Of a stretch of DNA of 64,000 bases, positions 1 to 64,000 are shown piece after piece. The stretch is from Halapricum desulfuricans (GTDB lineage: Archaea > Halobacteriota > Halobacteria > Halobacteriales > Haloarculaceae). Every line of letters starts with the position of its first letter. The stretch's first letter is position 1. The notes beneath the pieces are model-generated. The model did no database searches and was not told the DNA's origin. It worked only from the letters and a program-made list of their open reading frames with translations. The position numbers and the translations under genes were made by a program. The stretch is taken from assembly GCF_017094525.1 (NCBI RefSeq), contig NZ_CP064788.1:124001-188000 (forward strand), written 5' to 3'.

Positions 1-25
1 CGTCTAGATCGTAGTTGTCGTTCAT
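1..25 (-). CDS. Start of an unidentified gene that runs off the window
   Basis: An ATG on the minus strand opens a frame reading MNDNYDLD before the window ends. It begins 5 bases after the stop of the NrfD-like gene, so it is very probably cotranscribed with it. Genes next to NrfD anchors are often the catalytic or iron-sulfur subunits of molybdopterin oxidoreductases, but eight residues are too few to identify the product. Confidence 0.5.
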
Positions 26-30
26 GGGAA

Positions 31-1053
31 TCACACTCCGAACAGCGGCATGTTCAGCGCCGCGTAGATGATCGTCAGCCGAAGCATCAGTCCGCCGAAG
101 ATGACGAAGCCGAACTTCGTCGCGTAGCCGGCGGTCGCCAGCCGCTCGAGCCGCGGGTTCTCGTGGAGGTCGTAGCGCCACTCTAAGGCGAGTAGCCCGC
201 CGGAGATCGCAAGCGGCAACAGCAAGCCGGCAGCGACGACCCCGCCCCAGAAGATCAGGTTCCCCTCCGTCAGGAGGTAGGTCTGGGTCTCGACGGCGGT
301 CGTGTTGCCGTTGACCAGCGTCGCCAACAGCAGGTAGATGACCACCATCTCGGCGACGATGATCACGTCGTCGGCGACGCTGAACATCGTGACGCCGGTG
401 TCGGTGACGCCTTTGGTGAGCGTCGTCGCGCCCACCGCGGCGGCGATCCCCATCGAGAGCCCGCTGGCGAGGAACAGCGGCGGGAGCCACGTCGCGTCCC
501 ACATCGGGACGACCTGCGAGGAGGCGCTGAGCAGCAGCGCCGTGTAGACGATCAGCAGGACGCCCACGAGCGCTCCGAAGGCGTTGAGCCCGCGCCGGAC
601 GCTCTCGCTCGGCCGGGTCACGTCCGCGATCGTGTCGATCTGCTCGGTGACGCTGGACAGTACATCACCGGGAATCGAGAAGCCCCGGTCGGCCCCGAAC
701 CCGAGCCACAGCGCCTGCAGGATCGAAAGCATCATGAACAGGACGATCACCCAGATGCCGATGGTCATCCACGAGTCGAAGTTCGTGAACAGCCAGAACA
801 GCAGGACGTGCTGGGGTTCGCCCAGGTGAAACAGCAGGATCGGGCCGCCGATCGCCAGCGCGACCACTCCCAGAACCATCCCCCAGCGAGCCGTCGCCAG
901 GTACCCTTCCCGTCGGGACGGATCCCGGACGCTCAGGAAGTCCGCAACCGCGCCGGTGACGTATGCGCCGCCTGCGAGTCCACCCAGGAACAGGTAGACA
1001 CCGATCGAGAGGCTCCAGAACTGGCTGGGCAACAGCGGGCTCACGGCCGTCAT
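31..1053 (-). CDS. NrfD/PsrC-type membrane anchor subunit of a redox complex
   Basis: This 340-residue polytopic membrane protein starts with a helix reading FLGGLAGGAYVTGAVADFL, the typical first membrane segment of NrfD/PsrC/DmsC quinone-reactive anchors. About eight to nine hydrophobic segments follow. The family exchanges electrons between membrane quinones and an attached iron-sulfur or molybdopterin subunit. The start is backed by a strong GAGGGGGAT Shine-Dalgarno sequence a few bases upstream. Upstream on the same strand is a tandem [2Fe-2S] lipoprotein and downstream is a gene cut by the window edge, so all three probably form one respiratory complex. The substrate is unknown. Confidence 0.8.
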   Translation of the reverse strand: MTAVSPLLPSQFWSLSIGVYLFLGGLAGGAYVTGAVADFLSVRDPSRREGYLATARWGMVLGVVALAIGGPILLFHLGEPQHVLLFWLFTNFDSWMTIGIWVIVLFMMLSILQALWLGFGADRGFSIPGDVLSSVTEQIDTIADVTRPSESVRRGLNAFGALVGVLLIVYTALLLSASSQVVPMWDATWLPPLFLASGLSMGIAAAVGATTLTKGVTDTGVTMFSVADDVIIVAEMVVIYLLLATLVNGNTTAVETQTYLLTEGNLIFWGGVVAAGLLLPLAISGGLLALEWRYDLHENPRLERLATAGYATKFGFVIFGGLMLRLTIIYAALNMPLFGV

Positions 1054-1170
1054 CGCGATCCCCCTCTTTCCGCTCGGGAATCAGACCACGATACGCCCGC
1101 GTGTGGAATCGCATTCGTCGATTGCGTGTGCCACTTCATACACGTATATCAGGCTCTCCAAGCGATACCA

Positions 1171-1203
1171 GTGTATATTCATTTTACAGACTTTTATATA
1201 GCC
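1171..1203 (-). promoter_or_regulatory. AT-rich promoter-like patch upstream of the NrfD-type gene
   Basis: The 180-bp gap between the ferredoxin gene and the NrfD gene contains a TATA-like TATATAAAAG (minus strand, about 1192-1201) and a second AT-rich block ending near 1171. In GC-rich haloarchaeal DNA such patches usually mark promoters. The distance to the NrfD start (about 140 bp) would leave a long leader. Confidence 0.35.
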
Positions 1204-1235
1204 TTCTCCGCAGAAAGTCGGCGCGACGCTGGCTT

Positions 1236-2174
1236 TCAGATCTGGTCGGCTTCGTCTTTGACGCCCGTCGTCAGCTCGAAGTCGTCGCGCGGGTAGCCCA
1301 CGCAGGTCAGGACGTAGCCCTCTTCGAGCTGTTCGTCGCTGAGGTACTGGTTGCCGTCGTGTTCGACCAGTTCCGACCCGTCGCCGTCGACCTTGGAGGT
1401 ACACTGTCCGCAGACGCCGACCTCACACTGTTTGGGCAGCTCCCAGCCCTCGTCCTCGCCGGCCTTGAGGAGCGTCTCGTCGCTGGCGACGTCGATCGTG
1501 TCGCCCTGTTCGACGTAATTGATGGCGTAGCTTTCGACTCCACCGGGCGTGGATGTCTCTTCGGGTGTCGGGGTCGTTTCGCCGGCCATGAACGAATCGA
1601 GTTCGTCCTGCTTGCCGGTGGTGAGCGATAACTCGTCTCGGGGCTCGGCGACGCAGGGGAGTACGTATCCGGCCTGAAACTCCGCTTCGCCCATCTCTCC
1701 GTAGCCGACGTCGCCGTGTTCGACCAGCTCTGTCCCGTCCCCGTCGACTGTCGAGGCGCACTGCCCACAGACACCGACCTGACACTGGTAGGGCATATCG
1801 AGATCCGCGTCGAGGCCAGCGTCGAGCAACGTCTCATCGGTCGGCACGTCGAGCGTCGCTTCCTGAACGACGTACTCGATGCTGAAGCTGTCGGGGCCGC
1901 CAGGTGTCGCCGTTCCGTTCGGCGTCGTGTCGTCTGTCGTCTCTTCGACGGCTGTCGGCCCTCCGGGTCGTGGGCCCGTTTCGCTTCCGTCGCCGAGGAT
2001 GCCCAGACACCCCGCAGTGGCGAGCGCGCCAACGCTGGCGGTGCTGGCGAGCAACTGTCGGCGGAGCGCGCTGTCGAGTCCCGATTCAGTGTCTGCAGGT
2101 GTTTCCGTGGTCTCCGACGACTCGGTCTCGTCCGCCTTTTCCGTTCCGTCGCCGCTCGCGTGACGTCCGTCCAT
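1236..2174 (-). CDS. Tat lipoprotein with two plant-type [2Fe-2S] ferredoxin domains
   Basis: The protein has 312 residues. After an acidic N-terminal stretch comes LRRQLLASTASVGALATAGC, a twin-arginine-like signal with a lipobox cysteine, so the mature protein should be anchored outside the membrane. Two ferredoxin domains follow. Each carries the cluster ligands C-x4-C-G-x-C plus a distal cysteine (CQVGVCGQC...LPC and CEVGVCGQC...LTC). Both domains keep all four ligands, so two clusters are expected. A Thr/Pro-rich linker separates them. The next gene downstream is an NrfD membrane anchor, which suggests extracytoplasmic electron transfer to or from the quinone pool. The partner enzyme is not visible. 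Confidence 0.8.
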   Translation of the reverse strand: MDGRHASGDGTEKADETESSETTETPADTESGLDSALRRQLLASTASVGALATAGCLGILGDGSETGPRPGGPTAVEETTDDTTPNGTATPGGPDSFSIEYVVQEATLDVPTDETLLDAGLDADLDMPYQCQVGVCGQCASTVDGDGTELVEHGDVGYGEMGEAEFQAGYVLPCVAEPRDELSLTTGKQDELDSFMAGETTPTPEETSTPGGVESYAINYVEQGDTIDVASDETLLKAGEDEGWELPKQCEVGVCGQCTSKVDGDGSELVEHDGNQYLSDEQLEEGYVLTCVGYPRDDFELTTGVKDEADQI

Positions 2175-2379
2175 ACACGCCGGTACGGCTATCCTCCGGA
2201 TGCTGATTGGGATTGAATATACAGATATTTAAATACTCTCGCGGAGCCCGCTCACAGTCGAACCGTCGTCACCCCGGGCGGGCGTCCGGTCGCAGGTGTG
2301 TCGACACGTCTCGGAACGGTTTTGAAAATTCGATTAGAAATCGTTTGATTAATAGAGAATCAGAACATATCGGGTAGTG

Positions 2380-2514
2380 ATGTCCGGGAAAACTGCACAC
2401 TGCCCCGAATGTGGTGGCACCGGCATGCGAGACAACGAGACCTGTGGCGCCTGCAACGGGACCGGGAACAAACCGCTTGCGGGCTCGAACAAGAAGCCGC
2501 TGGTCATTTCCTGA
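2380..2514 (+). CDS. 44-residue DnaJ-type zinc-finger protein
   Basis: A short frame starting MSGKTAHCPECGGTGM and ending NKKPLVIS carries two C-x2-C-x-G-x-G motifs (CPECGGTG and CGACNGTG). This is the repeat unit of the DnaJ cysteine-rich zinc-binding domain, and here one pair stands alone. AT-rich DNA lies just upstream. It sits immediately 5' of the tRNA-Leu gene. Small stand-alone zinc fingers of this kind are common in haloarchaea; the function is unknown. Confidence 0.7.
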   Translation: MSGKTAHCPECGGTGMRDNETCGACNGTGNKPLAGSNKKPLVIS

Positions 2515-2571
2515 TCGTCGGCGACGACGAAACGATAGGTTCTTGGGGGTTTCTGGAATAGCGACGGGTGC

Positions 2572-2656
2572 GCGCGGGTTGCCGAGCCAGGCCAAAGGCG
2601 CAGCGCTTAGGACGCTGTCCCGTAGGGGTCCGCCGGTTCGAATCCGGTCCCGCGCA
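2572..2656 (+). tRNA. tRNA-Leu with anticodon UAG
   Basis: The 85-nt gene folds as a class II tRNA. The acceptor stem pairs GCGCGGG with CCCGCGC, followed by discriminator A. The anticodon stem is CAGCG/CGCTG around the loop CTTAGGA, giving anticodon TAG. A long variable arm follows, and the T arm contains GGTTCGAATCC. The 3' CCA is not encoded. A tyrosine integrase starts 49 bp downstream, so the 3' end of this gene is the likely attachment site of an integrated element. Confidence 0.95.
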
Positions 2657-2704
2657 TCCAATAACCCGGCTACGTCTTGCGGTTTTCTGCCTGTCAAACC
2701 AACT

Positions 2705-3856
2705 ATGTCAGGCAACCCAACGAAAGGCTGTGACAATATATTAGAGGCGAATTTGGACCCCGGACGCCACATCAAAATTGTCCCATCAGCCAACCGCGAG
2801 CAACTCAGCGAGAAACAGATTGTTGACTACCACAGTTACCGGGAGTCGTTCCTGAAATGGCTTCTCCATATGGGGAAGAATCCCAAGAAGGCCATCGGAT
2901 ACTCCCCATACACGGTCTACGAAAGCGGCTACCGCTCCGCCGCGTTCGACCGGTGGGTGTGGGAGCAAGAGGGGAATTACCGGCTTCCCCCGGATACCGA
3001 TGATGCGGATGAGTATATGCAGGAAGTAGCCTACAGCGATAACGCTCAGTCAACCAAAGGGAAGATTGAGGAAATGCTGAAGCGCTATTTCCGGTGGCTC
3101 GCACAGAAGTACGGAAGTAGTGAGTGGGAACCCACGTTTTCGTTTGAGAGCGGGGGTACGTCTAAACCTCGGGATTTCCTCACTACCGAAGAACGCCGAC
3201 AGATTCGGGAATCCGCACTCAATCACGGGAGTATCCCGTCGTACAACAACCTCTCCGCTGAAGAGAGAAATCAATGGAAAAGTTACGTGAGCAAGGTCTT
3301 GGACAAGCCAATTGATGACGTGACGCCGGATGATTGGGACAGCATCGATGGGTGGAAAATCACCTCAATCGTGTGGGCAAGTTTGGATGCAGGCCTACGA
3401 CCCGTTGAGGTGGGCCGGGCGAAGACAACGTGGGTTGACACCACGAACGAAGTTCTTAGGATTCCCCACGAAGAGTCATCGAAGAATCGGGAGAATTGGA
3501 TAGTGAGCATCACGGAGCGGACGGCGTCGGCACTTGAAAGGTGGCTACAAGAGCGTGAACAGTATGGTAGGTACGATGAGACGGATACCTTGTGGCTCAC
3601 GACGCACGGAAACCCATACGGCTCACAGAGCCTTGGACGGCTACTCAAGCGCCTGTGTGAAGATTCGGGTATCCGAACGGAGAACCGACAACTGAGTTGG
3701 TACGCTATCAGACACTCGGTTGGAACGTATATGACTGCCGAGCGCGACTTGGCGGCGACTAAGGCCCAACTCCGTCACAAGAGCGTGAAGACAACGATGA
3801 AATACGACCAAGTCCCGGTCGAAGACCGACGTGACGCCTTGGATAAGATGGGCTGA
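2705..3856 (+). CDS. Tyrosine recombinase/integrase of the tRNA-Leu element
   Basis: A 383-residue protein of XerC/D-phage integrase type. The N-terminal half has a SAM-like core-binding domain. The C-terminal catalytic domain shows the first arginine in DAGLRPVEVGRAK, the YAIRHSVGTYM box (the usual HxxR box with Tyr in place of the His, as is common in haloarchaeal integrases), LRHKSVKTT, and the nucleophile in MKYDQ. The start MSGNPTKG was chosen because longer versions would read through the tRNA gene. It presumably integrates and excises the element at tRNA-Leu. Confidence 0.9.
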   Translation: MSGNPTKGCDNILEANLDPGRHIKIVPSANREQLSEKQIVDYHSYRESFLKWLLHMGKNPKKAIGYSPYTVYESGYRSAAFDRWVWEQEGNYRLPPDTDDADEYMQEVAYSDNAQSTKGKIEEMLKRYFRWLAQKYGSSEWEPTFSFESGGTSKPRDFLTTEERRQIRESALNHGSIPSYNNLSAEERNQWKSYVSKVLDKPIDDVTPDDWDSIDGWKITSIVWASLDAGLRPVEVGRAKTTWVDTTNEVLRIPHEESSKNRENWIVSITERTASALERWLQEREQYGRYDETDTLWLTTHGNPYGSQSLGRLLKRLCEDSGIRTENRQLSWYAIRHSVGTYMTAERDLAATKAQLRHKSVKTTMKYDQVPVEDRRDALDKMG

Positions 3857-3899
3857 ATAACTACAGCGGTTTCTAAGACAAATCTATGGCCTGAGTTCC

Positions 3900-4478
3900 C
3901 TACCGGAGATGCTCAAGAATCTGTAGGATACGGAATCCGAGTTCCCCGTAGTCCTTCTCCGTCTCAGAAGCCCTCTCCCGAAGTTTTTCTATCTTTTCCG
4001 TATAGCGTTCGTTGATGACTAACTCCAATTCCATCCCCGTCTCTTCCTCAAAGTCGGTTTCTAAGGCGTTCAGCCCACCTAACAGATATTCTTCATCCGA
4101 ATTTCCGGGGACAACCGGACTCCATAGTTGAAAAACATAGGACTCAGCGGAGTCGAAGAGTTCAGTCACGTAGTTCTTGTCTGAGTTGAACTTCTGCCAT
4201 AGCCGCTCTAAGGAGTGTTGATAGTCTTTTGCCCCGTATTCGGCCCATCGGTCTGTGTTCGGAGTTCCTACGTAGTGAAGACCGTTGAGGTGCGTCACAA
4301 CCTCACAGGTATAGATGACTTGTTCCCCATCTTCTGTGTTATCTACTCCTATTACGTCAATCTCGGATTGGTCGCCTTCCTTCCGCGGGCGCTGATTATA
4401 CATCACCAACTCGCACTCTTGTATCAGTCTGAGATAGGCTCCGACAAGCAGTTCTCCGGATTCAGGTTGTGTAGTCAT
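3900..4478 (-). CDS. Probable PD-(D/E)XK-fold nuclease-like protein
   Basis: A 192-residue protein. Residues about 38-65 read SEIDVIG, then a turn, then VIYTCEVVTHL. An acidic residue on one strand followed by E-V on the next resembles the PD-(D/E)XK nuclease core, although the catalytic Lys position is not clear (EVVT rather than ExK). The rest is helical and charged. Its ATG overlaps the stop of the upstream tandem GIY-YIG gene (ATGA), so the two are translationally coupled. Low GC and the position in the integrated element indicate horizontal transfer. The nuclease assignment is inference from the motif and could be wrong. Confidence 0.5.
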   Translation of the reverse strand: MTTQPESGELLVGAYLRLIQECELVMYNQRPRKEGDQSEIDVIGVDNTEDGEQVIYTCEVVTHLNGLHYVGTPNTDRWAEYGAKDYQHSLERLWQKFNSDKNYVTELFDSAESYVFQLWSPVVPGNSDEEYLLGGLNALETDFEEETGMELELVINERYTEKIEKLRERASETEKDYGELGFRILQILEHLR

Positions 4479-5401
4479 TGAAACACCTTAGGAGTGGGTC
4501 GGTAGATTTCGTGGCTCTCCTGATTCAATGGTGGGATTCCTGAAACAACATAGTGAGCGCCAATTAGTTCAACCTCTATCTCCCTGAGTTTTCGTTCCGA
4601 ATCAACATCTTCCGGTGGTGGTGAGAATGAAAACATTGCGTGCGTTCCGTCTACATTTCTTCTTGTACTGAGGCGGCTCCGAAGATTTCCTTTTCCCACA
4701 TAGAGTAGCGGTTGACGCTCTTCCGATGACTCCCTGTATGGATAATCCGCATACCAAGTTCTATAGACTCCCATTTCAGGGAGAGAGGTATCCCGTAATT
4801 CATCCAATGGGCGAGGCTTAGACCACTCTAAGTCCATCCAATCCGCTCCTGTAACGCTCTCCACTCTATCCCAATCAAGCGGCTTAGCGCCCTTGTGAAC
4901 GTCTGTGACGTTCCCCTTCTTCCCCAATTTCTTATCCCAATCTTCGTAGCCGGGAATCATTCTTCCATCAAACGCTGTGTAACTGTGACCAACCTCACGC
5001 CGATGGAGCGCAATTAGAGCGTCTTCAAGCCCCTTTCTCATCCATCTGTCTTCAGCCAAGGAAGGAGTGGCATAGGACACTTCCAATGAAGGCCCGATAG
5101 ACTTACAGATAGCATTGAGACAATCAGCCGCCGTATGAGGGGCACGACCGGGACGCCCTTCTGCACAGACTTGATTCACTTTGTCATCATAAACGTTGTT
5201 GGCAAGTTGTCCAATTCGACCACGTACACCCCGCTTCTGCCCTGTTTCACCTATGTATTCAAGCCAATTCCGCTCTTGGTCGGTATGACGTACTCGGTAA
5301 ATTCCGCTCTTAGTCGGAGCGCCACCTTCTGAACCCAAGGGATACCATTCCGACCACGATAGGTCAAACCAATCAACGGAGTAGCAGTTCAAATTGCTCA
5401 T
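4475..5401 (-). CDS. Protein with two GIY-YIG nuclease-like domains
   Basis: A protein of 308 residues with an internal duplication. Each half begins with a similar D-W-x-D-L-x-W-S segment and continues into a GIY-YIG-like core: first GIYRVRH...LEYIGETG...RGRIGQL, then GVYRTWY...LLYVGKG...LRSRL. Both halves keep the G-[IV]-Y and Y-[IV]-G strands and an arginine after them. GIY-YIG domains cut DNA in homing endonucleases, UvrC and restriction enzymes. The ATG overlaps the stop of the upstream DUF6884 gene (ATGA). A tandem arrangement in one chain is unusual. Cleavage activity is unproven. Confidence 0.65.
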   Translation of the reverse strand: MSNLNCYSVDWFDLSWSEWYPLGSEGGAPTKSGIYRVRHTDQERNWLEYIGETGQKRGVRGRIGQLANNVYDDKVNQVCAEGRPGRAPHTAADCLNAICKSIGPSLEVSYATPSLAEDRWMRKGLEDALIALHRREVGHSYTAFDGRMIPGYEDWDKKLGKKGNVTDVHKGAKPLDWDRVESVTGADWMDLEWSKPRPLDELRDTSLPEMGVYRTWYADYPYRESSEERQPLLYVGKGNLRSRLSTRRNVDGTHAMFSFSPPPEDVDSERKLREIEVELIGAHYVVSGIPPLNQESHEIYRPTPKVFQ

Positions 5402-5823
5402 ATCCGGTCGTTGTACCACGCCATTTTCTCGCCAAGTCCAAGACCCTCTGTTGGGATTCTCACTTCAGCATCTGTCTGTTCAAGCAACGGTAGTAGTTCG
5501 CCGTAGTAGTCTTTCCCGGCGTGAATGAACAGAGTGGTATCCTTTTCAAGTGACTCCATCGCCTGAAGTTGTTCAAACACGGACTTGGCCCACTCCCTCT
5601 TCTCTTTCACGGTGGAATCCCGCAATGTTTCGTTGTATGCTTCAATCACTTCTCCATACGGTTCCAACACCCCGTATTTTGCAGAGAGTATGTACCATCG
5701 CCCGTGATTCTCTTCGCAAAATTTCCTCATTTTCCGGAAGTATAGAGATTCCATATAGAGTTCAGCCGGAATCGATGCTTGTTCTTGTTTCTTCTTGGTG
5801 CAGGAGACTAACCCAATATCCAT
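5398..5823 (-). CDS. DUF6884/YaaA-like protein
   Basis: A 141-residue protein beginning MDIGLVSCTKKK, then PAELYMESLYFRK, WYILSAKYGVLEP and YNETL. These are the conserved blocks of the DUF6884 group, related to DUF328/YaaA, which is tied to DNA damage or nucleobase chemistry. Members are frequent in phages and mobile elements. It is the first gene of a three-gene coupled operon with the tandem GIY-YIG and PD-(D/E)XK-like genes. The biochemical function of this subgroup is not known to me. Confidence 0.7.
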   Translation of the reverse strand: MDIGLVSCTKKKQEQASIPAELYMESLYFRKMRKFCEENHGRWYILSAKYGVLEPYGEVIEAYNETLRDSTVKEKREWAKSVFEQLQAMESLEKDTTLFIHAGKDYYGELLPLLEQTDAEVRIPTEGLGLGEKMAWYNDRI

Positions 5824-5916
5824 CCTATTTCTCCCCTTCATACTCAAGCAATATCAGTATAACCTAAGGGCGGTACAAGAGTTAATCCACTATGCCGGAA
5901 ACAGATTCACATCCAT

Positions 5917-6318
5917 CTATCTCAACATCTTGAATATCGCTTGTAGGAGGGATACAGTCCCAAACACAAACCGTTTGAATACACTCAGGCACCAACTCAA
6001 GAACGCCCCAAGATAGTTGTAGCCACCTCTATTGTAATCTCTCCCAATTCCGAAGAAGGCTTTCACAAGGTGCGATAGCCGTCCCAATACCTCGCTGAAG
6101 ATGAAGCTCCATCCACCTATTAGGAGATTGTAGAGTGGTATGAGAATGAGAGATTGGCGTCTTGAGGCGATGGATTGGGTATGACTCAGGCTGAAAATCG
6201 GGGGGAGCCGGATTTTTCCGTTAGTAAATGGGTCATCAATCCACTTCCTGATGCCACTCACACGCTTCCCGACCCATCTGAACGGAGCCAACAGGAAGGA
6301 GAGTATCTTCCCAAGCAT
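5917..6318 (-). CDS. Small membrane protein of the element, unidentified
   Basis: A 133-residue reading frame from MLGKILSFLLAPF. It has several hydrophobic stretches (SLILIPLYNLLIGGW, YLGAFLSWCLSVF, FGTVSLLQAIF) separated by basic residues. I do not recognise a family. It lies 93 bp downstream of the DUF6884 start in AT-rich DNA and is followed by the left end of the IS element. It could be a genuine element gene or a decayed one; the start is uncertain. Confidence 0.35.
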   Translation of the reverse strand: MLGKILSFLLAPFRWVGKRVSGIRKWIDDPFTNGKIRLPPIFSLSHTQSIASRRQSLILIPLYNLLIGGWSFIFSEVLGRLSHLVKAFFGIGRDYNRGGYNYLGAFLSWCLSVFKRFVFGTVSLLQAIFKMLR

Positions 6319-7111
6319 ACTACCACAGTTTGTGACCATTACCCAATAATTCAACGTAACCGGAATAGAAGTGAACTACATCGGATTTTTCGTTTGGTAA
6401 GACTCTTAGGTGACTACTGTCATCTACTGATTACGAACCTATGGCGCGTCCCTTCCGCCTTTTCAGTATCTACGATTTCTTTAGCGTATTTCTCCCGGGA
6501 CTTGCTACGGTACTCGGCTCTGCACGTTTAAGTAAGGCCGCGATATAGATGGCGTTGACAGCTGATGCTGCCGATCACAGACTTCCTCTCGTGTACTGAC
6601 CCGTTGGATGAGTTCGACTCGCTATCGTATCATCAGACTCAGCATGCCAAAACGTACGTGACAGGTCTTGCTGCGGCCAGCAGCAAGACCGTCACCGGGA
6701 TTGCACGAGAAGTCCTTCCGGCCGGAAGCGACCGGGCACTCAACAAGTTCATCACCGAGTACAACTGGGACGAAGACAAACTTAATCACGAACGGTTAGA
6801 GGAACTGCAAAATCACGGTGAGACGCGGTGGTCGAAGGACGGCTACATTGTCATCGACGATTCAGTGCTCCAGCGAACCGGGAAGGAACTTCCCGGTGCT
6901 GGATCGTTCTATGATCACAGCGAAGGCAAGCCTGTCTGGGGACAAAATCTCGTCTATGCGTTCTATACTGACCACAAAACGTCCTATCCACTAGCATTTC
7001 GCCAGTACGAGAAAGCTGATGACGACGAGGAGGACGTAGAAGCGACAAAGTACGAGCTTGCACAGGAGATAATCACAGAACTCGAAGAAGAGATAGGTGT
7101 GCCTGGAGTGG

Positions 7112-7642
7112 TCAGCGTAACTTCTGGACATCTGGGAGGAACGTCTCGATCCAATCACTAGCGAAGCTGACCTGCTGACTCAACCGGTGGAATGTCTCGG
7201 TGAGGAACTCTCGAAAGTTGTCTTTGTCATCGAAGATTTCAGGAGAGATGTCTCGTTTGAGGTCTTTCCAGAGCGGTTCGATTGCGTTCAATGTCGGTGA
7301 ATACGGCGGAATGAAGACGAACTCGATGCCGAGTTCGTCGGCCCGTTGCTGTGTGAGTTTCGCATGGTGAGAGCCGTAGTTATCGGCCACGAGCAGAATC
7401 CGGCCCCGCGGATTCTGCTCGCGGATCTCCTCTAACGCCTCAACGATCGTCTCTTTGACTAACCGCTTTTTGAACGTAATCACACTTTGACCAGTCAGCG
7501 CGTAGAAACCGATCGACCGCCATGGAAACGTCACTAGCGGTTTTGCGATCGTGACCGTCCGATCAAACGACCAGAGTCGCTGTGAATTCTCGAACGGTTG
7601 AGGCCACGCTTCATCGAAAAAACCCCAACACGACGGGATCAT
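7112..7642 (-). CDS. IS630 transposase, catalytic (DDE) part, orfB
   Basis: A 176-residue frame holding the catalytic half: GFFDEAW (first Asp), VADNYGSHHA (second Asp) and LNAIEPLWKDLKRD (Glu). That is the D-D-E triad of the Tc1/mariner-IS630 superfamily. It overlaps the end of orfA in a +1-shifted frame. The overlap contains a run of six T (A6 at 7617-7622 on the given strand), where slippage would join the two frames at ...GFF/DEAW. The annotated ATG is probably not the natural start; the product is expected to be an orfA-orfB fusion. Confidence 0.8.
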   Translation of the reverse strand: MIPSCWGFFDEAWPQPFENSQRLWSFDRTVTIAKPLVTFPWRSIGFYALTGQSVITFKKRLVKETIVEALEEIREQNPRGRILLVADNYGSHHAKLTQQRADELGIEFVFIPPYSPTLNAIEPLWKDLKRDISPEIFDDKDNFREFLTETFHRLSQQVSFASDWIETFLPDVQKLR

Positions 7643-8171
7643 CCTCCTCGGTATCGTGGTCGTCCTCGCCGAGCGCCTCAGTCAGGCGCTCGGCGAGAAT
7701 CTCATCTGCGTCAGCCGGACTACGCGGATCCATCGGCCGCGGCTTGGCGTAGTTCATGCCCGCGGCACGAAGTTTCCGGCTGAGATGCGCCGGGTGGTAG
7801 GTGACATCGTAGCGGTCTTCGATTAGGGCGTGAATGGCTTGCGGTGTCCAGGGTTGATCCTCTTCGAGGATACCACAGAGTTCATCGAACTGCGTGGGAG
7901 TGAGCTTCGGCGGCCGGCCGCCGCCGAAGCGCGGGCGGAGTCCCTCTACACCGTCATCATTCCACGCGCGAGCCCATCGACGCGTCGTAGATCGGGAGAT
8001 TCCGACGCGTCGGCCCGCCTGCTTGCGGGTATCGCCCTGATAGAGATTCTTGATGAAACACAGCCGCCGGACGAGACGGGTCTCGTCCGCCGACTGTGCA
8101 TCTTCGATAGCCTGCTCGAGCTCTTCTTCCGACAAATGCCGCACTAACTCTCCGCGTTGGCTTGTGTTCAT
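7611..8171 (-). CDS. IS630 transposase, DNA-binding part, orfA
   Basis: A 186-residue protein with a helix-turn-helix, RKQAGRRVGISRSTTRRWARAWN, followed by the GLRPRFGGGRPPKL hinge and a second winged-helix-like segment (WTPQAIHALIEDRYDVTYHPAHLSRKLRAAG). This is the paired DNA-binding region typical of IS630 transposases. The frame ends at ...VVLGFFR just after a T6 run, from which a +1 shift enters the catalytic orfB frame. Confidence 0.8.
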   Translation of the reverse strand: MNTSQRGELVRHLSEEELEQAIEDAQSADETRLVRRLCFIKNLYQGDTRKQAGRRVGISRSTTRRWARAWNDDGVEGLRPRFGGGRPPKLTPTQFDELCGILEEDQPWTPQAIHALIEDRYDVTYHPAHLSRKLRAAGMNYAKPRPMDPRSPADADEILAERLTEALGEDDHDTEEDDPVVLGFFR

Positions 8172-8920
8172 CGAGAGCTATACGCTTCCAGAAGAGTCAA
8201 CTCTTTCGCAGACCACTCGCGGCCACCTATCTCTTCGATTCGTGGTTCGCTCACGGTTCTGAGCTGATCAAGCATGTCGAGTCCCACCGAAAGGACTGGA
8301 TTGGACCTCTCCGGAGCAATCGACAGGTCACATTTGATGGCGAAGAGAAGCGGGTCGATGCGCTCGCAGAGAGCATCGACACTGAAGAACGGGAGATTGA
8401 CGATGAGGTCTACAACATCTGGACGAAAACGCTGCCTGTATCAAAATTGGGTGAGGTACGGCTAGTAATCACCGAGAAAGAAGTTGACGAGGACGAAGAG
8501 AATCCGGTCAAGTATCTTGCGACGAACAAGATTGACGCTCCATCAGCCCATATCATTCGAAGCTACTCCAAGCGGTGGCGAATTGAGACATTCTTCGAGG
8601 ACTCGAAAGAGGATCTTGGCCTTGGAGGCTGCGAGGTGCGTGATTCTGATGGTGCCAGTCGTCACTGGCACCTTCAGATGCTCACCTACAGTCTGCTTCG
8701 GCTTGGTTCTCCGTCGAGCGTCTCGGAGCGACTCGTCTCGAAAGCCTCGTCGCTCCGAGCCCAGCTTGAACACGGTCTCAAAGAGGCAATCTACAACATG
8801 TTTTCGTGGGTGCGCGAGCAGCCAGAGCGGGATCTCGATGGGTTGATGGAAGAAATCGACCATCTCTTCCTCCATTCAGGGGGCTCTGAGGGTTGTATAT
8901 AAACGTGCAGAGCCGAGTAC

Positions 8921-9301
8921 TTATATCCTTGAGTATGAATAGTACCGGCATATGTCACCGATATTGCAGAGCATGACCTCGCAAACCACCGCTGGAGTGA
9001 TTTCTGGAATCGATATTAGGTCCGGTGAGTCCATTACAGAAAAAATTCGAGCCTCTCTTTCGAAGGATTATCTTAGGCGAGCGAGATCCATCGTGAGGAG
9101 AGTGAAAAGACAACCTGTTCGCGTATCGGATGTCCCCGGCAGAAGTGTCTTCTATTCTGTCTCTCATCATTCCACTTTGTCCCCGGCAGAAGCAGCGTTC
9201 AGCTGTCGGTGCACCAAGCCGATCTCGTATCGATATCACCGGCACCGGCCGATTGGATAGATCTGCTAGCTTTTTTTCGTCCGGGGCATAGCCTCCGTGT
9301 G
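8921..9301. other. Gap between the left IS copy and the zinc-ribbon gene
   Basis: About 380 bp with no convincing gene. One plus-strand frame from about 8941 reads AYVTDIAEHDLANHRWSDF and then stops. It looks protein-like and may be the tail of a destroyed gene, but it is too short to identify. The sequence 9131-9188 contains two copies of GTCCCCGGCAGAAG about 44 bp apart. Confidence 0.4.
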
Positions 9302-9544
9302 ATGCGGGCGAGAGCCGCGACCGCCGTGGTAGGGATCGTCGGGAGTCTCGTGGTCAGTGCTGTCGTCTGGTGGCACTTCCAGACGGCTGTGTTCTTCTTG
9401 TTCGTCCCGTTCGTTCCGTTTCTCTTCCGGCGAACCAAGCAGCAGCGTCCCGAGGAGACGATCCGCGAATGTCCGGTCTGTGGTTTTCGGCCGACTGACG
9501 ACTCGTACGCCTACTGCCCCAGAGACGGCACCCCGCTTGAGTAG
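9302..9544 (+). CDS. Small membrane protein with C-terminal zinc ribbon
   Basis: An 80-residue protein: MRARAATAVVGIVGS, then two closely spaced hydrophobic helices (VVGIVGSLVVSAVVWWHF and VFFLFVPFVPFLF), then CPVCGF...YAYCPRDGTPL. The C-x2-C...C-P-x-D-G-x-x-L pattern is a zinc ribbon. Many haloarchaea encode such double-pass zinc-ribbon proteins of unknown function. The start was chosen at the Met just before the first helix; a longer frame upstream has no coding character. Confidence 0.65.
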   Translation: MRARAATAVVGIVGSLVVSAVVWWHFQTAVFFLFVPFVPFLFRRTKQQRPEETIRECPVCGFRPTDDSYAYCPRDGTPLE

Positions 9545-9753
9545 GAGCACCAGACACGCACGAGCGACCTCCATATGCTGGGGGTCCGCGCTCAGGCGCG
9601 TCCGAACCCAGACAGGGACTCGTCTGCATCGAATGGCTTGCGGCCGCCCCCACCAGGGGATCGCGACCGGTAAAGTCCCGGATCGCCGATCAATCTATGC
9701 CCGTATTTGAGGATAACCCGACCGATCGCCGACGAGTCGTGGACAGTCGATCC

Positions 9754-11205
9754 TCAGTCGCCGTCATCCATTGGTTGGTCGGCATCGTCGCCACTGAGTT
9801 GCCGGTAGCCCGCGTAGCTGCTGGCCGTTCCGAGGGCCGCCAGCGCGCTCCCGACGCCGAATCCAGGCCCCGACCGGCCGTCTGTCAGTCCAGACTCCTC
9901 ATTGTCATCGTTCTGTCCGTCGGAGCCGCCGGCCGTAGAGGGTCGTTCCGTCGAGGATGTCTCGTCAGAGGGTGAGGTGTCACCTTTCGGATCTGCCGTT
10001 CCCCCCATCGAAATAGACTGGTCAGCGTAAGACCAGCCACCGTGATGACCTAACGTGCCCAACATTACTCGTGAGTCCTCACTCGACCCCTCGACACCTG
10101 CATCCACCGCGTACAGTTCGCCATTGTTGTCCCCGACGTAGAAAGCGGACCCGACGTAGACGGTGCCATCGACCACCGTTGGCGAACTTGAGACTGAACC
10201 ACTTGTCTTGAACGCCCACTGCTTTTCGCCCGTCGCCGCATCCACCGCATACAGGTTTCCACCATCACTGGACCCGGACCCGACGTAGACGGTGCCATCG
10301 ACCACCGTCGGCGAACTGGTGCCTAAATCCCGCGTCTGGAAGGTCCACTGCTTTTCGCCCGTCGCCGCATCCACCGCGTACAGGTTATCATCGTAGGACC
10401 CGACGTAGACGGTGCCGTCTATCACTGTCGGCGAACTTTCGACGCTATCACCCGTCTGGAAGGCCCACTGCTTTTCGCCTGTCCCGGCATCCACCGCGTA
10501 TAGATTGGTATCGTTGGACCCGACGTAGACGGTGCCGTCTATCACCGTCGGCGAACTCCTGACGCCATCACCCGTCTGGAAGGCCCACTGCTTTTCGCCT
10601 GTCCCGGCATCCACCGCGTATAGATTGGTATCGTTGGACCCGACGTAGACAGTCCCATCAACCACCGTCGGCGAACTCCTGACGCCATCACCCGTCTGGA
10701 AGGCCCACTGCTTTTCGCCTGTCCCGGCATCCACCGCGTACAGGTTACCATTATCATCTTTCTCCCCAGACCCGACGTAGACGGTGCCGTCGACCACCGT
10801 CGGTGAACTGTAGACATCATTATTCGTCTGGAAGGCCCACTGCTTTTCGCCTGTCTCCGCATCCACCGCGTACAGGTTATCATCTAGGGATCCGATGTAG
10901 ACGGTGCCGTCGACCACCGTCGGTGAACTGTAGACCCTCCCGCCCATGTCGAGGGCCCATTGCTTTTCGCCGATCTCCGCATCCAACGCGTATAGGTTGG
11001 AATCGTAGGACCCGACGTAGACGGTGCCATCAACCACCGTCGGCGAACCGTAGATATAACCACTCGCCTCCAAGCTCCACAGGTACTCACCGGCAGTCGT
11101 CGTCTGCGCACTGGCTGGGGCCCCAACACCGGTGGTGGCGATAGCGCCAGCGCCGAGTCCCAACAGGTATCGCCGGCGAGTCACGGAGAGGCGATCGTCA
11201 GTCAT
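9754..11205 (-). CDS. Secreted PQQ-type beta-propeller repeat protein
   Basis: The start MTDDRLSV is followed by the Tat signal RRRYLLGLGAGAIATTGVGAPASA, so the protein is exported folded. The body consists of about eight ~40-residue repeats with the core SSPTVVDGTVYVGS-x-D-x-NLYAVDA-x-TGEKQWAF, the PQQ/YWTD-like blade motif. Three adjacent repeats (about 10441-10760) are almost identical in DNA. The C-terminus has an acidic linker, then GPGFGVGSALAALG, resembling the PGF-CTERM archaeosortase signal, so it is probably attached at the cell surface. PQQ binding is not certain; many such haloarchaeal propellers are structural or binding proteins. Confidence 0.8.
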   Translation of the reverse strand: MTDDRLSVTRRRYLLGLGAGAIATTGVGAPASAQTTTAGEYLWSLEASGYIYGSPTVVDGTVYVGSYDSNLYALDAEIGEKQWALDMGGRVYSSPTVVDGTVYIGSLDDNLYAVDAETGEKQWAFQTNNDVYSSPTVVDGTVYVGSGEKDDNGNLYAVDAGTGEKQWAFQTGDGVRSSPTVVDGTVYVGSNDTNLYAVDAGTGEKQWAFQTGDGVRSSPTVIDGTVYVGSNDTNLYAVDAGTGEKQWAFQTGDSVESSPTVIDGTVYVGSYDDNLYAVDAATGEKQWTFQTRDLGTSSPTVVDGTVYVGSGSSDGGNLYAVDAATGEKQWAFKTSGSVSSSPTVVDGTVYVGSAFYVGDNNGELYAVDAGVEGSSEDSRVMLGTLGHHGGWSYADQSISMGGTADPKGDTSPSDETSSTERPSTAGGSDGQNDDNEESGLTDGRSGPGFGVGSALAALGTASSYAGYRQLSGDDADQPMDDGD

Positions 11206-11554
11206 CGCTATCCCTCCGCATTGCCTCCTCACCCAGCAGTACCTCGACATACCGCTGGTATTCGTTTACAGATTTCTTCGTCCTCTCGAACCGTGCTCGG
11301 GGACGGTTCAAGCGACACAGCCGGTTGGTGACATTCATACGTGCCGATGTGTCTGTCGAAATAATAACTTTTGCGGGTTCGACACGACTCGACAACGATT
11401 CCGTCACTGCCTCGCGACCAACCTCGACGATGCATCCCCTTCGCCACTCCCGAGAAACGGCGGTTCTGTCGAGATATCGGCAAGTTCGCTAGAGACAGGG
11501 ACGGGGGGACACACGCGGGTATCCCGTGCGATCGGTCTATTCGTCGCGTTCGTG
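11206..11554. other. Gap upstream of the propeller gene
   Basis: This holds the divergent space between the propeller gene and a membrane-protein frame. The plus-strand frame that ends at 11935 is open through here but shows no membrane-protein character before about 11520. I see no recognisable gene, and only an AATAATAACTTTTG patch near 11361 that could be a promoter. Confidence 0.3.
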
Positions 11555-11935
11555 ATGTGGGTGGCCCAGTGGTCGTCGCGACGGGTCGCCGTGTTCGTTG
11601 GCGAGGGGGTGGCCGTGGTGTTGGTGTGGGTGGTATCACTATCGTACAGTGGCCTCGATGTGTTTGTGCTCAGGATGGCTGGAGCGGGCGTCGGGCTGAG
11701 TGGGTGGGCTCTCTGGCAGACAGAGGCGGCGGTGGCCTGGAAGCGTAGTGACCTCGGTGTCGGAGTCGGGATTGTGGCAGTCCTTGTGAGCTTTATGTTG
11801 ACGCTATTTCCGTCGGGGTTCGTCGAGCAGCAGGTGAATATCTTCGCTCACGGTGCCGGGCTGGTGTGGGGCGCGATCATCGCCACCGCGATGTGGATTG
11901 GATCCAGCTATTCCGCACAGAGTTTCAAGAGCTAA
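11555..11935 (+). CDS. Polytopic membrane protein, possible rhomboid-like fragment
   Basis: A 126-residue frame starting MWVAQWSSRRVAVFVGEG with four to five hydrophobic segments, ending in VEQQVNIFAHGAGLVWGAIIATAMWIGS. The AHGAGLVWG segment resembles the last rhomboid-type helix (His followed by a Gly-rich stretch). The catalytic Ser motif is not visible, so this is either a pseudo-rhomboid or the C-terminal part of a broken gene. The start is uncertain: GTG at 11552 or an upstream codon is possible. Confidence 0.4.
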   Translation: MWVAQWSSRRVAVFVGEGVAVVLVWVVSLSYSGLDVFVLRMAGAGVGLSGWALWQTEAAVAWKRSDLGVGVGIVAVLVSFMLTLFPSGFVEQQVNIFAHGAGLVWGAIIATAMWIGSSYSAQSFKS

Positions 11936-12088
11936 CTGGTCAAATTCCGATCAGCAGCACTCGGATAAATAGCCCAGAAACCCGGACCGATATCCATGCG
12001 ACATCGGCTCAAGATCCATCAGCACGAAAACTAGAAATCCGCGGGATAGGGTGTGATAATACGTCTGCACCACCGCCTAAGAATACCC

Positions 12089-13480
12089 TTACAGCCGATC
12101 GTGCACTGACTGGAGGGCTATGATCGCGTTCTGAAGCTCAGATTGGAGATGTTCTGTGGCTATCTCGCTATCCTGGGACAGCTGCTCTGGTTGATCGGTG
12201 TCGGCGTGGACTATCTGCGTTTCCGCCCCACTCCGGGATGCGATTTCCGTGGCTACGTCTTGGTCCGTCAGCGTGTCAAGTCGCTGTTGGTCCTCATCTT
12301 CCACAGTCGATTGGCTGCCGTCGTCTTTCTGTGACGGCGAGTCTGCACGTTGTTGAGTCGGTGAGGTCCGCCCTCCTCGACCATCAAAAGCCTCCAGTGG
12401 AAAGGCATACGCAGCAGCCCGTTTTTCCTTGTAAAACGTGGTGCGTTTCGAGATATCGAACACGTTAGCGACGACATCACGATCATACCCACGCTCAAGG
12501 GCTTGTCGAACACGCTCGTCAGCGGCCCGCTGGAGCAGGATTTGTGGATCGTCGGGGATGTGTCCCCGGGCTGACTTGGTGATCTGTCCGGTTAATCCCC
12601 ACTCGCCGGTCGTGACATCCTGATCAACGATCTGCCGGTCTCGCTCATCCACAATGGTATCCAACCCCATCAGCACCCACAGTCGCTCGCGGACGGTCAT
12701 CGCGGAGAACTCGCCTGTGAGTTCGGCCACAATATCACCCGTCGTCGCCGGCCCCTGCTCGGCCAGGATCCGGAGGATCTCGATATCCTGCCCGAGCAAT
12801 TCCCGCTGGTCGGCGTCCGTGAGATCGACGGGGAGTTGCCTGTCGGTCGGTTGCTGGTGGTGCCAGTGGTGACACCGCCGACAGAGGACCGTCAGATTCG
12901 CCGGGTCGTGCACGTCCCCGTCGTCGGGATCGCGCGTCTGGTGATGGACGTGCAGCGTCGCGAGCCCGCCGGCGGCCCGACCCATCCGCCCACACACTTG
13001 ACAGCGGTGGTCGTGGGCCTCAAGGACACGCCGGCGGGTAGCCTGATCGACCGTCTCGTGACACGTCCCGGCGTCGGGCATCGCTCCCGACTCGGGTGTG
13101 TCAGTTTCGGGCTCGGTTTCGGCCTTCGTCTCAGGCCCGGTTTCGGCTTTTGTCTCGGGCTCGGCCTCTGTCTGGTCGTTGACCGGCGCTTCGTTGGCTG
13201 GTTCTGTGGCCGTGTCTGTCCCTGTTTCTGTGGCAGTGCCTGTATCTGTGTCTGTGTCTGTGTCTGTGCTTGTCCCTGTGTCTGGGTTGTCTGTTGCAGT
13301 TGGATTCATGGTGTCTCGCGAGTCGTCGTGTGATTGGCGCGCGCTGCTGGTCGCCGGGTGGGTGTGGAACGTCTGGATGTGGTGTATCGCTTCAATCGGT
13401 CCACCATCGGGGGCAATGCCGGCCCGGTGCCAGCGGGTCCGACCGTCGGGTCGGGATGGGTCTGGATCAGTCTCCGGCAT
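12089..13480 (-). CDS. HNH nuclease with C-terminal winged-helix/HTH region
   Basis: A 463-residue protein. Residues ~60-140 are a Thr/Asp/Glu/Pro-rich repetitive linker. The HNH domain lies at ~148-208: C160-x2-C163, HVHH at 177-180, then NLTVLCRRCHHWHH with the second zinc pair C200/C203 and an Asn before it. All expected HNH residues are present. After it come a winged-helix-like segment (ILAEQGPATTGDIVAELTGEFSAMTVRERLWVL) and a second HTH-like part (VVANVFDISKRTTFYKEKRAA). The start overlaps the exonuclease gene by 14 bp; an alternative start is MNPTATDN at residue 58. It probably supplies DNA cleavage to the Cas5/Cas7-like complex encoded upstream. Confidence 0.75.
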   Translation of the reverse strand: MPETDPDPSRPDGRTRWHRAGIAPDGGPIEAIHHIQTFHTHPATSSARQSHDDSRDTMNPTATDNPDTGTSTDTDTDTDTGTATETGTDTATEPANEAPVNDQTEAEPETKAETGPETKAETEPETDTPESGAMPDAGTCHETVDQATRRRVLEAHDHRCQVCGRMGRAAGGLATLHVHHQTRDPDDGDVHDPANLTVLCRRCHHWHHQQPTDRQLPVDLTDADQRELLGQDIEILRILAEQGPATTGDIVAELTGEFSAMTVRERLWVLMGLDTIVDERDRQIVDQDVTTGEWGLTGQITKSARGHIPDDPQILLQRAADERVRQALERGYDRDVVANVFDISKRTTFYKEKRAAAYAFPLEAFDGRGGRTSPTQQRADSPSQKDDGSQSTVEDEDQQRLDTLTDQDVATEIASRSGAETQIVHADTDQPEQLSQDSEIATEHLQSELQNAIIALQSVHDRL

Positions 13481-14357
13481 GGATCGTCGGCGTCAGTGAC
13501 TTGAGCGAGAAATCCGATTTCGAACAGTAGCGTTCGGCCAGGCGGCCGAGGTGTCTGGTCCGGAGTACGTCCGCAACGTTGTGTACGACCAGGTCGGCAA
13601 ATCGTCCCGCTTCGAAAGCGGTCACTGCCTCGCTGCTGTCCGTGAACGGATCCAGCTCATCGTAGGTGCCATCTCCGAGCGTCGCGTAGACGCCGGCGAG
13701 GTCCCGTCGCGTACCCACTCGCTCATCGGCATCACTCTCGGCAGCAGCCGTTTTGATATCCTCTTCATCATTTTCGATATCCTTTTCACCAATTTCATTA
13801 TCTATTTCATTAATTTTGATATCGGCATCATTATTTTCGATATCACCAACCCGATCACCACCATCACCACCACCATCACAATCACCACCAGCAGCACGAT
13901 CACTGGCAGCCCCATCATCACTACTCGCCGACCCATCGACAGTGGTGTTGAAGCGGTTGGTGATGATCGGCATGAGATCCGCATACGGCGAGTTCTGGAA
14001 CGGCCAGGCCACGTCGGTCGTCGCCAGCCGCGTCCGCAGGAAGGGCAGGTCAAAGCCCGCTCGCCAGCGCTCGCCGTTGTACGCGACCAGTAACACATCA
14101 TCATCAGCCAGGCGTGCAGCAGCAAACTCGCCGACGGCCGCCAGGAGCGCCCGCTCGGAGGGGTGTGTCGAGACCCGGACGGTGTCGGGCACCCGCTGTT
14201 GGACGGTCTGTTCCAGCTCGGGGGCCGGTCGGCGATCCGTGCGACAGAACACGCGGACGCCCATCGGCAGGGCAAACCCGATGACGGTCACCTCGTCGTC
14301 GACGGTGAAGCCCGTCGTCTCGATATCGAAGGCGACGAGATCCAGGCGGTCGCTCAT
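13467..14357 (-). CDS. DEDD-family 3'-5' exonuclease-like protein
   Basis: A 296-residue protein of the DnaQ/RNase H-fold exonuclease superfamily. Motif I is AFDIETTGF (D11, E13), motif II is AYNGERWRAGFDLPFL, and motif III is VVHNVADVLRT (H-x3-D), giving the D-E-D-D set. The arrangement resembles the exonuclease domain of family B polymerases. A low-complexity insert rich in Asp/Glu/Asn/Ile (IENDEEDIK-like repeats, encoded at roughly 13750-13920) separates motifs II and III. The ATG overlaps the stop of the Cas5-like gene (ATGA), so it belongs to the same operon. Expected role: single-strand trimming of nucleic acid, target unknown. Confidence 0.75.
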   Translation of the reverse strand: MSDRLDLVAFDIETTGFTVDDEVTVIGFALPMGVRVFCRTDRRPAPELEQTVQQRVPDTVRVSTHPSERALLAAVGEFAAARLADDDVLLVAYNGERWRAGFDLPFLRTRLATTDVAWPFQNSPYADLMPIITNRFNTTVDGSASSDDGAASDRAAGGDCDGGGDGGDRVGDIENNDADIKINEIDNEIGEKDIENDEEDIKTAAAESDADERVGTRRDLAGVYATLGDGTYDELDPFTDSSEAVTAFEAGRFADLVVHNVADVLRTRHLGRLAERYCSKSDFSLKSLTPTIHAGD

Positions 14358-15379
14358 CGTGGGCAGTCACCCCCGCTGTCAGCCGCGTGCTTGCTGTCCG
14401 GATCCTGGTGGCCTGCCTGTGCGCGTGACCACCGGGGACCTGCGCCATCGACGCCCACCCGCTCGGGCACACGATCAGCACTGGCCGGGCGCACCCGGAG
14501 TTCGCCGAAACCGTACTTGGCGTGGGTGCCGACGCGGCGGATGCCGTTCCGGGCGGTCGCGATGGGCTCGTCACCCCCGTAGCCGACGACCTGGCCGTGA
14601 TCGACCGTCTCGACGTGGTGGAGCTCGTCGCCGGTCACCAGCCGCGTGACTCGCCGGCGGAGCCTGTCCGTCCCTGTCCACCACCACGGAATCGACTGGT
14701 TGTCGGCGCCGGGATACCCGCTCGCGAGGACGTATGGCGTGATGAGGTCCAGTGTGTAGGCATCGGCCTCGCGGAGGCGGCTATAGTCCAGGTCATCGAG
14801 ATCGACTGTCTGGGTGTCCGCCAGCGCGAGTTCGCCAAAGCCGTAGTTGCGCGCAGCGCCGACACGCAGCCCATCGAGGGTATTGTCGGCCAGGGGCAGG
14901 CACGACGCGGGACTGTCACTGCCAGCCGCCCCGCTGTCGGCGTGCAGATACGCGTGGACGTACCACCGCATCGTCCGCCTGCTGGTCCGAGCATCGGCGG
15001 GACGACGCACTCGGACGGTCGGCGCGACGGCGTGGTGGCCGCTATACGAGCGCCAGTCCTGCGTGTTGTGGGCGTCGCGTGGCCGGCTGTCGAGCAGCCA
15101 GCGCTGGGCACCATCCCGGAACAGGAAGAGGTCGTCGTAGGCCTCGACCGGGCGCAGGCCCGTGCCCATGTAGGGGGCGGTGCCGGTCTGCGAGTGGGCC
15201 TCGGGATAGGAGCCGAACTCCCCAGGGACGAACACGCCGTGGCTGACCTGCAGCGCCCGTCGGGTCCGGGCGTCTACCCGGCGAGCGAGTGCGTTGAACA
15301 GGGCATGGCCCGTCACGTAGTAGGGGTGGCCCGCATAGGGCGCCGTCACCTCGAAGAGCACCTGCTGGATGGTCGTCAT
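14354..15379 (-). CDS. Diverged Cas5-like RAMP protein
   Basis: Start MTTIQQVLFEVTAPYAGHPYYVTGHALFNAL, preceded by a GGGGGCG ribosome-binding sequence. 341 residues. Residues 5-35 form a beta-strand plus helix like the first half of a RRM-fold RAMP domain. Two glycine-rich loops occur at ~168-184 (LRVGAARNYGFGELALAD) and ~279-294 (GIRRVGTHAKYGFGELRV), the signature loop of Cas5/Cas6/Cas7 RAMP proteins, here duplicated. The sequence is far from canonical Cas5, so the call depends on these loops and on the neighbours. Predicted to bind guide RNA as part of a Cascade-like complex. Cas6-like processing is an alternative, but no convincing catalytic His is apparent. Confidence 0.65.
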   Translation of the reverse strand: MTTIQQVLFEVTAPYAGHPYYVTGHALFNALARRVDARTRRALQVSHGVFVPGEFGSYPEAHSQTGTAPYMGTGLRPVEAYDDLFLFRDGAQRWLLDSRPRDAHNTQDWRSYSGHHAVAPTVRVRRPADARTSRRTMRWYVHAYLHADSGAAGSDSPASCLPLADNTLDGLRVGAARNYGFGELALADTQTVDLDDLDYSRLREADAYTLDLITPYVLASGYPGADNQSIPWWWTGTDRLRRRVTRLVTGDELHHVETVDHGQVVGYGGDEPIATARNGIRRVGTHAKYGFGELRVRPASADRVPERVGVDGAGPRWSRAQAGHQDPDSKHAADSGGDCPR

Positions 15380-15419
15380 CTGTCGCCCCCTTCGTTTCCC
15401 CTCCAGATTCTGAGGGGCG

Positions 15420-17267
15420 TCACGCACGATCACCACCAGCTGGGTCGTTCGGTTCATCGCCAGCGCCATCGTTCCCCGCACCAGCACCACCAGCACCACT
15501 GCCAGTACCACCCCGCTCATCGGCGCCACGAGTCCCATCTCGACCAGCACTCTCACCACTCGTGACGCCAAGCCGGCCAGTGGCCACGTCCGCGATGGTC
15601 GCAAGCGCCGCCGACCACGACCGGATGCGTCGCAACTGGGCATCCAGCCGGCGCCACCGGCGGTCGCTGTCCACGTCGAACGGGAGTGCGGGCAGGCGCG
15701 CCCACACGTCCGCGAACGACCGGGCGGGGGCCGGGCCGAGGGGTGCTGCCGGGCGGCCGTCCGGGTCAGCCATGATGTGGAGTGTCACCGGCCCCGCGTG
15801 CAGGATCGTCCGGTGGGGGAGCACGTCTGCCGCCGAGGGCGTCTGTGTCGCGGCTCGTCCGGCCCTGGGTGCCGTCGCCGCTCCTGTTGCTGTCCTGGAT
15901 TCTGTTGCTGTTGCTGTTTCGGGCCCGGTGGGTCGGTCTTCGGGGTGGGCGTTGGTCGGGGTCGGGGTCGGAGCCCGGATCGAATCCGAACCGGTGGTCG
16001 GCTGGTCGGCCGCCGTCTCGACGACCAGATGGAGGTCATCGAAGGTCGCGCCGGCGCGATAGTTCGACAGCAGGGCGGCCGTCAGCAGGACGTGATATTT
16101 GAGGGCCGTATAGGGATAGTGGATCGTCTCGTTGCGTGCCGCGGTGGTGTCCGACGCGAGCCAGGCGGCGTGGGCAGCTGCGGGGTCGTCGATCGTCGCC
16201 AGCTCGCGGGCGGCTGTCCGGAAGGGAGACAGGTCGCTGGTGGGTCGGACCGGCTGGCCAGTCAGCAGCGACAGGCGCACGGGTGAGGCGTGGGCGGGGA
16301 CGGTCTCCTCGGGCTCGCCCGGCGGGCGGCTCAGCCGGGCCGCGTCGGCGTCGGCGCCCCCGGGGACTGGCTCGTTGACGCGTGCGCCGGCGTATGTCTC
16401 GGCCGCCGTCTCGTGTGCGCGCCCCCGGAGTTTGTGAATATCGTGGCGGTACACCGCGAGCAACGGCGGGACCTCTGTGGGCGTTGCTGGTGGCGCCGGG
16501 TCGGCCGAGTCGGAGTTGGGGTTGGGGGCAGGGTCTGTGGTGGACGGTGGGTCAGCGGTGGTGTCCGTCGTGGCGTCCCCTGGAGGCGTGTCCGATCGCG
16601 CATCCCCTGGGGTGCCGGCCGCGGCGGCTGGGTCGGCGTCGGCAGCAGGTGTTGCATCAGCGGTTGCATCAGGCGTTTCATCAGCGGTTACAACAGGTTG
16701 TGAATTGGTGTTTACCCCAGATTGTGAATTGGTGTTTATCCCAGATTGTGTATCCGGGCTTACCCCAGATGGTGAATCGGAGTCTCCAACAGGTGGTGTA
16801 CTCGTGTCTGTGGGCCCAGTGGTGTCCGGCGTCGGGCTTGCGTCCACGTCCGTGTCCGGATCTGTGTTCGGGTTGGGGTTCGTGTCCGGCTCTGTGTCTG
16901 TGCCTGTCTCTGTGTCTGTGTCTGTGTCTGTCTCCGGGTCTGGGGTAGTGGTGGTGCTATTGGTGTTACTGGTGGTGCTATTGGTGTTCGTAGTGGTGTT
17001 GGTGATCTCGTCCGGATCGGTATCCTCCCGCGAATCCGCGTCGGTGTTCGCCCGCGAATCCGGCTCGCGTGCGCGTCCCGCGGGGCCGGTGGGGGTGTAG
17101 AAGTGGGTGTCGGTGTTATCAGGGTCGGCCTGTGCATCGGCGGCCGTGTCAGCATCACCATCGGTTCCATCCGCGGGTGCATCGGCGTCTGTGGCCGGTG
17201 GTGTTGCCGACGACGAAGACGACGAGGATGACGAGGACGAGGAAGGTGCCGACGGCTCGTCGCTCAC
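15420..17267 (-). CDS. Conserved HRAMP-associated protein with long disordered N-terminus
   Basis: A 615-residue protein starting at a GTG that overlaps the TGA of the cas7-like gene (GTGA). Residues 1-~275 are low complexity: a run of about 12 Ser, then Asp/Thr/Pro/Asn repeats, partly encoded by TGTGTC microsatellite-like DNA (around 16890-16935). The folded part starts near VPPLLAVYRHDIHKLRGRAHE and includes HYPYTALKYHVLLTAALLSNYRAG, another Pro/Thr linker, and a helical C-terminus (SFADVWARLPALPFDVDSDRRWRRL). It ends in a Gly-rich tail. It occupies the place of the uncharacterised conserved protein of HRAMP systems, perhaps the large-subunit equivalent. No catalytic motif is visible. Confidence 0.6.
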   Translation of the reverse strand: MSDEPSAPSSSSSSSSSSSSATPPATDADAPADGTDGDADTAADAQADPDNTDTHFYTPTGPAGRAREPDSRANTDADSREDTDPDEITNTTTNTNSTTSNTNSTTTTPDPETDTDTDTETGTDTEPDTNPNPNTDPDTDVDASPTPDTTGPTDTSTPPVGDSDSPSGVSPDTQSGINTNSQSGVNTNSQPVVTADETPDATADATPAADADPAAAAGTPGDARSDTPPGDATTDTTADPPSTTDPAPNPNSDSADPAPPATPTEVPPLLAVYRHDIHKLRGRAHETAAETYAGARVNEPVPGGADADAARLSRPPGEPEETVPAHASPVRLSLLTGQPVRPTSDLSPFRTAARELATIDDPAAAHAAWLASDTTAARNETIHYPYTALKYHVLLTAALLSNYRAGATFDDLHLVVETAADQPTTGSDSIRAPTPTPTNAHPEDRPTGPETATATESRTATGAATAPRAGRAATQTPSAADVLPHRTILHAGPVTLHIMADPDGRPAAPLGPAPARSFADVWARLPALPFDVDSDRRWRRLDAQLRRIRSWSAALATIADVATGRLGVTSGESAGRDGTRGADERGGTGSGAGGAGAGNDGAGDEPNDPAGGDRA

Positions 17268-18253
17268 GTCCCATCACCGTCCAGGCCGGGGTGTGGCAGG
17301 TCGCCGTCACGCATGGCGGTGCGTGCTTGTAATGCGCGCACGAATTCGTCGCGGTACTCCCTGCGCCACGTTTCGTCTTTGTCCTGCATCGCGGCGGTCG
17401 CGTCTTTCGAGCGATCGAACACGCGTTTGATTTCCTGATCGGTATACAGCGGGTTGATAACCTGGGCGTCGGCGATGCCCGCGCCGAAATTGCGGGCGCC
17501 GCCGATCTGGAACGCGAAGTCATCGCTGTGGGTATCGAGGAAGGCGACGGCTTCCAGCAGGAGGCCGACGAACTCCGGTTTCAGTTCACGCAGCGTGAGT
17601 TTCCACGTCCCTTCGAGGTTGCCGAGCACGTCCTGGTCGGTCTGGCGGAGGGGCTGGCCGCCGTCGGCGTCGTTCCGGGAGCGGACGTGGGTAGACACCT
17701 GGCGGTAGTGGGCCTCCGCCTCGCCGTCAAGGATATCGACGTGTCGGCGGATCGGCGAGAACGTGATCGGTCGGCGCAACAATTTGCCGGGGTCGGCGCC
17801 GAACCCGCCAAAGAGGTCGTAGATGACACAGCCGGTCAGGTTCTCATGGTCGTGGGCGTGGTCCGGGTCGTGGGCATCAATGCAGGTGCCTTTCTCGTGA
17901 TAGCCGTTTTCGAGGTCGCGTTCGTATGTCTCCGCGCGCATGTAGTCCGCGTTTGGCTCTCCCGGATGGCACGCGCTCGCTCCGGCGAGTTTGACGACCT
18001 CCTCACAGCCGTGGCGCAGCCAGCCCGAGAGCGTGAACGGCGAGATCTGTCCCTCGATCTGGTTCATCGGATCGTCCGCCTCGTACCTCTCGGCCGAGGC
18101 GTGGTGGCGGTCCGTGACGATCCCGTCTCCCGGCGCGAGCAGGTCGATTTCCAGCGCGACGTAGATATTTGGAAGGTGTATATCTTCAATCGGTGGTAAG
18201 TCTAGTCCGAAATCGAGGTGTGAATCTATGTATGTCTGCTCGGTTTCCTTCAT
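17264..18253 (-). CDS. Diverged Cas7-like RAMP protein
   Basis: A 329-residue protein. Features in order: strand IYVALEIDLLAPG (30-42); ISPFTLSGWLRHGCEEVVKL (70-89), the substrate-loop and helix after the first strand as in Csm3/Cmr/Csf2-type proteins; LTGCVIYDLFGGFG (139-152), the 'LFG' turn of RAMP Cas7 proteins; and the Gly-rich loop FQIGGARNFGAGIADAQVI (248-266). Cys and His residues at ~95-136 (CHPG, GTCIDAHDPDHAHDHE) could bind a metal. Cas7 proteins form the backbone that holds guide RNA. It is the first intact gene of the operon, with a GGGGTGA ribosome-binding sequence upstream. A truncated gene precedes it. Confidence 0.75.
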   Translation of the reverse strand: MKETEQTYIDSHLDFGLDLPPIEDIHLPNIYVALEIDLLAPGDGIVTDRHHASAERYEADDPMNQIEGQISPFTLSGWLRHGCEEVVKLAGASACHPGEPNADYMRAETYERDLENGYHEKGTCIDAHDPDHAHDHENLTGCVIYDLFGGFGADPGKLLRRPITFSPIRRHVDILDGEAEAHYRQVSTHVRSRNDADGGQPLRQTDQDVLGNLEGTWKLTLRELKPEFVGLLLEAVAFLDTHSDDFAFQIGGARNFGAGIADAQVINPLYTDQEIKRVFDRSKDATAAMQDKDETWRREYRDEFVRALQARTAMRDGDLPHPGLDGDGT

Positions 18254-18270
18254 TTCTTCTCTTCACCCCC

Positions 18271-18484
18271 TTACACGCCGCGTCCCACATCGCCTTTCGA
18301 GCGATCTTCTTGGTTCTGAGACTGGTCTAAGGTTACCTTCGCTGGCCCTGCCACAGTCGACATTCTATCCGCAACAGTCATCGCCGCCGCACTGACGACA
18401 TGGACTTCTGGCCCCAACAGCACCGGCCACGACGACTGCGTTGCCACATCCGAGCATCGACTGATCCGACCTTCAACTAATAGC
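18271..18484 (-). pseudogene. C-terminal remnant of a gene cut off by the right IS copy
   Basis: Reading from the IS boundary towards the cas7-like gene, one frame runs open for about 70 codons (VATQSSWPVLLGPEVHVV, SAAAMTVADRMSTVAGP, AKVTLDQSQNQEDRSK) and stops at 18271-18273, 17 bp before the cas7-like start. The composition is protein-like and there is no start codon context; the 5' part is missing beyond the IS. It was probably the preceding gene of the same operon. I cannot identify its family. Confidence 0.55.
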
Positions 18485-19773
18485 TCGGCTCTGCACGTTT
18501 AAGTAAGGCCGCGATATAGATGGCGTTGACAGCTGATGCTGCCGATCACAGACTTCCTCTCGTGTACTGACCCGTTGGATGAGTTCGACTCGCTATCGTA
18601 TCATCAGACTCAGCATGCCAAAACGTACGTGACAGGTCTTGCTGCGGCCAGCAGCAAGACCGTCACCGGGATTGCACGAGAAGTCCTTCCGGCCGGAAGC
18701 GACCGGGCACTCAACAAGTTCATCACCGAGTACAACTGGGACGAAGACAAACTTAATCACGAACGGTTAGAGGAACTGCAAAATCACGGTGAGACGCGGT
18801 GGTCGAAGGACGGCTACATTGTCATCGACGATTCAGTGCTCCAGCGAACCGGGAAGGAACTTCCCGGTGCTGGATCGTTCTATGATCACAGCGAAGGCAA
18901 GCCTGTCTGGGGACAAAATCTCGTCTATGCGTTCTATACTGACCACAAAACGTCCTATCCACTAGCATTTCGCCAGTACGAGAAAGCTGATGACGACGAG
19001 GAGGACGTAGAAGCGACAAAGTACGAGCTTGCACAGGAGATAATCACAGAACTCGAAGAAGAGATAGGTGTGCCTGCGGCCACCTATCTCTTCGATTCGT
19101 GGTTCGCTCACGGTTCTGAGCTGATCAAGCATGTCGAGTCCCACCGAAAGGACTGGATTGGACCTCTCCGGAGCAATCGACAGGTCACATTTGATGGCGA
19201 AGAGAAGCGGGTCGATGCGCTCGCAGAGAGCATCGACACTGAAGAACGGGAGATTGACGATGAGGTCTACAACATCTGGACGAAAACGCTGCCTGTATCA
19301 AAATTGGGTGAGGTACGGCTAGTAATCACCGAGAAAGAAGTTGACGAGGACGAAGAGAATCCGGTCAAGTATCTTGCGACGAACAAGATTGACGCTCCAT
19401 CAGCCCATATCATTCGAAGCTACTCCAAGCGGTGGCGAATTGAGACATTCTTCGAGGACTCGAAAGAGGATCTTGGCCTTGGAGGCTGCGAGGTGCGTGA
19501 TTCTGATGGTGCCAGTCGTCACTGGCACCTTCAGATGCTCACCTACAGTCTGCTTCGGCTTGGTTCTCCGTCGAGCGTCTCGGAGCGACTCGTCTCGAAA
19601 GCCTCGTCGCTCCGAGCCCAGCTTGAACACGGTCTCAAAGAGGCAATCTACAACATGTTTTCGTGGGTGCGCGAGCAGCCAGAGCGGGATCTCGATGGGT
19701 TGATGGAAGAAATCGACCATCTCTTCCTCCATTCAGGGGGCTCTGAGGGTTGTATATAAACGTGCAGAGCCGA
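18485..19773 (+). mobile_element. IS701/IS4-like element, right copy (complete, no target duplication)
   Basis: A 1289-bp element with ends TCGGCTCTGCACGTTTA and its reverse complement, encoding an intact transposase. The flanking 4-mers are TAGC (18481-18484) and GCTA (19774-19777), which are not a direct repeat, whereas the left copy has a perfect GTAC duplication. The flanks therefore come from two different original sites, as expected after recombination or deletion between IS copies. The right end lies 18 bp from the stop codon of the radical SAM gene. Confidence 0.9.
18536..19759 (+). CDS. DDE transposase of the IS701/IS4-like element
   Basis: A 407-residue transposase. Catalytic blocks: DGYIVIDDSVLQRTGKELPG with the first Asp (98-99), TYLFDSWFAHGSELI with the second Asp, and YSKRWRIETFFEDSKEDLGLGGCEVR with the catalytic Glu, in the YREK-like context of the IS4/IS701 superfamily. 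The C-terminus is encoded right up to the right inverted repeat. This is the only complete copy in the window and could mobilise the interrupted left copy or the whole segment between them. Confidence 0.9.
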   Translation: MLPITDFLSCTDPLDEFDSLSYHQTQHAKTYVTGLAAASSKTVTGIAREVLPAGSDRALNKFITEYNWDEDKLNHERLEELQNHGETRWSKDGYIVIDDSVLQRTGKELPGAGSFYDHSEGKPVWGQNLVYAFYTDHKTSYPLAFRQYEKADDDEEDVEATKYELAQEIITELEEEIGVPAATYLFDSWFAHGSELIKHVESHRKDWIGPLRSNRQVTFDGEEKRVDALAESIDTEEREIDDEVYNIWTKTLPVSKLGEVRLVITEKEVDEDEENPVKYLATNKIDAPSAHIIRSYSKRWRIETFFEDSKEDLGLGGCEVRDSDGASRHWHLQMLTYSLLRLGSPSSVSERLVSKASSLRAQLEHGLKEAIYNMFSWVREQPERDLDGLMEEIDHLFLHSGGSEGCI

Positions 19774-19791
19774 GCTAGGTCGAAAAGGGAC

Positions 19792-20943
19792 CTATCGACT
19801 CGCGAGCGGACAGAGCGGGTCGCTGGCGAAGGGGTCGCCCGTGACGGCGTAGGCACGCGAGCGCGAGCCGCCGCACAGCTCCCGGTAGGGACAGCGCCCG
19901 CACCGACCCGAGAACTCCCCGGTGTCGCGCAACCGGCGGAACAGGTCGGAATCACGGTACAGCGACACGAGGTCTGTGTCGCGGACGTTGCCGGCCGACT
20001 CGGGCAGAAAACCCGAGGGGTAGACCTCGCCGCGGTGGCTGACGAAGACGAACCCCGACCCGGCACGGGTCGAACCGACCGAGACAGGTTCACCTTCGAC
20101 CTCGCGAGCGATTCGGCGGTACTGCGGCGCTTCGACGGTGATCAACCGGAAGGGAGCCTCGCGCTGGCGACGGTACAGCCAGGCCATCCACTCGTCGGCC
20201 TCGGCCGGCGCGAGCTGATCGAGTTCGGCTCCGCGACCGATCGGCACGAGGAAAAAGACCTCCCACATGGCCGCGCCCAGATCCTCGACCTGCTGGGCGA
20301 TCTCCGGCAGCGATTCGGCCGTGTTCGCGGTAACGGTTGTGTTGATCTGGATGGAGAGGCCGGCGTCCGCCGCCCACTGTGCCGCCTGCTGGACGCGCTC
20401 GTAGCTCCCCTCCTCGCCGCGGAACTCGTCGTGGCTCTCGGCGTCCGGCCCGTCCAGCGACAGGGCCATCCGGTGGATGCCGGCGTCGGCGAACCGCTGG
20501 ACGACCTCCCGGGTGAGGTTCTGCGTCGGCGCGGGCGTCACCGCCGTGGGCAGCCCCAGCTCGGAGGCGTAGTCGACCAGTTCGTCGAGATCCGGGCGTT
20601 CGAGCGGGTCCCCGCCGGAGAACACCAGAATCGGCGGAGGGTGGCCGAAGTCCGCGACGCTCTCGAGCAGTCGTTTGCCCTCCTCAGTCGTCAACTCCTC
20701 GGGGTCGCGGTCGGGTTGGGCCTCGGCCCGGCAGTGATCGCACTCGAGGCCGCAAGCCTGCGTGACCTCCCAGGTGACGATCAGCGGCGTCCGCGAGAAG
20801 TCCCGGTTCATCGGCGACCCGCCCGGGTGGTCTCCCGAGGGGTTCGATCCCGGATGGCCCGACTCCGATCCGGGGTGGCCGCTCGACCCGGACGGCGTCG
20901 GTCCCGGATGGCCCGACGACGAATCGCGTGGCGGATGGTCCAT
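19792..20943 (-). CDS. Radical SAM/SPASM domain protein
   Basis: A 383-residue protein. Residues 1-~45 are a Gly/His/Pro/Ser-rich repeat region (GHPG units, DNA about 20815-20935). The radical SAM core starts at TWEVTQACGLECDHCRAE with the CxxxCxxC cluster ligands (CGLECDHC) and continues with FSGGDPLERPD and SLDGPDAESHDEFRG. The C-terminal SPASM part has CGRCPYRELCGGSRSRAYAVTGDPFASDPLCP, binding an auxiliary [4Fe-4S] cluster. It belongs to a group that includes AhbC/AhbD-like haem biosynthesis enzymes, but the substrate cannot be read from the sequence. Its stop lies 18 bp from the right IS end. Confidence 0.85.
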   Translation of the reverse strand: MDHPPRDSSSGHPGPTPSGSSGHPGSESGHPGSNPSGDHPGGSPMNRDFSRTPLIVTWEVTQACGLECDHCRAEAQPDRDPEELTTEEGKRLLESVADFGHPPPILVFSGGDPLERPDLDELVDYASELGLPTAVTPAPTQNLTREVVQRFADAGIHRMALSLDGPDAESHDEFRGEEGSYERVQQAAQWAADAGLSIQINTTVTANTAESLPEIAQQVEDLGAAMWEVFFLVPIGRGAELDQLAPAEADEWMAWLYRRQREAPFRLITVEAPQYRRIAREVEGEPVSVGSTRAGSGFVFVSHRGEVYPSGFLPESAGNVRDTDLVSLYRDSDLFRRLRDTGEFSGRCGRCPYRELCGGSRSRAYAVTGDPFASDPLCPLASR

Positions 20944-21189
20944 GGCAGTCCCTCGTGACTGCGTGCTTGTTACCGTTGCGCCGGTTCCCGACGGCTGCGA
21001 AGACGCACCGCGGCCACGCAGGGAACGTGATCGGCGGGCGTTCCATCGCGGACGCGCCACCTGCGGGCGTGCGCAGACGACTGCTCCATCCGATCGTCCT
21101 CGTGCTGGCCTGGCTGTGGGCTACCCGTTGCCCCGTCCTCTCGGTGCTTGCGCTGGCGCTGATCGGAACGGGGATCGGATTCGCGGCAG

Positions 21190-22158
21190 TCACTCGTGAC
21201 CGGATATCGGAACCGGTTTGTAGGGTGCTTCGAGGTACTCTATTTCGCTGTCAGACAGGTCGATCTCCAGCGCCTCGACGGCGTCCTCGAGGTGTTCGAT
21301 GCTGGAGGTGCCGACGATCGGCGCGGTCACCCAGTCCTTGTGGAACTGCCAGGCCATCGCGATCTGGGCCATCTTCACGCCCTTCTCGGCGGCGAGTTCC
21401 TGCACGCGCTCGTTGATCTCCCGACCGCCGCCCTCTGGATAGGGTCGACCGATCGAACTCTCGTGTTCGCCCCGGGTGGTCTCCTCGAACGCCTCGTGTG
21501 GCCGGGTGAGAAAGCCGGCTCCGAGCGGGCTCCAAGGCATGACGCCGATTCCCTCCCGGTCACAGAGCGGCAGCATCTCGCGTTCCTCCTCTCGATACAC
21601 GAGGTTGTAGAGGTTCTGCATCGTGGCGAACCGCTCCAGTCCGAGCCGGTCGCTGGTGTGCAGCGCCTCGGCGAACTGGTAGGCCCACATTGACGAGGCC
21701 CCGATGTGTCGGACCTGCCCGCGGCGAACGGCGTCGTCGAGCGCCCGGAGCGTCTGCTCGACGGGCGTGTCGTCGTCCCAGCGGTGGATCTGATAGAGAT
21801 CGACCGTCTCCATGCCGAGCCGATCCAGCGAGTTCGATAGTTCCTGTTCGATCGCCTTCCGGGAGAGGCCCTGCGAGTTGGGGTCGTCCTCGTCCATCTG
21901 GAAGTAGACCTTCGTGGCGACGACCTGCTCGTCGCGGTCGTACTCCGCGAGCACGTCCCCGAGGATCTCCTCGCTCTCACCGCCCGAGTAGACGTTGGCA
22001 GTGTCGAAGAAGTTGATCCCCAGATCGATCGCGCGCTCGATGAGTTCGCGGCTTTCGTCCTCGTCGAGCATCCACTCGTCGCTCGACCCGAAGCTCATGC
22101 AGCCGAGGGCGATCTGACTCACTGTCACTCCAGTCGATCCGAGCGTCGTATACTTCAC
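21190..22158 (-). CDS. Aldo/keto reductase
   Basis: A 322-residue (alpha/beta)8-barrel NADPH oxidoreductase. Family landmarks: MKYTTLGSTGVTVSQIALGCMSFG, then GINFFDTANVYSGGESEEILG (catalytic Asp and Tyr), VATKVYF (Lys), DLYQIHRWD (His), and the C-terminal cofactor-binding TAPIVGTSSIEHLEDAVEAL. It is a typical AKR of the type annotated as voltage-gated potassium channel beta-like or general stress oxidoreductase. Monocistronic as far as can be seen; the substrate is unknown. Confidence 0.9.
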   Translation of the reverse strand: MKYTTLGSTGVTVSQIALGCMSFGSSDEWMLDEDESRELIERAIDLGINFFDTANVYSGGESEEILGDVLAEYDRDEQVVATKVYFQMDEDDPNSQGLSRKAIEQELSNSLDRLGMETVDLYQIHRWDDDTPVEQTLRALDDAVRRGQVRHIGASSMWAYQFAEALHTSDRLGLERFATMQNLYNLVYREEEREMLPLCDREGIGVMPWSPLGAGFLTRPHEAFEETTRGEHESSIGRPYPEGGGREINERVQELAAEKGVKMAQIAMAWQFHKDWVTAPIVGTSSIEHLEDAVEALEIDLSDSEIEYLEAPYKPVPISGHE

Positions 22159-22224
22159 AACTCGTCGCTGTTCTCGACGCGGCCACTAAGCGTTATTGGC
22201 GCCGACGACACGGGACCGACTGCG

Positions 22225-22545
22225 TTACTCCCGGCGCTGCCAGTCCTCGGCGGCCTCGAGGATCGGTTCGACCGCCTCGATGTCGGCCTGTATCGCGCCG
22301 TAGAACCGCCGGAACCCGACCGGCGTGCGGACGCACAGCACGACGGTGTAGTCAGTCACGTCGAAGACGGACAGCGACCAGGAGCCGTCGACGTACTCGA
22401 ACTCGCCGCGACGCGTGGCTTCGTCGTCGGTGACGACCCGTTCGCCCAGTTGACAGCTCAGTCGGGTCAGCGGCGACAGATCGAACGGCACGACTGACGG
22501 CAGTTCCGGGGTCGACGCGCCGTCCGGTGTGCTGCGAGTGGCCAT
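22225..22545 (-). CDS. Haloarchaeal conserved hypothetical protein
   Basis: A 106-residue soluble protein from MATRSTPDGAST. It contains RLSCQLGERVVTDDEATRRGEFEYVDGSWSLSVFDVTDYTVVLCVRTPVGFRRFYGAIQADIEAVEPILEAAE in conserved-looking order, suggesting a small alpha/beta fold. It is divergently placed to dapD with about 110 bp between. No family function is recognised. The internal Met was chosen because the nine residues upstream lack a ribosome-binding context. Confidence 0.6.
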   Translation of the reverse strand: MATRSTPDGASTPELPSVVPFDLSPLTRLSCQLGERVVTDDEATRRGEFEYVDGSWSLSVFDVTDYTVVLCVRTPVGFRRFYGAIQADIEAVEPILEAAEDWQRRE

Positions 22546-22655
22546 ACACTGACTATCGGTAGTCGTTCGCAAAAAACTGTGCTGTTCGCCGGCCCGAGCG
22601 CACCTACCAGGGAGAGAGCCGGCAGTATAAAGGGCCGCCGACCGAACCCGTCAGC

Positions 22656-23489
22656 ATGAGCCTACAGAGCGACGTCGAAGCCCTCTGGCAGCGATACGAC
22701 GACGGCCTGACCGCCGCCGAGGCCGACAGCGACGACCGCGCGACCCTCGAACGGTTCCTGCATGCCCTGGAAGCCGGCGACGTCCGGGCGGCCGAACCCG
22801 CCGGGGACGACTGGACGGTCAACGAGTGGGTCAAGCGGGGGATCCTCCTCAATTTCGGTCTACGCGAAACCGAACCTCGTGAGTACGGCGACGTCACCTA
22901 TCACGACGTCCTCCCGCTTCGCGAGACCGACGACCTGGGCGAGCGCGGCACGCGCAACACGCCCGACGGGACGGTGATCCGCCGCGGTGCCTACGTCGGC
23001 AGCGACGCGATCATGATGAGCCCCTCGTTCGTCAACGTCGGTGCGCACGTCGGCGACGGGACGCTGATCGACTCCAGCGATACCGTCGGCTCGTGTGCCC
23101 AGATCGGATCGAACGTCAAACTCGGCGCGAACACGCTGATCGGCGGCGTCCTCGAACCGGTCGAGGACAGCCCCGTCATCGTCGAAGACGGCGTCTCGCT
23201 GGGTGCCGGCTGTCGGGTCACCAGCGGCTTCCGGGTCGGCGAGAACTCGATCGTCGGCGAGAACACCCTGCTGACCCCGCGGATTCCGGTCTACGACCTC
23301 GTCGAAGAGGAAGTCGTCTACGGCGAACTGCCGGCGAACAGGCGGGCGTTCACCCGGTTCGTCGAGTCGTCGGTGAGCGAGCACGACCTCTTCGACGGCG
23401 GCGCGTACAAGCCGGCCGTCGTTGCGACTCACGTCGAGGAAGAGACCCTCGAGGCCGCCGAGAAAGAGGCTATTCTCCGGGACAACTGA
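22656..23489 (+). CDS. dapD: 2,3,4,5-tetrahydropyridine-2,6-dicarboxylate N-succinyltransferase
   Basis: A 277-residue acyltransferase of the lysine/diaminopimelate pathway that transfers succinyl from succinyl-CoA to tetrahydrodipicolinate. The middle of the protein is a left-handed parallel beta-helix of hexapeptide repeats (GAYVGSDAIMMSPSFVNVGAHVGDGTLIDS, GSCAQIGSNVKLGANTLIGG, VIVEDGVSLGAGCRV). The block RRGAYVGSDAIMMSPSFVNVGA is diagnostic of DapD. Length and order match the family. A TATA-like CAGTATAAAGG lies about 25-30 bp upstream, implying a short or absent leader. No other dap gene is in the window. Confidence 0.92.
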   Translation: MSLQSDVEALWQRYDDGLTAAEADSDDRATLERFLHALEAGDVRAAEPAGDDWTVNEWVKRGILLNFGLRETEPREYGDVTYHDVLPLRETDDLGERGTRNTPDGTVIRRGAYVGSDAIMMSPSFVNVGAHVGDGTLIDSSDTVGSCAQIGSNVKLGANTLIGGVLEPVEDSPVIVEDGVSLGAGCRVTSGFRVGENSIVGENTLLTPRIPVYDLVEEEVVYGELPANRRAFTRFVESSVSEHDLFDGGAYKPAVVATHVEEETLEAAEKEAILRDN

Positions 23490-23547
23490 TCGCGACCGGC
23501 GGACCGACCGTCACGTACTTTACATCCCAGTCCGAAGGGCGGGTCCG

Positions 23548-24390
23548 ATGGAGTATCTGGAGCGTCGCCGGTCGCTCGTCGCCGAGCAACTGGAGGCGGT
23601 CGTCGAGCGAGTCGAACCGGACGCGCTGGGAGCGCAACTCGAGCACGTCGTGCTCGCCGGCGGCAAGCGCGTGCGACCGATCGTGACGGTGCTGGTCTGT
23701 GAGGCGCTGGGCGGCGACACCGAGGACGCCCTGGAGTTTGCGGTCGGGATCGAACTCGTCCACAACGCCTCGCTGGTGATCGACGACATCATCGACGAGT
23801 CGGACCTGCGTCGCGGCTCGGAGAGCGCCTGGGCGGCGTTCGGCCACGGGTCGGCGATCATCGCCAGCGACGGGCTGCTCGGGGAGGCGTTCGATCTCTT
23901 CTCCAGCGACGAGCGAGCGATGCGGGTCGTCTCCGAGGCGATGGTCGAACTCGGCGAGGGTGAGGCCTCGGAGCTGGTCGCCCAGCCGACCTCCGAGGAG
24001 GAGTACATGCGACTGGCGCGTCGCAAGACCGGCGCGCTGTTCCGGGCGGCCGCCGAACTGGGTGCGATCGCGGCCGACGCCGATCCGTACGCCGTCGAGG
24101 CCGCCGGTGACTACGCCGAGCGCGTGGGTGTGGCTTTCCAGATGCGCGACGACGTGCTGGACGCGACCGCCGACGCCGAGAGGCTTGGCAAGCCCGCCGG
24201 GCAGGACGCCGCCATGGAGCGGCCGTCGCTGGTCGAGGTGACCCAGCTCACTCCCGAGGAGGCAAACGAGCGCGCCCGCGCCCAGTCCGACGCCGCGCTG
24301 GAGGCCCTCTCGTCGATCGAGGTCGAAGACGAGCAGGCGCTGGCGTATCTGGAGGATCTGGCGAAGTTCGTCGTCGTCCGTGAACGGTAG
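23548..24390 (+). CDS. Short-chain polyprenyl (geranylgeranyl/farnesyl) diphosphate synthase
   Basis: A 280-residue trans-prenyltransferase. The first aspartate-rich motif is VIDDIIDESDLRRG, preceded by GGKRVRPI (substrate-binding Lys/Arg) and followed by the RKTGALF segment. The second aspartate-rich motif is FQMRDDVLD. These coordinate magnesium and the allylic diphosphate during chain elongation. Products would feed archaeal lipids or carotenoids. It lies 58 bp downstream of dapD. The start was chosen at MEYLERRRSLV, since a longer frame upstream overlaps dapD and has no coding character. Confidence 0.85.
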   Translation: MEYLERRRSLVAEQLEAVVERVEPDALGAQLEHVVLAGGKRVRPIVTVLVCEALGGDTEDALEFAVGIELVHNASLVIDDIIDESDLRRGSESAWAAFGHGSAIIASDGLLGEAFDLFSSDERAMRVVSEAMVELGEGEASELVAQPTSEEEYMRLARRKTGALFRAAAELGAIAADADPYAVEAAGDYAERVGVAFQMRDDVLDATADAERLGKPAGQDAAMERPSLVEVTQLTPEEANERARAQSDAALEALSSIEVEDEQALAYLEDLAKFVVVRER

Positions 24391-24394
24391 CGAG

Positions 24395-24515
24395 ACGCGA
24401 CTGTAAGGAGCGTCTCGAAACAGCGAACGGCGAAGCCGTGAGCAGCGAGGACGAGCGTAGCGAGTCCTCGAACGGAGCGAGCGGTGACGAAGGAACCGCG
24501 AGTAGCGAGTCCCCG
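24395..24515. repeat. GAGCGAGCG/TAGCGAG-type haloarchaeal repetitive stretch
   Basis: About 120 bp downstream of the prenyl synthase are built from variants of GAGCGTAGCGAG, AGCGAGGACGAGCG and CGAACGGAGCGAGCGG, with local inverted symmetry. Such stretches occur between and sometimes inside haloarchaeal genes; a similar one is inside uvrA at 40676-40770. Function unknown. Confidence 0.5.
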
Positions 24516-24540
24516 AAATGGCGAGGATGAACGGGAAAAA

Positions 24541-24570
24541 ATTTTACAAAAATTTAAAGTATATACATGT
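24541..24570 (+). promoter_or_regulatory. Promoter of the lipoprotein gene
   Basis: A sharply AT-rich block, TTACAAAAATTTAAAGTATA, lies about 25-50 bp upstream of the ATG at 24593 in otherwise GC-rich DNA and contains a plausible archaeal TATA box. Transcription would start very near the start codon. Confidence 0.5.
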
Positions 24571-24592
24571 CGTTGCTTTTACAGGGACAAAA

Positions 24593-25162
24593 ATGGAGCA
24601 ATCCAGACGAGCAGTTATAGCAATGGGGGTGACAACCGCTGCTGGGCTTGCAGGCTGTGCTACAATCAGCAGTATGCTGGAAAGACGGAAGGCACGGGTA
24701 CAAACGAGCAATGGAGGAGGATCTCAGTCGCGGTATATCAAGGGACAGCCCACGTTCGAAGCCACCCCTGCTGCTGAGGGTTGGCTCGTGACGGATCCGG
24801 AGTGGATGGAGGACAATATCCGATGGGATCACTTAGAGGGTGAAGAGCTGAGCTTACGACGGATCCAGGGCAATCTGAACGCTGAAACGTTCCTGACTGT
24901 ATTTGTCGGTGCGCTCCCGTTCGGCTACGGGCTGGGCGACTACCGCGATGCACATCTCGAGAACCGGACGATACACGTCTACGCAGAAGCGACAGAAACG
25001 TCAGTCGGTGGGGTCGATGACCCCAACGACCCCGAATATACCTACGATTACTCCTTCATCCTCTGGCGGCTCCTTGACGATGCCAAGCCGCCGACTGAGA
25101 TGGATTTCAACTTCAGATTGGGGGCGTTGAGTGCAGACACCGCGACAGAGACGGCCGAGTGA
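24593..25162 (+). CDS. Tat lipoprotein, haloarchaeal hypothetical
   Basis: A 189-residue protein starting MEQSRRAVIAMGVTTAAGLAGC. The twin arginine, hydrophobic core and LAGC lipobox predict Tat export and lipid anchoring. The mature part has YIKGQPTFEATPAAEGWLVTDPEW and a terminal FILWRLLDDAKPPTEMDFNF segment. No family with known function is recognised. The upstream DNA and part of the gene are poorer in GC than neighbouring genes, so it may have been acquired. A frame starting further upstream exists but lacks a signal at its N-terminus. Confidence 0.7.
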   Translation: MEQSRRAVIAMGVTTAAGLAGCATISSMLERRKARVQTSNGGGSQSRYIKGQPTFEATPAAEGWLVTDPEWMEDNIRWDHLEGEELSLRRIQGNLNAETFLTVFVGALPFGYGLGDYRDAHLENRTIHVYAEATETSVGGVDDPNDPEYTYDYSFILWRLLDDAKPPTEMDFNFRLGALSADTATETAE

Positions 25163-25240
25163 ACTCGCCCGCCCGACAGGTGATCACGCCATCTCGTCGA
25201 GACGCAATCCTTACCACCCGCTGTAGCCAAATCTGGCCCA

Positions 25241-25810
25241 ATGAGAGTCATCGGAACTGTCGGACTGCCGGGCAGCGGCAAGAGCGAGGCCGCCGAGGTC
25301 GCCCGGGGTCTCGACATCCCAGTGGTCACGATGGGGGACGTCATCCGGGCGGCGTGTCGCGATCGGGGGCTGGACCCCGCGACACAGCACGGCGAGGTCG
25401 CCACGGCCCTGCGCGAGGAGAACGGTCCCGCTGCGATCGCCGAACGGTCGCTGCCGCTCGTCCGCGAGGCACTCGAAGACAGCGACACCGTCCTCATCGA
25501 CGGCATCCGGTCGGACGTCGAGGTCGAAACCTTCTGCGAGGCCTTCGGGGAGGACTTCGAGTTGCTCAGCATCGAGGCGCCCAGAGAGTTGCGGGCCGAC
25601 CGCCTCGACCTGCGCGGCAGGGACGCCGGCGTCGAGGAGGGCGGCGAGAGCCTCGAGGCGCGCGACGAGCGCGAGCTCGGGTTCGGCATGGGCGAGGCGA
25701 TGGAGATGGCCGACGCAACCGTCGAGAACGCCGACTCGCTGGCGGCGTTTCACGACCGGATCGAGACGCTGCTGACCGACGGACTCGAAGCCACGGAGGG
25801 CGAGCGATGA
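25241..25810 (+). CDS. UPF0200-family P-loop kinase-like protein
   Basis: A 189-residue nucleotide-binding protein: Walker A VGLPGSGKSEAAEVA near the N-terminus, MGDVIRAACRDRG, and VLIDGIRSDVEVE in the Walker B region. The fold is that of dephospho-CoA and adenylate kinases, and the archaeal UPF0200 family is named from this pattern. Substrate unknown. Its TGA overlaps the ATG of the UPF0201 gene (ATGA at 25807-25810), and the pair is conserved in many archaea, which suggests a shared function. Confidence 0.85.
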   Translation: MRVIGTVGLPGSGKSEAAEVARGLDIPVVTMGDVIRAACRDRGLDPATQHGEVATALREENGPAAIAERSLPLVREALEDSDTVLIDGIRSDVEVETFCEAFGEDFELLSIEAPRELRADRLDLRGRDAGVEEGGESLEARDERELGFGMGEAMEMADATVENADSLAAFHDRIETLLTDGLEATEGER

Positions 25811-26229
25811 GCGACGTCTACAGCGTGGACGTCCAGATCACCGCGCCGGTCTACGAGACGGAAGTCCCGGATCGGGTGGCCGACGCGATCACGAACCTCT
25901 TCCCGGGGGCGGACCTCGATCACCGGCACGGCGAGATCGTCGCCGAGACCCACGACATGAGCCACTTCTCGGAACTGCTGCACCGCCGGGAGATCCTCGA
26001 CACCGCACGGGGTGCGTTCTTCGAGAACCGCCGGGGAGACGCGTTCAGTTTCGACCTGAAGAAGCAGGCGGCCTTCCAGGGCGTGGTCAACTTCGCCGTC
26101 GGTGACCCCGACGAACTCGGTGAGATCCACGTCCGGGTGCGCGTGACCGAACCGGACGTCGAGACGTTTATCGACCACATCGCGCCGCCGACCGAGGAGG
26201 GGCGACCGGTCGAGACCGACGACCGATGA
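25807..26229 (+). CDS. UPF0201-family RNA-binding-like protein
   Basis: A 140-residue archaeal protein with YSVDVQITAPVYETEVPDRVADAITNLFPGADL and SHFSELLHRREILDTARGAFF, then SFDLKKQAAFQGVVNF. The family adopts a ribosomal-protein-like fold and is thought to bind RNA. It is coupled by overlapping start/stop codons to both neighbours (UPF0200 before, HAD hydrolase after, ATGA at 26226-26229), making a compact three-gene operon. Confidence 0.85.
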   Translation: MSDVYSVDVQITAPVYETEVPDRVADAITNLFPGADLDHRHGEIVAETHDMSHFSELLHRREILDTARGAFFENRRGDAFSFDLKKQAAFQGVVNFAVGDPDELGEIHVRVRVTEPDVETFIDHIAPPTEEGRPVETDDR

Positions 26230-26843
26230 CGACCGCGATTTTCTTCGACTGTGACGGCACGCTCGTGCGCTTCGAGCGCTCGTACGCCGACCTGCTGCGT
26301 GACGTCTTCGAGGCCGAACTCGGCAACGCGCCCGACCGGTATCTCGGCGCCTACGACGAGGGATTTTCGGCGGCGTTCGAGTCGCTGGCGCCCGATCCCG
26401 TCCGCCGCGGAATGGAAGCCGTCCTCGAGGAAGCGGCTCGGGACGGCGATCCGGACGCGATGGTCGCGTCGCTGCAGGCGGCCGAACACGAGCACACGAC
26501 GGTCCCGGAGGGGACCCGCGAGAGTCTCGACGCCCTGCGCGAGTCGAACCGACTGGGCGTGCTCACCAACGGCGTCGGCGACTGGCAGCGCGAGAAACTC
26601 GCGGCCCACGACCTGCTCCCGTATTTCGAGACTGTCGTCTCCTCGTACGACGTCGGGGCGCACAAGCCCGCCCCCGAACCGTTCGAGGAGGCCCGACGGC
26701 GGATCGACGCCGAGCAGTACGTGATGGTCGGCGACAGCGATTCGGACATCGAGGGCGCGCGCAACGCCGGGTTCGTGCCCGTCCGCGTCGAAGAGCAAGC
26801 GGATGCACCCGAGTTCTGGACGACGTTGCGGGCGCTGGTCTAG
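26226..26843 (+). CDS. HAD-superfamily hydrolase
   Basis: A 205-residue HAD phosphatase. Motif I FFDCDGTLV (nucleophile Asp), motif II LGVLTNGVGDWQ, motif III Lys in GAHKPAPEPFEEA, motif IV MVGDSDSDIEGARNAG are all present. A helical cap lies between motifs I and II as in subfamily IA. Likely a phosphatase of a small phosphorylated metabolite, substrate unknown. Third gene of the UPF0200-UPF0201 operon. Confidence 0.85.
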   Translation: MTTAIFFDCDGTLVRFERSYADLLRDVFEAELGNAPDRYLGAYDEGFSAAFESLAPDPVRRGMEAVLEEAARDGDPDAMVASLQAAEHEHTTVPEGTRESLDALRESNRLGVLTNGVGDWQREKLAAHDLLPYFETVVSSYDVGAHKPAPEPFEEARRRIDAEQYVMVGDSDSDIEGARNAGFVPVRVEEQADAPEFWTTLRALV

Positions 26844-26919
26844 GCGAGGTCGCGGCCGGGGATGGTGTCTTACCTCTGTCTGACGGGAGATTTTGTATTT
26901 CGCGGACGTGGCCACGCGT

Positions 26920-27522
26920 ATGACCAGTCTCGGGGAGGCCTACGAACGGCGCGAGTGGGGCGACCGGGACCGCCAGCGGGTCGTCGCCGGCGTCGGTACG
27001 TTCCTGGCAGGCGTGGCGGCGATCGCCGCTGCGATCGCGCTGGTCGCGACCCCGCTGGGTGAGGCGCTCGGCCTGACGGGGCAGTACGAGGCCCGGGAGG
27101 CCGCCGGCGTGCTGGCTGGGCTGGGCGTGCCGGCCATATTGCTCAGCGTGGTCGCTGTCCTCCCTTCGAGTCGCCGGCAGGGGATCGGCGTCGTCGCCGG
27201 AGCGGCGGTCTCGCTCGTCGGGGTCGGGCTGTTCGTCTACGCCTATCCCTGGATGTGGCCGCCGGCCGAGCCGTCGTATGCCTTCGAGACGACGATGGTC
27301 TACTTCTTCGGGTCGCTACTGGCGCTGTGGTCGGTGTTCTCGACGGTCGCCAGCTATCGCGTCCGCAACGATCCCCAGGGGACGGTCCGGATGGAGGTAA
27401 CCCGCGAGGGCGAGACCAGGACCGTCCGCGTCTCGCGCGAGCAGTACCAGCAGTATCGGCAGGCGATCCGCGGGGACGGCGGCGAGCAGTCGGACGTGAT
27501 TCGGGAGCTCGAATCCGAGTAG
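26920..27522 (+). CDS. Haloarchaeal multi-pass membrane protein with cytoplasmic tail
   Basis: A 200-residue protein from MTSLGEAYERREWGDRDRQRVV. Four hydrophobic segments (GTFLAGVAAIAAAIALVATP, AGVLAGLGVPAILLSVVAVLP, GIGVVAGAAVSLVGVGLFVYA, MVYFFGSLLALWSVFSTVA) are followed by a soluble C-terminus (VRMEVTREGETRTVRVSREQYQQYRQ). It resembles the haloarchaeal DUF7139 group next to priL. Function unknown. It precedes priL by 56 bp and may be cotranscribed with it. Confidence 0.7.
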   Translation: MTSLGEAYERREWGDRDRQRVVAGVGTFLAGVAAIAAAIALVATPLGEALGLTGQYEAREAAGVLAGLGVPAILLSVVAVLPSSRRQGIGVVAGAAVSLVGVGLFVYAYPWMWPPAEPSYAFETTMVYFFGSLLALWSVFSTVASYRVRNDPQGTVRMEVTREGETRTVRVSREQYQQYRQAIRGDGGEQSDVIRELESE

Positions 27523-27578
27523 CGAGCGGTCGCCGGGACCGTCGAGTTTATTCGCGCGGGCACGCAACCCGGAGTCGA

Positions 27579-28658
27579 ATGAAGCCGCTGCACGCGCGGT
27601 ATCCGTTCATGCGGGCGGCCAGGGAGGCGGTCGAGGCCGCCGAGATCGACCTGGCGACGGTGGTCCAGCGGGGCGGTCCGGCCGTCGAGCGCGGCCTCGA
27701 CCGCGTCGAGTCGGCCCTCGAGGACGGTACCGTCGGCGAGCCTCACCGGGAGTCGCGCGTGGAGTTGCTGTCGTACCCGATCGCTCGGGTACTGGTCTCG
27801 ATCGTCGACGAGGCGGTGCTGACCCGGTCGTACGCTCGCGCGGAGGCCTCGAGCGCCCACGATCGGTTCACCGCGGAGCTGGCCTCGACGACGCAACTGC
27901 GAAGCACCAGCGCCGATTCGCTGACGCTGCGCGAGTTGCTCGCGGAGTTCGAACTGCTCGAACACGTCCGGCCCGAGAGCGGCCAGCTTTCGGAGGCCGA
28001 CCGCTACCGGATCGACGTCGGGCCGTATCTGGATCTCGCGGCCGGACAGTGGGGCGAGGAGTGGCGGCTGGTCAACCGGCCGCTGGCCGACGGCGAGGTC
28101 CCGCTGGAGGAGTCGGAACTGCTGGTTCTCTGTCGGCGGGCCGTCGAGCAGCGCGTCGAGTCGGGCCTGCCGCTGTCAGTCCCCGACGTCATCGCCGAAC
28201 CGCTCGAGGAGGCGGTCGCCCGGATCCGGGAGACGCTGGCCGAGATGGATCTGACCCGCGACATCGATACGGTCGTCCCCGACCTGTTCCCGCCGTGCAT
28301 GCGCGCGCTGCTGGATCAGATCCAGCAGGGCGAACACCTCGAACATCACTCGCGGTTCGCGATCACCTCGTTTCTGACCTCGATCGGGATGAGCACCGAC
28401 GAGATCGTCGAACTCTATCAGGTCAATCCCGGGTTCGGCGAGGAGATGACGCGCTACCAGACCGAGCACATCCGGGGCGAGACTAGCCCGACGGAGTACT
28501 CGACGCCGTCGTGTGCGACGATGCAGTCCTACGGCGACTGTGTCAACATGGACGACCGGTGTGAGCGGATCTCACACCCGATGGCCTACTACGAGGACGC
28601 GCTGGAGGACGCCGACGAGGACGAAGTGACCGACTGGCGCGAGCGTCAGGAGTCCTGA
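27579..28658 (+). CDS. priL: DNA primase large subunit
   Basis: A 359-residue archaeal-eukaryotic primase large subunit, partner of catalytic PriS (not in this window). N-terminal landmarks MKPLHARYPFMRAAREAV and ELLSYPIARVLVSIVDE. The C-terminal Fe-S domain has cysteines in FPPCMRALL, TPSCATMQSYGDC and MDDRCERISHP, the expected four ligands of the [4Fe-4S] cluster, together with HHSRFAITSFLTSIGMS. Its 3' end overlaps by 13 bp the convergent membrane protein gene. Confidence 0.92.
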   Translation: MKPLHARYPFMRAAREAVEAAEIDLATVVQRGGPAVERGLDRVESALEDGTVGEPHRESRVELLSYPIARVLVSIVDEAVLTRSYARAEASSAHDRFTAELASTTQLRSTSADSLTLRELLAEFELLEHVRPESGQLSEADRYRIDVGPYLDLAAGQWGEEWRLVNRPLADGEVPLEESELLVLCRRAVEQRVESGLPLSVPDVIAEPLEEAVARIRETLAEMDLTRDIDTVVPDLFPPCMRALLDQIQQGEHLEHHSRFAITSFLTSIGMSTDEIVELYQVNPGFGEEMTRYQTEHIRGETSPTEYSTPSCATMQSYGDCVNMDDRCERISHPMAYYEDALEDADEDEVTDWRERQES

Positions 28659-29158
28659 CGCGCGAGGAAGAGGCCGACGGCCGTCATCACGAGGATGAAC
28701 AGCGCGAGCGCCCCGACGAGCGGCATCGCACCGTCCGCGGAGATGTGGTCCGTCGCCCGGATCGATCCGTCGGCCGTCCCGTCGACCGTCCCGGTGACGG
28801 TCGTCCCGTTGAGCATGCCGGTGATCGTCCCCTCGAAGGTGGCGTTGTCCGATCCGTCGAGCGTCCCGTTGATCGATCCGTCGAGCGTCCCGTTGATCGG
28901 TTCGTCGCCGTCAGTACCGTCGAACGATCCCTCGAACGTGCCGTTGAACTGACCGCCCGACTGATCGGCGACGGTGCCCTGTAGATCGCCCTCAACAGTG
29001 CCCTGCAGACCGTCGTCGAGGGTCGCGTCGCCGGCGAGCGTCCCGTCGAACGTGCCCTGGCTGGTTCCGTAGAGCGTTCCCACGGCAGCGAGCGCGACGA
29101 CGAATATCGCGACGGATCCGATAGCAACACCGATCTCGACAGCGTCTGAACGCTCCAT
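28646..29158 (-). CDS. Two-helix membrane protein with G-T-x-x-G repeats
   Basis: A 170-residue protein: N-terminal helix (VEIGVAIGSVAIFVVALAAVGTLY), a central region of about a dozen degenerate repeats of the form [FLV]-x-G-T-[FLIV]-x-G, and a C-terminal helix (LVGALALFILVMTAVGLFLA). The repeats (TFDGTLAGDATLDDGLQGTV, SINGTLDGSDNATFEGTITG) would suit a beta-solenoid or polyproline-like outer domain held between two membrane segments. Function unknown. It converges with priL, overlapping by 13 bp. Confidence 0.65.
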   Translation of the reverse strand: MERSDAVEIGVAIGSVAIFVVALAAVGTLYGTSQGTFDGTLAGDATLDDGLQGTVEGDLQGTVADQSGGQFNGTFEGSFDGTDGDEPINGTLDGSINGTLDGSDNATFEGTITGMLNGTTVTGTVDGTADGSIRATDHISADGAMPLVGALALFILVMTAVGLFLARQDS

Positions 29159-29315
29159 TACCGGAAAAATCCGATTCCGGCCCGGAAAAGCGTGTCGAAG
29201 CACGCGGTCGCGGCGCTTTCTCCCGGTTTGAGTCGTTCTACCGGGTGATTTAGGCTACTGGAGCCCTTACAGTTCTAGTGGACGCAGACGCGAACCCGGC
29301 CGCGTCCGATCGACG

Positions 29316-29951
29316 ATGACCGAACACCTCCCGGATCGTTCCACCCGAAAGACCGCGCTCGCACCCGACACCCGGACGATGGACGACCGGGCGGCCCGCG
29401 CCTGGACCGAGCGCATGGCCGTCCGGCCGCTCGGCGGGGGTCGCTACGCCGTCGACAGCCACAGCGGCGCGACCTACGTCGTCGACCTTCCTGCAGGCCG
29501 GTGTAGCTGTCCCGACCACCTGATCCGCGGCGAGCGCTGCAAGCACATCCGCCGGGTCGCCATCGAAGTGACCAGCCACCGCGTCCCGCCGCCCGGCAAG
29601 CGACGCGCCCGCTGTGCCCAGTGTGGCGTCGAGACGTTCGTCGAGGAAGGCGCCGCGGAGCCGTGGCTCTGTTCGAACTGCCACTTCGAGCCCGGCGACG
29701 TGGTCCTCGACCGCGAGATGGGCGACCGACTGGTCGTCGCCGGCGTCACGACGCGGCGAACCGACGAGTACGTGATCGACGCCGTCGACAGCACCGTCGC
29801 CGACTACGAGACGAACGCCGGCTATCCCGAGGACGATCTGGTGGTCGAGGTGCGGTATCTCGCTGACGTGGTGCGCCGCGAGCGGCCCCGGACCTACGCG
29901 TTCCCCCACTCCCGGCTGGCGGCGACCGACAACCAACTGCTAGACGCGTGA
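29316..29951 (+). CDS. SWIM zinc-finger plus zinc-ribbon protein
   Basis: A 211-residue protein. The SWIM motif is CSCPDHLIRGERCKHIRRVAIEV (CxC...CxH) in the context YVVDLPAGRCSC. A second metal site, CAQCGVETF...WLCSNCHF, follows at about residues 100-125. The C-terminal part is alpha/beta and acidic. SWIM domains bind DNA or proteins in chromatin- and recombination-related proteins; for this haloarchaeal family the role is unknown. Monocistronic. Confidence 0.8.
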   Translation: MTEHLPDRSTRKTALAPDTRTMDDRAARAWTERMAVRPLGGGRYAVDSHSGATYVVDLPAGRCSCPDHLIRGERCKHIRRVAIEVTSHRVPPPGKRRARCAQCGVETFVEEGAAEPWLCSNCHFEPGDVVLDREMGDRLVVAGVTTRRTDEYVIDAVDSTVADYETNAGYPEDDLVVEVRYLADVVRRERPRTYAFPHSRLAATDNQLLDA

Positions 29952-29974
29952 CACCGATCGCTCATCTTGCATGG

Positions 29975-30307
29975 TCACGCGCGTGCGTCGCCGTCCGACG
30001 GCTCCTCCGTCGACTGCTCGTCCTCGACTTCAGCGGTGTTCTCGCCACCGTCTCCGGCATCGAGGTCCTCGATGTTGGCCTCGGCGACGATCGTCTCGAC
30101 GTCGAGACCCTGCTGTTCGACCAGCGCCTCGAGGAGCGCGCGCTGTTCGGCCAGGTCGTACTCCATCTGATCGACCTGCTCGCTGGTCGATTCGACCTCC
30201 TTTCGCAGCTGTGCGAGTTGCTCGCGGAGTTCGTTCATCCGCTTGTAGCTGTCCTCGGCGATCGAGGAGACCTTCTGCAGTTTCTTGGCGGTGTCGCCGA
30301 ATCCCAT
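29975..30307 (-). CDS. Coiled-coil protein of the haloarchaeal DUF5798 type
   Basis: A 110-residue protein beginning MGFGDTAKKLQKVSSIAEDSYKRMNELREQL. Residues ~20-75 form an uninterrupted heptad pattern (LAQLRKEVESTSEQVDQMEYDLAEQRALLEALVEQQ), followed by an acidic tail. It contains no catalytic motif and could be a structural or scaffold protein. The start was chosen at MGFGDTAKK because upstream sequence lacks coding character; the divergent membrane protein starts about 80 bp away. Confidence 0.7.
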   Translation of the reverse strand: MGFGDTAKKLQKVSSIAEDSYKRMNELREQLAQLRKEVESTSEQVDQMEYDLAEQRALLEALVEQQGLDVETIVAEANIEDLDAGDGGENTAEVEDEQSTEEPSDGDARA

Positions 30308-30389
30308 GTTCGGGCTTATGCGTGGGGCCGTTGTGGGCGTTGTGGTGTCGATCCGTACGGTTAAGGTCGCCGGCCACGCACGGCCAGCC

Positions 30390-30812
30390 ATGGCTGACTC
30401 GCGCCGGACGCCCGCGACCGCCGGTATCCTGGCCTGTCTGCTGGTGATCGCGGCGCTCGCGGTACCGTACGCGATAACCGACGCGCGAACGGTCGGGCTG
30501 TACTACGAGTCGGGGGCGGTCAATCCGCTGATCGCTGGCCTGCTGGCCGTCGTCTCGCTGATCGTCTTCGCTGCCGGCTCCCGGAACCGGACCGACCCCG
30601 CGCTGGCGGCGGGCGTGACCCTGACCTTCGGCGTCTTCATCACCCTCGTGACCGCCGCGTGGGCGCTCACCTACGGGTACGGGATCGTCGGATCGTCGCT
30701 CGCCCAGCATCGCTGGGGTCTGCTCGCTGCGGCGACGACCGTCCCGCTGGCGGGAGGCTGGTACGCGTACGTGCTGGGGCTTTTCGGGGGCGAGGATGCG
30801 AAAGGCCCTTAA
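30390..30812 (+). CDS. Haloarchaeal four-helix membrane protein
   Basis: A 140-residue protein from MADSRRTPATAG with four clear transmembrane segments (GILACLLVIAALAVPYAI, NPLIAGLLAVVSLIVFAAG, LAAGVTLTFGVFITLVTAAWAL, WGLLAAATTVPLAGGWYAYVLGLFG). It ends just before the SRP RNA promoter. A conserved haloarchaeal hypothetical family (of the DUF7548 type) lies at such positions; function unknown. Confidence 0.7.
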   Translation: MADSRRTPATAGILACLLVIAALAVPYAITDARTVGLYYESGAVNPLIAGLLAVVSLIVFAAGSRNRTDPALAAGVTLTFGVFITLVTAAWALTYGYGIVGSSLAQHRWGLLAAATTVPLAGGWYAYVLGLFGGEDAKGP

Positions 30813-30815
30813 GTC
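30805..30815 (+). promoter_or_regulatory. Promoter (TATA box) of the SRP RNA gene
   Basis: CCCTTAAGTC lies about 25 bp upstream of the deduced 5' end of the SRP RNA (30835), the expected spacing for an archaeal TATA box. It overlaps the end of the upstream membrane-protein gene. Confidence 0.5.
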
Positions 30816-30834
30816 ACAGCGGGGTAGATTCAGA

Positions 30835-31141
30835 CGGACTAGGCCGGGCGGTTAGGCCCCGCCCCTATACCCGCGCTATGGTCTTCAGCGGGGGCCGAAC
30901 ACCGGATGCGTCCGGTCGACGGGCGCGGACCTCGCAAGCCAACGTCGAAGCCTCGTCCGACGGGGGTAGCGGTCCACGGGAACTCGCCTGCAGGGGCGGG
31001 TCGCCGTGGTTGACCGCGGGCACCCCGTCAGGCGCGGAAGCGAGCAGCGGACCCGCGGACACCTGCCGCTCGTCGGGTCGCGGGGTGGAGGAGGCGCGCG
31101 AGACTATCCGCGTCCGAACGCCGGGCAACTCCGGCCGTCCG
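30835..31141 (+). ncRNA. ffs: 7S signal recognition particle RNA
   Basis: About 305 nt that encode no protein. The 5' end GGACTAGGCCGGGCGG pairs with the 3' end CCGGCCGTCC to close the archaeal terminal helix. The S domain is present: a helix 6 GNAR-type loop (CACGGGAACTCG at about 30975-30986) and the helix 8 signature GTCAGGCGCGG plus AAGCGAGCAGCGG (31028-31051), the binding site of SRP54. The long helix 5 strands are recognisable in the GC-rich remainder. It works with SRP19 and SRP54 in targeting membrane proteins. Confidence 0.88.
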
Positions 31142-31226
31142 CCATTCATACTGGTGGTCATACGTTCGTAACGATATCTGGCACGACGGCGTGCCAGATC
31201 AGTTCGAAATGGTACAGCCACCAGTA

Positions 31227-31407
31227 TCATCCCTCATCTCGATCCCGGAGCCACCGCCACGCGCCGGCTGCCAGTGCTCCGAGTCCGTGCAACCCGATCT
31301 AGAGGCCGAACAGCCACGGCAGCGAGTCTCCCGGCATCGAGAGGACGACGCCGGAAAAAAGCCACAGCGTTGTTCGATACGTCGACTGCGTCGGACGGCC
31401 CCTTCGG
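31227..31407 (-). pseudogene. Remnant of a VanZ-like small membrane protein
   Basis: One minus-strand frame reads TTLWLFSGVVLSMPGDSLPWLFGL, meets TAG at 31299-31301, then continues in the same frame as IGLHGLGALAAGAWRWLRDRDEG to a stop at 31227. The SxPGxxLPW pattern recalls VanZ-family proteins. No start codon is available without entering the helicase gene, so this is most likely a decayed gene. Weak evidence. Confidence 0.3.
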
Positions 31408-33252
31408 TCACTGCGCCGGGGCGATTTCCTGTGCCTCGGCGAGCAGTGCTTCGAGATCGGCGTCGGTCGGCTCGTTGTTGAGCAGCACGTCGACCGGCAG
31501 CGTCGGCGCGCCGTCGACGAGGTTCTCGAGGATGACCAGCCGCTCGCGGGCCCGTGACATCCCGACGTAGAAGACGCGCCGCTCGTTGTCCGTCAGCGTC
31601 GGGACGGGCGAGGTGTGCTTGGTGAACTCCTCGACGCCCGGGACGTCGATGTCTTCCTGTTCGACGGTCGCGGCCATCTGCTCGACGACCTTCTCGGTGA
31701 GGTCGGTCGCGACGAAGACGTGATCGGCCTCCCGGCCCTTCGCGGAGTGGATCGTGCCGAGTCGCAACCGGTCGGGGTCCATCCCCTCGTAGTCGCCGCC
31801 GAAGTACGCGTCGACGCTGCGCTCCTGGAAACTCGTCACTTTCCGAAGCATGTCGGCCGCTGCGACCGGATCGGGCGCGAACGGGACGTACTCGTTGATC
31901 AGGTCCGGCTCGACGTAGATCTCCTGCAGGTCGTCGGTCTCCTTGTCGTCGGTGATCTCGTCGATCGCGTCGAACAGGTCGTCGCGCTCGCCGGTCCCGA
32001 ACGCCGAGTCGGCCAGCATGTCCGCCAGCCGCCGGGCCTGCAACGCCGTCAACTGCTCGTCGGCCGACAGCGCTTCGATTCCCCGGACGTACTGTGTGAG
32101 CCGATCGGTCCACATCCGCTGGTCGGTCAGGCACTTGAAGGGGATCCCCTCGTCGATGAACTCGTCGATGAACTGGAACATCTGGTAGCGCGCCCGGAAC
32201 AGTACCATCGCCGTCCCGTCTTCGTCCTCCTCGATCGTCGCCTTGACGTTGCGCGCCAGATCGAGCATCGAGGGCCCGGAGACGGCCTCGACGGTCCCGC
32301 CTTCCTTGCGCGGGTTGAGGTCTTTCTCCTGGCGCTTGTCGATGTGGCTGACCTCGCGGTCGACGACGTTGAGGATCCGCGACGGCAGTCGATAGGAATT
32401 GGGCAGGATCTCGTCGTCGGTGACGTCCTCGTCGAGCAGCAGGTCCGGATCGGCCCCCTGCCAGGCGTAGACGACCTGGTCGTCGTCGCCAGCGATCAGG
32501 ATCTTCTGCATGTGCGGTTTCCACTCCTCGTAGACGTCGTACTGCAGGGTCGTGATGTCTTGGAACTCGTCGATGATCAGATAGTCGACGTTCGGCAACA
32601 GCGACCGCTGTTTGACCCGCTCGAGCATGTCCGCGAACCCGACGAGTCCCTGTTCGCCCTTGTAGGACCGCCAGGCGCGGATCGCCTCGGGCACGTCGAT
32701 CCGGTCGTCGTCGCTGGGCCAGGTCGGCGTGTACTTGTTACCCGTCTGGGCGTTGTCGTCGATCTCCGGCGGGAGACGGACGGTCTCCTCGTCCCACTTG
32801 AAGGGGACGTCGTACCAGTCGGCGACCTCCCGGCGGGTCCGCTGGAGCCACTGGCTGGTCGCGATGATCTTGTTGCCGATCGTCGTCGACCGGGCCGACC
32901 GGCGGCGCGACCCCTCGTACTCGTCTTCGAACTCCAGCCCGTAGCTCTCACAGAACTCCTGTTTGTCGTCTTCGCCGACGACGTCCCCTCGCGAGAGGTT
33001 GAGCAACTCGTAGGCTTTCGCGTGCATCGTGCTCACGTTGCCCTTCAGGGCGCGCGGCGAGACGTCGAGGCGTTCCGCGAGTCGGTCCCGGATCTCCGCT
33101 GCGGCCGCACGGGTATAGGAGACCACCAGCACGTCTCGAACGTCCACGTCGCCGTCCTCAAGCAACTCCTCGACGCGGTCGAGCAGTGCCGTGGTCTTCC
33201 CGCTCCCCGGTCCGCCGAACAGGCGAACGACCTGGGGATTCACGTCAGTCAT
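31408..33252 (-). CDS. UvrD/Rep-like superfamily 1 DNA helicase
   Basis: A 614-residue SF1A helicase. Motif I LFGGPGSGKTTALLDR, Ia VVSYTRAAAAEIRDR, II LIIDEFQDIT, III AGDDDQVVYAWQGAD, IV LPNSYRLP, V LGTIHSAKGREADHVFV and VI FYVGMSRARERLVIL are all present in order. The protein is shorter than bacterial UvrD (about 720 residues) and resembles haloarchaeal UvrD-type repair or replication helicases. The start MTDVNPQVVRLFGGPG places Walker A near the N-terminus as usual; a GTG nine bases upstream is an alternative. Confidence 0.9.
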   Translation of the reverse strand: MTDVNPQVVRLFGGPGSGKTTALLDRVEELLEDGDVDVRDVLVVSYTRAAAAEIRDRLAERLDVSPRALKGNVSTMHAKAYELLNLSRGDVVGEDDKQEFCESYGLEFEDEYEGSRRRSARSTTIGNKIIATSQWLQRTRREVADWYDVPFKWDEETVRLPPEIDDNAQTGNKYTPTWPSDDDRIDVPEAIRAWRSYKGEQGLVGFADMLERVKQRSLLPNVDYLIIDEFQDITTLQYDVYEEWKPHMQKILIAGDDDQVVYAWQGADPDLLLDEDVTDDEILPNSYRLPSRILNVVDREVSHIDKRQEKDLNPRKEGGTVEAVSGPSMLDLARNVKATIEEDEDGTAMVLFRARYQMFQFIDEFIDEGIPFKCLTDQRMWTDRLTQYVRGIEALSADEQLTALQARRLADMLADSAFGTGERDDLFDAIDEITDDKETDDLQEIYVEPDLINEYVPFAPDPVAAADMLRKVTSFQERSVDAYFGGDYEGMDPDRLRLGTIHSAKGREADHVFVATDLTEKVVEQMAATVEQEDIDVPGVEEFTKHTSPVPTLTDNERRVFYVGMSRARERLVILENLVDGAPTLPVDVLLNNEPTDADLEALLAEAQEIAPAQ

Positions 33253-33297
33253 CGGCACCACAAACGGGCTTGTCCCTCATAAACAACGTGACTTCGA

Positions 33298-33456
33298 TCA
33301 GGAGTGGCGTGGCGATCGCGCCTCCCGTATCTCGGCCCCGTCGCGCAACTTGTCCTCACACTGCGGACAGACGCGCGGATTGTCCACTCCGCGCGGCGTG
33401 AACACTCGAGCGTACGCTTCGGTCACGAACGCACCACAGTTCTGGCATTCCGGCAT
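33298..33456 (-). CDS. 52-residue zinc-finger protein
   Basis: The frame MPECQNCGAFVTEAYARVF, TPRGVDNPRVCPQCEDKL, RDGAEIREARSPRHS has two CxxC knuckles (CQNC and CPQC). It matches the very common haloarchaeal small zinc-finger type (DUF7563-like) of unknown function. An AT-rich block near 33494-33506 (AATATATTAG) about 40-50 bp upstream can serve as promoter. Confidence 0.75.
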   Translation of the reverse strand: MPECQNCGAFVTEAYARVFTPRGVDNPRVCPQCEDKLRDGAEIREARSPRHS

Positions 33457-33625
33457 TCTCCCTCACCCCGTTACCTGCACAGCTGCCAGGGGATAATATA
33501 TTAGTTTCGATGTCTTCGAGCCATCTACCAACGGTGATAGTCGCTGGTTTCCGCGCGACTGCTGTGAGTAGCGTACGCTCGATGGACAGACAGGCGGACA
33601 GTGGCCAGCTGGACTCCCAGCGGTG

Positions 33626-33740
33626 ATACTGCTGGCTGTACGAAACGACACTCGGCACTGATACTGCCGGCTGTAACAAACTGAAGGAATTCGCCACCCC
33701 GGGGTGGCGAATATCTTTACGAACTTACAGCCGGCAGTAT
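33626..33740. repeat. Three copies of an ATACTGCCGGCTGTA motif around a perfect 24-bp palindrome
   Basis: ATACTG[C/T][T/C]GGCTGTA-like motifs occur at 33626-33640 (one mismatch) and 33661-33675 on the plus strand and, inverted, at 33725-33740. The motif is itself nearly palindromic around GCCGGC. Between the second and third copy lies ATTCGCCACCCC/GGGGTGGCGAAT, a perfect palindrome at 33689-33712. The array lies in the 300-bp gap between two minus-strand genes. It could be operator sites, a hairpin element or a small mobile repeat. Confidence 0.6.
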
Positions 33741-33754
33741 GACGATAGTCCCGA

Positions 33755-34336
33755 TCAGTTGCCCTGGATCGCGTCGATGACCATCGCGGCGGCGACGATC
33801 GGCTCTTTGGGCACGTCGCTGGCGTCGTCGATCGTGATGTCGTAGGTGTCTTTCAGCGAGAACTGTCCGGAGATGTTTCCGACGTGGTCGCCGTCGACGT
33901 CCGTGATCTCGTATTTGTGTGGGATCCAGCCGCCGAACGGGACCACGTTCCGCGCGAGCGTTACCGCTGCGCCCCTGGAGTTGATCTCGGCGAGCTTTCG
34001 CTCGTCGCGGGCGTCGCGGATCTTCCAGGTGTCCTGAAAGATCGAGTAGTCGTTGTCGAGGATCACGATGTCCTCGCCGGTCCGGGCGTCCGTCAGAATA
34101 TAGTCGCCCGCGACATCGATGATACCGCCCGCCTTGACGGTGAAGACCTCGTTGCCGTCGCTGTCGACAAAGGGGAACTCCTCTTTCATCTTGAACATCT
34201 TCTGTTTGCCCCGCAACACGACGTCCCCGTCGGCGTCCTCGGCGCGGTACTTGTTGCGCACCAGCGACTGCACGACGGTGTAGCGGTCGTCCGTCAGGTC
34301 GATCCCCTCGATCGTGTACGCCCCACGCTGACTCAT
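33755..34336 (-). CDS. LURP-one-related (Tubby-like barrel) protein
   Basis: A 193-residue protein: YTIEGIDLTDDRYTVVQSLVRNKYRAEDADGDVVLRGKQKMFKMKEEFPFVD, then GNEVFTVKAGGIIDVAGDYILTDARTGEDIVILDNDYSIFQDTWKIRD. This is the LOR/DUF567 pattern, a twelve-stranded barrel with a central helix similar to Tubby C-terminal domains and phospholipid scramblases. Haloarchaea often carry such genes; membrane-phosphoinositide or nucleic-acid binding is only guessed. The start MSQRGAYTI fits the family N-terminus. Confidence 0.8.
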   Translation of the reverse strand: MSQRGAYTIEGIDLTDDRYTVVQSLVRNKYRAEDADGDVVLRGKQKMFKMKEEFPFVDSDGNEVFTVKAGGIIDVAGDYILTDARTGEDIVILDNDYSIFQDTWKIRDARDERKLAEINSRGAAVTLARNVVPFGGWIPHKYEITDVDGDHVGNISGQFSLKDTYDITIDDASDVPKEPIVAAAMVIDAIQGN

Positions 34337-34385
34337 GATCGTACTCTCACAGAAACCCGACTTAAATCCGGCGGTTCGATCCCGA

Positions 34386-34568
34386 TCAAAACGTGAATGT
34401 GACGTAGAACTCGTGATCGTTGGGGCAGGCGACGGTCCGGACCTTGCGGTTGTCGGTTTCGGGCTCCGACGGCTCGGTCGTCGAGATCCCGTTGACGGTC
34501 GAGTCTCGGGGCAGGCCCATGCTCGCGTCGGCACCGCATTCGGGACAGCGCAGTTGCCGGATCCCCAT
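34386..34568 (-). CDS. 60-residue zinc-finger protein
   Basis: MGIRQLRCPECGADASMGLP at the N-terminus and VRTVACPNDHEFYVTFTF at the C-terminus. A CxxC knuckle pairs with C-x3-H (CPNDH) to complete a zinc site separated by an acidic loop. Small stand-alone protein, function unknown. Divergent from brp with about 100 bp between. Confidence 0.7.
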   Translation of the reverse strand: MGIRQLRCPECGADASMGLPRDSTVNGISTTEPSEPETDNRKVRTVACPNDHEFYVTFTF

Positions 34569-34669
34569 ACCTCGTTTCGTTCGAGACCACGAGCCAAAAC
34601 AGCTACGGGACCGCCTTGCCCAACGTGTTTGGTCCGGCTTTGATAGCGAAACCGGAACTAATCGCTGGT

Positions 34670-35752
34670 ATGTCCGAACACGCCCACAGACTGACGGTTC
34701 CGAAACTCGTCCCCGAGGTGCCGGGCGGGACGACGCTGGCGGTCGCACGCGTGGCACTGCTCGCACTGACGGTCGCGTTCGCCGTGGCGACGGTCGCCGG
34801 CTTCGAGCCGTCGTTTCGAACGCAGGCGATCGTCTATCTCTTCGGGATGGTCGCGCTGAACCTCCCTCACGGCGGGTTCGAGCACTTCAACAACCTCCGT
34901 CGGCGGACCGTCACCTTTCAGGTGCGGTATCTGGGGCTGTACCTGACGGCCATCGCCGGCTTCATCGCGCTGTTGTTCGTGGCTCCGATCGCCGGACTGA
35001 CGCTCGCGATTGGCGTCGCGGTCGCCAAGGGCGGCTACGGCGACCTGCACGTGATGGAGGTCACCTTCGGAGCCGACCACCTGCAGAGCGAGTTCCAGCG
35101 TACGCTGGCGGCACTGGTCCGGGGCGGAGCAGTCATGGCCGTCCCGATATTCTTCTTCCCGGAGACGTTTCACACGTTCAGCGCCATGATGGTCGACATG
35201 TTCGAACCCGGCGGGCTCGCGCCCGTGAGCCAGTACTTCGATCTGACGCGGTGGCTCGTCGGCGGCGGGTTTGGCGCGCTGGTCGTCGCTCACCTCGCGC
35301 TGGGATACGTCCGGGCCTCAGGCACCGGGTCGTACGTCGCCGACGCCGCTGAGACGCTGCTTCTGGTCGGCTACTTCGCGGTGGTGCCGGTCGTCATCGC
35401 TGTCGGGCTGTACTTCCCGCTGTGGTACTCCACCCGCCAGGTCGCGCGGACGACGGCCATCGACGCCGAACCGACGGGATCGACGACCGGCGAGGGAGTG
35501 CTCGCGATCCTCGACAGCGACGACACCCGGCTGGTCGCGCTCGGGGCCTGGGGTGTGTTGATCGCCGGCAGCGTCGCCACGTTCGGGCTTGCGGCGCTGC
35601 TGTGGACGCTCGCGCCCCAGCCGCTGGGCGGTGCGGGAATCCCCGTTGGGCTGGTCGCGTTCTGGAGCATTTTCATTAGTATTATCGCGCTGCCACACGT
35701 CGTCGTCGGTTCGTGGTACGATCGCGATCGCGGGATCTGGTACGTACCCTGA
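34670..35752 (+). CDS. brp: Brp/Blh-family beta-carotene 15,15'-dioxygenase
   Basis: A 360-residue integral membrane protein with about eight to ten helices. Conserved histidines are at NLPHGGFEHFNNLR, GGYGDLHVMEVTFGADHLQSEF and IALPHVVVGSWYDR, the iron ligands of the Brp/Blh enzymes that split beta-carotene into two retinal molecules. It is followed after 2 bp by a phytoene-desaturase-type gene and then by bat, matching the retinal/rhodopsin gene neighbourhood known from haloarchaea. Start at MSEHAHRLTVPK. Confidence 0.88.
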   Translation: MSEHAHRLTVPKLVPEVPGGTTLAVARVALLALTVAFAVATVAGFEPSFRTQAIVYLFGMVALNLPHGGFEHFNNLRRRTVTFQVRYLGLYLTAIAGFIALLFVAPIAGLTLAIGVAVAKGGYGDLHVMEVTFGADHLQSEFQRTLAALVRGGAVMAVPIFFFPETFHTFSAMMVDMFEPGGLAPVSQYFDLTRWLVGGGFGALVVAHLALGYVRASGTGSYVADAAETLLLVGYFAVVPVVIAVGLYFPLWYSTRQVARTTAIDAEPTGSTTGEGVLAILDSDDTRLVALGAWGVLIAGSVATFGLAALLWTLAPQPLGGAGIPVGLVAFWSIFISIIALPHVVVGSWYDRDRGIWYVP

Positions 35753-35754
35753 CT

Positions 35755-37344
35755 ATGTTCGAGAATACTCCACTCAGCGGGACGGACGTGACGGTACTGG
35801 GCGGTGGCTTCGGCGGGCTCTCGGCGGCCGCGTACCTCGCGGATGCGGGGGCGGACGTGACCGTCCTCGAGCAGAACGAGCGCCTCGGCGGTGCCGCGAA
35901 CCTCATCGAAAGCGAGGGGTTCCGGTTCGATACCGGCCCCTCCTGGTATCTGATGCCCGATGTCTTCGAGCGGTTCTTCGATCACTTCGATCGCGACCCC
36001 GAGGACTACTACACGATCGAGCCGCTCGATCCGCACTACCGGGTGTTCTACACCGAGGCCGACCCACAGCCCGAGAAGGGATCGCCGTACGCCGACGACC
36101 TCGAGACGCAGCCCGGCTGCGACTGGGTGACGACGACGCCGGACGTCTCTCAGTCACGGGAGATCTTCGCGGCCTACGAAGCGGGCGGTGGCGAGACCTT
36201 CGACGAGTATCTCGCGGAGGCCGAGTACTCCTACGAGGTCGGGATGGAGAACTTCGTCTACAAGGACCGCTCGCGGCTGCGCGATATGATCGACCTCGAC
36301 GTCGCAAAGTCCGGTCGCGGGCTGTCGCTTCTGGGGTCGATGCAGGACCACGTCGAGAGCTACTTCGACGAGCCGAAACTCCAGCAGCTGCTGCAGTACA
36401 CGCTCGTGTTCCTCGGCGGGTCGCCCCACAACACGCCGGCGCTGTACAACCTGATGGCCCACGTCGACTACAACCTCGGCGTCTACTACCCGGAGGGCGG
36501 GATATACAGCGTCGTCGAGGGGCTTGCGGACCTCGGCGCGGAACTGGGCGTCGACTACGAGACCGGCGTCGAAGTCACCGATATCCAGAACACGACGACC
36601 GGGCTGGCGCTACAGACTTCCGGGGGGCGTCGCCGGACGGACACGCTGGTCTCGAACGCCAACCCGGCCCACGTCGAACGCGAGTTGCTCTCGCCGGGGA
36701 GCCGCGACCACGGTCCCGAACACTGGGAGGGCAAGACCTACGCGCCCTCCGCGATCATGTTCTACCTCGGCGTCGAGGGCGACGTGGGGCCGCTGGCCCA
36801 TCACTCGCTGGTGTTCCCGCCGGACTGGGATCCACATTTCGAGCGGATCTTCGACGACCCGGCCTGGCCCGAGGATCCCGCCTACTACCTGTCGGTCCCC
36901 TCCAAGACCGACGACACCGTCGCGCCCGACGGCCATCACGCGGTCGTGATCCTCGTCCCGATCGCGCCCGGGCTGGACGACGACGCCGAGACCCGCGAGC
37001 GCTACCGCGAGAAGGTCCTCACCCACCTCGCCGAGGAAGTGGGCGTGGACCTGCGCGACCGGATCGTCTTCGATCGATCGGTCTGCGTTTCTGACTACCG
37101 CCAGCAGTACAACTACCCGAAGGGGACGGCGCTCGGGCTCGCGCACACGCTGCGACAGACCGGGCCGCTGCGACCCTCCCACCGGGCGTCGAACGTCGAC
37201 GGCCTCTACTACGTCGGCAGCTACACCAACCCCGGGATCGGCGTCCCGATGACGCTGATTAGCGGCCAGCACGTCGCCGAGGCGGTCGTCGAGGACCGCA
37301 CCGGATCCGGGTCGTCGCTGGATCAGCTGAAAGCCCGGTTTTAA
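35755..37344 (+). CDS. crtI: CrtI-type carotenoid desaturase
   Basis: A 529-residue flavoprotein. N-terminal FAD-binding Rossmann motif VTVLGGGFGGLSAAAYLADAG, followed by VTVLEQNERLGGAAN and RFDTGPSWYLMPDVFERFF. The C-terminal substrate/FAD region is FYYVGSYTNPGIGVPMTLISGQ-like (YYVGSYTNPGIGVPMTLIS). It matches phytoene desaturases; a 3,4-desaturase (CrtD) of bacterioruberin synthesis is the main alternative. Two bases separate it from brp, so both are one transcript: the desaturase makes lycopene precursors and Brp cleaves beta-carotene to retinal. Confidence 0.85.
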   Translation: MFENTPLSGTDVTVLGGGFGGLSAAAYLADAGADVTVLEQNERLGGAANLIESEGFRFDTGPSWYLMPDVFERFFDHFDRDPEDYYTIEPLDPHYRVFYTEADPQPEKGSPYADDLETQPGCDWVTTTPDVSQSREIFAAYEAGGGETFDEYLAEAEYSYEVGMENFVYKDRSRLRDMIDLDVAKSGRGLSLLGSMQDHVESYFDEPKLQQLLQYTLVFLGGSPHNTPALYNLMAHVDYNLGVYYPEGGIYSVVEGLADLGAELGVDYETGVEVTDIQNTTTGLALQTSGGRRRTDTLVSNANPAHVERELLSPGSRDHGPEHWEGKTYAPSAIMFYLGVEGDVGPLAHHSLVFPPDWDPHFERIFDDPAWPEDPAYYLSVPSKTDDTVAPDGHHAVVILVPIAPGLDDDAETRERYREKVLTHLAEEVGVDLRDRIVFDRSVCVSDYRQQYNYPKGTALGLAHTLRQTGPLRPSHRASNVDGLYYVGSYTNPGIGVPMTLISGQHVAEAVVEDRTGSGSSLDQLKARF

Positions 37345-37370
37345 ATCGCCGCCGGCCGTAGCAGGGCGGT

Positions 37371-39344
37371 ATGACTGCGGCGTCGGAGACGCGGCGGCTC
37401 TTGCGCGTGGGCGAGACTCCTCGATCGGGGCCGGTCGACGCGGACTCGCTTGAACGCGCCATCGAGGGTGCCGTCGTCGTCGAGACCGACTTCCCGGCGG
37501 CACTGGATCGCGTGACGAACGGAGACGTCGACGGAGCCGTCGTCGATCACCGCGAGAGCGGGTTCGACGGGATCGCCTTCCTGCGGGCGGTTCGGCAGGA
37601 TCGCCCGTCTTTTCCGGTCGTGCTCGTCCCGGCGACAGACGACGGGAACGTGGCCCGCCGCGCCGTCGAGGAGAACGTGACCGCCTACGTGCCCGCGAGC
37701 GGGGACGACACGCTCGAGCTCGTCGCACAAAAGGTCAAACAGCACGTCGGGGCGCGTTCGAGCGAGCGCGGTCGCGTGCGGATGCCGATCAGCGACCGGA
37801 CCACCGAGGAGGAACAGCGGCTCAAGGAGCGGGCGATGGACGAGGCGCCGGTCGGGATGACGATCGCCGACGCGACGCTGCCGGACGAACCGCTGATCTA
37901 TGTCAACGACGCTTTCGAGCGGATCACGGGGTATAGCAAACAGGAGACGGTCGGCGTCAACTGTCGGTTTCTTCAGGGCCCGGACACCGAGATCGAGAAG
38001 ACACACGAGATCAGAGACGCGCTCGACGCGGGCGAATCGGTCTCCGTCGAGATGCGCAACTATCACAAAGACGGATCGGAGTTCTGGAACGAACTGAAGA
38101 TCACGCCGATCCGCGACGACGAGGGGGAGATAACGAACTTCGTCGCCTTCCAGCAGGACGTCACCGAGCGCAAGGAGGCCGAACTCCAGCTCGAGCGCGA
38201 GCGCGAGCGCCTCCAGCGATTGCTCGACCGGATCAACGGGCTGATCGGGGACGTCACCGAGATCGTCGTCACGGCCGACTCGACCGACGAGGTCTACGCG
38301 CGTTCGGCCGAGCGCATCGAGGCCGACGAGGCGATCTCCCGTGCCTGGATCGGCGAGTACGATCCCGGGGCGCGCGTCGTTCGGACGCGGGCCGGCGGCG
38401 ACGGCGAGATCGATCTGACGGCCGACGACGCCGGGCCGCTGGCGGCCGCGATCGACGAGCAGTCGCTCGTGCGCCTCGACGACGCGCCTGCCGACCCAGT
38501 CGGCTGTCGGGACGAGGAGACAGGCGTCGTGATCCCGCTGACCTACCGGCGGACGACCTACGGGGTGCTGGCGGTCTACAGCCGCGCACAGCCCTTCGAC
38601 GAGGAGGAAACGACCGTCCTGCAGGCGCTGGGTCGCTCGATCGGCGCGGCGGTCAACGACCTGCTGAGCAAGCAGACCGTGACGACCGACACGGTGATCG
38701 AGATCGGCGTCGAGTTACACGACGAGACGCCGCTGACCCGCCTCGCGAGAGCACTCGGCGAGCGGGCCGTCCACGAGAACACGCTGATCCGCCACGACGG
38801 CGACCTGCTGTTGCTGTTCGAGGTCGACGGGGAGACGGACGCGGTCGTCGACGCGGCCGAGTCGATCCCCGAAGTGATCGGCGTGACCGTCCTCGCCGAC
38901 GAGGACGACCCGATGGTCGAGGTAGCCGTCGAACAGCCGTCGTTCGTCGGCACGCTCTCGGAGTTCGGCGCGCAGATCACGACCGTCGAGTTCGATGCCA
39001 ACGCCGTCGAGTTGCGGTTCGGGGTCGCCACGGAACAGAACGGGCGAGCGATCGTCGACGAACTTGAGGACAGCTACGAGACTGTCGAGCTGGTCGCCTA
39101 TCACGAGTCCGACCAGCCCGCACAGACCAGGCAGGGGTTCCGCGCCGCCGTCGAGGACGAACTGACCGCCAGACAGCTGACAGCGCTTCAGAAGGCCTAC
39201 GTCAGCGGGTTCTTCGAGTGGCCGCGCCGCAGCGACGGCGACCAGCTCGCGGCCTCGATGGACGTCGTCCCCTCGACGTTCTACCAGCACCTTCGGGCCG
39301 CCGAGAAGAAGCTACTGACGGCCTTCTTCGAGGGTGACGCGTAG
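37371..39344 (+). CDS. bat: Bacterio-opsin activator-type regulator with LOV, GAF and HTH domains
   Basis: A 657-residue regulator. Residues 1-130 resemble a receiver domain (GAVVDHRESGFDGIAFLRAV). A PAS domain at ~150-270 carries GVNCRFLQG (Cys198), NYHKDGSEFWNELK and FVAFQQDVTERK, the complete LOV photosensor signature including the flavin-adduct cysteine. A GAF domain (~280-430) and the Bat-type region follow. The C-terminal HTH_10 domain is LTARQLTALQKAYVSGFFEWPRR and MDVVPSTFYQHLRAAEKKLL. It lies 26 bp after crtI, so brp-crtI-bat is one unit. Expected to activate retinal/opsin genes, probably in a blue-light-dependent way. Confidence 0.88.
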   Translation: MTAASETRRLLRVGETPRSGPVDADSLERAIEGAVVVETDFPAALDRVTNGDVDGAVVDHRESGFDGIAFLRAVRQDRPSFPVVLVPATDDGNVARRAVEENVTAYVPASGDDTLELVAQKVKQHVGARSSERGRVRMPISDRTTEEEQRLKERAMDEAPVGMTIADATLPDEPLIYVNDAFERITGYSKQETVGVNCRFLQGPDTEIEKTHEIRDALDAGESVSVEMRNYHKDGSEFWNELKITPIRDDEGEITNFVAFQQDVTERKEAELQLERERERLQRLLDRINGLIGDVTEIVVTADSTDEVYARSAERIEADEAISRAWIGEYDPGARVVRTRAGGDGEIDLTADDAGPLAAAIDEQSLVRLDDAPADPVGCRDEETGVVIPLTYRRTTYGVLAVYSRAQPFDEEETTVLQALGRSIGAAVNDLLSKQTVTTDTVIEIGVELHDETPLTRLARALGERAVHENTLIRHDGDLLLLFEVDGETDAVVDAAESIPEVIGVTVLADEDDPMVEVAVEQPSFVGTLSEFGAQITTVEFDANAVELRFGVATEQNGRAIVDELEDSYETVELVAYHESDQPAQTRQGFRAAVEDELTARQLTALQKAYVSGFFEWPRRSDGDQLAASMDVVPSTFYQHLRAAEKKLLTAFFEGDA

Positions 39345-39366
39345 CCGTCTGCCGCGTCCGCACTGG

Positions 39367-39804
39367 CTACTGTTCGACGTTCAGGAACGCCCGCAGCGTC
39401 GCGATCGCGGTCTGGATCTCCCCGTCGACGTACGCCTGAACGGCGAGTTCGGGCAGCCGATCGAGCACCGTCTCGGGAAACTCCAGTTCCGCGACGTGGG
39501 TGATCGTCGTCCCGCCGGGAGCGTCCTCGAACCGGTACCGCCAGGTGCCCTCGACCGCGCCGGTGAGCGACCGGACCAGCAGCGCCGGCTCCTCGTGGTG
39601 GGTGTCCTCGAACGCGCCCGTCAGCGAGATCCCGGCGAGTTCGTACTCGTAGCGACCGCGTCTGGTTCCGTCCGAACGCTCGGTGACCTCCGTCACCCTG
39701 AGTAGCCCCGGGATCAACTTGACGAGGTTGTACGGGTCGGCGACAAACGAGAACGCGGTCCGGGGTGGCACGGAGACGGTGAGCTCTGCTTCTGAGTGGA
39801 ACAT
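39367..39804 (-). CDS. SRPBCC-family (START-like) protein
   Basis: A 145-residue single-domain protein: ELTVSVPPRTAFSFVADPYNLVKLIPGLLRVTEV, then YEYELAGISLTGAFEDT, EGTWRYRFEDAPGGTTITHVAELEFP and AVQAYVDGEIQTAIATLRAFL. This is the polyketide cyclase/CoxG-type helix-grip fold with a ligand cavity. Ligand unknown. It is convergent with bat and divergent to uvrA. A second SRPBCC-type gene lies at 48370-48780. Confidence 0.8.
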   Translation of the reverse strand: MFHSEAELTVSVPPRTAFSFVADPYNLVKLIPGLLRVTEVTERSDGTRRGRYEYELAGISLTGAFEDTHHEEPALLVRSLTGAVEGTWRYRFEDAPGGTTITHVAELEFPETVLDRLPELAVQAYVDGEIQTAIATLRAFLNVEQ

Positions 39805-39916
39805 GCGGACGGCTCTGTCCGTTGTCTTGGCCGGAGACTGGTTGAAAATAGTACCAAATCACTTTGGCTCGACGAACCGACAGCGTTTCAGTGATCGATC
39901 CCGTGAGACGTGACGA

Positions 39917-42933
<3,017 letters not shown>

Positions 42934-42937
<4 letters not shown>

Positions 42938-43503
42938 GACAGCGAGTCCAGCAACCGCGTGACGTAGGGGCTACGATCCCAGCTTCGGTGGTCACCGATC
43001 GTCGTGATGAGCGTTCGCGCCTCTTCGGTGGTCAGGTGCCCGTTCAGCGCGTAGTCACGGACGAGCCGCGGCGTCGGAACGATCCGCGGCCCCCGGAGCG
43101 TCGCGTGCACGAGCGGGAAGTTCGTCCCGCCGAACTCGTCGGTCACGAAGGCGTCGACATCGAGCGCGTTCGCGAGCACGATCCCGTCGGTTTCCCCCTC
43201 ATCGAGTCCGAACGTCGGGCGAGCGTTGGGTGCCGTCTGCCGCTTGTAGGGGTCCTTGATCGCGTAGTGGTCACGGGCCGCCAGCACGTTGGTCGCTGCG
43301 GCGCTATGGATGTCCTGATACCGTGTGAGATCGCGGAGTTCGGCGACGACTTCCGGCGGCAGAAACAGCTCACAGCCAGTAAGCAGATACTGCAACGGGT
43401 CCGGCGACGAGTCGGTGTCGTACTCGGGATCGGCACGCGGCACGGCGAGGCTAACGAGCGCACTCGTGTCTGCGACAACCGTCCGCAGTTCCGTGCCGCT
43501 CAT
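42934..43503 (-). CDS. PIN-domain toxin (VapC-like ribonuclease)
   Basis: A 189-residue PIN protein: VVADTSALVSLAV (first acidic), PPEVVAELRDL, LDEGETDGIVLANALDVDAFVTDEFGGTN (second acidic group). These aspartates and glutamates form the metal site of PIN ribonucleases. Longer than minimal VapC (about 130 residues). Its ATG overlaps the stop of the ribbon-helix-helix gene (ATGA at 43500-43503), the classical antitoxin-toxin order. Confidence 0.85.
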
Positions 43504-43871
43504 CTCTGATCGGTCGTCGTCTCGTCGGCTTCGACTGCGTCACCGCTGTAGATGTCGCGCTCCTCGTCGGGTGCGGCCAGTTCAAACGGATCGGATTCGA
43601 GATCGGCCTTGAGCAGCCGGAGTCGCTGTGCCTGCTCGGGACCCACGAGCTGTTTGACCGTCTCGACGTCCAGTCTGTCCTCGTAGTAGCGTGCCGCCAC
43701 GCGCTCCCGAAAGGCCTCGCTGTCGGCGGTCGACTCGACGTACTCCCGGATCGCCTCGACGAGAAGGTCGGTCCGATCCGTCCCGAGCAGATCGGCCATC
43801 GCGTCAAGCCGATCGACCAGATACGCCGGCGACTGGAAGTGCACTCGCTGTCGGTCGTCGCTCGCGCCCAT
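43500..43871 (-). CDS. Ribbon-helix-helix antitoxin of the PIN toxin
   Basis: A 123-residue protein. The N-terminal RHH DNA-binding part is QRVHFQSPAYLVDRLDAMADLLGTDRTDLLVEAIREYV. The remainder is helical and acidic (VKQLVGPEQAQRLRLLKADLES, EEERDIYSGDAVEADETT-like) and likely wraps the toxin. AT-rich DNA with TGTGCAATTTATGCACA-like inverted symmetry (about 43874-43892) just upstream is a probable operator for autoregulation. Confidence 0.8.
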   Translation of the reverse strand: MGASDDRQRVHFQSPAYLVDRLDAMADLLGTDRTDLLVEAIREYVESTADSEAFRERVAARYYEDRLDVETVKQLVGPEQAQRLRLLKADLESDPFELAAPDEERDIYSGDAVEADETTTDQR

Positions 43872-43893
43872 TGTATGTGCAATTTATGCACAC
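43872..43893. promoter_or_regulatory. Inverted repeat upstream of the antitoxin gene, probable operator
   Basis: TGTATGTGCAATTTATGCACA contains the palindrome TGTGCA-n5-TGCACA directly before the antitoxin start codon. RHH antitoxins normally repress their own promoter through such sites. Confidence 0.5.
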
Positions 43894-43943
43894 GATACTA
43901 TAATCGTTGTGCCGGCGGCGAGGCCATGTCTCTGAGCCAACGG

Positions 43944-45926
43944 TTAACTCTCGCCGCGGTCGGACGCCCGGTGTTCGCTGATGAGTCGGTCGACCATCTG
44001 CTGGTTGCGCTCGCGCTTGCGTTCGGCCACCCAGTCGTTCCACTCCTCGATCGCGGCGTCGACCTCGCGCTCGCGGGCGACGGCGAGTTCGTCGACCTCC
44101 TGGACGGTCACTTCCTCCGCGTCGGCGACGGGCACGCGCTGCTCGAACAGCACCTCGTCGGAGGCGTCCGAAAGCCCGCCCTGACGCAACACCAGCCGGG
44201 GATCGATATCGGCGAGGCGCTCGGCCGTCGAGCGGCCCGCGCCGGTGGCGTCCCGGAACATGATCACGTCGCCGCTCGCGAGGCCGAACCGCTCGTCGGC
44301 GTCCCGGATGGCCTCGGTCGTGAACTTCTCGACGATCTTGACCGGGACCAGCCCCTCTCGCTTCTCGGAGACGTCCGCGAAGTTCGAGTGGTCGAGCTTC
44401 CAGAGGGCCTTCAGGCGTTCGAGCTTCCCCTCCAGGTCCTCGACGCGCTCGCGCTCGTCTTCGAGTTCGCGCTGTAGCCGGTCGTTCTCCCGTTCGAGAC
44501 GCGTGACCTCCCGGCGCTTGCGCGCCTCGGTCCGCTGCTCGCTGCGGGCTCGCTCGAGCTTTCGCTCGTACTCGTCGATCCGGTCGTTCTTGCTGGCGAT
44601 AGTATCCTTGAGGTCCTCGGTGTGCGACTCCAGCCGCTCGACCCGCGCCTCAAGTCGCCTGATCTTCTTCTCTTCGGGGGTCAGCTCCCGCGGCTCGTGG
44701 CTCGTCTCGCCGGCTTCGTCGTCGCTCTCGTCGTCTTCGCGGGCGGCCAGCGCGCTCTCGACGGAGTGTTCGCCGGCGACGACGTCGGCGACGATCGGGC
44801 CGACCTCTGCTTTCGGTGGGACCTTCGCCGCGATCCGATCGATCTGGTCCTCGTGGTCGTCGTAGGCCGACAGCGCCGCGGCCAGCGCGTCGCGCTCGTG
44901 ATCGTTGTCGTATGGCACCTCGCGGGTGCGGTGCTGTTTCTCGTCGACCGGCAGGTCCGAGTCGGGAACCCATCCCGCGGCGTCGAAACTCCGCCGGAGT
45001 TTCTCGACGGTGTTGGGCATCGGCGTCACGTCGGCGGCGACGACGACTGGCCGACCGCGTTCGACGATCCACTCGGTGACGGCGGCTGTGTCGTCGGTCC
45101 GCGTCGAGTAGACGTCTAGCACTGACCCCTCGAGGCCGACGATCGCGACGGCGGTGGTCGTCCCGGGATCGACGCCGACCAGCACGTGATCGCGGCGCTT
45201 GGCGAGCGGGCGGAACTCGATGCCGTCCCGTTGCAATCGCTCGATCTCGATGCGGGTGTCGCCGTTGCGGTGCTCGGAGACGGGGATGTCGGCGGGCCGC
45301 CCCTCGACCTCGAACACGGCGTTGGCGTAGCCGCCGTATTTCTCGGTGACCGCCTTCTCGTAGTCCAGCCCGGCCGCGTCGAGGTCGGACTCGACCTCGC
45401 GGGCGGTGGTCTTGACCGCGCCGTGGATCCGGCGCGTGTAGCGGTCCTCCGAGAAGCCGCCACCGCCGCCGGTCGAGCGCCCGCGTGCGACCTTGACCTC
45501 CGTCGTGTCGGTGAACGCCGACACCTCGTAGCCGACGTTCCCGGCCGCAAGCCGGGCGGCGGCCTCGGCCTCGGCCATCGGCTGCTTGTCGTAGGGGACG
45601 CCGTGGCGCTTGGCGACCCGCGAGAGGGGTTCGGGTCGCTCGTCGCCCGTGACCTGTACGAGTTTCGTCCCGGCGGGCAGTTCCCGGAGCACGTTGACCA
45701 GTTCGTCCTTGTCGCTGGCCAGTTCGTACATGTTGTCGGTGGCGACGATCGCGGGCTCTCTGCTGTCGATCAGCCGCCGCAACTTCCGTCGGGAGACGAC
45801 GTCGCGCTCGAGCGTCTCCCCGTCGAAGATCACGAGCGCGTAGGAGGGCGCGTCACCGCGAACGTCCCCGCTCTGGACGTCCACGCCGAACACGAGGGCG
45901 TCGAGGGCTCCTGTTCGCGTGCTCAC
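43944..45926 (-). CDS. DUF460 (COG2433) RNase H-fold protein with coiled coil
   Basis: A 660-residue archaeal protein starting at GTG (VSTRTGALDALVFGVDVQSGD). An N-terminal RNase H-like part is followed by a second one, HVLVGVDPGTTTAVAIVGLEG...RPVVVAADVTPMPNTVEKLRR...HERDALAAALSAY, the DUF460 hallmark with Asp residues in Holliday-junction-resolvase-like positions. A long coiled coil (about 440-545, EEKKIRRLEARVERLESHTEDL onwards) and a C-terminal DUF460-associated domain (VEKFTTEAIRDADERFGLASGDVIMFRD) complete it. Proposed to act in nucleic-acid metabolism; activity unknown. A longer in-frame extension upstream belongs to a decayed gene. Confidence 0.85.
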   Translation of the reverse strand: MSTRTGALDALVFGVDVQSGDVRGDAPSYALVIFDGETLERDVVSRRKLRRLIDSREPAIVATDNMYELASDKDELVNVLRELPAGTKLVQVTGDERPEPLSRVAKRHGVPYDKQPMAEAEAAARLAAGNVGYEVSAFTDTTEVKVARGRSTGGGGGFSEDRYTRRIHGAVKTTAREVESDLDAAGLDYEKAVTEKYGGYANAVFEVEGRPADIPVSEHRNGDTRIEIERLQRDGIEFRPLAKRRDHVLVGVDPGTTTAVAIVGLEGSVLDVYSTRTDDTAAVTEWIVERGRPVVVAADVTPMPNTVEKLRRSFDAAGWVPDSDLPVDEKQHRTREVPYDNDHERDALAAALSAYDDHEDQIDRIAAKVPPKAEVGPIVADVVAGEHSVESALAAREDDESDDEAGETSHEPRELTPEEKKIRRLEARVERLESHTEDLKDTIASKNDRIDEYERKLERARSEQRTEARKRREVTRLERENDRLQRELEDERERVEDLEGKLERLKALWKLDHSNFADVSEKREGLVPVKIVEKFTTEAIRDADERFGLASGDVIMFRDATGAGRSTAERLADIDPRLVLRQGGLSDASDEVLFEQRVPVADAEEVTVQEVDELAVAREREVDAAIEEWNDWVAERKRERNQQMVDRLISEHRASDRGES

Positions 45927-45974
45927 GGATCCACGTAGGGGCCTGAATCGATAAACCCCTTGCGGCGAGAGCAT

Positions 45975-46249
45975 CGAGAAGCCAGCCGATCGGCAATCCC
46001 TCCGGACTCGCCGAGGCTCTTCGAGGTCCTGCCAGGAGGCCCCGCTGCCGTACTCCCGGAGCGCGTCCGCGGTCATCAGCCCGATATCGAAGGGGTCGCT
46101 CTCGTACCACGCATAGAAGCGGTCCGCGATGTCACGACCGTCGAAGGCACCCTGCTCAACGAACTGCTCGACCGATCCCGAACGACTCGATCCGAACGGT
46201 AGCGACCGCCGCCCGTCGGTGACGTACGGTGGCCCGACCGTCTCGCGCT
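45975..46249 (-). pseudogene. Remnant of an ADP-ribosylglycohydrolase (DraG-like) gene
   Basis: Upstream of the DUF460 start the same frame reads VEQFVEQGAFDGRDIADRFY, AWYESDPFDIGLMTADALRE, YGSGASWQDLEEPRR. FxxxDIAxRFxxWYxSxPxDIGxMTxxAL is the pattern of ADP-ribosylglycohydrolase family proteins. The N-terminal Asp-rich catalytic block and the C-terminal half are absent, so only a central piece survives. It is in frame with the DUF460 gene by chance or by deletion. Confidence 0.5.
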
Positions 46250-46250
46250 C

Positions 46251-47210
46251 TCACGTGTCGGTCATCACAGCCGCCAGTGCGTCCCGGTGGAACGCGATGG
46301 CATCGCTCCTGCCGACCGGCGGGTATCGGGGATTGGTCACCTCGCCTCCGGAGTCGACGGCGCTCTCGGCGATCGCGGCGATCCGATGAGCGGGACGGAC
46401 CGCCGGGAGGGGTCTGACGTCGGCGTAGCCCTCTCTGAACGCCTGCCGGAGCGGCTCGGGATCGGCGACGTACCAGTCCGCGACGAGGTACTCGGATTTG
46501 GCGACCGAGAGGGCGGGCGCGGCCGCGAGTGGCGCTTCCCAGTCGACGACCGCCGTGACCGAGTCGCCGGCGACCAGCGCGTTTCCCGGCCGGAAGTCCC
46601 ACGGGAACAGTCGCGCGTCGGACTCGCCGTCGGACTCGGCCGCGACGACGGCCCGGAGATCATCTCGGAGCGGGTCGAACGCCGGCGGGAGCCGGTCGAT
46701 CGCTCGCCGGCCGTAGTCCCGGAACCACGGCCCCCAGTCCCGGCCGTCCGACGTGAGGGTCCCGTCCGACAGCTCCAGTCGCCCGTGCTCGTCGAACCGG
46801 AACGCCTCGTGGAGCCGGGCGAGCGCCGCCCCGAACCAGCGCGCGAGGTCCCGTCGCGCCCCCTCTCCGATCGAGACGAACGCCTCGTGGAGATCGTCGC
46901 CGGCGACGTAGGCGGTGAGCATATACGCGACGCCGTCGTGCGCCCCCGCGGCGAGTACTGGCGGCACCGGGACGAACGTCCGCCGGCGCACCGCGCTCAA
47001 CAGCGCCGCTTCGGTGCGAAGCCAGGTCCGCTCGGCACAGACCTGGACGACGACCGGCCCCCGGTTCGCGAACCGGGCAAGCGCCGTCTGCTTTCGACGC
47101 CCGCGATCGATCGACTCGACGTCGACCACGGCGTCGTCGATCGACTCCAGCGCGGCCGCAGCCGCGGCATGCGCCGACTCGCCGTCGAACGCGGCAGTCA
47201 GTCGGCTCAT
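46251..47210 (-). CDS. Aminoglycoside phosphotransferase-family kinase-like protein
   Basis: A 319-residue protein of the APH/choline-kinase fold. RKQTALARFANRGPVVVQVC is the nucleotide-binding N-lobe, YMLTAYVAGDDLHEAF the hinge, FPWDFRPGNALVAGDSVTAVVDWEAPLAAAPALSVAKSEY the catalytic loop and metal-binding segment. The canonical H-x-D-x-x-x-x-N reads W-D-F-R-P-G-N here, so Asp and Asn are kept but His is Trp. Its ATG overlaps the stop of the HAD gene upstream (ATGA), forming a two-gene operon. Substrate unknown. Confidence 0.8.
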   Translation of the reverse strand: MSRLTAAFDGESAHAAAAAALESIDDAVVDVESIDRGRRKQTALARFANRGPVVVQVCAERTWLRTEAALLSAVRRRTFVPVPPVLAAGAHDGVAYMLTAYVAGDDLHEAFVSIGEGARRDLARWFGAALARLHEAFRFDEHGRLELSDGTLTSDGRDWGPWFRDYGRRAIDRLPPAFDPLRDDLRAVVAAESDGESDARLFPWDFRPGNALVAGDSVTAVVDWEAPLAAAPALSVAKSEYLVADWYVADPEPLRQAFREGYADVRPLPAVRPAHRIAAIAESAVDSGGEVTNPRYPPVGRSDAIAFHRDALAAVMTDT

Positions 47211-47881
47211 CCGCTCTCCCGCAGTATCGCCGGCAGTTCGACCAGCGAGTCGATCACGTACTCCGGTTCGTACGCCCCGGCGTCCTCGTCCGCTCGCAAC
47301 CACGCCACCGACAGCCCCGCGTTGTGTGCACCGGCGACGTCGTAGGCCAGCGAGTTCCCGACGTACAGCGTCCGCTCTCGGGCGACATTGAGCTCCTCGA
47401 GGGCGCGATCGAACGGCGCGGTGTGTGGCTTCGACCGGGGCAACTCGGCCCCGTAGACGACCACGTCGAAGCGACCCGTGACGCCGAGCGCGTCGAGTTT
47501 CGTCCGCTGGCGGTCTCTCGGCCCGTTGGTGACGACGCCGATCGGGCCGACTCCGGCCGCCCCCTCCAGTGCAGTCTCCGTCCCCGGCAGATGAGTTACC
47601 GCGCTGTCGTCGATCTCCGAGACCAGCGCGCGGGCGACCGCGAGCGTGTCGACACTGGATCGACCGTGCTGGGCGGCGACCCGGGCGAGTCCAGCGCCGA
47701 AGTATCCGACCGTGTCGCCGTGATCCGGCGGCCCGTCCAGCGCCTCCCAGAGGGCCGGCGGGTCGCCGAACGGCGTCTCACCGACCCGCTCGAACGCCCG
47801 CTCGTAGACCGCCTGCATGTCCTGCGTGCGGCGACAGAGCGTCCCGTCGAGGTCGAAGAGGACCGCGTCAACATTTGCCAT
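47207..47881 (-). CDS. HAD-superfamily hydrolase
   Basis: A 224-residue HAD protein: motif I VLFDLDGTLCRR, motif II IGVVTNGPRDRQRTKL, motif III Lys in ELPRSKPHTAPFDRALE, motif IV LYVGNSLAYDVAGAHNAG. In motif IV the usual first Asp (GDS/GDN) is Asn (VGNS), with Asp retained five residues later, so activity may be modified. A cap domain follows motif I. Translationally coupled with the downstream APH-family kinase. Confidence 0.85.
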   Translation of the reverse strand: MANVDAVLFDLDGTLCRRTQDMQAVYERAFERVGETPFGDPPALWEALDGPPDHGDTVGYFGAGLARVAAQHGRSSVDTLAVARALVSEIDDSAVTHLPGTETALEGAAGVGPIGVVTNGPRDRQRTKLDALGVTGRFDVVVYGAELPRSKPHTAPFDRALEELNVARERTLYVGNSLAYDVAGAHNAGLSVAWLRADEDAGAYEPEYVIDSLVELPAILRESG

Positions 47882-47962
47882 GGACGAGCCTTGGCGCTGC
47901 CGAGGGAAAAGCCGGCGGGCGACAGCACCGACCTCAGTTTCACACCAACGACTTCTGGCCGG

Positions 47963-48301
47963 CTATTCCGGCGTCAACAGTGATTCGACCCGTTCGAGTT
48001 CCCCGTCTTCCAGACCGTCGAGTTCGGAGAGCGGCGCAGCGAGAACGCCCGCGGCAATCGCCGACGCCGTCTCGGCGAGTACCCGCTGGCGTTCGTCGGT
48101 GAGGCTGTCCATCGCGTCCAGACGGGCGGTCGCGCGCTCCAGTTCCCGCCGTTCGACCGTCCGACTGCGTCGCCGGACGGCTTCGAGCGCGTCTTCGACG
48201 ACGGGGTCGCAGTCGTCGGCGGCGCTGTCAGGCCGTTCCAGCTTCGCGGCCCCCGTTCGGTCAGTGCTCGGTTCGACGCCGTCGCTGCTCATGCCCGACA
48301 T
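47963..48301 (-). CDS. Small helical protein similar to the glutamyl-tRNA reductase dimerisation domain
   Basis: A 112-residue protein from MSGMSSDGVEPSTD. The segment VVEDALEAVRRRSRTVERRELERATARLDAMDSLTDERQRVLAETASAIAAGVLAAPLSEL has the length and pattern of the helical C-terminal dimerisation domain of HemA (charged helix, LTDEQ turn, second helix, AAP). No catalytic domain is attached. It may be a stand-alone paralogue. A start 39 bp upstream (MFAKALF) is possible. Confidence 0.55.
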   Translation of the reverse strand: MSGMSSDGVEPSTDRTGAAKLERPDSAADDCDPVVEDALEAVRRRSRTVERRELERATARLDAMDSLTDERQRVLAETASAIAAGVLAAPLSELDGLEDGELERVESLLTPE

Positions 48302-48369
48302 TTGACGCCCGTCCCGAAACAACGCTTTTGCGAACATATTCGGCTTGTCGCGTTCTGCTGGGCGGTCGA

Positions 48370-48780
48370 TCACTCGACGCGGTCTTCGAGGTAGTCCAGT
48401 TGGGCTTGGAGTTCTTTGCGGCGCTGGCGCTGTACCACGGTCGCGTCGAGAATCGACCCGCCGGGCGCGTCGAGCGCGAACTCCGTGCGTGCGGTCACCG
48501 CAGTCGTCCCGTCCCGCTCCGTGAGTTCGTACGTCGTCGTCATCGAGTCGAAGACCCCGTCGATCTGCTCGTACGCCAGCGCCGCCTGCTCGTCCTCGGA
48601 GACCCGCAGCGTCAGCGATATCCGCAACAGCCCCAGCGCCTTCGAGATCTCCAGTCGGTCGCCGTCGATCTCGACCTCGTCGAACCCCGACGCTCGCATG
48701 AACGGCTCGAGGTCGTCGAGCGCGTCCCGGATCTCGTCCGACGAGGCCTCGATCGACCGCGTGACAGTGACAGTTTCCAT
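48370..48780 (-). CDS. SRPBCC-family (START-like) protein
   Basis: A 136-residue protein: TVTRSIEASSDEIRDALDDLEPFMRASGFDEVEIDGD, LLRISLTLRVSEDEQAALAYEQIDGVFDSMTTTYELTERDGTTAVTARTEFALD. Strand-helix-strand order and length fit the helix-grip fold. The ligand is unknown. It is divergent from the PfkB kinase gene with about 135 bp between the starts. Confidence 0.7.
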   Translation of the reverse strand: METVTVTRSIEASSDEIRDALDDLEPFMRASGFDEVEIDGDRLEISKALGLLRISLTLRVSEDEQAALAYEQIDGVFDSMTTTYELTERDGTTAVTARTEFALDAPGGSILDATVVQRQRRKELQAQLDYLEDRVE

Positions 48781-48916
48781 AGCGATCGTCGTCGGTTCTT
48801 GGGTACCTTCGCCATCGACGAATACCTTCGTGCGAACGTGTTCGTCTCGATGTCGGCCCCGACCGCGACGGTCGTTCGATAGCAATACTATTGGACAATC
48901 GCACGTACACTCCGAT

Positions 48917-49876
48917 ATGGACGATCCACAGGTACTCGTCGCAGGAGAGGCGTTGATCGATCTGTTTCCGGCGACTCCGGGGCCGATCGCCGACGCGGAG
49001 ACGCTCACGCGCCGGGCGGGCGGCGCACCGACGAACGTCGCGGTCGCGCTGGCTCGGCTCGGCCATCCGCCGCTTCTGTGGGCGCGACTCGGCGACGATC
49101 CCTTCGGCGATCACCTCGCGGACGTGCTGACCGACAACGGCGTCCGCGAGGAGCTGCTGGAACGCGACCCGGAGCGGAAGACGGCCCACACTCTCGTCGG
49201 CAAGGACGAGGACGGCGACCAGTCGTTCACCTTCTTCGCCGACGAGACGGCGACGTTCGCGATGCAGCCGGGGGCGGTCCCGGCCGAGACGCTGGAGCGC
49301 GTCGAGTGGGTCCACGTCGGCGGCGTCACGCTGCACACCGAGCCGTCGCGGTCGGCGACGCTGGAGCTGATGGAGCGCGCGAGCGAACGCGGCTGTACCG
49401 TCTCGTTCGATCCGAACACGCGGGCGGACCTCTGGCCCGAGGCGTCGGTGCTCGTCGAGACGCTCGAGCGCGCGCTCGGACTCGCCGACGTGGTCAAGAC
49501 CGATCGGGACGACCTGTCGGTGCTCGTCGATGCGGCCGACGAGGACGCACTCGCGGCGGACCTCCTCGAGCGCGGGCCCCATACCGTGCTGCTCACCCGC
49601 GGGAGCGAGGGCGCGATGGCCCGCGCGTCCGAAGCTGCCCCCTGGGGCCCGGCTGAGACGACCTTTGGCGGCTTCGAGGTTGACGTTGTCGAGACGACCG
49701 GTGCCGGGGACGCGTTCGTCGCCGGTACGATCGCCGGACTGCTCGGCGAGCGCTCGCTTTCCGAGACCGTGCGCTACGCGAGCGCGGTGGGGGCGCTTGC
49801 GACCACCGCGACCGGCGCGATGGACGGGTTGCCATCGGAAGACGACGTAGCGGAAATAATTGCCGATAACGCCTGA
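48917..49876 (+). CDS. PfkB-family sugar kinase
   Basis: A 319-residue ribokinase-fold kinase. PfkB signature 1 is RRAGGAPTNVAVALARLG near the N-terminus. Signature 2 is VVETTGAGDAFVAGTIAGLL with the catalytic Asp and the GAGD anion hole. Also seen: GEALIDLFP, WVHVGGVTLH and SFDPNTRADLW. The closest pattern is fructokinase or 2-keto-3-deoxygluconate kinase; the true sugar cannot be decided from sequence. Confidence 0.88.
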   Translation: MDDPQVLVAGEALIDLFPATPGPIADAETLTRRAGGAPTNVAVALARLGHPPLLWARLGDDPFGDHLADVLTDNGVREELLERDPERKTAHTLVGKDEDGDQSFTFFADETATFAMQPGAVPAETLERVEWVHVGGVTLHTEPSRSATLELMERASERGCTVSFDPNTRADLWPEASVLVETLERALGLADVVKTDRDDLSVLVDAADEDALAADLLERGPHTVLLTRGSEGAMARASEAAPWGPAETTFGGFEVDVVETTGAGDAFVAGTIAGLLGERSLSETVRYASAVGALATTATGAMDGLPSEDDVAEIIADNA

Positions 49877-49951
49877 AGCGGCCGTTTTCGCCAGATTCGC
49901 GGATCGGAAGAACGGCAACGATTATACGTCGGGCAATCCCATCGACACGGT

Positions 49952-51025
49952 ATGCAACGACGTGCCGCGGCAGTCTATTTCGTCCTCTTCGCAGTCGTCA
50001 GTGCGGGAGCGTACACGTACGTCGGGATGGCAGAGCGACCGCAGGTCGACCTCTCCGGCGAGACCTACGCAGAGGGGGAGACGCTCACAGTCGGGGATCG
50101 AACCTACACGGTCGCGTCGGTCGGTGACAGTTCCGGCGAACTGACCTGGACGGATCCGGACGCGACGTATACGGCGACGCTACAGAACGACTCGACGGTG
50201 TCCTGGCAGGTCGTCTCCTGGGACGGCCAGCGCGTCGACCGGGTGACGGTCCCGAACGGTTCGACGGTCACCTTCGGCGACCGCGATCACCGGATGCGGT
50301 TGAACGCCTCGACCGACCCTCCGACGCTTCGGCTCGAAGCGGTCGAGAACAGCTCGATCAACACGACGTTCGAACGCGGTGAGACACTCTCTTTCGAGTA
50401 CGACGACCAGTACGTCCCCGACGGAACGATAACGAATGTCACCTCGGACGAGGCAACCGCGTCGTGGGGCTCGGCGTATCTGGTCTCCATTCCCAACGAG
50501 ACCGACCCGGCGACGGCATCGCTGATCCAGCAGCAGAACGTCACTCGCCTGCTGTTGACCGACGACGCCGTCGAGGACTCGCTGGGGACCGCTCCCGACG
50601 GGACGCGGTACGTCCAGTACCGCAACGGCACCCAGCAACCGCTCGCGGCGTACCTGCCCGAGCCCGAGATCAGAACGCTCGCCGAGGGCGAGACGCTCAC
50701 CTACGAGGGCAACGAGACGACAGTCGGGAACATCACCCGCTCGACGCTCCCGCTGAACCGGACCGGTCCCGGAACGGTCGGCGTGGGACTGTCGGCGGGA
50801 CAGTCGGTAGACCTCGATGGGCAGTCGTACTTCGTCCACATCCCCGATTCGGGGACAGTCCAGCTCGCCCCGAACACCACCGAGACACGCGAGGCCTACC
50901 GTAACTCACAGGAGCAGATCGACGACTATCAGGAGCGCAAGGCCGGCCTGTGGGGCGTGGTCATCCTGAGTTCATTCGCGGCAGTGCTGTTGCTCGGACT
51001 GTCGTATCTGCCGAACAAGGATTGA
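49952..51025 (+). CDS. Haloarchaeal membrane-anchored extracellular protein
   Basis: A 357-residue protein with an N-terminal helix (RAAAVYFVLFAVVSAGAYTYVG), a large Thr/Ser/Asn-rich outer domain and a C-terminal helix (GLWGVVILSSFAAVLLLGLSYLP). The outer part repeats the module E-x-x-AEGETLTV/LTYEGNETTVGNIT at least twice and carries several N-x-[ST] sequons (NDST, NASTD, NSSINTT, NET, NGTQ), suggesting glycosylated beta-sandwich domains. Conserved in haloarchaea, function unknown. Confidence 0.7.
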   Translation: MQRRAAAVYFVLFAVVSAGAYTYVGMAERPQVDLSGETYAEGETLTVGDRTYTVASVGDSSGELTWTDPDATYTATLQNDSTVSWQVVSWDGQRVDRVTVPNGSTVTFGDRDHRMRLNASTDPPTLRLEAVENSSINTTFERGETLSFEYDDQYVPDGTITNVTSDEATASWGSAYLVSIPNETDPATASLIQQQNVTRLLLTDDAVEDSLGTAPDGTRYVQYRNGTQQPLAAYLPEPEIRTLAEGETLTYEGNETTVGNITRSTLPLNRTGPGTVGVGLSAGQSVDLDGQSYFVHIPDSGTVQLAPNTTETREAYRNSQEQIDDYQERKAGLWGVVILSSFAAVLLLGLSYLPNKD

Positions 51026-51044
51026 TACCGTGAGTCGGCTTTGA

Positions 51045-51266
51045 TCACTGCCGGACGAGCCAGACCAGGCCGGCCCCGACGGCGATCGTCGCCAGCACGC
51101 CCAGCAGTTGCAGCACCGAGGCCGCGAGGCTGCCGTTCGTCTGCCAGGGCATCCCGGCGATGGTTCCCAGGCCGATCAACACGAGCAACGCGCCCGCGAG
51201 CGTGCCGAACAGTTCGAGCCTGTCCGACATCTCGAGTGCGTCGTTGAATCGTCCGTCCGTGCTCAT
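51045..51266 (-). CDS. Small two-helix membrane protein
   Basis: A 73-residue protein: MSTDGRFNDALEMSDRLELFG, then two transmembrane helices (TLAGALLVLIGLGTIAGMPW and VLQLLGVLATIAVGAGLVWLV). Haloarchaeal conserved type, function unknown. Convergent with the gene ending at 51025, 19 bp apart. Confidence 0.65.
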   Translation of the reverse strand: MSTDGRFNDALEMSDRLELFGTLAGALLVLIGLGTIAGMPWQTNGSLAASVLQLLGVLATIAVGAGLVWLVRQ

Positions 51267-51323
51267 ATCCCCCCTCTCGCGTTTCAGGGTGGTAAAGAAT
51301 CCGGTTCGAGCCGGAACTAACCG

Positions 51324-51599
51324 TCACACCGTGCCGGGACGGATCCGGAACTGCTCGTACTCGCCGTGAGACAGTTCCAGCGCCCCGAGCCACCAGTTCC
51401 AGCGTTCGATCAGGGCGTACTCGTCCGGGGCGTCGTGGAGGTTCGAGACGACGACAGTGACGGTCAGTTCGTGGCCGAAATCGGCCTCGAACCGTCCGGA
51501 ATCGGTCAGATCACGCGCCTGTCTGGCGACGACGTGTGCCGCCCGCTCGCCGGCCTCGAACTCCGTCCGGAGCGTCGCTTCGAGCGTCGTTGGATCCAC
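51324..51599 (-). CDS. Haloarchaeal conserved hypothetical paired with an RHH protein
   Basis: A 91-residue protein: MDPTTLEATLRTEFEAGERAAHVVARQARDL, then FGHELTVTVVVSNLHDAPDEYALIERWNWWLGALELSHGEYEQF. It begins 3 bp after the stop of the RHH gene at 51603-51854 and is surely in the same operon. The pairing of a small RHH protein with this protein could be a regulatory or toxin-antitoxin-like pair, but no nuclease motif is visible. Confidence 0.65.
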   Translation of the reverse strand: MDPTTLEATLRTEFEAGERAAHVVARQARDLTDSGRFEADFGHELTVTVVVSNLHDAPDEYALIERWNWWLGALELSHGEYEQFRIRPGTV

Positions 51600-51602
51600 A
51601 GG

Positions 51603-51854
51603 TCAGAACGTGTAGCCGTCGTCGCGCGGTTCGTCCTGCATCGCCGGGTCCTGCTGGTCCTCGACGGTCTGGGAGAACATGTCCTCCTCGGTGGCCCCCG
51701 TCGTCGGCTCGTCCTCTTCGACGTCGTAAGCGGAGACGCCCATCGTCAGCAACTCCTCGACGGCCTGGTCTCGGTTGACGAACTCGTCCTGCTCGACCAG
51801 CCGCCGGATCTCGTTCTCGATTCGATCCGGCAACGAAACTTCGATTTTCGGCAT
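51603..51854 (-). CDS. Ribbon-helix-helix protein
   Basis: An 83-residue protein starting MPKIEVSLPDRIENEIRRLVEQDEFVNRDQAVEELLTMGVSAY, a complete RHH (CopG/Arc-like) dimerisation and DNA-binding domain, with an acidic C-terminal tail ending PRDDGYTF. Such proteins are common haloarchaeal regulators. It heads a two-gene operon. Confidence 0.75.
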   Translation of the reverse strand: MPKIEVSLPDRIENEIRRLVEQDEFVNRDQAVEELLTMGVSAYDVEEDEPTTGATEEDMFSQTVEDQQDPAMQDEPRDDGYTF

Positions 51855-51955
51855 GTGTGTCGCTCTAGGTCGGACGTGTATAAATCCACGGGGGCACATC
51901 GACGAGGAGAGCGCGTACGACTACACACTTGTGTCTCCGGCCCATAGCCCTGTGC

Positions 51956-52414
51956 ATGCTAACGGGACGATTTCCCGACGCCGGCGAGCGCGACCCCGAA
52001 GCGTTGCTCGTCGCGTATCTGGACGTGCTGGGCGACGTGATCGACGAGCAAGGGGTCGAAATCGTCGCCGCGGAGACCGACCTCTCGACGGCGACCGTCG
52101 AGACGCTCGCCGACGGTGTGACGACGGCGTCAGACGCTCCGGACGTGGCCGAACGTGCCGCCGATATCACACTCGATGAGGCCGCCGCGGTCCTCGCGCG
52201 CTCCGCGGAGTTTCCGGACGCCGAGACGGTCGCCGCCGAGGCCCGTGACATCCTGCTGATGGGGATGACGACGGCCGTGATGGACGTTGACGCCGTCGCG
52301 TCCCGGCTCGACGCTACCGACCCGAAGACGATCCAGCAACAGGTCGAGGGCCGTCATCCGATTACGCTCGAGGAATACGCCCGCATTCACTCCCTGCTGG
52401 AGGGGGCGCCGTGA
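51956..52414 (+). CDS. DUF5791-type haloarchaeal protein
   Basis: A 152-residue helical acidic protein: MLTGRFPDAGERDPEALLVAYLDVLGDVIDEQGVEIVAAETDL, ITLDEAAAVLARSAEFPDAETVAAEARDILLMGMTTAVMDVDAVA, and QQQVEGRHPITLEEYARIHSLLEG. A haloarchaeal conserved family without known function. Its TGA overlaps the GTG start of the following epimerase-like gene (GTGA), so the two are coupled. Confidence 0.75.
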   Translation: MLTGRFPDAGERDPEALLVAYLDVLGDVIDEQGVEIVAAETDLSTATVETLADGVTTASDAPDVAERAADITLDEAAAVLARSAEFPDAETVAAEARDILLMGMTTAVMDVDAVASRLDATDPKTIQQQVEGRHPITLEEYARIHSLLEGAP

Positions 52415-53295
52415 CTCGCGTCGCCGTCCTCGGCTGTGGCTACGTCGGTTGCGAGCTGGTCCGACAGCTCCAGCCCGATCACGAGGTCGTCGGCGTCCGT
52501 CGCTCGGAATCGGGGCTTCGGGCCGTCGAGGAGACGGGCGCGACGGCCGTCAAGGCCGACGTCACCGAACCCGAGACGCTCGCGGCCGTGCCGGACGCCG
52601 ACTGGGTGGTCTTTGCCGCCTCCAGCGGCGGTCGCGACGCCGAGGCCGCCCGCGAGACCTACGTCGAGGGACTCCGGGCGACGATCGACCACTTCTGTAG
52701 CCGCGAGACAGTCCCCGACCGGATCGTCTACACGTCGAGCACGGGCGTCTACGGCGACCGTGACGGCGACTGGGTTGACGAGGATACGCCGATCGGCCCC
52801 GAGACCGAACGCGGGCAGGTCCTGGCCGAGGCCGAGACAATCGCCCGCCAGCGCCCGATCGACGACACGGACGGCACGGTCGCCCGCTTCGCCGGCCTGT
52901 ACGGACCCGATCGCTACCGTCTCGATCGATATCTCGAGGGGCCGGTCACCGAGGGACACCTGAACATGGTCCACCGGGACGACGCCGCCGGTGCGGTCCG
53001 GTTCCTGCTTGCAGGCGGGCACGCCCGCCGCGAGGTCGTCAACGTCGTCGACGACGAACCGGTCGAGAAGTGGGCCTTCGCCGACTGGCTGGCGGCGCAG
53101 TGCGGCGAACCCGAACCGGCCAAACGGACCGTCAGCGAGCGACTTGACGATCCCGAACTGTCGGACGCGGCCCGGAACTGGATCGGGGCCGACAAGCGCG
53201 TCAGCAACGAGAAACTCCGGGCTCTCGGCTACGAGTTCGCCTATCCGACTTACCGCGATGGGTACCGGGCGGCGATCGAGGCCTATCGCGAGTAG
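52411..53295 (+). CDS. NAD-dependent epimerase/dehydratase-family (extended SDR) protein
   Basis: A 294-residue Rossmann-fold protein starting at GTG. The nucleotide motif is VAVLGCGYVGCELVRQL; the family's VVFAASSGG, RIVYTSSTGVYGD and GLYGPDR blocks follow. It is of the atypical SDR5/YeeZ-like group in which the catalytic YxxxK is not evident (STGVYGDRDG...), so it may bind NAD(P) without classical epimerase chemistry. Translationally coupled to the DUF5791 gene. Confidence 0.8.
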   Translation: MTRVAVLGCGYVGCELVRQLQPDHEVVGVRRSESGLRAVEETGATAVKADVTEPETLAAVPDADWVVFAASSGGRDAEAARETYVEGLRATIDHFCSRETVPDRIVYTSSTGVYGDRDGDWVDEDTPIGPETERGQVLAEAETIARQRPIDDTDGTVARFAGLYGPDRYRLDRYLEGPVTEGHLNMVHRDDAAGAVRFLLAGGHARREVVNVVDDEPVEKWAFADWLAAQCGEPEPAKRTVSERLDDPELSDAARNWIGADKRVSNEKLRALGYEFAYPTYRDGYRAAIEAYRE

Positions 53296-53358
53296 CCCCT
53301 GCGGTTCCGGGGCCTGTCGCGCCCAACAGTTTTCAGCCCGTCGCTCGCACGTAGGGCC

Positions 53359-54339
53359 ATGCCGACAGTACTGTGTATCGGTGGGACGCGCTTTATCGGC
53401 CGGGCGACAGTATCGGAGTTTCTCGAACACGGATACGACGTGACGCTCTGTAATCGCGGCCGTCACCCGAACCCGTTCGCCGATAATCCCCATGTCGAGC
53501 ACGTCACCTGTGACCGCCGCGAGGACGACCAACTGCAGGCGGTCGCCGAACAGGTCGATCCCGACATCGTCGTCGATCTGGTCGCCTACCACCCCCGCGA
53601 CGTCCGGGTCGCGACGGACGTTTTCGCGGACGTCGATGCCTACGTCTTTGTCTCCAGCGGGGCCGCCTACGCGGCCGAGGACGTCCCCAAGCGGGAGGGC
53701 GCGACAGCACTGGAGTCGTGTACCGACGCGGAGGCGGTCGACGACACGGCCGCCACCTACGGCAAGCGCAAGGCAGAGGGCGATCGCGCGGTCTTCGAGG
53801 CGGCCGCCGACGGCGTGCGAGCGATGAGCGTCCGGCCGACGATCGTCTACGGGCCGCACGACTACACCGAGCGACTGGACTACTGGCTCGCCCGGATCGA
53901 CGCCCACGACCGGATCGTCGTCCCCGGCGACGGCGGCTCCCTGCACCATCTCGTCTTCGTCGAGGACGTCGCCAGCGCCCTGCGGATCGTCGCCGAGAAC
54001 GGGACCGCGGGCGAGGCCTACAACGTCGCCGGCCGGCACGCCCCGCCGCTGGGCGAACTGATCGAGCTGGCCGCCGAGGCGCTCGGGGCCGACGTCACGC
54101 CAACCCACGCCGGCGCGCGCGAACTCACGCCCGACCTCGAGCCCGACGGGTTCCCGCTCTATCGGTCCCGTCCCCACCTGCTGGCGACCGAGAAACTCGC
54201 GTCGCTGGGCTGGCAGTCGACGCCGCACGCGGCGGCGCTGGAGACGACCGTCGAAGAACACCGCCGGAGCGACCGGGACGGCAGCGACCGGGGACCGCAC
54301 CGCGACGTTGAGCGCGACGTTCTGAGCCGGCTGGACTAG
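53359..54339 (+). CDS. NAD-dependent epimerase/dehydratase-family protein
   Basis: A 326-residue extended SDR. Cofactor motif VLCIGGTRFIGRATVSEFL, DIVVDLVAYHPRDV, VFVSSGAAYA, and TYGKRKAEGDRAV carrying the YxxxK catalytic pair. The sequence is of the type related to plant chloroplast RNA-binding/CSP41-like and UDP-glucose 4-epimerase-like proteins (LHHLVFVEDVASAL, AYNVAGRHAPPLGELIEL). Substrate unknown. It lies 63 bp downstream of the previous SDR gene. Confidence 0.82.
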   Translation: MPTVLCIGGTRFIGRATVSEFLEHGYDVTLCNRGRHPNPFADNPHVEHVTCDRREDDQLQAVAEQVDPDIVVDLVAYHPRDVRVATDVFADVDAYVFVSSGAAYAAEDVPKREGATALESCTDAEAVDDTAATYGKRKAEGDRAVFEAAADGVRAMSVRPTIVYGPHDYTERLDYWLARIDAHDRIVVPGDGGSLHHLVFVEDVASALRIVAENGTAGEAYNVAGRHAPPLGELIELAAEALGADVTPTHAGARELTPDLEPDGFPLYRSRPHLLATEKLASLGWQSTPHAAALETTVEEHRRSDRDGSDRGPHRDVERDVLSRLD

Positions 54340-54399
54340 TCATTCCCGACCCAGCGCGGCGACCAAACCGTTATCCCACCGGCGAGCGCATGTTCCCTC

Positions 54400-55458
54400 A
54401 TGTTCCAGAAGTCGATCTGGATCCGACTGCCCCGGAACGTCCTCGTCGGCCACGGCGTCCTCGAGGACACCGTCACGGCGGTCGAGGAACTCCACCTCGC
54501 CGGGCGGCCGCTGATCGTCACCAGCCCGACGCCCAGAGAGGTCGCCGGCGAGCGCGTCGCCGAACTGTTTGCGGCGGCCGGACGCGACCCCGAGACGATC
54601 GTCGTCGAGACGGCGAGTTTCGACGCGGTCGAGCGCGTCATCGACGCCGCTGACGACGCCGACGCGGGCTTTCTGGTCGGCGTCGGCGGCGGCAAGCCGA
54701 TCGACATCGCGAAGATGGCCGCCGACCACCGCGGGCAGGGGTTCGTCTCGGTCCCGACCGCGGCGAGCCACGACGGCATCGTTTCGGGCCGGGGGTCGGT
54801 CCCCGAAAAGGACACCCGCCACAGCGTCGCCGCCGAGCCGCCGCTGGCGGTCGTGGCCGACACAGCGATCATCGCCGACGCCCCCTGGCGGCTCACGACC
54901 GCCGGCTGTGCCGATATCATCTCGAATTACACGGCTGTCCGGGACTGGAACCTCGCGCGTCGCCTGCAGAACGTCGAGTACTCCGAGTACGCCGGCGCGC
55001 TCTCCCAGATGACCGCCGAGATGCTCGTCGAGAACGCCGACTCGATCAAGCCTGGACTGGAGGAGTCGGCCTGGATCGTCGTCAAGGCGCTGGTCTCCTC
55101 GGGGGTCGCCATGTCGATCGCCGGCTCCTCGCGACCCGCCTCTGGGGCCGAACATCTCTTCTCGCATCGACTCGATCGACTCGTCCCGAACGCGGCGCTG
55201 CACGGCCATCAGGTCGGCGTCGGATCGATCATCACCGCCTATCTCCAGGACGGCGAACAGGGTATGTGGCGCGAGATCCGCGACGCGCTGGAGCGAATCG
55301 GCGCGCCGACCACGGCCGAGGGGCTGGGCATCGACGAATCGACGGTGATCGAGGCGCTGACCAGCGCCCACGAGATCCGCGACCGCTACACGATCCTGGG
55401 CAACGGCATGAACGAGGAGGCCGCACGGGAGGCCGCGCGCGTGACCGGCGTGATCTAG
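54400..55458 (+). CDS. egsA: sn-glycerol-1-phosphate dehydrogenase
   Basis: A 352-residue NAD(P)/zinc-dependent enzyme that makes sn-glycerol-1-phosphate, the backbone of archaeal ether lipids. Landmarks: GFLVGVGGGKPIDIAKMAA (cofactor), SVPTAASHDGIVSGRGSV, ASGAEHLFSHRLD (zinc His) and LHGHQVGVGSI (second His). Length and order are standard for the archaeal enzyme. Start MFQKSIWIRLPRNVLVG fits the family. Confidence 0.93.
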   Translation: MFQKSIWIRLPRNVLVGHGVLEDTVTAVEELHLAGRPLIVTSPTPREVAGERVAELFAAAGRDPETIVVETASFDAVERVIDAADDADAGFLVGVGGGKPIDIAKMAADHRGQGFVSVPTAASHDGIVSGRGSVPEKDTRHSVAAEPPLAVVADTAIIADAPWRLTTAGCADIISNYTAVRDWNLARRLQNVEYSEYAGALSQMTAEMLVENADSIKPGLEESAWIVVKALVSSGVAMSIAGSSRPASGAEHLFSHRLDRLVPNAALHGHQVGVGSIITAYLQDGEQGMWREIRDALERIGAPTTAEGLGIDESTVIEALTSAHEIRDRYTILGNGMNEEAAREAARVTGVI

Positions 55459-55554
55459 GCACGCGCCGGCGTGACTTCTCTGATCGTGACCGGGTCTCGA
55501 TCGAGAACGGTCGGCCGACCGTCACTGACCGACCGGCCGCTGTCGGTCCCGGCG

Positions 55555-57192
55555 CTACTGTGACTGTCCCGTCCCGACGAGCTGTCGGTTCATCGGTGGG
55601 CGGGGGATCGTCAGCGCGATACGCGTTCCCGACGCCGTGACCGACGTCTGTACCGTTCCGTCGTGTGAGTCGACGATCCACCAGACGATCCACAGCCCGA
55701 CGCCGGTGCTGTGAGAGAGATGGGTGCCCGATTCGCCTCGCAGGGCCAGTCGCTCGTGCTCCGGAAGTCCCGGCCCGTCGTCGGCGACCTCGATCGTCAC
55801 GGCTTCGGCCGCTGTCTCGACCGTGACCGTACACGTCGGCGCTTCTCCCCCGTGTTTCGCCGCGTTCTCCAGCAACTCCTGTATCGCGGTCTTCAGCGTC
55901 GGAAACGCGAGCAGGTGACACTCCTCCGGGATCCGCGTCGAGATCGTCGCCTCGGGGTACTCCGATTCGACGGCCGTGCGACTCTCCTCGACGACGGCTC
56001 GCACGGACTGTTCGACGAGCGTGGAGTCCTCTTCCGCGATCCGGCGCAACTCCCGGGATTTCTCGGTCAGCGCGATGAGCCGCTTGAGCGTCGACTCGAG
56101 TTGCAGCGGATCGTGCGGCCGGTCCAGTTCCTCGATGAGACGCTCGACGTGACCGCGAACGACCGTCAGATCGTTCCGGAGGTTGTGTCGCAGGATGCGG
56201 GCGAAAATCGAGACGAGACGGTCGTAGCTCTCGAGCGCGAGTTCCCGCTCCTGCAACCGGAGTTCCGACGCCAGCGTCGAGGCGAGCCAGTCGGCAAACG
56301 CCACAGCGGCCTCGTCGAACGGATCGTCGCGGGCCCTCTCGTCGACGAAACAGAGCGTCCCGACCGGCCGGTCGCCGAGTCGCAACGGAGTCCCGATGTA
56401 GCTTTTCATAGTTGTGCAGCGCGGAACCCCACGACTTCAGTCGTGGGAGGAAGCGCGTCGGATGCGCCGCCGACCACCGCGCTCTGGCCGGCGATGGTTT
56501 CGCTATCAGTACACTTAATACGATTGAGTTTATATATTAATCTTCACTCTGGGGCGGCCAAAACGGACGCCTCAGAGGGGCCGCCGTAGGCCGGCCCCGA
56601 ACAGCGGGACGCCGACGACGCCGCTCCGACCGCCATACTGGCGGCGTGAAGCGTCCGAGTCCACGCTGAATGAAAGCGGTGTGTTGACGCCAGCCCCCTC
56701 GCCGGATAAAGCCCGGCGAGAGTACGTGCGACCGAACAGAACAGTTCGGTCGCACAGAACCACGGCGTCGTGCAACCCGCCCATGACGGCTGATAAAGCG
56801 AGGGCGGAAACCTCCACGGGGAAAGCCCTTGACTTTAGTCATGGGTAGCTTACCCCGTGTGTTTCGTACGCGGGGTCGTCCGCCCAGCCCTGGTTCGGGG
56901 CGTCGTAGAGAGCGACAGTGTCGTCGCGATCGATTGTCCGACGGCAGAACGTCTCCTGCAGGTCTGCCGTCGCTCCGACGGGGAACGCGCCGTCGGACGG
57001 GTCGGTACTGGCGATGACCCCCCAGTATCCGAGCTCGGGGACGATCCGGGTGAGATGCGCGTGTTCGACGCCGAGCCCGTCGGCTCCGAGTTCGAGTGCC
57101 TCCTCGGTTTTGGCCTGGAAGTCCGCCTGCGAGTCCAGTATATCCGCGACGCCGATGAGGGCGTCTTCCAGCTCTCCCTCGCTTGTACCCAT
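55555..57192 (-). pseudogene. GAF-domain histidine kinase split by a non-autonomous transposon
   Basis: The 5' part (57192 to 56851) encodes MGTSEGELEDALIGVADILD and the first half of a GAF domain up to PAYETHGV. The 3' part (56406 to 55555) resumes in the same domain at KSYIGTPLRLGDRPVGTLCFVDE, followed by the kinase: ILRHNLRNDLTVVRGHVE (phospho-His), LLENAAKHGG (N box), IEVADDGPGLP and GVGLWIVWWIVDSHDG (G boxes). About 444 bp of foreign DNA lie between and introduce stops. A start at MKSYIG could still allow the truncated kinase part to be made without a complete sensor. Confidence 0.8.
56407..56850. mobile_element. Non-autonomous insertion with IS200/IS605/TnpB-type ends
   Basis: About 444 bp inside the histidine kinase gene. 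One end carries the hairpin CCCACGACTTCAGTCGTGGG (56428-56447); the other carries GGGGAAAGCCCTTGACTTTAG plus TCATGGG (56817-56845), similar to ends of haloarchaeal TnpB elements. Several internal hairpins exist (CCGGCGAGAG region, CGACCGAACAGAACAGTTCGG). It has no transposase. The AT-rich core at 56510-56545 and the strong hairpins suggest a structured RNA or a palindrome-associated MITE. Confidence 0.6.
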
Positions 57193-57321
57193 ATCACGCG
57201 ATAACGTGAGCGTACAAAAAACCCTGCTCCCTACACAGATATACTGGTTTTAATACTAAATTGTATAAAAATAGGGGATGGGGCATCCGCCCGGTAGACT
57301 GCGCGGCGCGCCGGGAGGCCG

Positions 57322-57798
57322 CTAGTCTCGAACTTCGAGGACTTCGACCTCAAAGGTAAGCGTCTCGCCCGCGAGCTGGTGGTTGAAATCGACCTCGACG
57401 CCGTCCTCGGTGACGGCAGTGACGTCGCCGTGCAGGCCGTTCTGGGCGTGGACGTGCAAGCCGACCGCCGGCTGCTGGCCGACCATCCCCTCGAAGGTCT
57501 CCGGGTCGTACTCCCTGACGCGGTCCGATTCGTGCTCCCCATAGGCCTTCTCGGGCGGGACGGTTATCGTCGCCGTCTCTCCCTCGGCCATTCCGACCAG
57601 TGCCTCGTCCAACCCCTCGATGATCTCGCCTTCACCGACGGTGAATGCCAGCGAGGCGTACTCCTCGGGTTCGATATCGCCGGGTTCGGCCAGTCCGGCC
57701 TCGATAGCGACCTCGCGCCGGGAGGTGTCGAAGATCGTTCCGTCATCGAGGCGACCGACGTAGTCGATGGTCACCCCATCGCCGGGTTCGATTGACAT
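57322..57798 (-). CDS. FKBP-type (SlyD-like) peptidyl-prolyl isomerase
   Basis: A 158-residue protein: GDGVTIDYVGRLDDGTIFDTS, FTVGEGEIIEGLDEALVGMAEGETATITVPPEKAYGE are the FKBP domain halves, and VGLHVHAQNGLHGDVTAVTEDGVEVDFNHQLAGETLTFEVEVLEV contains the insert-in-flap region and the NHQLAG-L block of SlyD-type isomerases. It catalyses proline isomerisation and acts as a chaperone in the cytoplasm. Start at MSIEPGDGVTIDYVG. Confidence 0.92.
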   Translation of the reverse strand: MSIEPGDGVTIDYVGRLDDGTIFDTSRREVAIEAGLAEPGDIEPEEYASLAFTVGEGEIIEGLDEALVGMAEGETATITVPPEKAYGEHESDRVREYDPETFEGMVGQQPAVGLHVHAQNGLHGDVTAVTEDGVEVDFNHQLAGETLTFEVEVLEVRD

Positions 57799-57939
57799 GC
57801 CTATGGGTGGGTCACTCCCACGTATAAATCCTGTCGCTCGTCCCCGAGCGCGGACGCCGACTGCCGTCCTGGCCATAGTGGTTGCTGTACGTCTGTTCCG
57901 GGCAGAACTTCCAGTCTTGTACAGACCATCGTATCCGGA

Positions 57940-58911
57940 TTACCCCTGCATCTGTGTTCCCGTACTGAAACTGGTGAGGTCGTCGATGCGTTCCTCGAGG
58001 GCTTCGATCTCCTGTCGTAGCTCGTCGGACTCCGTGTCGCTACTGGCCGCAAGCCGGTCTTTCAATCCCTGGAGTCGCGACTCTTTGACATCCTCGTCTA
58101 CGTCTGCCTTCCGGACGTATTCGCTTTCATCAACCTCATAGATATCCGTTTCCGAGAGTTCAGTCACTTCCAGTGCCTCGTTCACCTTCTTCGAATCGAC
58201 GCTCGTGACGCGCTCACGGTCGATCCCTGCGTCTTCCAGTGTGGCTAGTACCTCCTCTTCGTCTTTCAGCGATCGATTGCGGCGCGACGTTCGCTGGACC
58301 GAGCCGTACTGGCCGTGGACTGGTTGGTCGTGGTGGAGACGGTCGAGTAACACGTCGGCGATGTCCTGCCGGAAGTCGTTCGCGTTCCGCTGGACGTCCG
58401 AACAGAGCGTGTAGAGGTTCACCAGCGCATCCGTCTCCAGCGCCGTGAGATCGGAGACGTCCTGACGTTCCAGCGCGTCGATGAGGAGGAGCGCATCGGA
58501 GTACACGTCGAGTCCATCAGGCTCGACACGGTCGCTCTCGGCAGACGCCGATTCGTCACTCAGGAGTTGCGTATCGGTCGTCTCCTCTTTTTCGATGATA
58601 ACGCCCTCTTGTTCGTCGACCTCGAATCGAGGATGCAGGCTCAGTACTGCCGGGTACGGGTCGGCATCGGGCGGGAGCCGATCGAGATCGAACTCGTCGT
58701 CCGAGTCCTGAATACGTCGGTAGAGGGTCTCGAACTGATCGCGCTGGAGCGGGCGACGCTCTCCAGTATCGCCGAACGTGACGACGACGCGGTGTTCCTG
58801 AACGTCCGTAACCCGGAACCTGTCGTGAGAGAGCGGTGTGATGAGTTCGGCACCGTCGTCCAACTCGTCAAGTTCCTCGAGCAGGGTGTGCCAACTGACG
58901 CTAAACGGCAT
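57940..58911 (-). CDS. Accessory-region hypothetical protein
   Basis: A 323-residue acidic protein from MPFSVSWHTLLEELDELDDGAELITPLSHDRFRVTDVQEHRVVVTF. The N-terminus suggests a small beta domain; the rest is predicted helical with a C-terminal coiled coil (LRQEIEALEERIDDLTSF). No domain with known function is recognised. A Met 60 bp upstream gives a longer alternative start. It lies at the beginning of the accessory tail of the window. Confidence 0.6.
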   Translation of the reverse strand: MPFSVSWHTLLEELDELDDGAELITPLSHDRFRVTDVQEHRVVVTFGDTGERRPLQRDQFETLYRRIQDSDDEFDLDRLPPDADPYPAVLSLHPRFEVDEQEGVIIEKEETTDTQLLSDESASAESDRVEPDGLDVYSDALLLIDALERQDVSDLTALETDALVNLYTLCSDVQRNANDFRQDIADVLLDRLHHDQPVHGQYGSVQRTSRRNRSLKDEEEVLATLEDAGIDRERVTSVDSKKVNEALEVTELSETDIYEVDESEYVRKADVDEDVKESRLQGLKDRLAASSDTESDELRQEIEALEERIDDLTSFSTGTQMQG

Positions 58912-59119
58912 AGCAGGAGGTACGACTGCTCGACTGAAAACGTTCAGGACCATCGGACGGCTGTCTGGCATGTATTCAGTCGCCCCACTGCGGCAGAGCG
59001 AACGAACCGCTTGACAAGCGCCTCGCGGCGACGCTCACGATGGCGCTGGCCGATCCGAACCGGCAAACCACCGATTCGGCACCGAAATCGAATTCTACGA
59101 CCGCGTCGAAAGACGAGTC

Positions 59120-59920
59120 ATGAACGTCGATAGGGAAACGGTCAAGAACAGAAGCACCGATGCGGTGTTCGAACGTGGAGTCAACTACCGTGACGAGGGA
59201 CGCATTCAGCAACTCGACCGATTTGGCGAACTCGTTACGGCCACCGTCAGCGGTTCGAAGTTGTACGACGTGACCGTCGAATTCGGCGGGCGGAGTATCG
59301 ACACGCGGTGTACCTGTCCATACGACGGGGGCGGGGACTGCAAGCACGTCGTCGCGGTACTACTGGACATCGCTGCCAGTCCGCCACAAGACGAGAGCGA
59401 GCGTGTCGAGACAGTCATCGACGACGTATCGACTGACGACCTGCGTGGGTTCGTCCGTGACGCCCTCGCCGAACACCCGGAGTTGCGCGAGCAGTTTCTC
59501 GCACGCTTTGGCGACGACCACAGCTCGGTCGAGGAGTACCGTGAAGAGATCGCACAACTGTTCGAGCAACACGCGGACCCAGGCGTGTACGACGCGATTG
59601 ACTTCTCCCGATTTTTCGAGATTGCTGAACAGTACCGTGACCGCGAGCGGTATCTGGCCGCTGCGACTGTCTACCGAGCGGTGTTCGAGGAGATTGACGA
59701 GAAGTATAACTGGATCGACGGCGCGCACGACCACTACGCGATGACCATCCAGACCGCACTCGACGGCTACGCCGACTGCGTCCTCGCGACCGACCCGACT
59801 CCCGAGCAGTTCGACACGTACGCTGGCGTGCTGAAGAAGCGGGCGACGACGGAGCCGCGGATCAACGACGAGCAGTTCTGGCGGGCACTCGACGATCTCG
59901 AGGAGCGGTACAATGATTGA
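59120..59920 (+). CDS. SWIM zinc-finger protein
   Basis: A 266-residue protein. The N-terminal half has VFERGVNYRDEGRIQQLDRFGELVTATVSGSKLYDVTVEF followed by the SWIM motif TRCTCPYDGGGDCKHVVAVLLDIA (CxC...CxH). The rest is helical (FVRDALAEHPELREQFLARFG, YLAAATVYRAVFEEIDEKYN). Similar SWIM proteins often stand next to SNF2-type helicases, but no helicase is seen here. Not closely similar to the SWIM protein at 29316. Confidence 0.8.
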   Translation: MNVDRETVKNRSTDAVFERGVNYRDEGRIQQLDRFGELVTATVSGSKLYDVTVEFGGRSIDTRCTCPYDGGGDCKHVVAVLLDIAASPPQDESERVETVIDDVSTDDLRGFVRDALAEHPELREQFLARFGDDHSSVEEYREEIAQLFEQHADPGVYDAIDFSRFFEIAEQYRDRERYLAAATVYRAVFEEIDEKYNWIDGAHDHYAMTIQTALDGYADCVLATDPTPEQFDTYAGVLKKRATTEPRINDEQFWRALDDLEERYND

Positions 59921-60038
59921 TGTGCGGCGGTGATGTAGTGAGGGTTGCGTTACTGTTACGAGATTCAGTAGTATTCGGTAGTATACGGCAGTCTTTCGTA
60001 GCGGAACGCTTAACTATATGTATAGCATATAGAATGGT

Positions 60039-60197
60039 ATGGGCGACAGGTACGAGATTGAAGGCGAAGAAATCGTTGAACGGCAAGTCAAACCATTTGG
60101 GAGTGGCGGCGCGCACGTCACAGCCCCGAAAGACTGGATCGGTGCAACGGTTAAACTCGTCCGCACTGACGAACCTGCCACCGAAGACGACGAATGA
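60039..60197 (+). CDS. DUF2080-family transposon-associated protein
   Basis: A 52-residue protein: MGDRYEIEGEEIVERQVKPF, GSGGAHVTAPKDWIGATVKL, VRTDEPATEDDE. The EIEGEE...SGGAHVxxPKDWIG pattern is the DUF2080 family, small AbrB/SpoVT-like proteins regularly found just upstream of TnpB in haloarchaea. Its TGA overlaps the tnpB ATG (ATGA at 60194-60197), so the two are coupled; it may regulate the element. Confidence 0.85.
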   Translation: MGDRYEIEGEEIVERQVKPFGSGGAHVTAPKDWIGATVKLVRTDEPATEDDE

Positions 60198-61975
60198 CCC
60201 AGCTCACCGAACAATTCCACGTCCCCGACGAGTATCACGAGGCGTGTGACCGCCTCACCACGCTCGTCGAAAAACACACTCGGCGACTGCTCGCTGATGA
60301 ATACTGGAGCGACGACCATCTTGACGCCATCAGTGACCAGACGGCCCAGTCCTACACCTACATTCGAGACGACGACCACGACGCCTTCGAGAGCGTCGAC
60401 GAATACGTCTACAGTCGATTCAAGCGGTGTGTCTACCACCGCGTCACGCACATTCTCGATGCCCACACCGACGAGTTCCACGCCTTCCAGTTCGTGACCG
60501 AAACTGTTGCCAAGCGCAAAATCCGACGCATCGGGTGGCAGAGACTCCGCACACGACTGTACGACGAGGAGTCGCCATACATCGAATGGCGCGTCTTGGA
60601 GTCCGTTGTCGACCAACTCAACACCTACTATGACACACATGGACGGTTCCCCGAGGCGTACACGGAACTCGTCGAGACGCCCGATCCCAACGGCACACTC
60701 CCGTATGCACCGGACACAGGCGACTACCACATCCACGAACTATCGATTGAAGACGGCGACCTTTGCTTCGTAGTGAACGCGCCGGACTCACTCTCGCCGG
60801 ACAGCTACCACGACTGGACAGACCACGAAATCCGCTTCCCGACCCACGCACGGTTCAGCGAGATGCTCGACACGGGAGACGTGAAAGCCCCCACACTCCA
60901 TGCCTCCGAGTATGGGTACACACTTGACGTGCCCGTTGCTGTACCCGACCAGGACACTGAGACAGTCAGTGACCGCGTGTTGTCGGTTGACCTCGGCGTG
61001 AAAAAACAGGCCACGGCGGTCGTCTTCGATAACGGCGACGACAGGACACACGAGCAGATTTCACCACCGCAGTTTCTTGACCATCCGGCCAAAGACAAAC
61101 TGTTCCGTCTCAAGGCTGACGCCGAGGGCATCAACGACCGACTGGCAGCACTCCGTCGACAGGGCACTGCCCACACGGAACGGTTCACCCACTTGCTCAG
61201 TGAGTACCGCCAGACACGGCGGAAAGAGCGGCGGTTGCGTGAGCAAATCCAGCACGACGTAGCGAACCAGTTGGTGTGGCTGGCGATAGAGTACGGCTGT
61301 GAAACCATCGTGTTCGAGTCACTCGGGCAAATCGACGCACCAGAGACGAGCGGTTCAGTTGCGTGGTCGATCTCCTCGTGGGCTCGCGGCGAACTCCTCG
61401 ATCGCGTCGGATACAAAGCCGAGTTGGTGGGGATCGACTTCGAGACGGTGAACCCGTGGGGAACGAGCCGACACTGTCCGCGATGTGGCGAACGTGGGCA
61501 GACGGTGAAAGCACCAGACAACCACACTGAGTGCCGTCACGGCGGGCACTTTCACTGTCCTGAGTGTGGGTACGAGTGCGACCGCGACGTAGTTGGGGCG
61601 GTGAACGTCGGTCGGAAGCACCTCGACGGCTCCAAGATGGAGGAGGCGAACCCTGCCGCCTATATGGAGGTGGGGAAGCACGCCAGTTTTCCATCACTGC
61701 GAGGTGCCCGTTCTACTGGCGGTGAGCGGAGCGAGGCTTCGCGAGCCTCAGAAACGCTTGCCGTTTCTGGCGTTCAGTCCGCGACCGACCAACAGGATCA
61801 GGCGAGCGGTCGTCAGACCCACCTGTCCCAGTACCGTGCTCCGTCACTCACTGTGAAACGGAGCGGGACAGACACGGGTGGACTGCCACACAATCACGGT
61901 AGTAACACGGGCGAGCGGACGCCCAGCGGTAGTGTGACACGGCACGTACTCGCCAGTGCTCCCGATTATGGGTGA
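60194..61975 (+). CDS. tnpB: TnpB RNA-guided nuclease (IS1341/IS605 OrfB family)
   Basis: A 593-residue TnpB. The RuvC-like sites are SVDLGVKKQA (D266), IVFESLGQI (E375) and YECDRDVVGAVNVG (D463/D465). The zinc knuckle is CPRCGERG...CPECGY (428-458). An N-terminal region of ~200 residues precedes the nuclease core and a Ser/Thr/Gly-rich tail of ~110 residues follows it, so the protein is longer than typical TnpB (about 400). The tail overlaps the region where the omega-RNA and element end are normally encoded. Family members cleave DNA guided by an RNA transcribed from the element's 3' end. Confidence 0.88.
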   Translation: MTQLTEQFHVPDEYHEACDRLTTLVEKHTRRLLADEYWSDDHLDAISDQTAQSYTYIRDDDHDAFESVDEYVYSRFKRCVYHRVTHILDAHTDEFHAFQFVTETVAKRKIRRIGWQRLRTRLYDEESPYIEWRVLESVVDQLNTYYDTHGRFPEAYTELVETPDPNGTLPYAPDTGDYHIHELSIEDGDLCFVVNAPDSLSPDSYHDWTDHEIRFPTHARFSEMLDTGDVKAPTLHASEYGYTLDVPVAVPDQDTETVSDRVLSVDLGVKKQATAVVFDNGDDRTHEQISPPQFLDHPAKDKLFRLKADAEGINDRLAALRRQGTAHTERFTHLLSEYRQTRRKERRLREQIQHDVANQLVWLAIEYGCETIVFESLGQIDAPETSGSVAWSISSWARGELLDRVGYKAELVGIDFETVNPWGTSRHCPRCGERGQTVKAPDNHTECRHGGHFHCPECGYECDRDVVGAVNVGRKHLDGSKMEEANPAAYMEVGKHASFPSLRGARSTGGERSEASRASETLAVSGVQSATDQQDQASGRQTHLSQYRAPSLTVKRSGTDTGGLPHNHGSNTGERTPSGSVTRHVLASAPDYG

Positions 61976-62015
61976 ATGCTACCAAATGCTACTGAAAATC
62001 AGAACGGTATAGACG

Positions 62016-63047
62016 ATGCCCCACACCTGCGAGGACTGCGGTGCGGAGTTCGAAACGCTGTCGAGCCTGCGCCTGCACGATGGTCCGGACGACGAACCTA
62101 CCCGGGACGATGAGTGGTTCGAGGAGCGCAGGGCCGAGATCAGGAAGCAACGACGCGAAACGGCACGGAGAGTCAAACGAAACGCCAGCCACGAACTGAC
62201 GGACGCCATCGACCAGGCACAGCGGGGCGAGGAAATGGCTGTCTATCAGGCCCTCGCACAGTACGAACGCCATCTCTCCGAAGAGTGGGCAAAGGGCGAG
62301 GACGGAGAGTACTGGGGGTTTCACCGCGTGTTCTATGGCCCAGTGGTCGGGAGTCTCGAACCGTTCGTCAAGCGGGAAGGATGGTCGTGGTTGCTGGACG
62401 TGCTGGAGGCCTACTGGCCCGACGCCACGTACGACTTCGAGACCTATCCCGAACACGAGGACTTCGGTGGCGCTGAGCGAGGTGATTTCGAGGAGTACCC
62501 ACACGTCAGCCACGTGCTCGCGACTGTCACTGGCAAGCAACTGGTTCGAACACGCCGTGCCGACGGTGTCAGAGCGGCTCCAGCCGACGCACTCGACTAT
62601 CTGTTGGAGTTCCACCGCCACCCTGGCGACCAGCACCCCTGGATCGATTCGATGAGCTACGGCTGGGGTATCGGCCATCCGGACCACCCGTTCGAAGACA
62701 CCATCGAGACACTGGTCGACGGAGAGTACGAAATCTGGGTGAGCACAGCTATCGAACACGCGATGCACGCCGACCAGCACGCTGCGACGGACCTCGTCGA
62801 AGCCCTGTTTGCTGCGGGTATCGTCACGGACCCGGCCCAGATTCTCCATCTTCTCGGGCGAATCGACGACGGCTACCCGCCCGATACGAGTGACCACTGG
62901 GATTGGGGATCGCTATTGCCCGAATTTCACGCGGATGGCTTCGACTGGGACCCTGTTGTTCGGGACCGACTGCGGGCTGTCGTCGTCGACTGTGGGCTCG
63001 CCCGGCAGTTACCCGACGACTGGGAGTTCACCGATATTGTTCTATAA
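62016..63047 (+). CDS. C2H2-finger hypothetical protein
   Basis: A 343-residue protein beginning MPHTCEDCGAEFETLSSLRLHDG, a C-x2-C...L-x2-H finger start, followed by a charged helix (EERRAEIRKQRRETARRVKRNASHELTDAIDQ). The rest contains HRVFYGPVVGSLEPFVKREGWSWLLDVLEAYWPDATY and VSTAIEHAMHADQHAATDLVEALFAAGIV, helical repeat-like and of unknown fold. It begins 20 bp from the TnpB element end. Accessory-type haloarchaeal protein, function unknown. Confidence 0.65.
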   Translation: MPHTCEDCGAEFETLSSLRLHDGPDDEPTRDDEWFEERRAEIRKQRRETARRVKRNASHELTDAIDQAQRGEEMAVYQALAQYERHLSEEWAKGEDGEYWGFHRVFYGPVVGSLEPFVKREGWSWLLDVLEAYWPDATYDFETYPEHEDFGGAERGDFEEYPHVSHVLATVTGKQLVRTRRADGVRAAPADALDYLLEFHRHPGDQHPWIDSMSYGWGIGHPDHPFEDTIETLVDGEYEIWVSTAIEHAMHADQHAATDLVEALFAAGIVTDPAQILHLLGRIDDGYPPDTSDHWDWGSLLPEFHADGFDWDPVVRDRLRAVVVDCGLARQLPDDWEFTDIVL

Positions 63048-63080
63048 AAGTTTGTGTGTATCGCCGAATATCTCTTCGGT

Positions 63081-64000
63081 ATGAACAATAACCCTGACGA
63101 GTACGAGGATGTAGACCTGCCAGAAGGTCTCGATATCGCTCCTGCCGAACTCGAAGCGGTCTCCGAAGAGTTGGCTGTTGTCGACGAGGCGATCGAATCA
63201 CTCTCTCCCGAACAGACGGCGGCGATCGAGGAAGTTCTGGAAGCGCTGGACGGCGAGGCGGTCGTTCCCGAGCGGGACACGCTCTTCGCAGATCTCGATA
63301 CGACGCCCGAAGAAGCCCAGGAAGCCCTCGATATCCTCCTCACGGAACTGGAGGAGTCCGACATCGATCTCGGTACTGGACCGGGCGACGACGACAGTCC
63401 GTCGGTGCTGGATACTGAACAGGCCGAACGCTTCCTTGAACTGTACGGTCGGCTCCTCGTCTACGTCAACGATCGGTTCGACGTTGTCAGCGGAATCGAC
63501 ACTTACGAGGAGTTCAGCGAGGCGTTTATGGACGAAATCTATCCAATTCGCGAACGGCTATACGAGGAAGATGCCGAGTCGCTCATCGCGGACTTCGTCG
63601 CCGAGAACCCTGCGGGGCTGTCCGAGTCCGAGCTGGAAGTGCTCAGAGAATGGCGTGACTACGAGTTCTGTGAGTTCGCCGCCGTCGTCGAACACCGCGA
63701 CGACGATACCATTTTCGTCGAACCCGAAGCGCCGCAAGCGTTCGCCGTGACCGCGATCCACGACCCGTTCGAGCAGCAGTTCCCGGAGCCAGTGCTGCCA
63801 GTGATACTGAACGACCTGGTGTTGCTCCCGTTCGAGGGCGAAATCGTCCACGACGGGTGGCTGCTGTCCGAACCACTCGGTCCGATGATGCTCGACCTCC
63901 TCGACATGGACATCGAGACGGCGTACGGGGAAGCCAAACACAGCCACGGAATCGTCGAGTCGCTTCCTCCAGGCGAGGGCTCGGGGACGAGCGACGCCGA
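63081..64000 (+). CDS. Acidic hypothetical protein, truncated by the window end
   Basis: An open frame of at least 306 codons starting MNNNPDEYEDVDLPEGLDIAP and still open at the window edge. It is rich in Asp/Glu and Leu, with helices such as ELEAVSEELAVVDEAIESL and TEQAERFLELYGRLLVYVNDRFD, then a more beta-like part (CEFAAVVEHRDDDTIFVEPEAPQAFAV). It follows the C2H2 gene by 33 bp and may share its transcript. Not recognised. Confidence 0.6.
   Translation, partial: MNNNPDEYEDVDLPEGLDIAPAELEAVSEELAVVDEAIESLSPEQTAAIEEVLEALDGEAVVPERDTLFADLDTTPEEAQEALDILLTELEESDIDLGTGPGDDDSPSVLDTEQAERFLELYGRLLVYVNDRFDVVSGIDTYEEFSEAFMDEIYPIRERLYEEDAESLIADFVAENPAGLSESELEVLREWRDYEFCEFAAVVEHRDDDTIFVEPEAPQAFAVTAIHDPFEQQFPEPVLPVILNDLVLLPFEGEIVHDGWLLSEPLGPMMLDLLDMDIETAYGEAKHSHGIVESLPPGEGSGTSDA

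Follow-up and report, generated by a model that had tools for sequence, protein, structure and literature searches.

A very probable HRAMP operon of Halapricum desulfuricans and a conserved crRNA-handle-like element between its nuclease genes

HRAMP was reportedly described by Makarova et al. in 2019 (FEMS Microbiol Lett fnz079). The systems are haloarchaeal, are composed of diverged Cas5 and Cas7 proteins and an extra conserved protein, and have no array (PMC8730458, PMC12669027). The nucleases associated with them are most often of the HNH or PD-(D/E)xK type (PMC8730458, PMC12669027), and HRAMP is expected to act by mechanisms distinct from CRISPR (PMC8730458). The ARAMP of Asgard archaea is likewise an array-less RAMP module derived from type III and is distantly related to HRAMP, but most ARAMP carry a form of Cas1 (PMC8730458); the comparison with ARAMP made here is by description only. 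A further point of reference is CreTA of haloarchaea, in which a solitary repeat-like handle with a short fixed seed lies outside an array and works through the host type I-B Cascade (PMC9458426).

The window analysed here is a stretch of 64,000 nucleotides from Halapricum desulfuricans (contig NZ_CP064788.1, positions 124,001 to 188,000) and contains an operon that is almost certainly a member of HRAMP. This operon and its relatives share with the described systems the haloarchaeal host, diverged type III-like Cas5 and Cas7 proteins, an extra protein, HNH or PD-(D/E)xK nucleases and the lack of an array, and they are set apart from the descriptions in PMC8730458 and PMC12669027 by a predicted Cas10-like fold, a zinc-ribbon protein (c5), a crRNA-handle-like element and a transposon-borne branch. 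The likeness to types III-A and III-B (Csm/Cmr) consists of a Csm3-like Cas7, a Cmr3-like Cas5 and a Csm1-like fold, whereas the locus differs from these types in having no array, a Cas10-like protein of about 260 amino acids without GGDD, and added DEDD and HNH proteins.

The five minus-strand ORFs that the first-pass annotation had reported as coupled (window 12089–18253) are all present where it had placed them, overlapping or nearly abutting (Table 1), and in the locus comparison about 30 loci, spread over many genera, show the same order. The RAMP glycine-rich loops that it had picked out, GGARNFGAG in the Cas7-like protein and two GFGEL loops in the Cas5-like protein, are conserved across the 33 sequences of alignment A1 and the 29 of alignment A2, and because of this conservation and the recurring gene order the loops of this gene set are not due to chance. 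The HRAMP identity proposed there is supported by the predicted Cas7 fold, by the Cmr3 matches of all 29 Cas5-like relatives, by the occurrence of the genes together across Halobacteria and by the absence of array-like repeats from the locus (window 8900–24000). Homologues were found within this gene set, though those of the DEDD and HNH proteins also stand alone. An Rfam search of positions 11900–18700 gave 0 matches.

Table 1. Features of the HRAMP locus, with coordinates in the window
Feature	Coordinates	Strand	Evidence
IS element, 20-bp inverted repeats AGCTCGGCTCTGCACGTTTA	18482..19776	+	identical to split copy in window
Remnant of upstream zinc-ribbon gene (c5 family), sixth operon gene	18301..18481	-	tblastn
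Cas7-like protein, 329 aa, GGARNFGAG loop, invariant Cys/His set	17264..18253	-	structure model, Csm3 profiles, alignment A1
Putative reduced Cas10/Csm1-like protein, 615 aa here, conserved part about 15537-16484	15420..17267	-	model of relative L043, alignment A3
Cas5-like (Cmr3-like) protein, two GFGEL loops	14354..15379	-	Cmr3 profiles 29/29 relatives, alignment A2
DEDD 3'-5' exonuclease, low-complexity insertion here	13467..14357	-	PF13482 E 1.1e-5; motif residues conserved
Conserved non-coding element ATTGAAGCGATACACCA: crRNA-handle-like 8-mer + 9-nt seed-like stretch	13380..13396	-	
HNH endonuclease, C-terminal HTH-like region	12089..13309 (listed ORF to 13480)	-	PF01844 E 1.3e-5

The Cas7-like protein is present in 77 of the 292 Halobacteria genomes sampled, with close relatives in Halorussus, Halosimplex, Natrinema, Salinarchaeum and others. 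The 48 loci compared, a few of which are duplicates, include a group A, in which Cas7 is at least 61% identical, and a group B, in which it is 50–57% identical. Group A has the order c5-cas7-cas10L-cas5-DEDD-HNH, where cas10L is the uncharacterised gene, and 4-base overlaps are frequent. Group B encodes cas7, the uncharacterised gene and cas5 without DEDD or HNH, and the uncharacterised gene is present in every compared locus with a Cas5-like gene. The HNH position is taken in five loci by an unrelated protein with a conserved PD...IE.V...K pattern; it gave no family match, and judging by the motif it is probably a PD-(D/E)xK nuclease. BREX-type genes often adjoin group A loci, with PglX/Eco57I-like genes near 16 of them, DrmD/BrxH-like helicase genes near 15, and PglZ and BrxL genes near six each. 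The genome of the window carries a second, degraded locus (L040) composed of c5, a cas7 without the Gly-rich loop, DEDD and HNH.

The copy in the window is altered at its 5' end. Of the c5 gene, which overlaps the cas7 start where it is intact in relatives, only a remnant is left (tblastn match of 49% over 78 aa, E 2.7e-12), and the IS element, identical to the copy split between 6513–7105 and 8219–8917, cuts off c5 and the 5' end of the operon. The N-terminal half of c5 was not found beyond the IS, and therefore a rearrangement also occurred. Three genes of this copy carry low-complexity expansions. The operon has lost its 5' gene, and probably its promoter, to the IS; this copy may be silent or damaged, and its expression is doubtful.

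The predicted structure of the Cas7-like protein (pLDDT 73) had SsoCsm Cas7 as its best Foldseek match (E 9.5e-6), followed by type VII Cas7, Csf2 and Cas7-11, and its best VIA Z was 9.8. Csm3 profiles were matched by 16 of the 33 relatives, and the single protein gave weak matches to TIGR03986 (E 0.02) and Csm3 (E 0.007). For the Cas5-like protein, the best match of the relatives to Cmr3 profiles reached 2.8e-8, and the single ORF (14354–15643) matched Cmr3 with an E of 3.6e-4. Pfam, NCBIfam and PADLOC searches with single proteins returned weak RAMP matches only, and a sequence search of solved structures with alignments A1, A2 and A3 returned nothing. The comparison of these two gene products with Cas7 and Cas5 families, as suggested in the first pass, thus supports a predicted Cas7 fold for the first, nearer to type III, and by profile matches supports a putative diverged, Cmr3-like Cas5 for the second.

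The gene product between them had been described as a long uncharacterised protein. It is conserved in the operon, but its length comes only from a D/T-rich N-terminal expansion, and its relatives are mostly 250–310 aa, with the conserved part at roughly residues 262–577 of the 615-aa protein (alignment A3). The model of the relative L043 (pLDDT 85, pTM 0.87) matched Csm1/Cas10 almost exclusively, with a best Foldseek E of 0.035. In VIA it aligned with Csm1 over 237 of 262 residues (Z 13.0, rmsd 4.2); 47 Csm1-containing entries had Z of 9.4–13.0, Cmr2 had 6.7 and the first unrelated row 2.4. Profile-profile alignment by hhalign against eight archaeal Csm1 was not significant (E 0.37), and the sole stretch that it aligned is an N-terminal HD motif, YRHDVHK against LLHDIGK, which reads YRHDIHK in the protein of the window. 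GGDD, invariant in the Csm1 alignment A8, is absent from alignment A3. A Cas10 fold is well supported for the predicted structure; that the protein is a reduced Cas10 by descent, with an HD-like motif and the cyclase centre lost, is less well supported than the fold. With such a fold, HRAMP would have a full type III-like core beyond Cas5 and Cas7 alone.

The DEDD and HNH assignments of the first pass agree with the family matches and with the invariance of the motif residues, which are D11, E13, D103, H259 and D263 in 20 DEDD sequences and a Cys/His/Asn set in 18 HNH sequences. As for the proposal that these two proteins replace Cas3/Cas10, a replacement of Cas10 is doubtful because the uncharacterised protein itself resembles a reduced Cas10. 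The HNH protein also has conserved HTH-like segments (judged by eye). The ORF listed for HNH extends too far at the 5' side: conservation of the protein begins near the ATG at 13309, and 13310–13466 is a non-coding gap, so that the conserved element at 13380–13396 falls in a stretch first taken for the N-terminal part of HNH. Three loci (L156, L157, L164) have a DEDD homologue by itself, close to PolB- or RecA-like genes, HNH-only homologues lie outside HRAMP in L160–L163, and another genome from this genus has DEDD paired with HNH but no cas genes beside them (L155).

The gap between the DEDD and HNH genes, which is non-coding throughout group A, contains ATTGAAGCGATAC-N-CCA in 22 non-redundant loci. 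When these loci are aligned on the motif, ATTGAAGCGAT is invariant except for one base in one locus, and the columns after it are A (21), C (18), N, C (19), C (22) and A (22), so numbered that C15 and A16 are found in 22/22. The flanks are near random save for a short upstream TGCGG, and the sequence beyond the seed drifts among loci. The least conserved site of the 9-nt stretch is column 13 (A11/T6/C5), which is guide position 6 when counted from the base after the handle. Guide position 6 is unpaired in class 1 complexes, as in Cascade and Csm structures. The first 8 bases equal the 5' handle of haloarchaeal type I-B crRNA, a likeness noticed after the fact, and ATTGAAGC matches repeat ends ...GTGGG[A/G]TTGAAGC counted in arrays. 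The crRNA 5' handle of haloarchaea, which is bound by Cas5, comes from the final 8 bases of the repeat (PMC9458426).

A search of the 292 Halobacteria genomes with the pattern ATTGAAGCGATANNNCA gave 27 matches against 0 for the reversed control, and 22 of them are in HRAMP loci (Fisher p 4e-10). The other five (G182, G228, G206, G086, G185) lie away from HRAMP genes, fit chance and were rejected as HRAMP elements. Variants of the first base are found in L006, L007 and L044, and also on a Haloarcula halobia plasmid where the DEDD gene is truncated. The element is absent from the loci of PD-(D/E)xK type, from the transposon-borne group B and from the HNH loci L061 and L064, as it is from L040. 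A conserved leader peptide (RIEAI..) was rejected as an explanation of the element: the codons are frozen at synonymous sites, the rare ATT and ATA being fixed, and a stop codon lies in frame directly upstream in L005, an intact motif-bearing operon of Natrinema hispanicum DSM 18328.

HRAMP is listed as array-less, with its mechanism and guide unexplained, and the 17-nt element offers a concrete candidate guide. The chance that it encodes a fixed crRNA-like guide is put slightly below even. Transcription of the element would yield a single fixed crRNA-like RNA with the 5' end AUUGAAGCGAUA. Its 5' handle (AUUGAAGC) would be held by Cas5 and its seed (GAUACNCCA, position 6 free) would pair with a fixed target, the RNA being loaded on a Cas5/Cas7/Cas10-like core that may also include the small zinc-ribbon protein. 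The DEDD protein might trim either this RNA or its target, and DNA might be cut by HNH, so that the two would serve as effector output or processing nucleases. The transcription, loading, target and cutting that we infer here would give a constant guide, used in regulation or in sensing one conserved intruder sequence, and would exclude adaptive memory. The drift of the sequence after the seed speaks against spacer turnover, and hence the target would be constant or the role regulatory; since the element is absent from the PD-(D/E)xK loci and the transposon-borne branch, it cannot be the guide of all HRAMPs.

Searches for a target of this putative RNA found none. Seed matches within 10 kb of the loci were at control level (0.60 vs 0.71 per locus), none in the own genome was convincing, and guide-like sequences found no target in phages, where a single Corynebacterium phage match is put down to chance. 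The 84 viral-contig matches to the pattern TTGAAGCGATACNCCA were rejected as targets, being roughly at the chance level that we estimate for a collection of this size. The main reading, to which a probability of about 0.5 is given, is that HRAMP is a type III-derived, array-less effector with a fixed crRNA-like guide from the DEDD-HNH element and with dedicated DEDD and HNH nucleases.

The strongest competitor keeps the HRAMP effector and takes the element as a control site of the HNH gene, either a DNA operator or a site in the 5' leader, bound for example by the HTH-like region of the HNH protein, with guides, if any, from elsewhere. Such a site would suit the position of the element, which in almost every locus precedes the HNH start by 65–87 nt, its loss where the PD-(D/E)xK-like protein replaces HNH, and the HTH-like segments of the protein. 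It would not suit an element that is non-palindromic, that is missing before HNH in DEDD-HNH loci without cas5 and cas10L (L040 and L155, the latter with an HNH 67% identical) and near the HNH-only homologues L160–L163, and that occurs in L044, in which a different gene stands in the place of HNH; the perfect match to the 8-mer handle and the freedom of position 6 would also have to be coincidence. An operator is considered unlikely.

Two further explanations turn on the canonical CRISPR systems of the hosts. HRAMP could have no guide of its own, either borrowing crRNAs in trans from canonical arrays or acting guide-free, the role of the element being unrelated. The Halapricum desulfuricans genome does have arrays with Cas6 elsewhere, and mechanisms distinct from CRISPR are expected (PMC8730458), but the Gly-rich loops of Cas5 and Cas7 are conserved, and HRAMP is not associated with I-B Cas7 (30/77 vs 63/215, p 0.15, with type I-B as the only type counted), so there is no dependence on type I-B; this explanation is judged improbable. 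The least probable explanation takes the element for a crRNA mimic of the CreA kind, with which the host type I-B Cascade is loaded to repress HNH or another HRAMP gene. The handle is that of haloarchaeal I-B repeats, CreTA uses degenerate repeats of such a kind (PMC9458426), and I-B Cas7 is slightly enriched among motif genomes (12/22, p 0.03). The I-B Cas7 PF05107 is missing, however, from 10 of the 22 genomes that keep the element, one of which is Halapricum desulfuricans, where only a probable type I-D system is found (1.896–1.912 Mb, repeats ending ATTGAAAC). Neither a CreTA-type toxin RNA nor a TTC-flanked target was found, and seed matches in cis were not above control.

The group B modules are part of elements that have 30-bp inverted repeats CAGTTGTTGCAAATACGATTTCTTTATTCA, show matching 4-bp target duplications at 5 of the 6 pairs of ends examined and often carry a DDE transposase. 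K-mers conserved near the group B cas5, tried as a guide, proved to be a transposon end. Tentatively, and with somewhat less confidence than the guide reading of the element, HRAMP is pictured as having given up memory and kept one guide: the DEDD/HNH branch would encode a fixed crRNA-like RNA in its own operon, loaded on a core of Cas5, Cas7 and Cas10 whose nucleases have been exchanged, and the sister branch without DEDD and HNH would be cargo of DDE transposons, an independent CAST-like arrangement. The transposon-borne branch is found in the cultivable laboratory species Halobacterium salinarum, where plasmid pHSAL2 of strain 91-R6 has the same layout of transposase, HRAMP genes (annotated as hypothetical) and right inverted repeat.

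The operons of group A, in which the small zinc-ribbon gene c5 lies upstream of cas7 and which include the DEDD exonuclease and HNH endonuclease genes, are in many cases adjoined by BREX-type genes (loci L041, L043, L049, L054, L057, L064, L002, L004 and L005) encoding PglX, PglZ, BrxL and a DrmD/BrxH-like helicase. This proximity suggests that they form a defence island, or else that the two systems are coupled. The HRAMP branch lacking DEDD and HNH (L065–L078, L251) is carried on transposons bounded by 30-bp inverted repeats and 4-bp target duplications, often with a PF01609 transposase; Halobacterium salinarum pHSAL2 is a further site of this transposon-borne branch. The HRAMP region of the window is bracketed by identical IS copies; the one at 6513-8917 is interrupted by another insertion, which carries ORF 7611-8171.

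Relatives of the HRAMP DEDD exonuclease adjoin PolB and RecA/Orc-like genes in L156, L157 and L164; the HRAMP enzyme may have come from such genes. The same genome as the window also contains a degraded second HRAMP-like locus. A further locus in it is probably a type I-D CRISPR-Cas system; this one has arrays on either side, with the repeat GTCGCAGCAGGGAGAAAACCCAGACCGGGATTGAAAC.

Coordinates of features in the window and elsewhere in the Halapricum desulfuricans genome
Feature	Position	Content
IS copy	6513-8917	
Inserted ORF	7611-8171	
PQQ-type beta-propeller gene	9754-11250	
Tandem repeats within it	10148-11003	7 copies, 115-120 nt
IS copy	18482-19776	
L040, HRAMP-like	G000:C1, about 2.05 Mb	c5, cas7 without Gly-rich loop, DEDD, HNH; cas5 and cas10-like gene both absent
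L118-L119, probable type I-D	G000:C1:1.896-1.912 Mb
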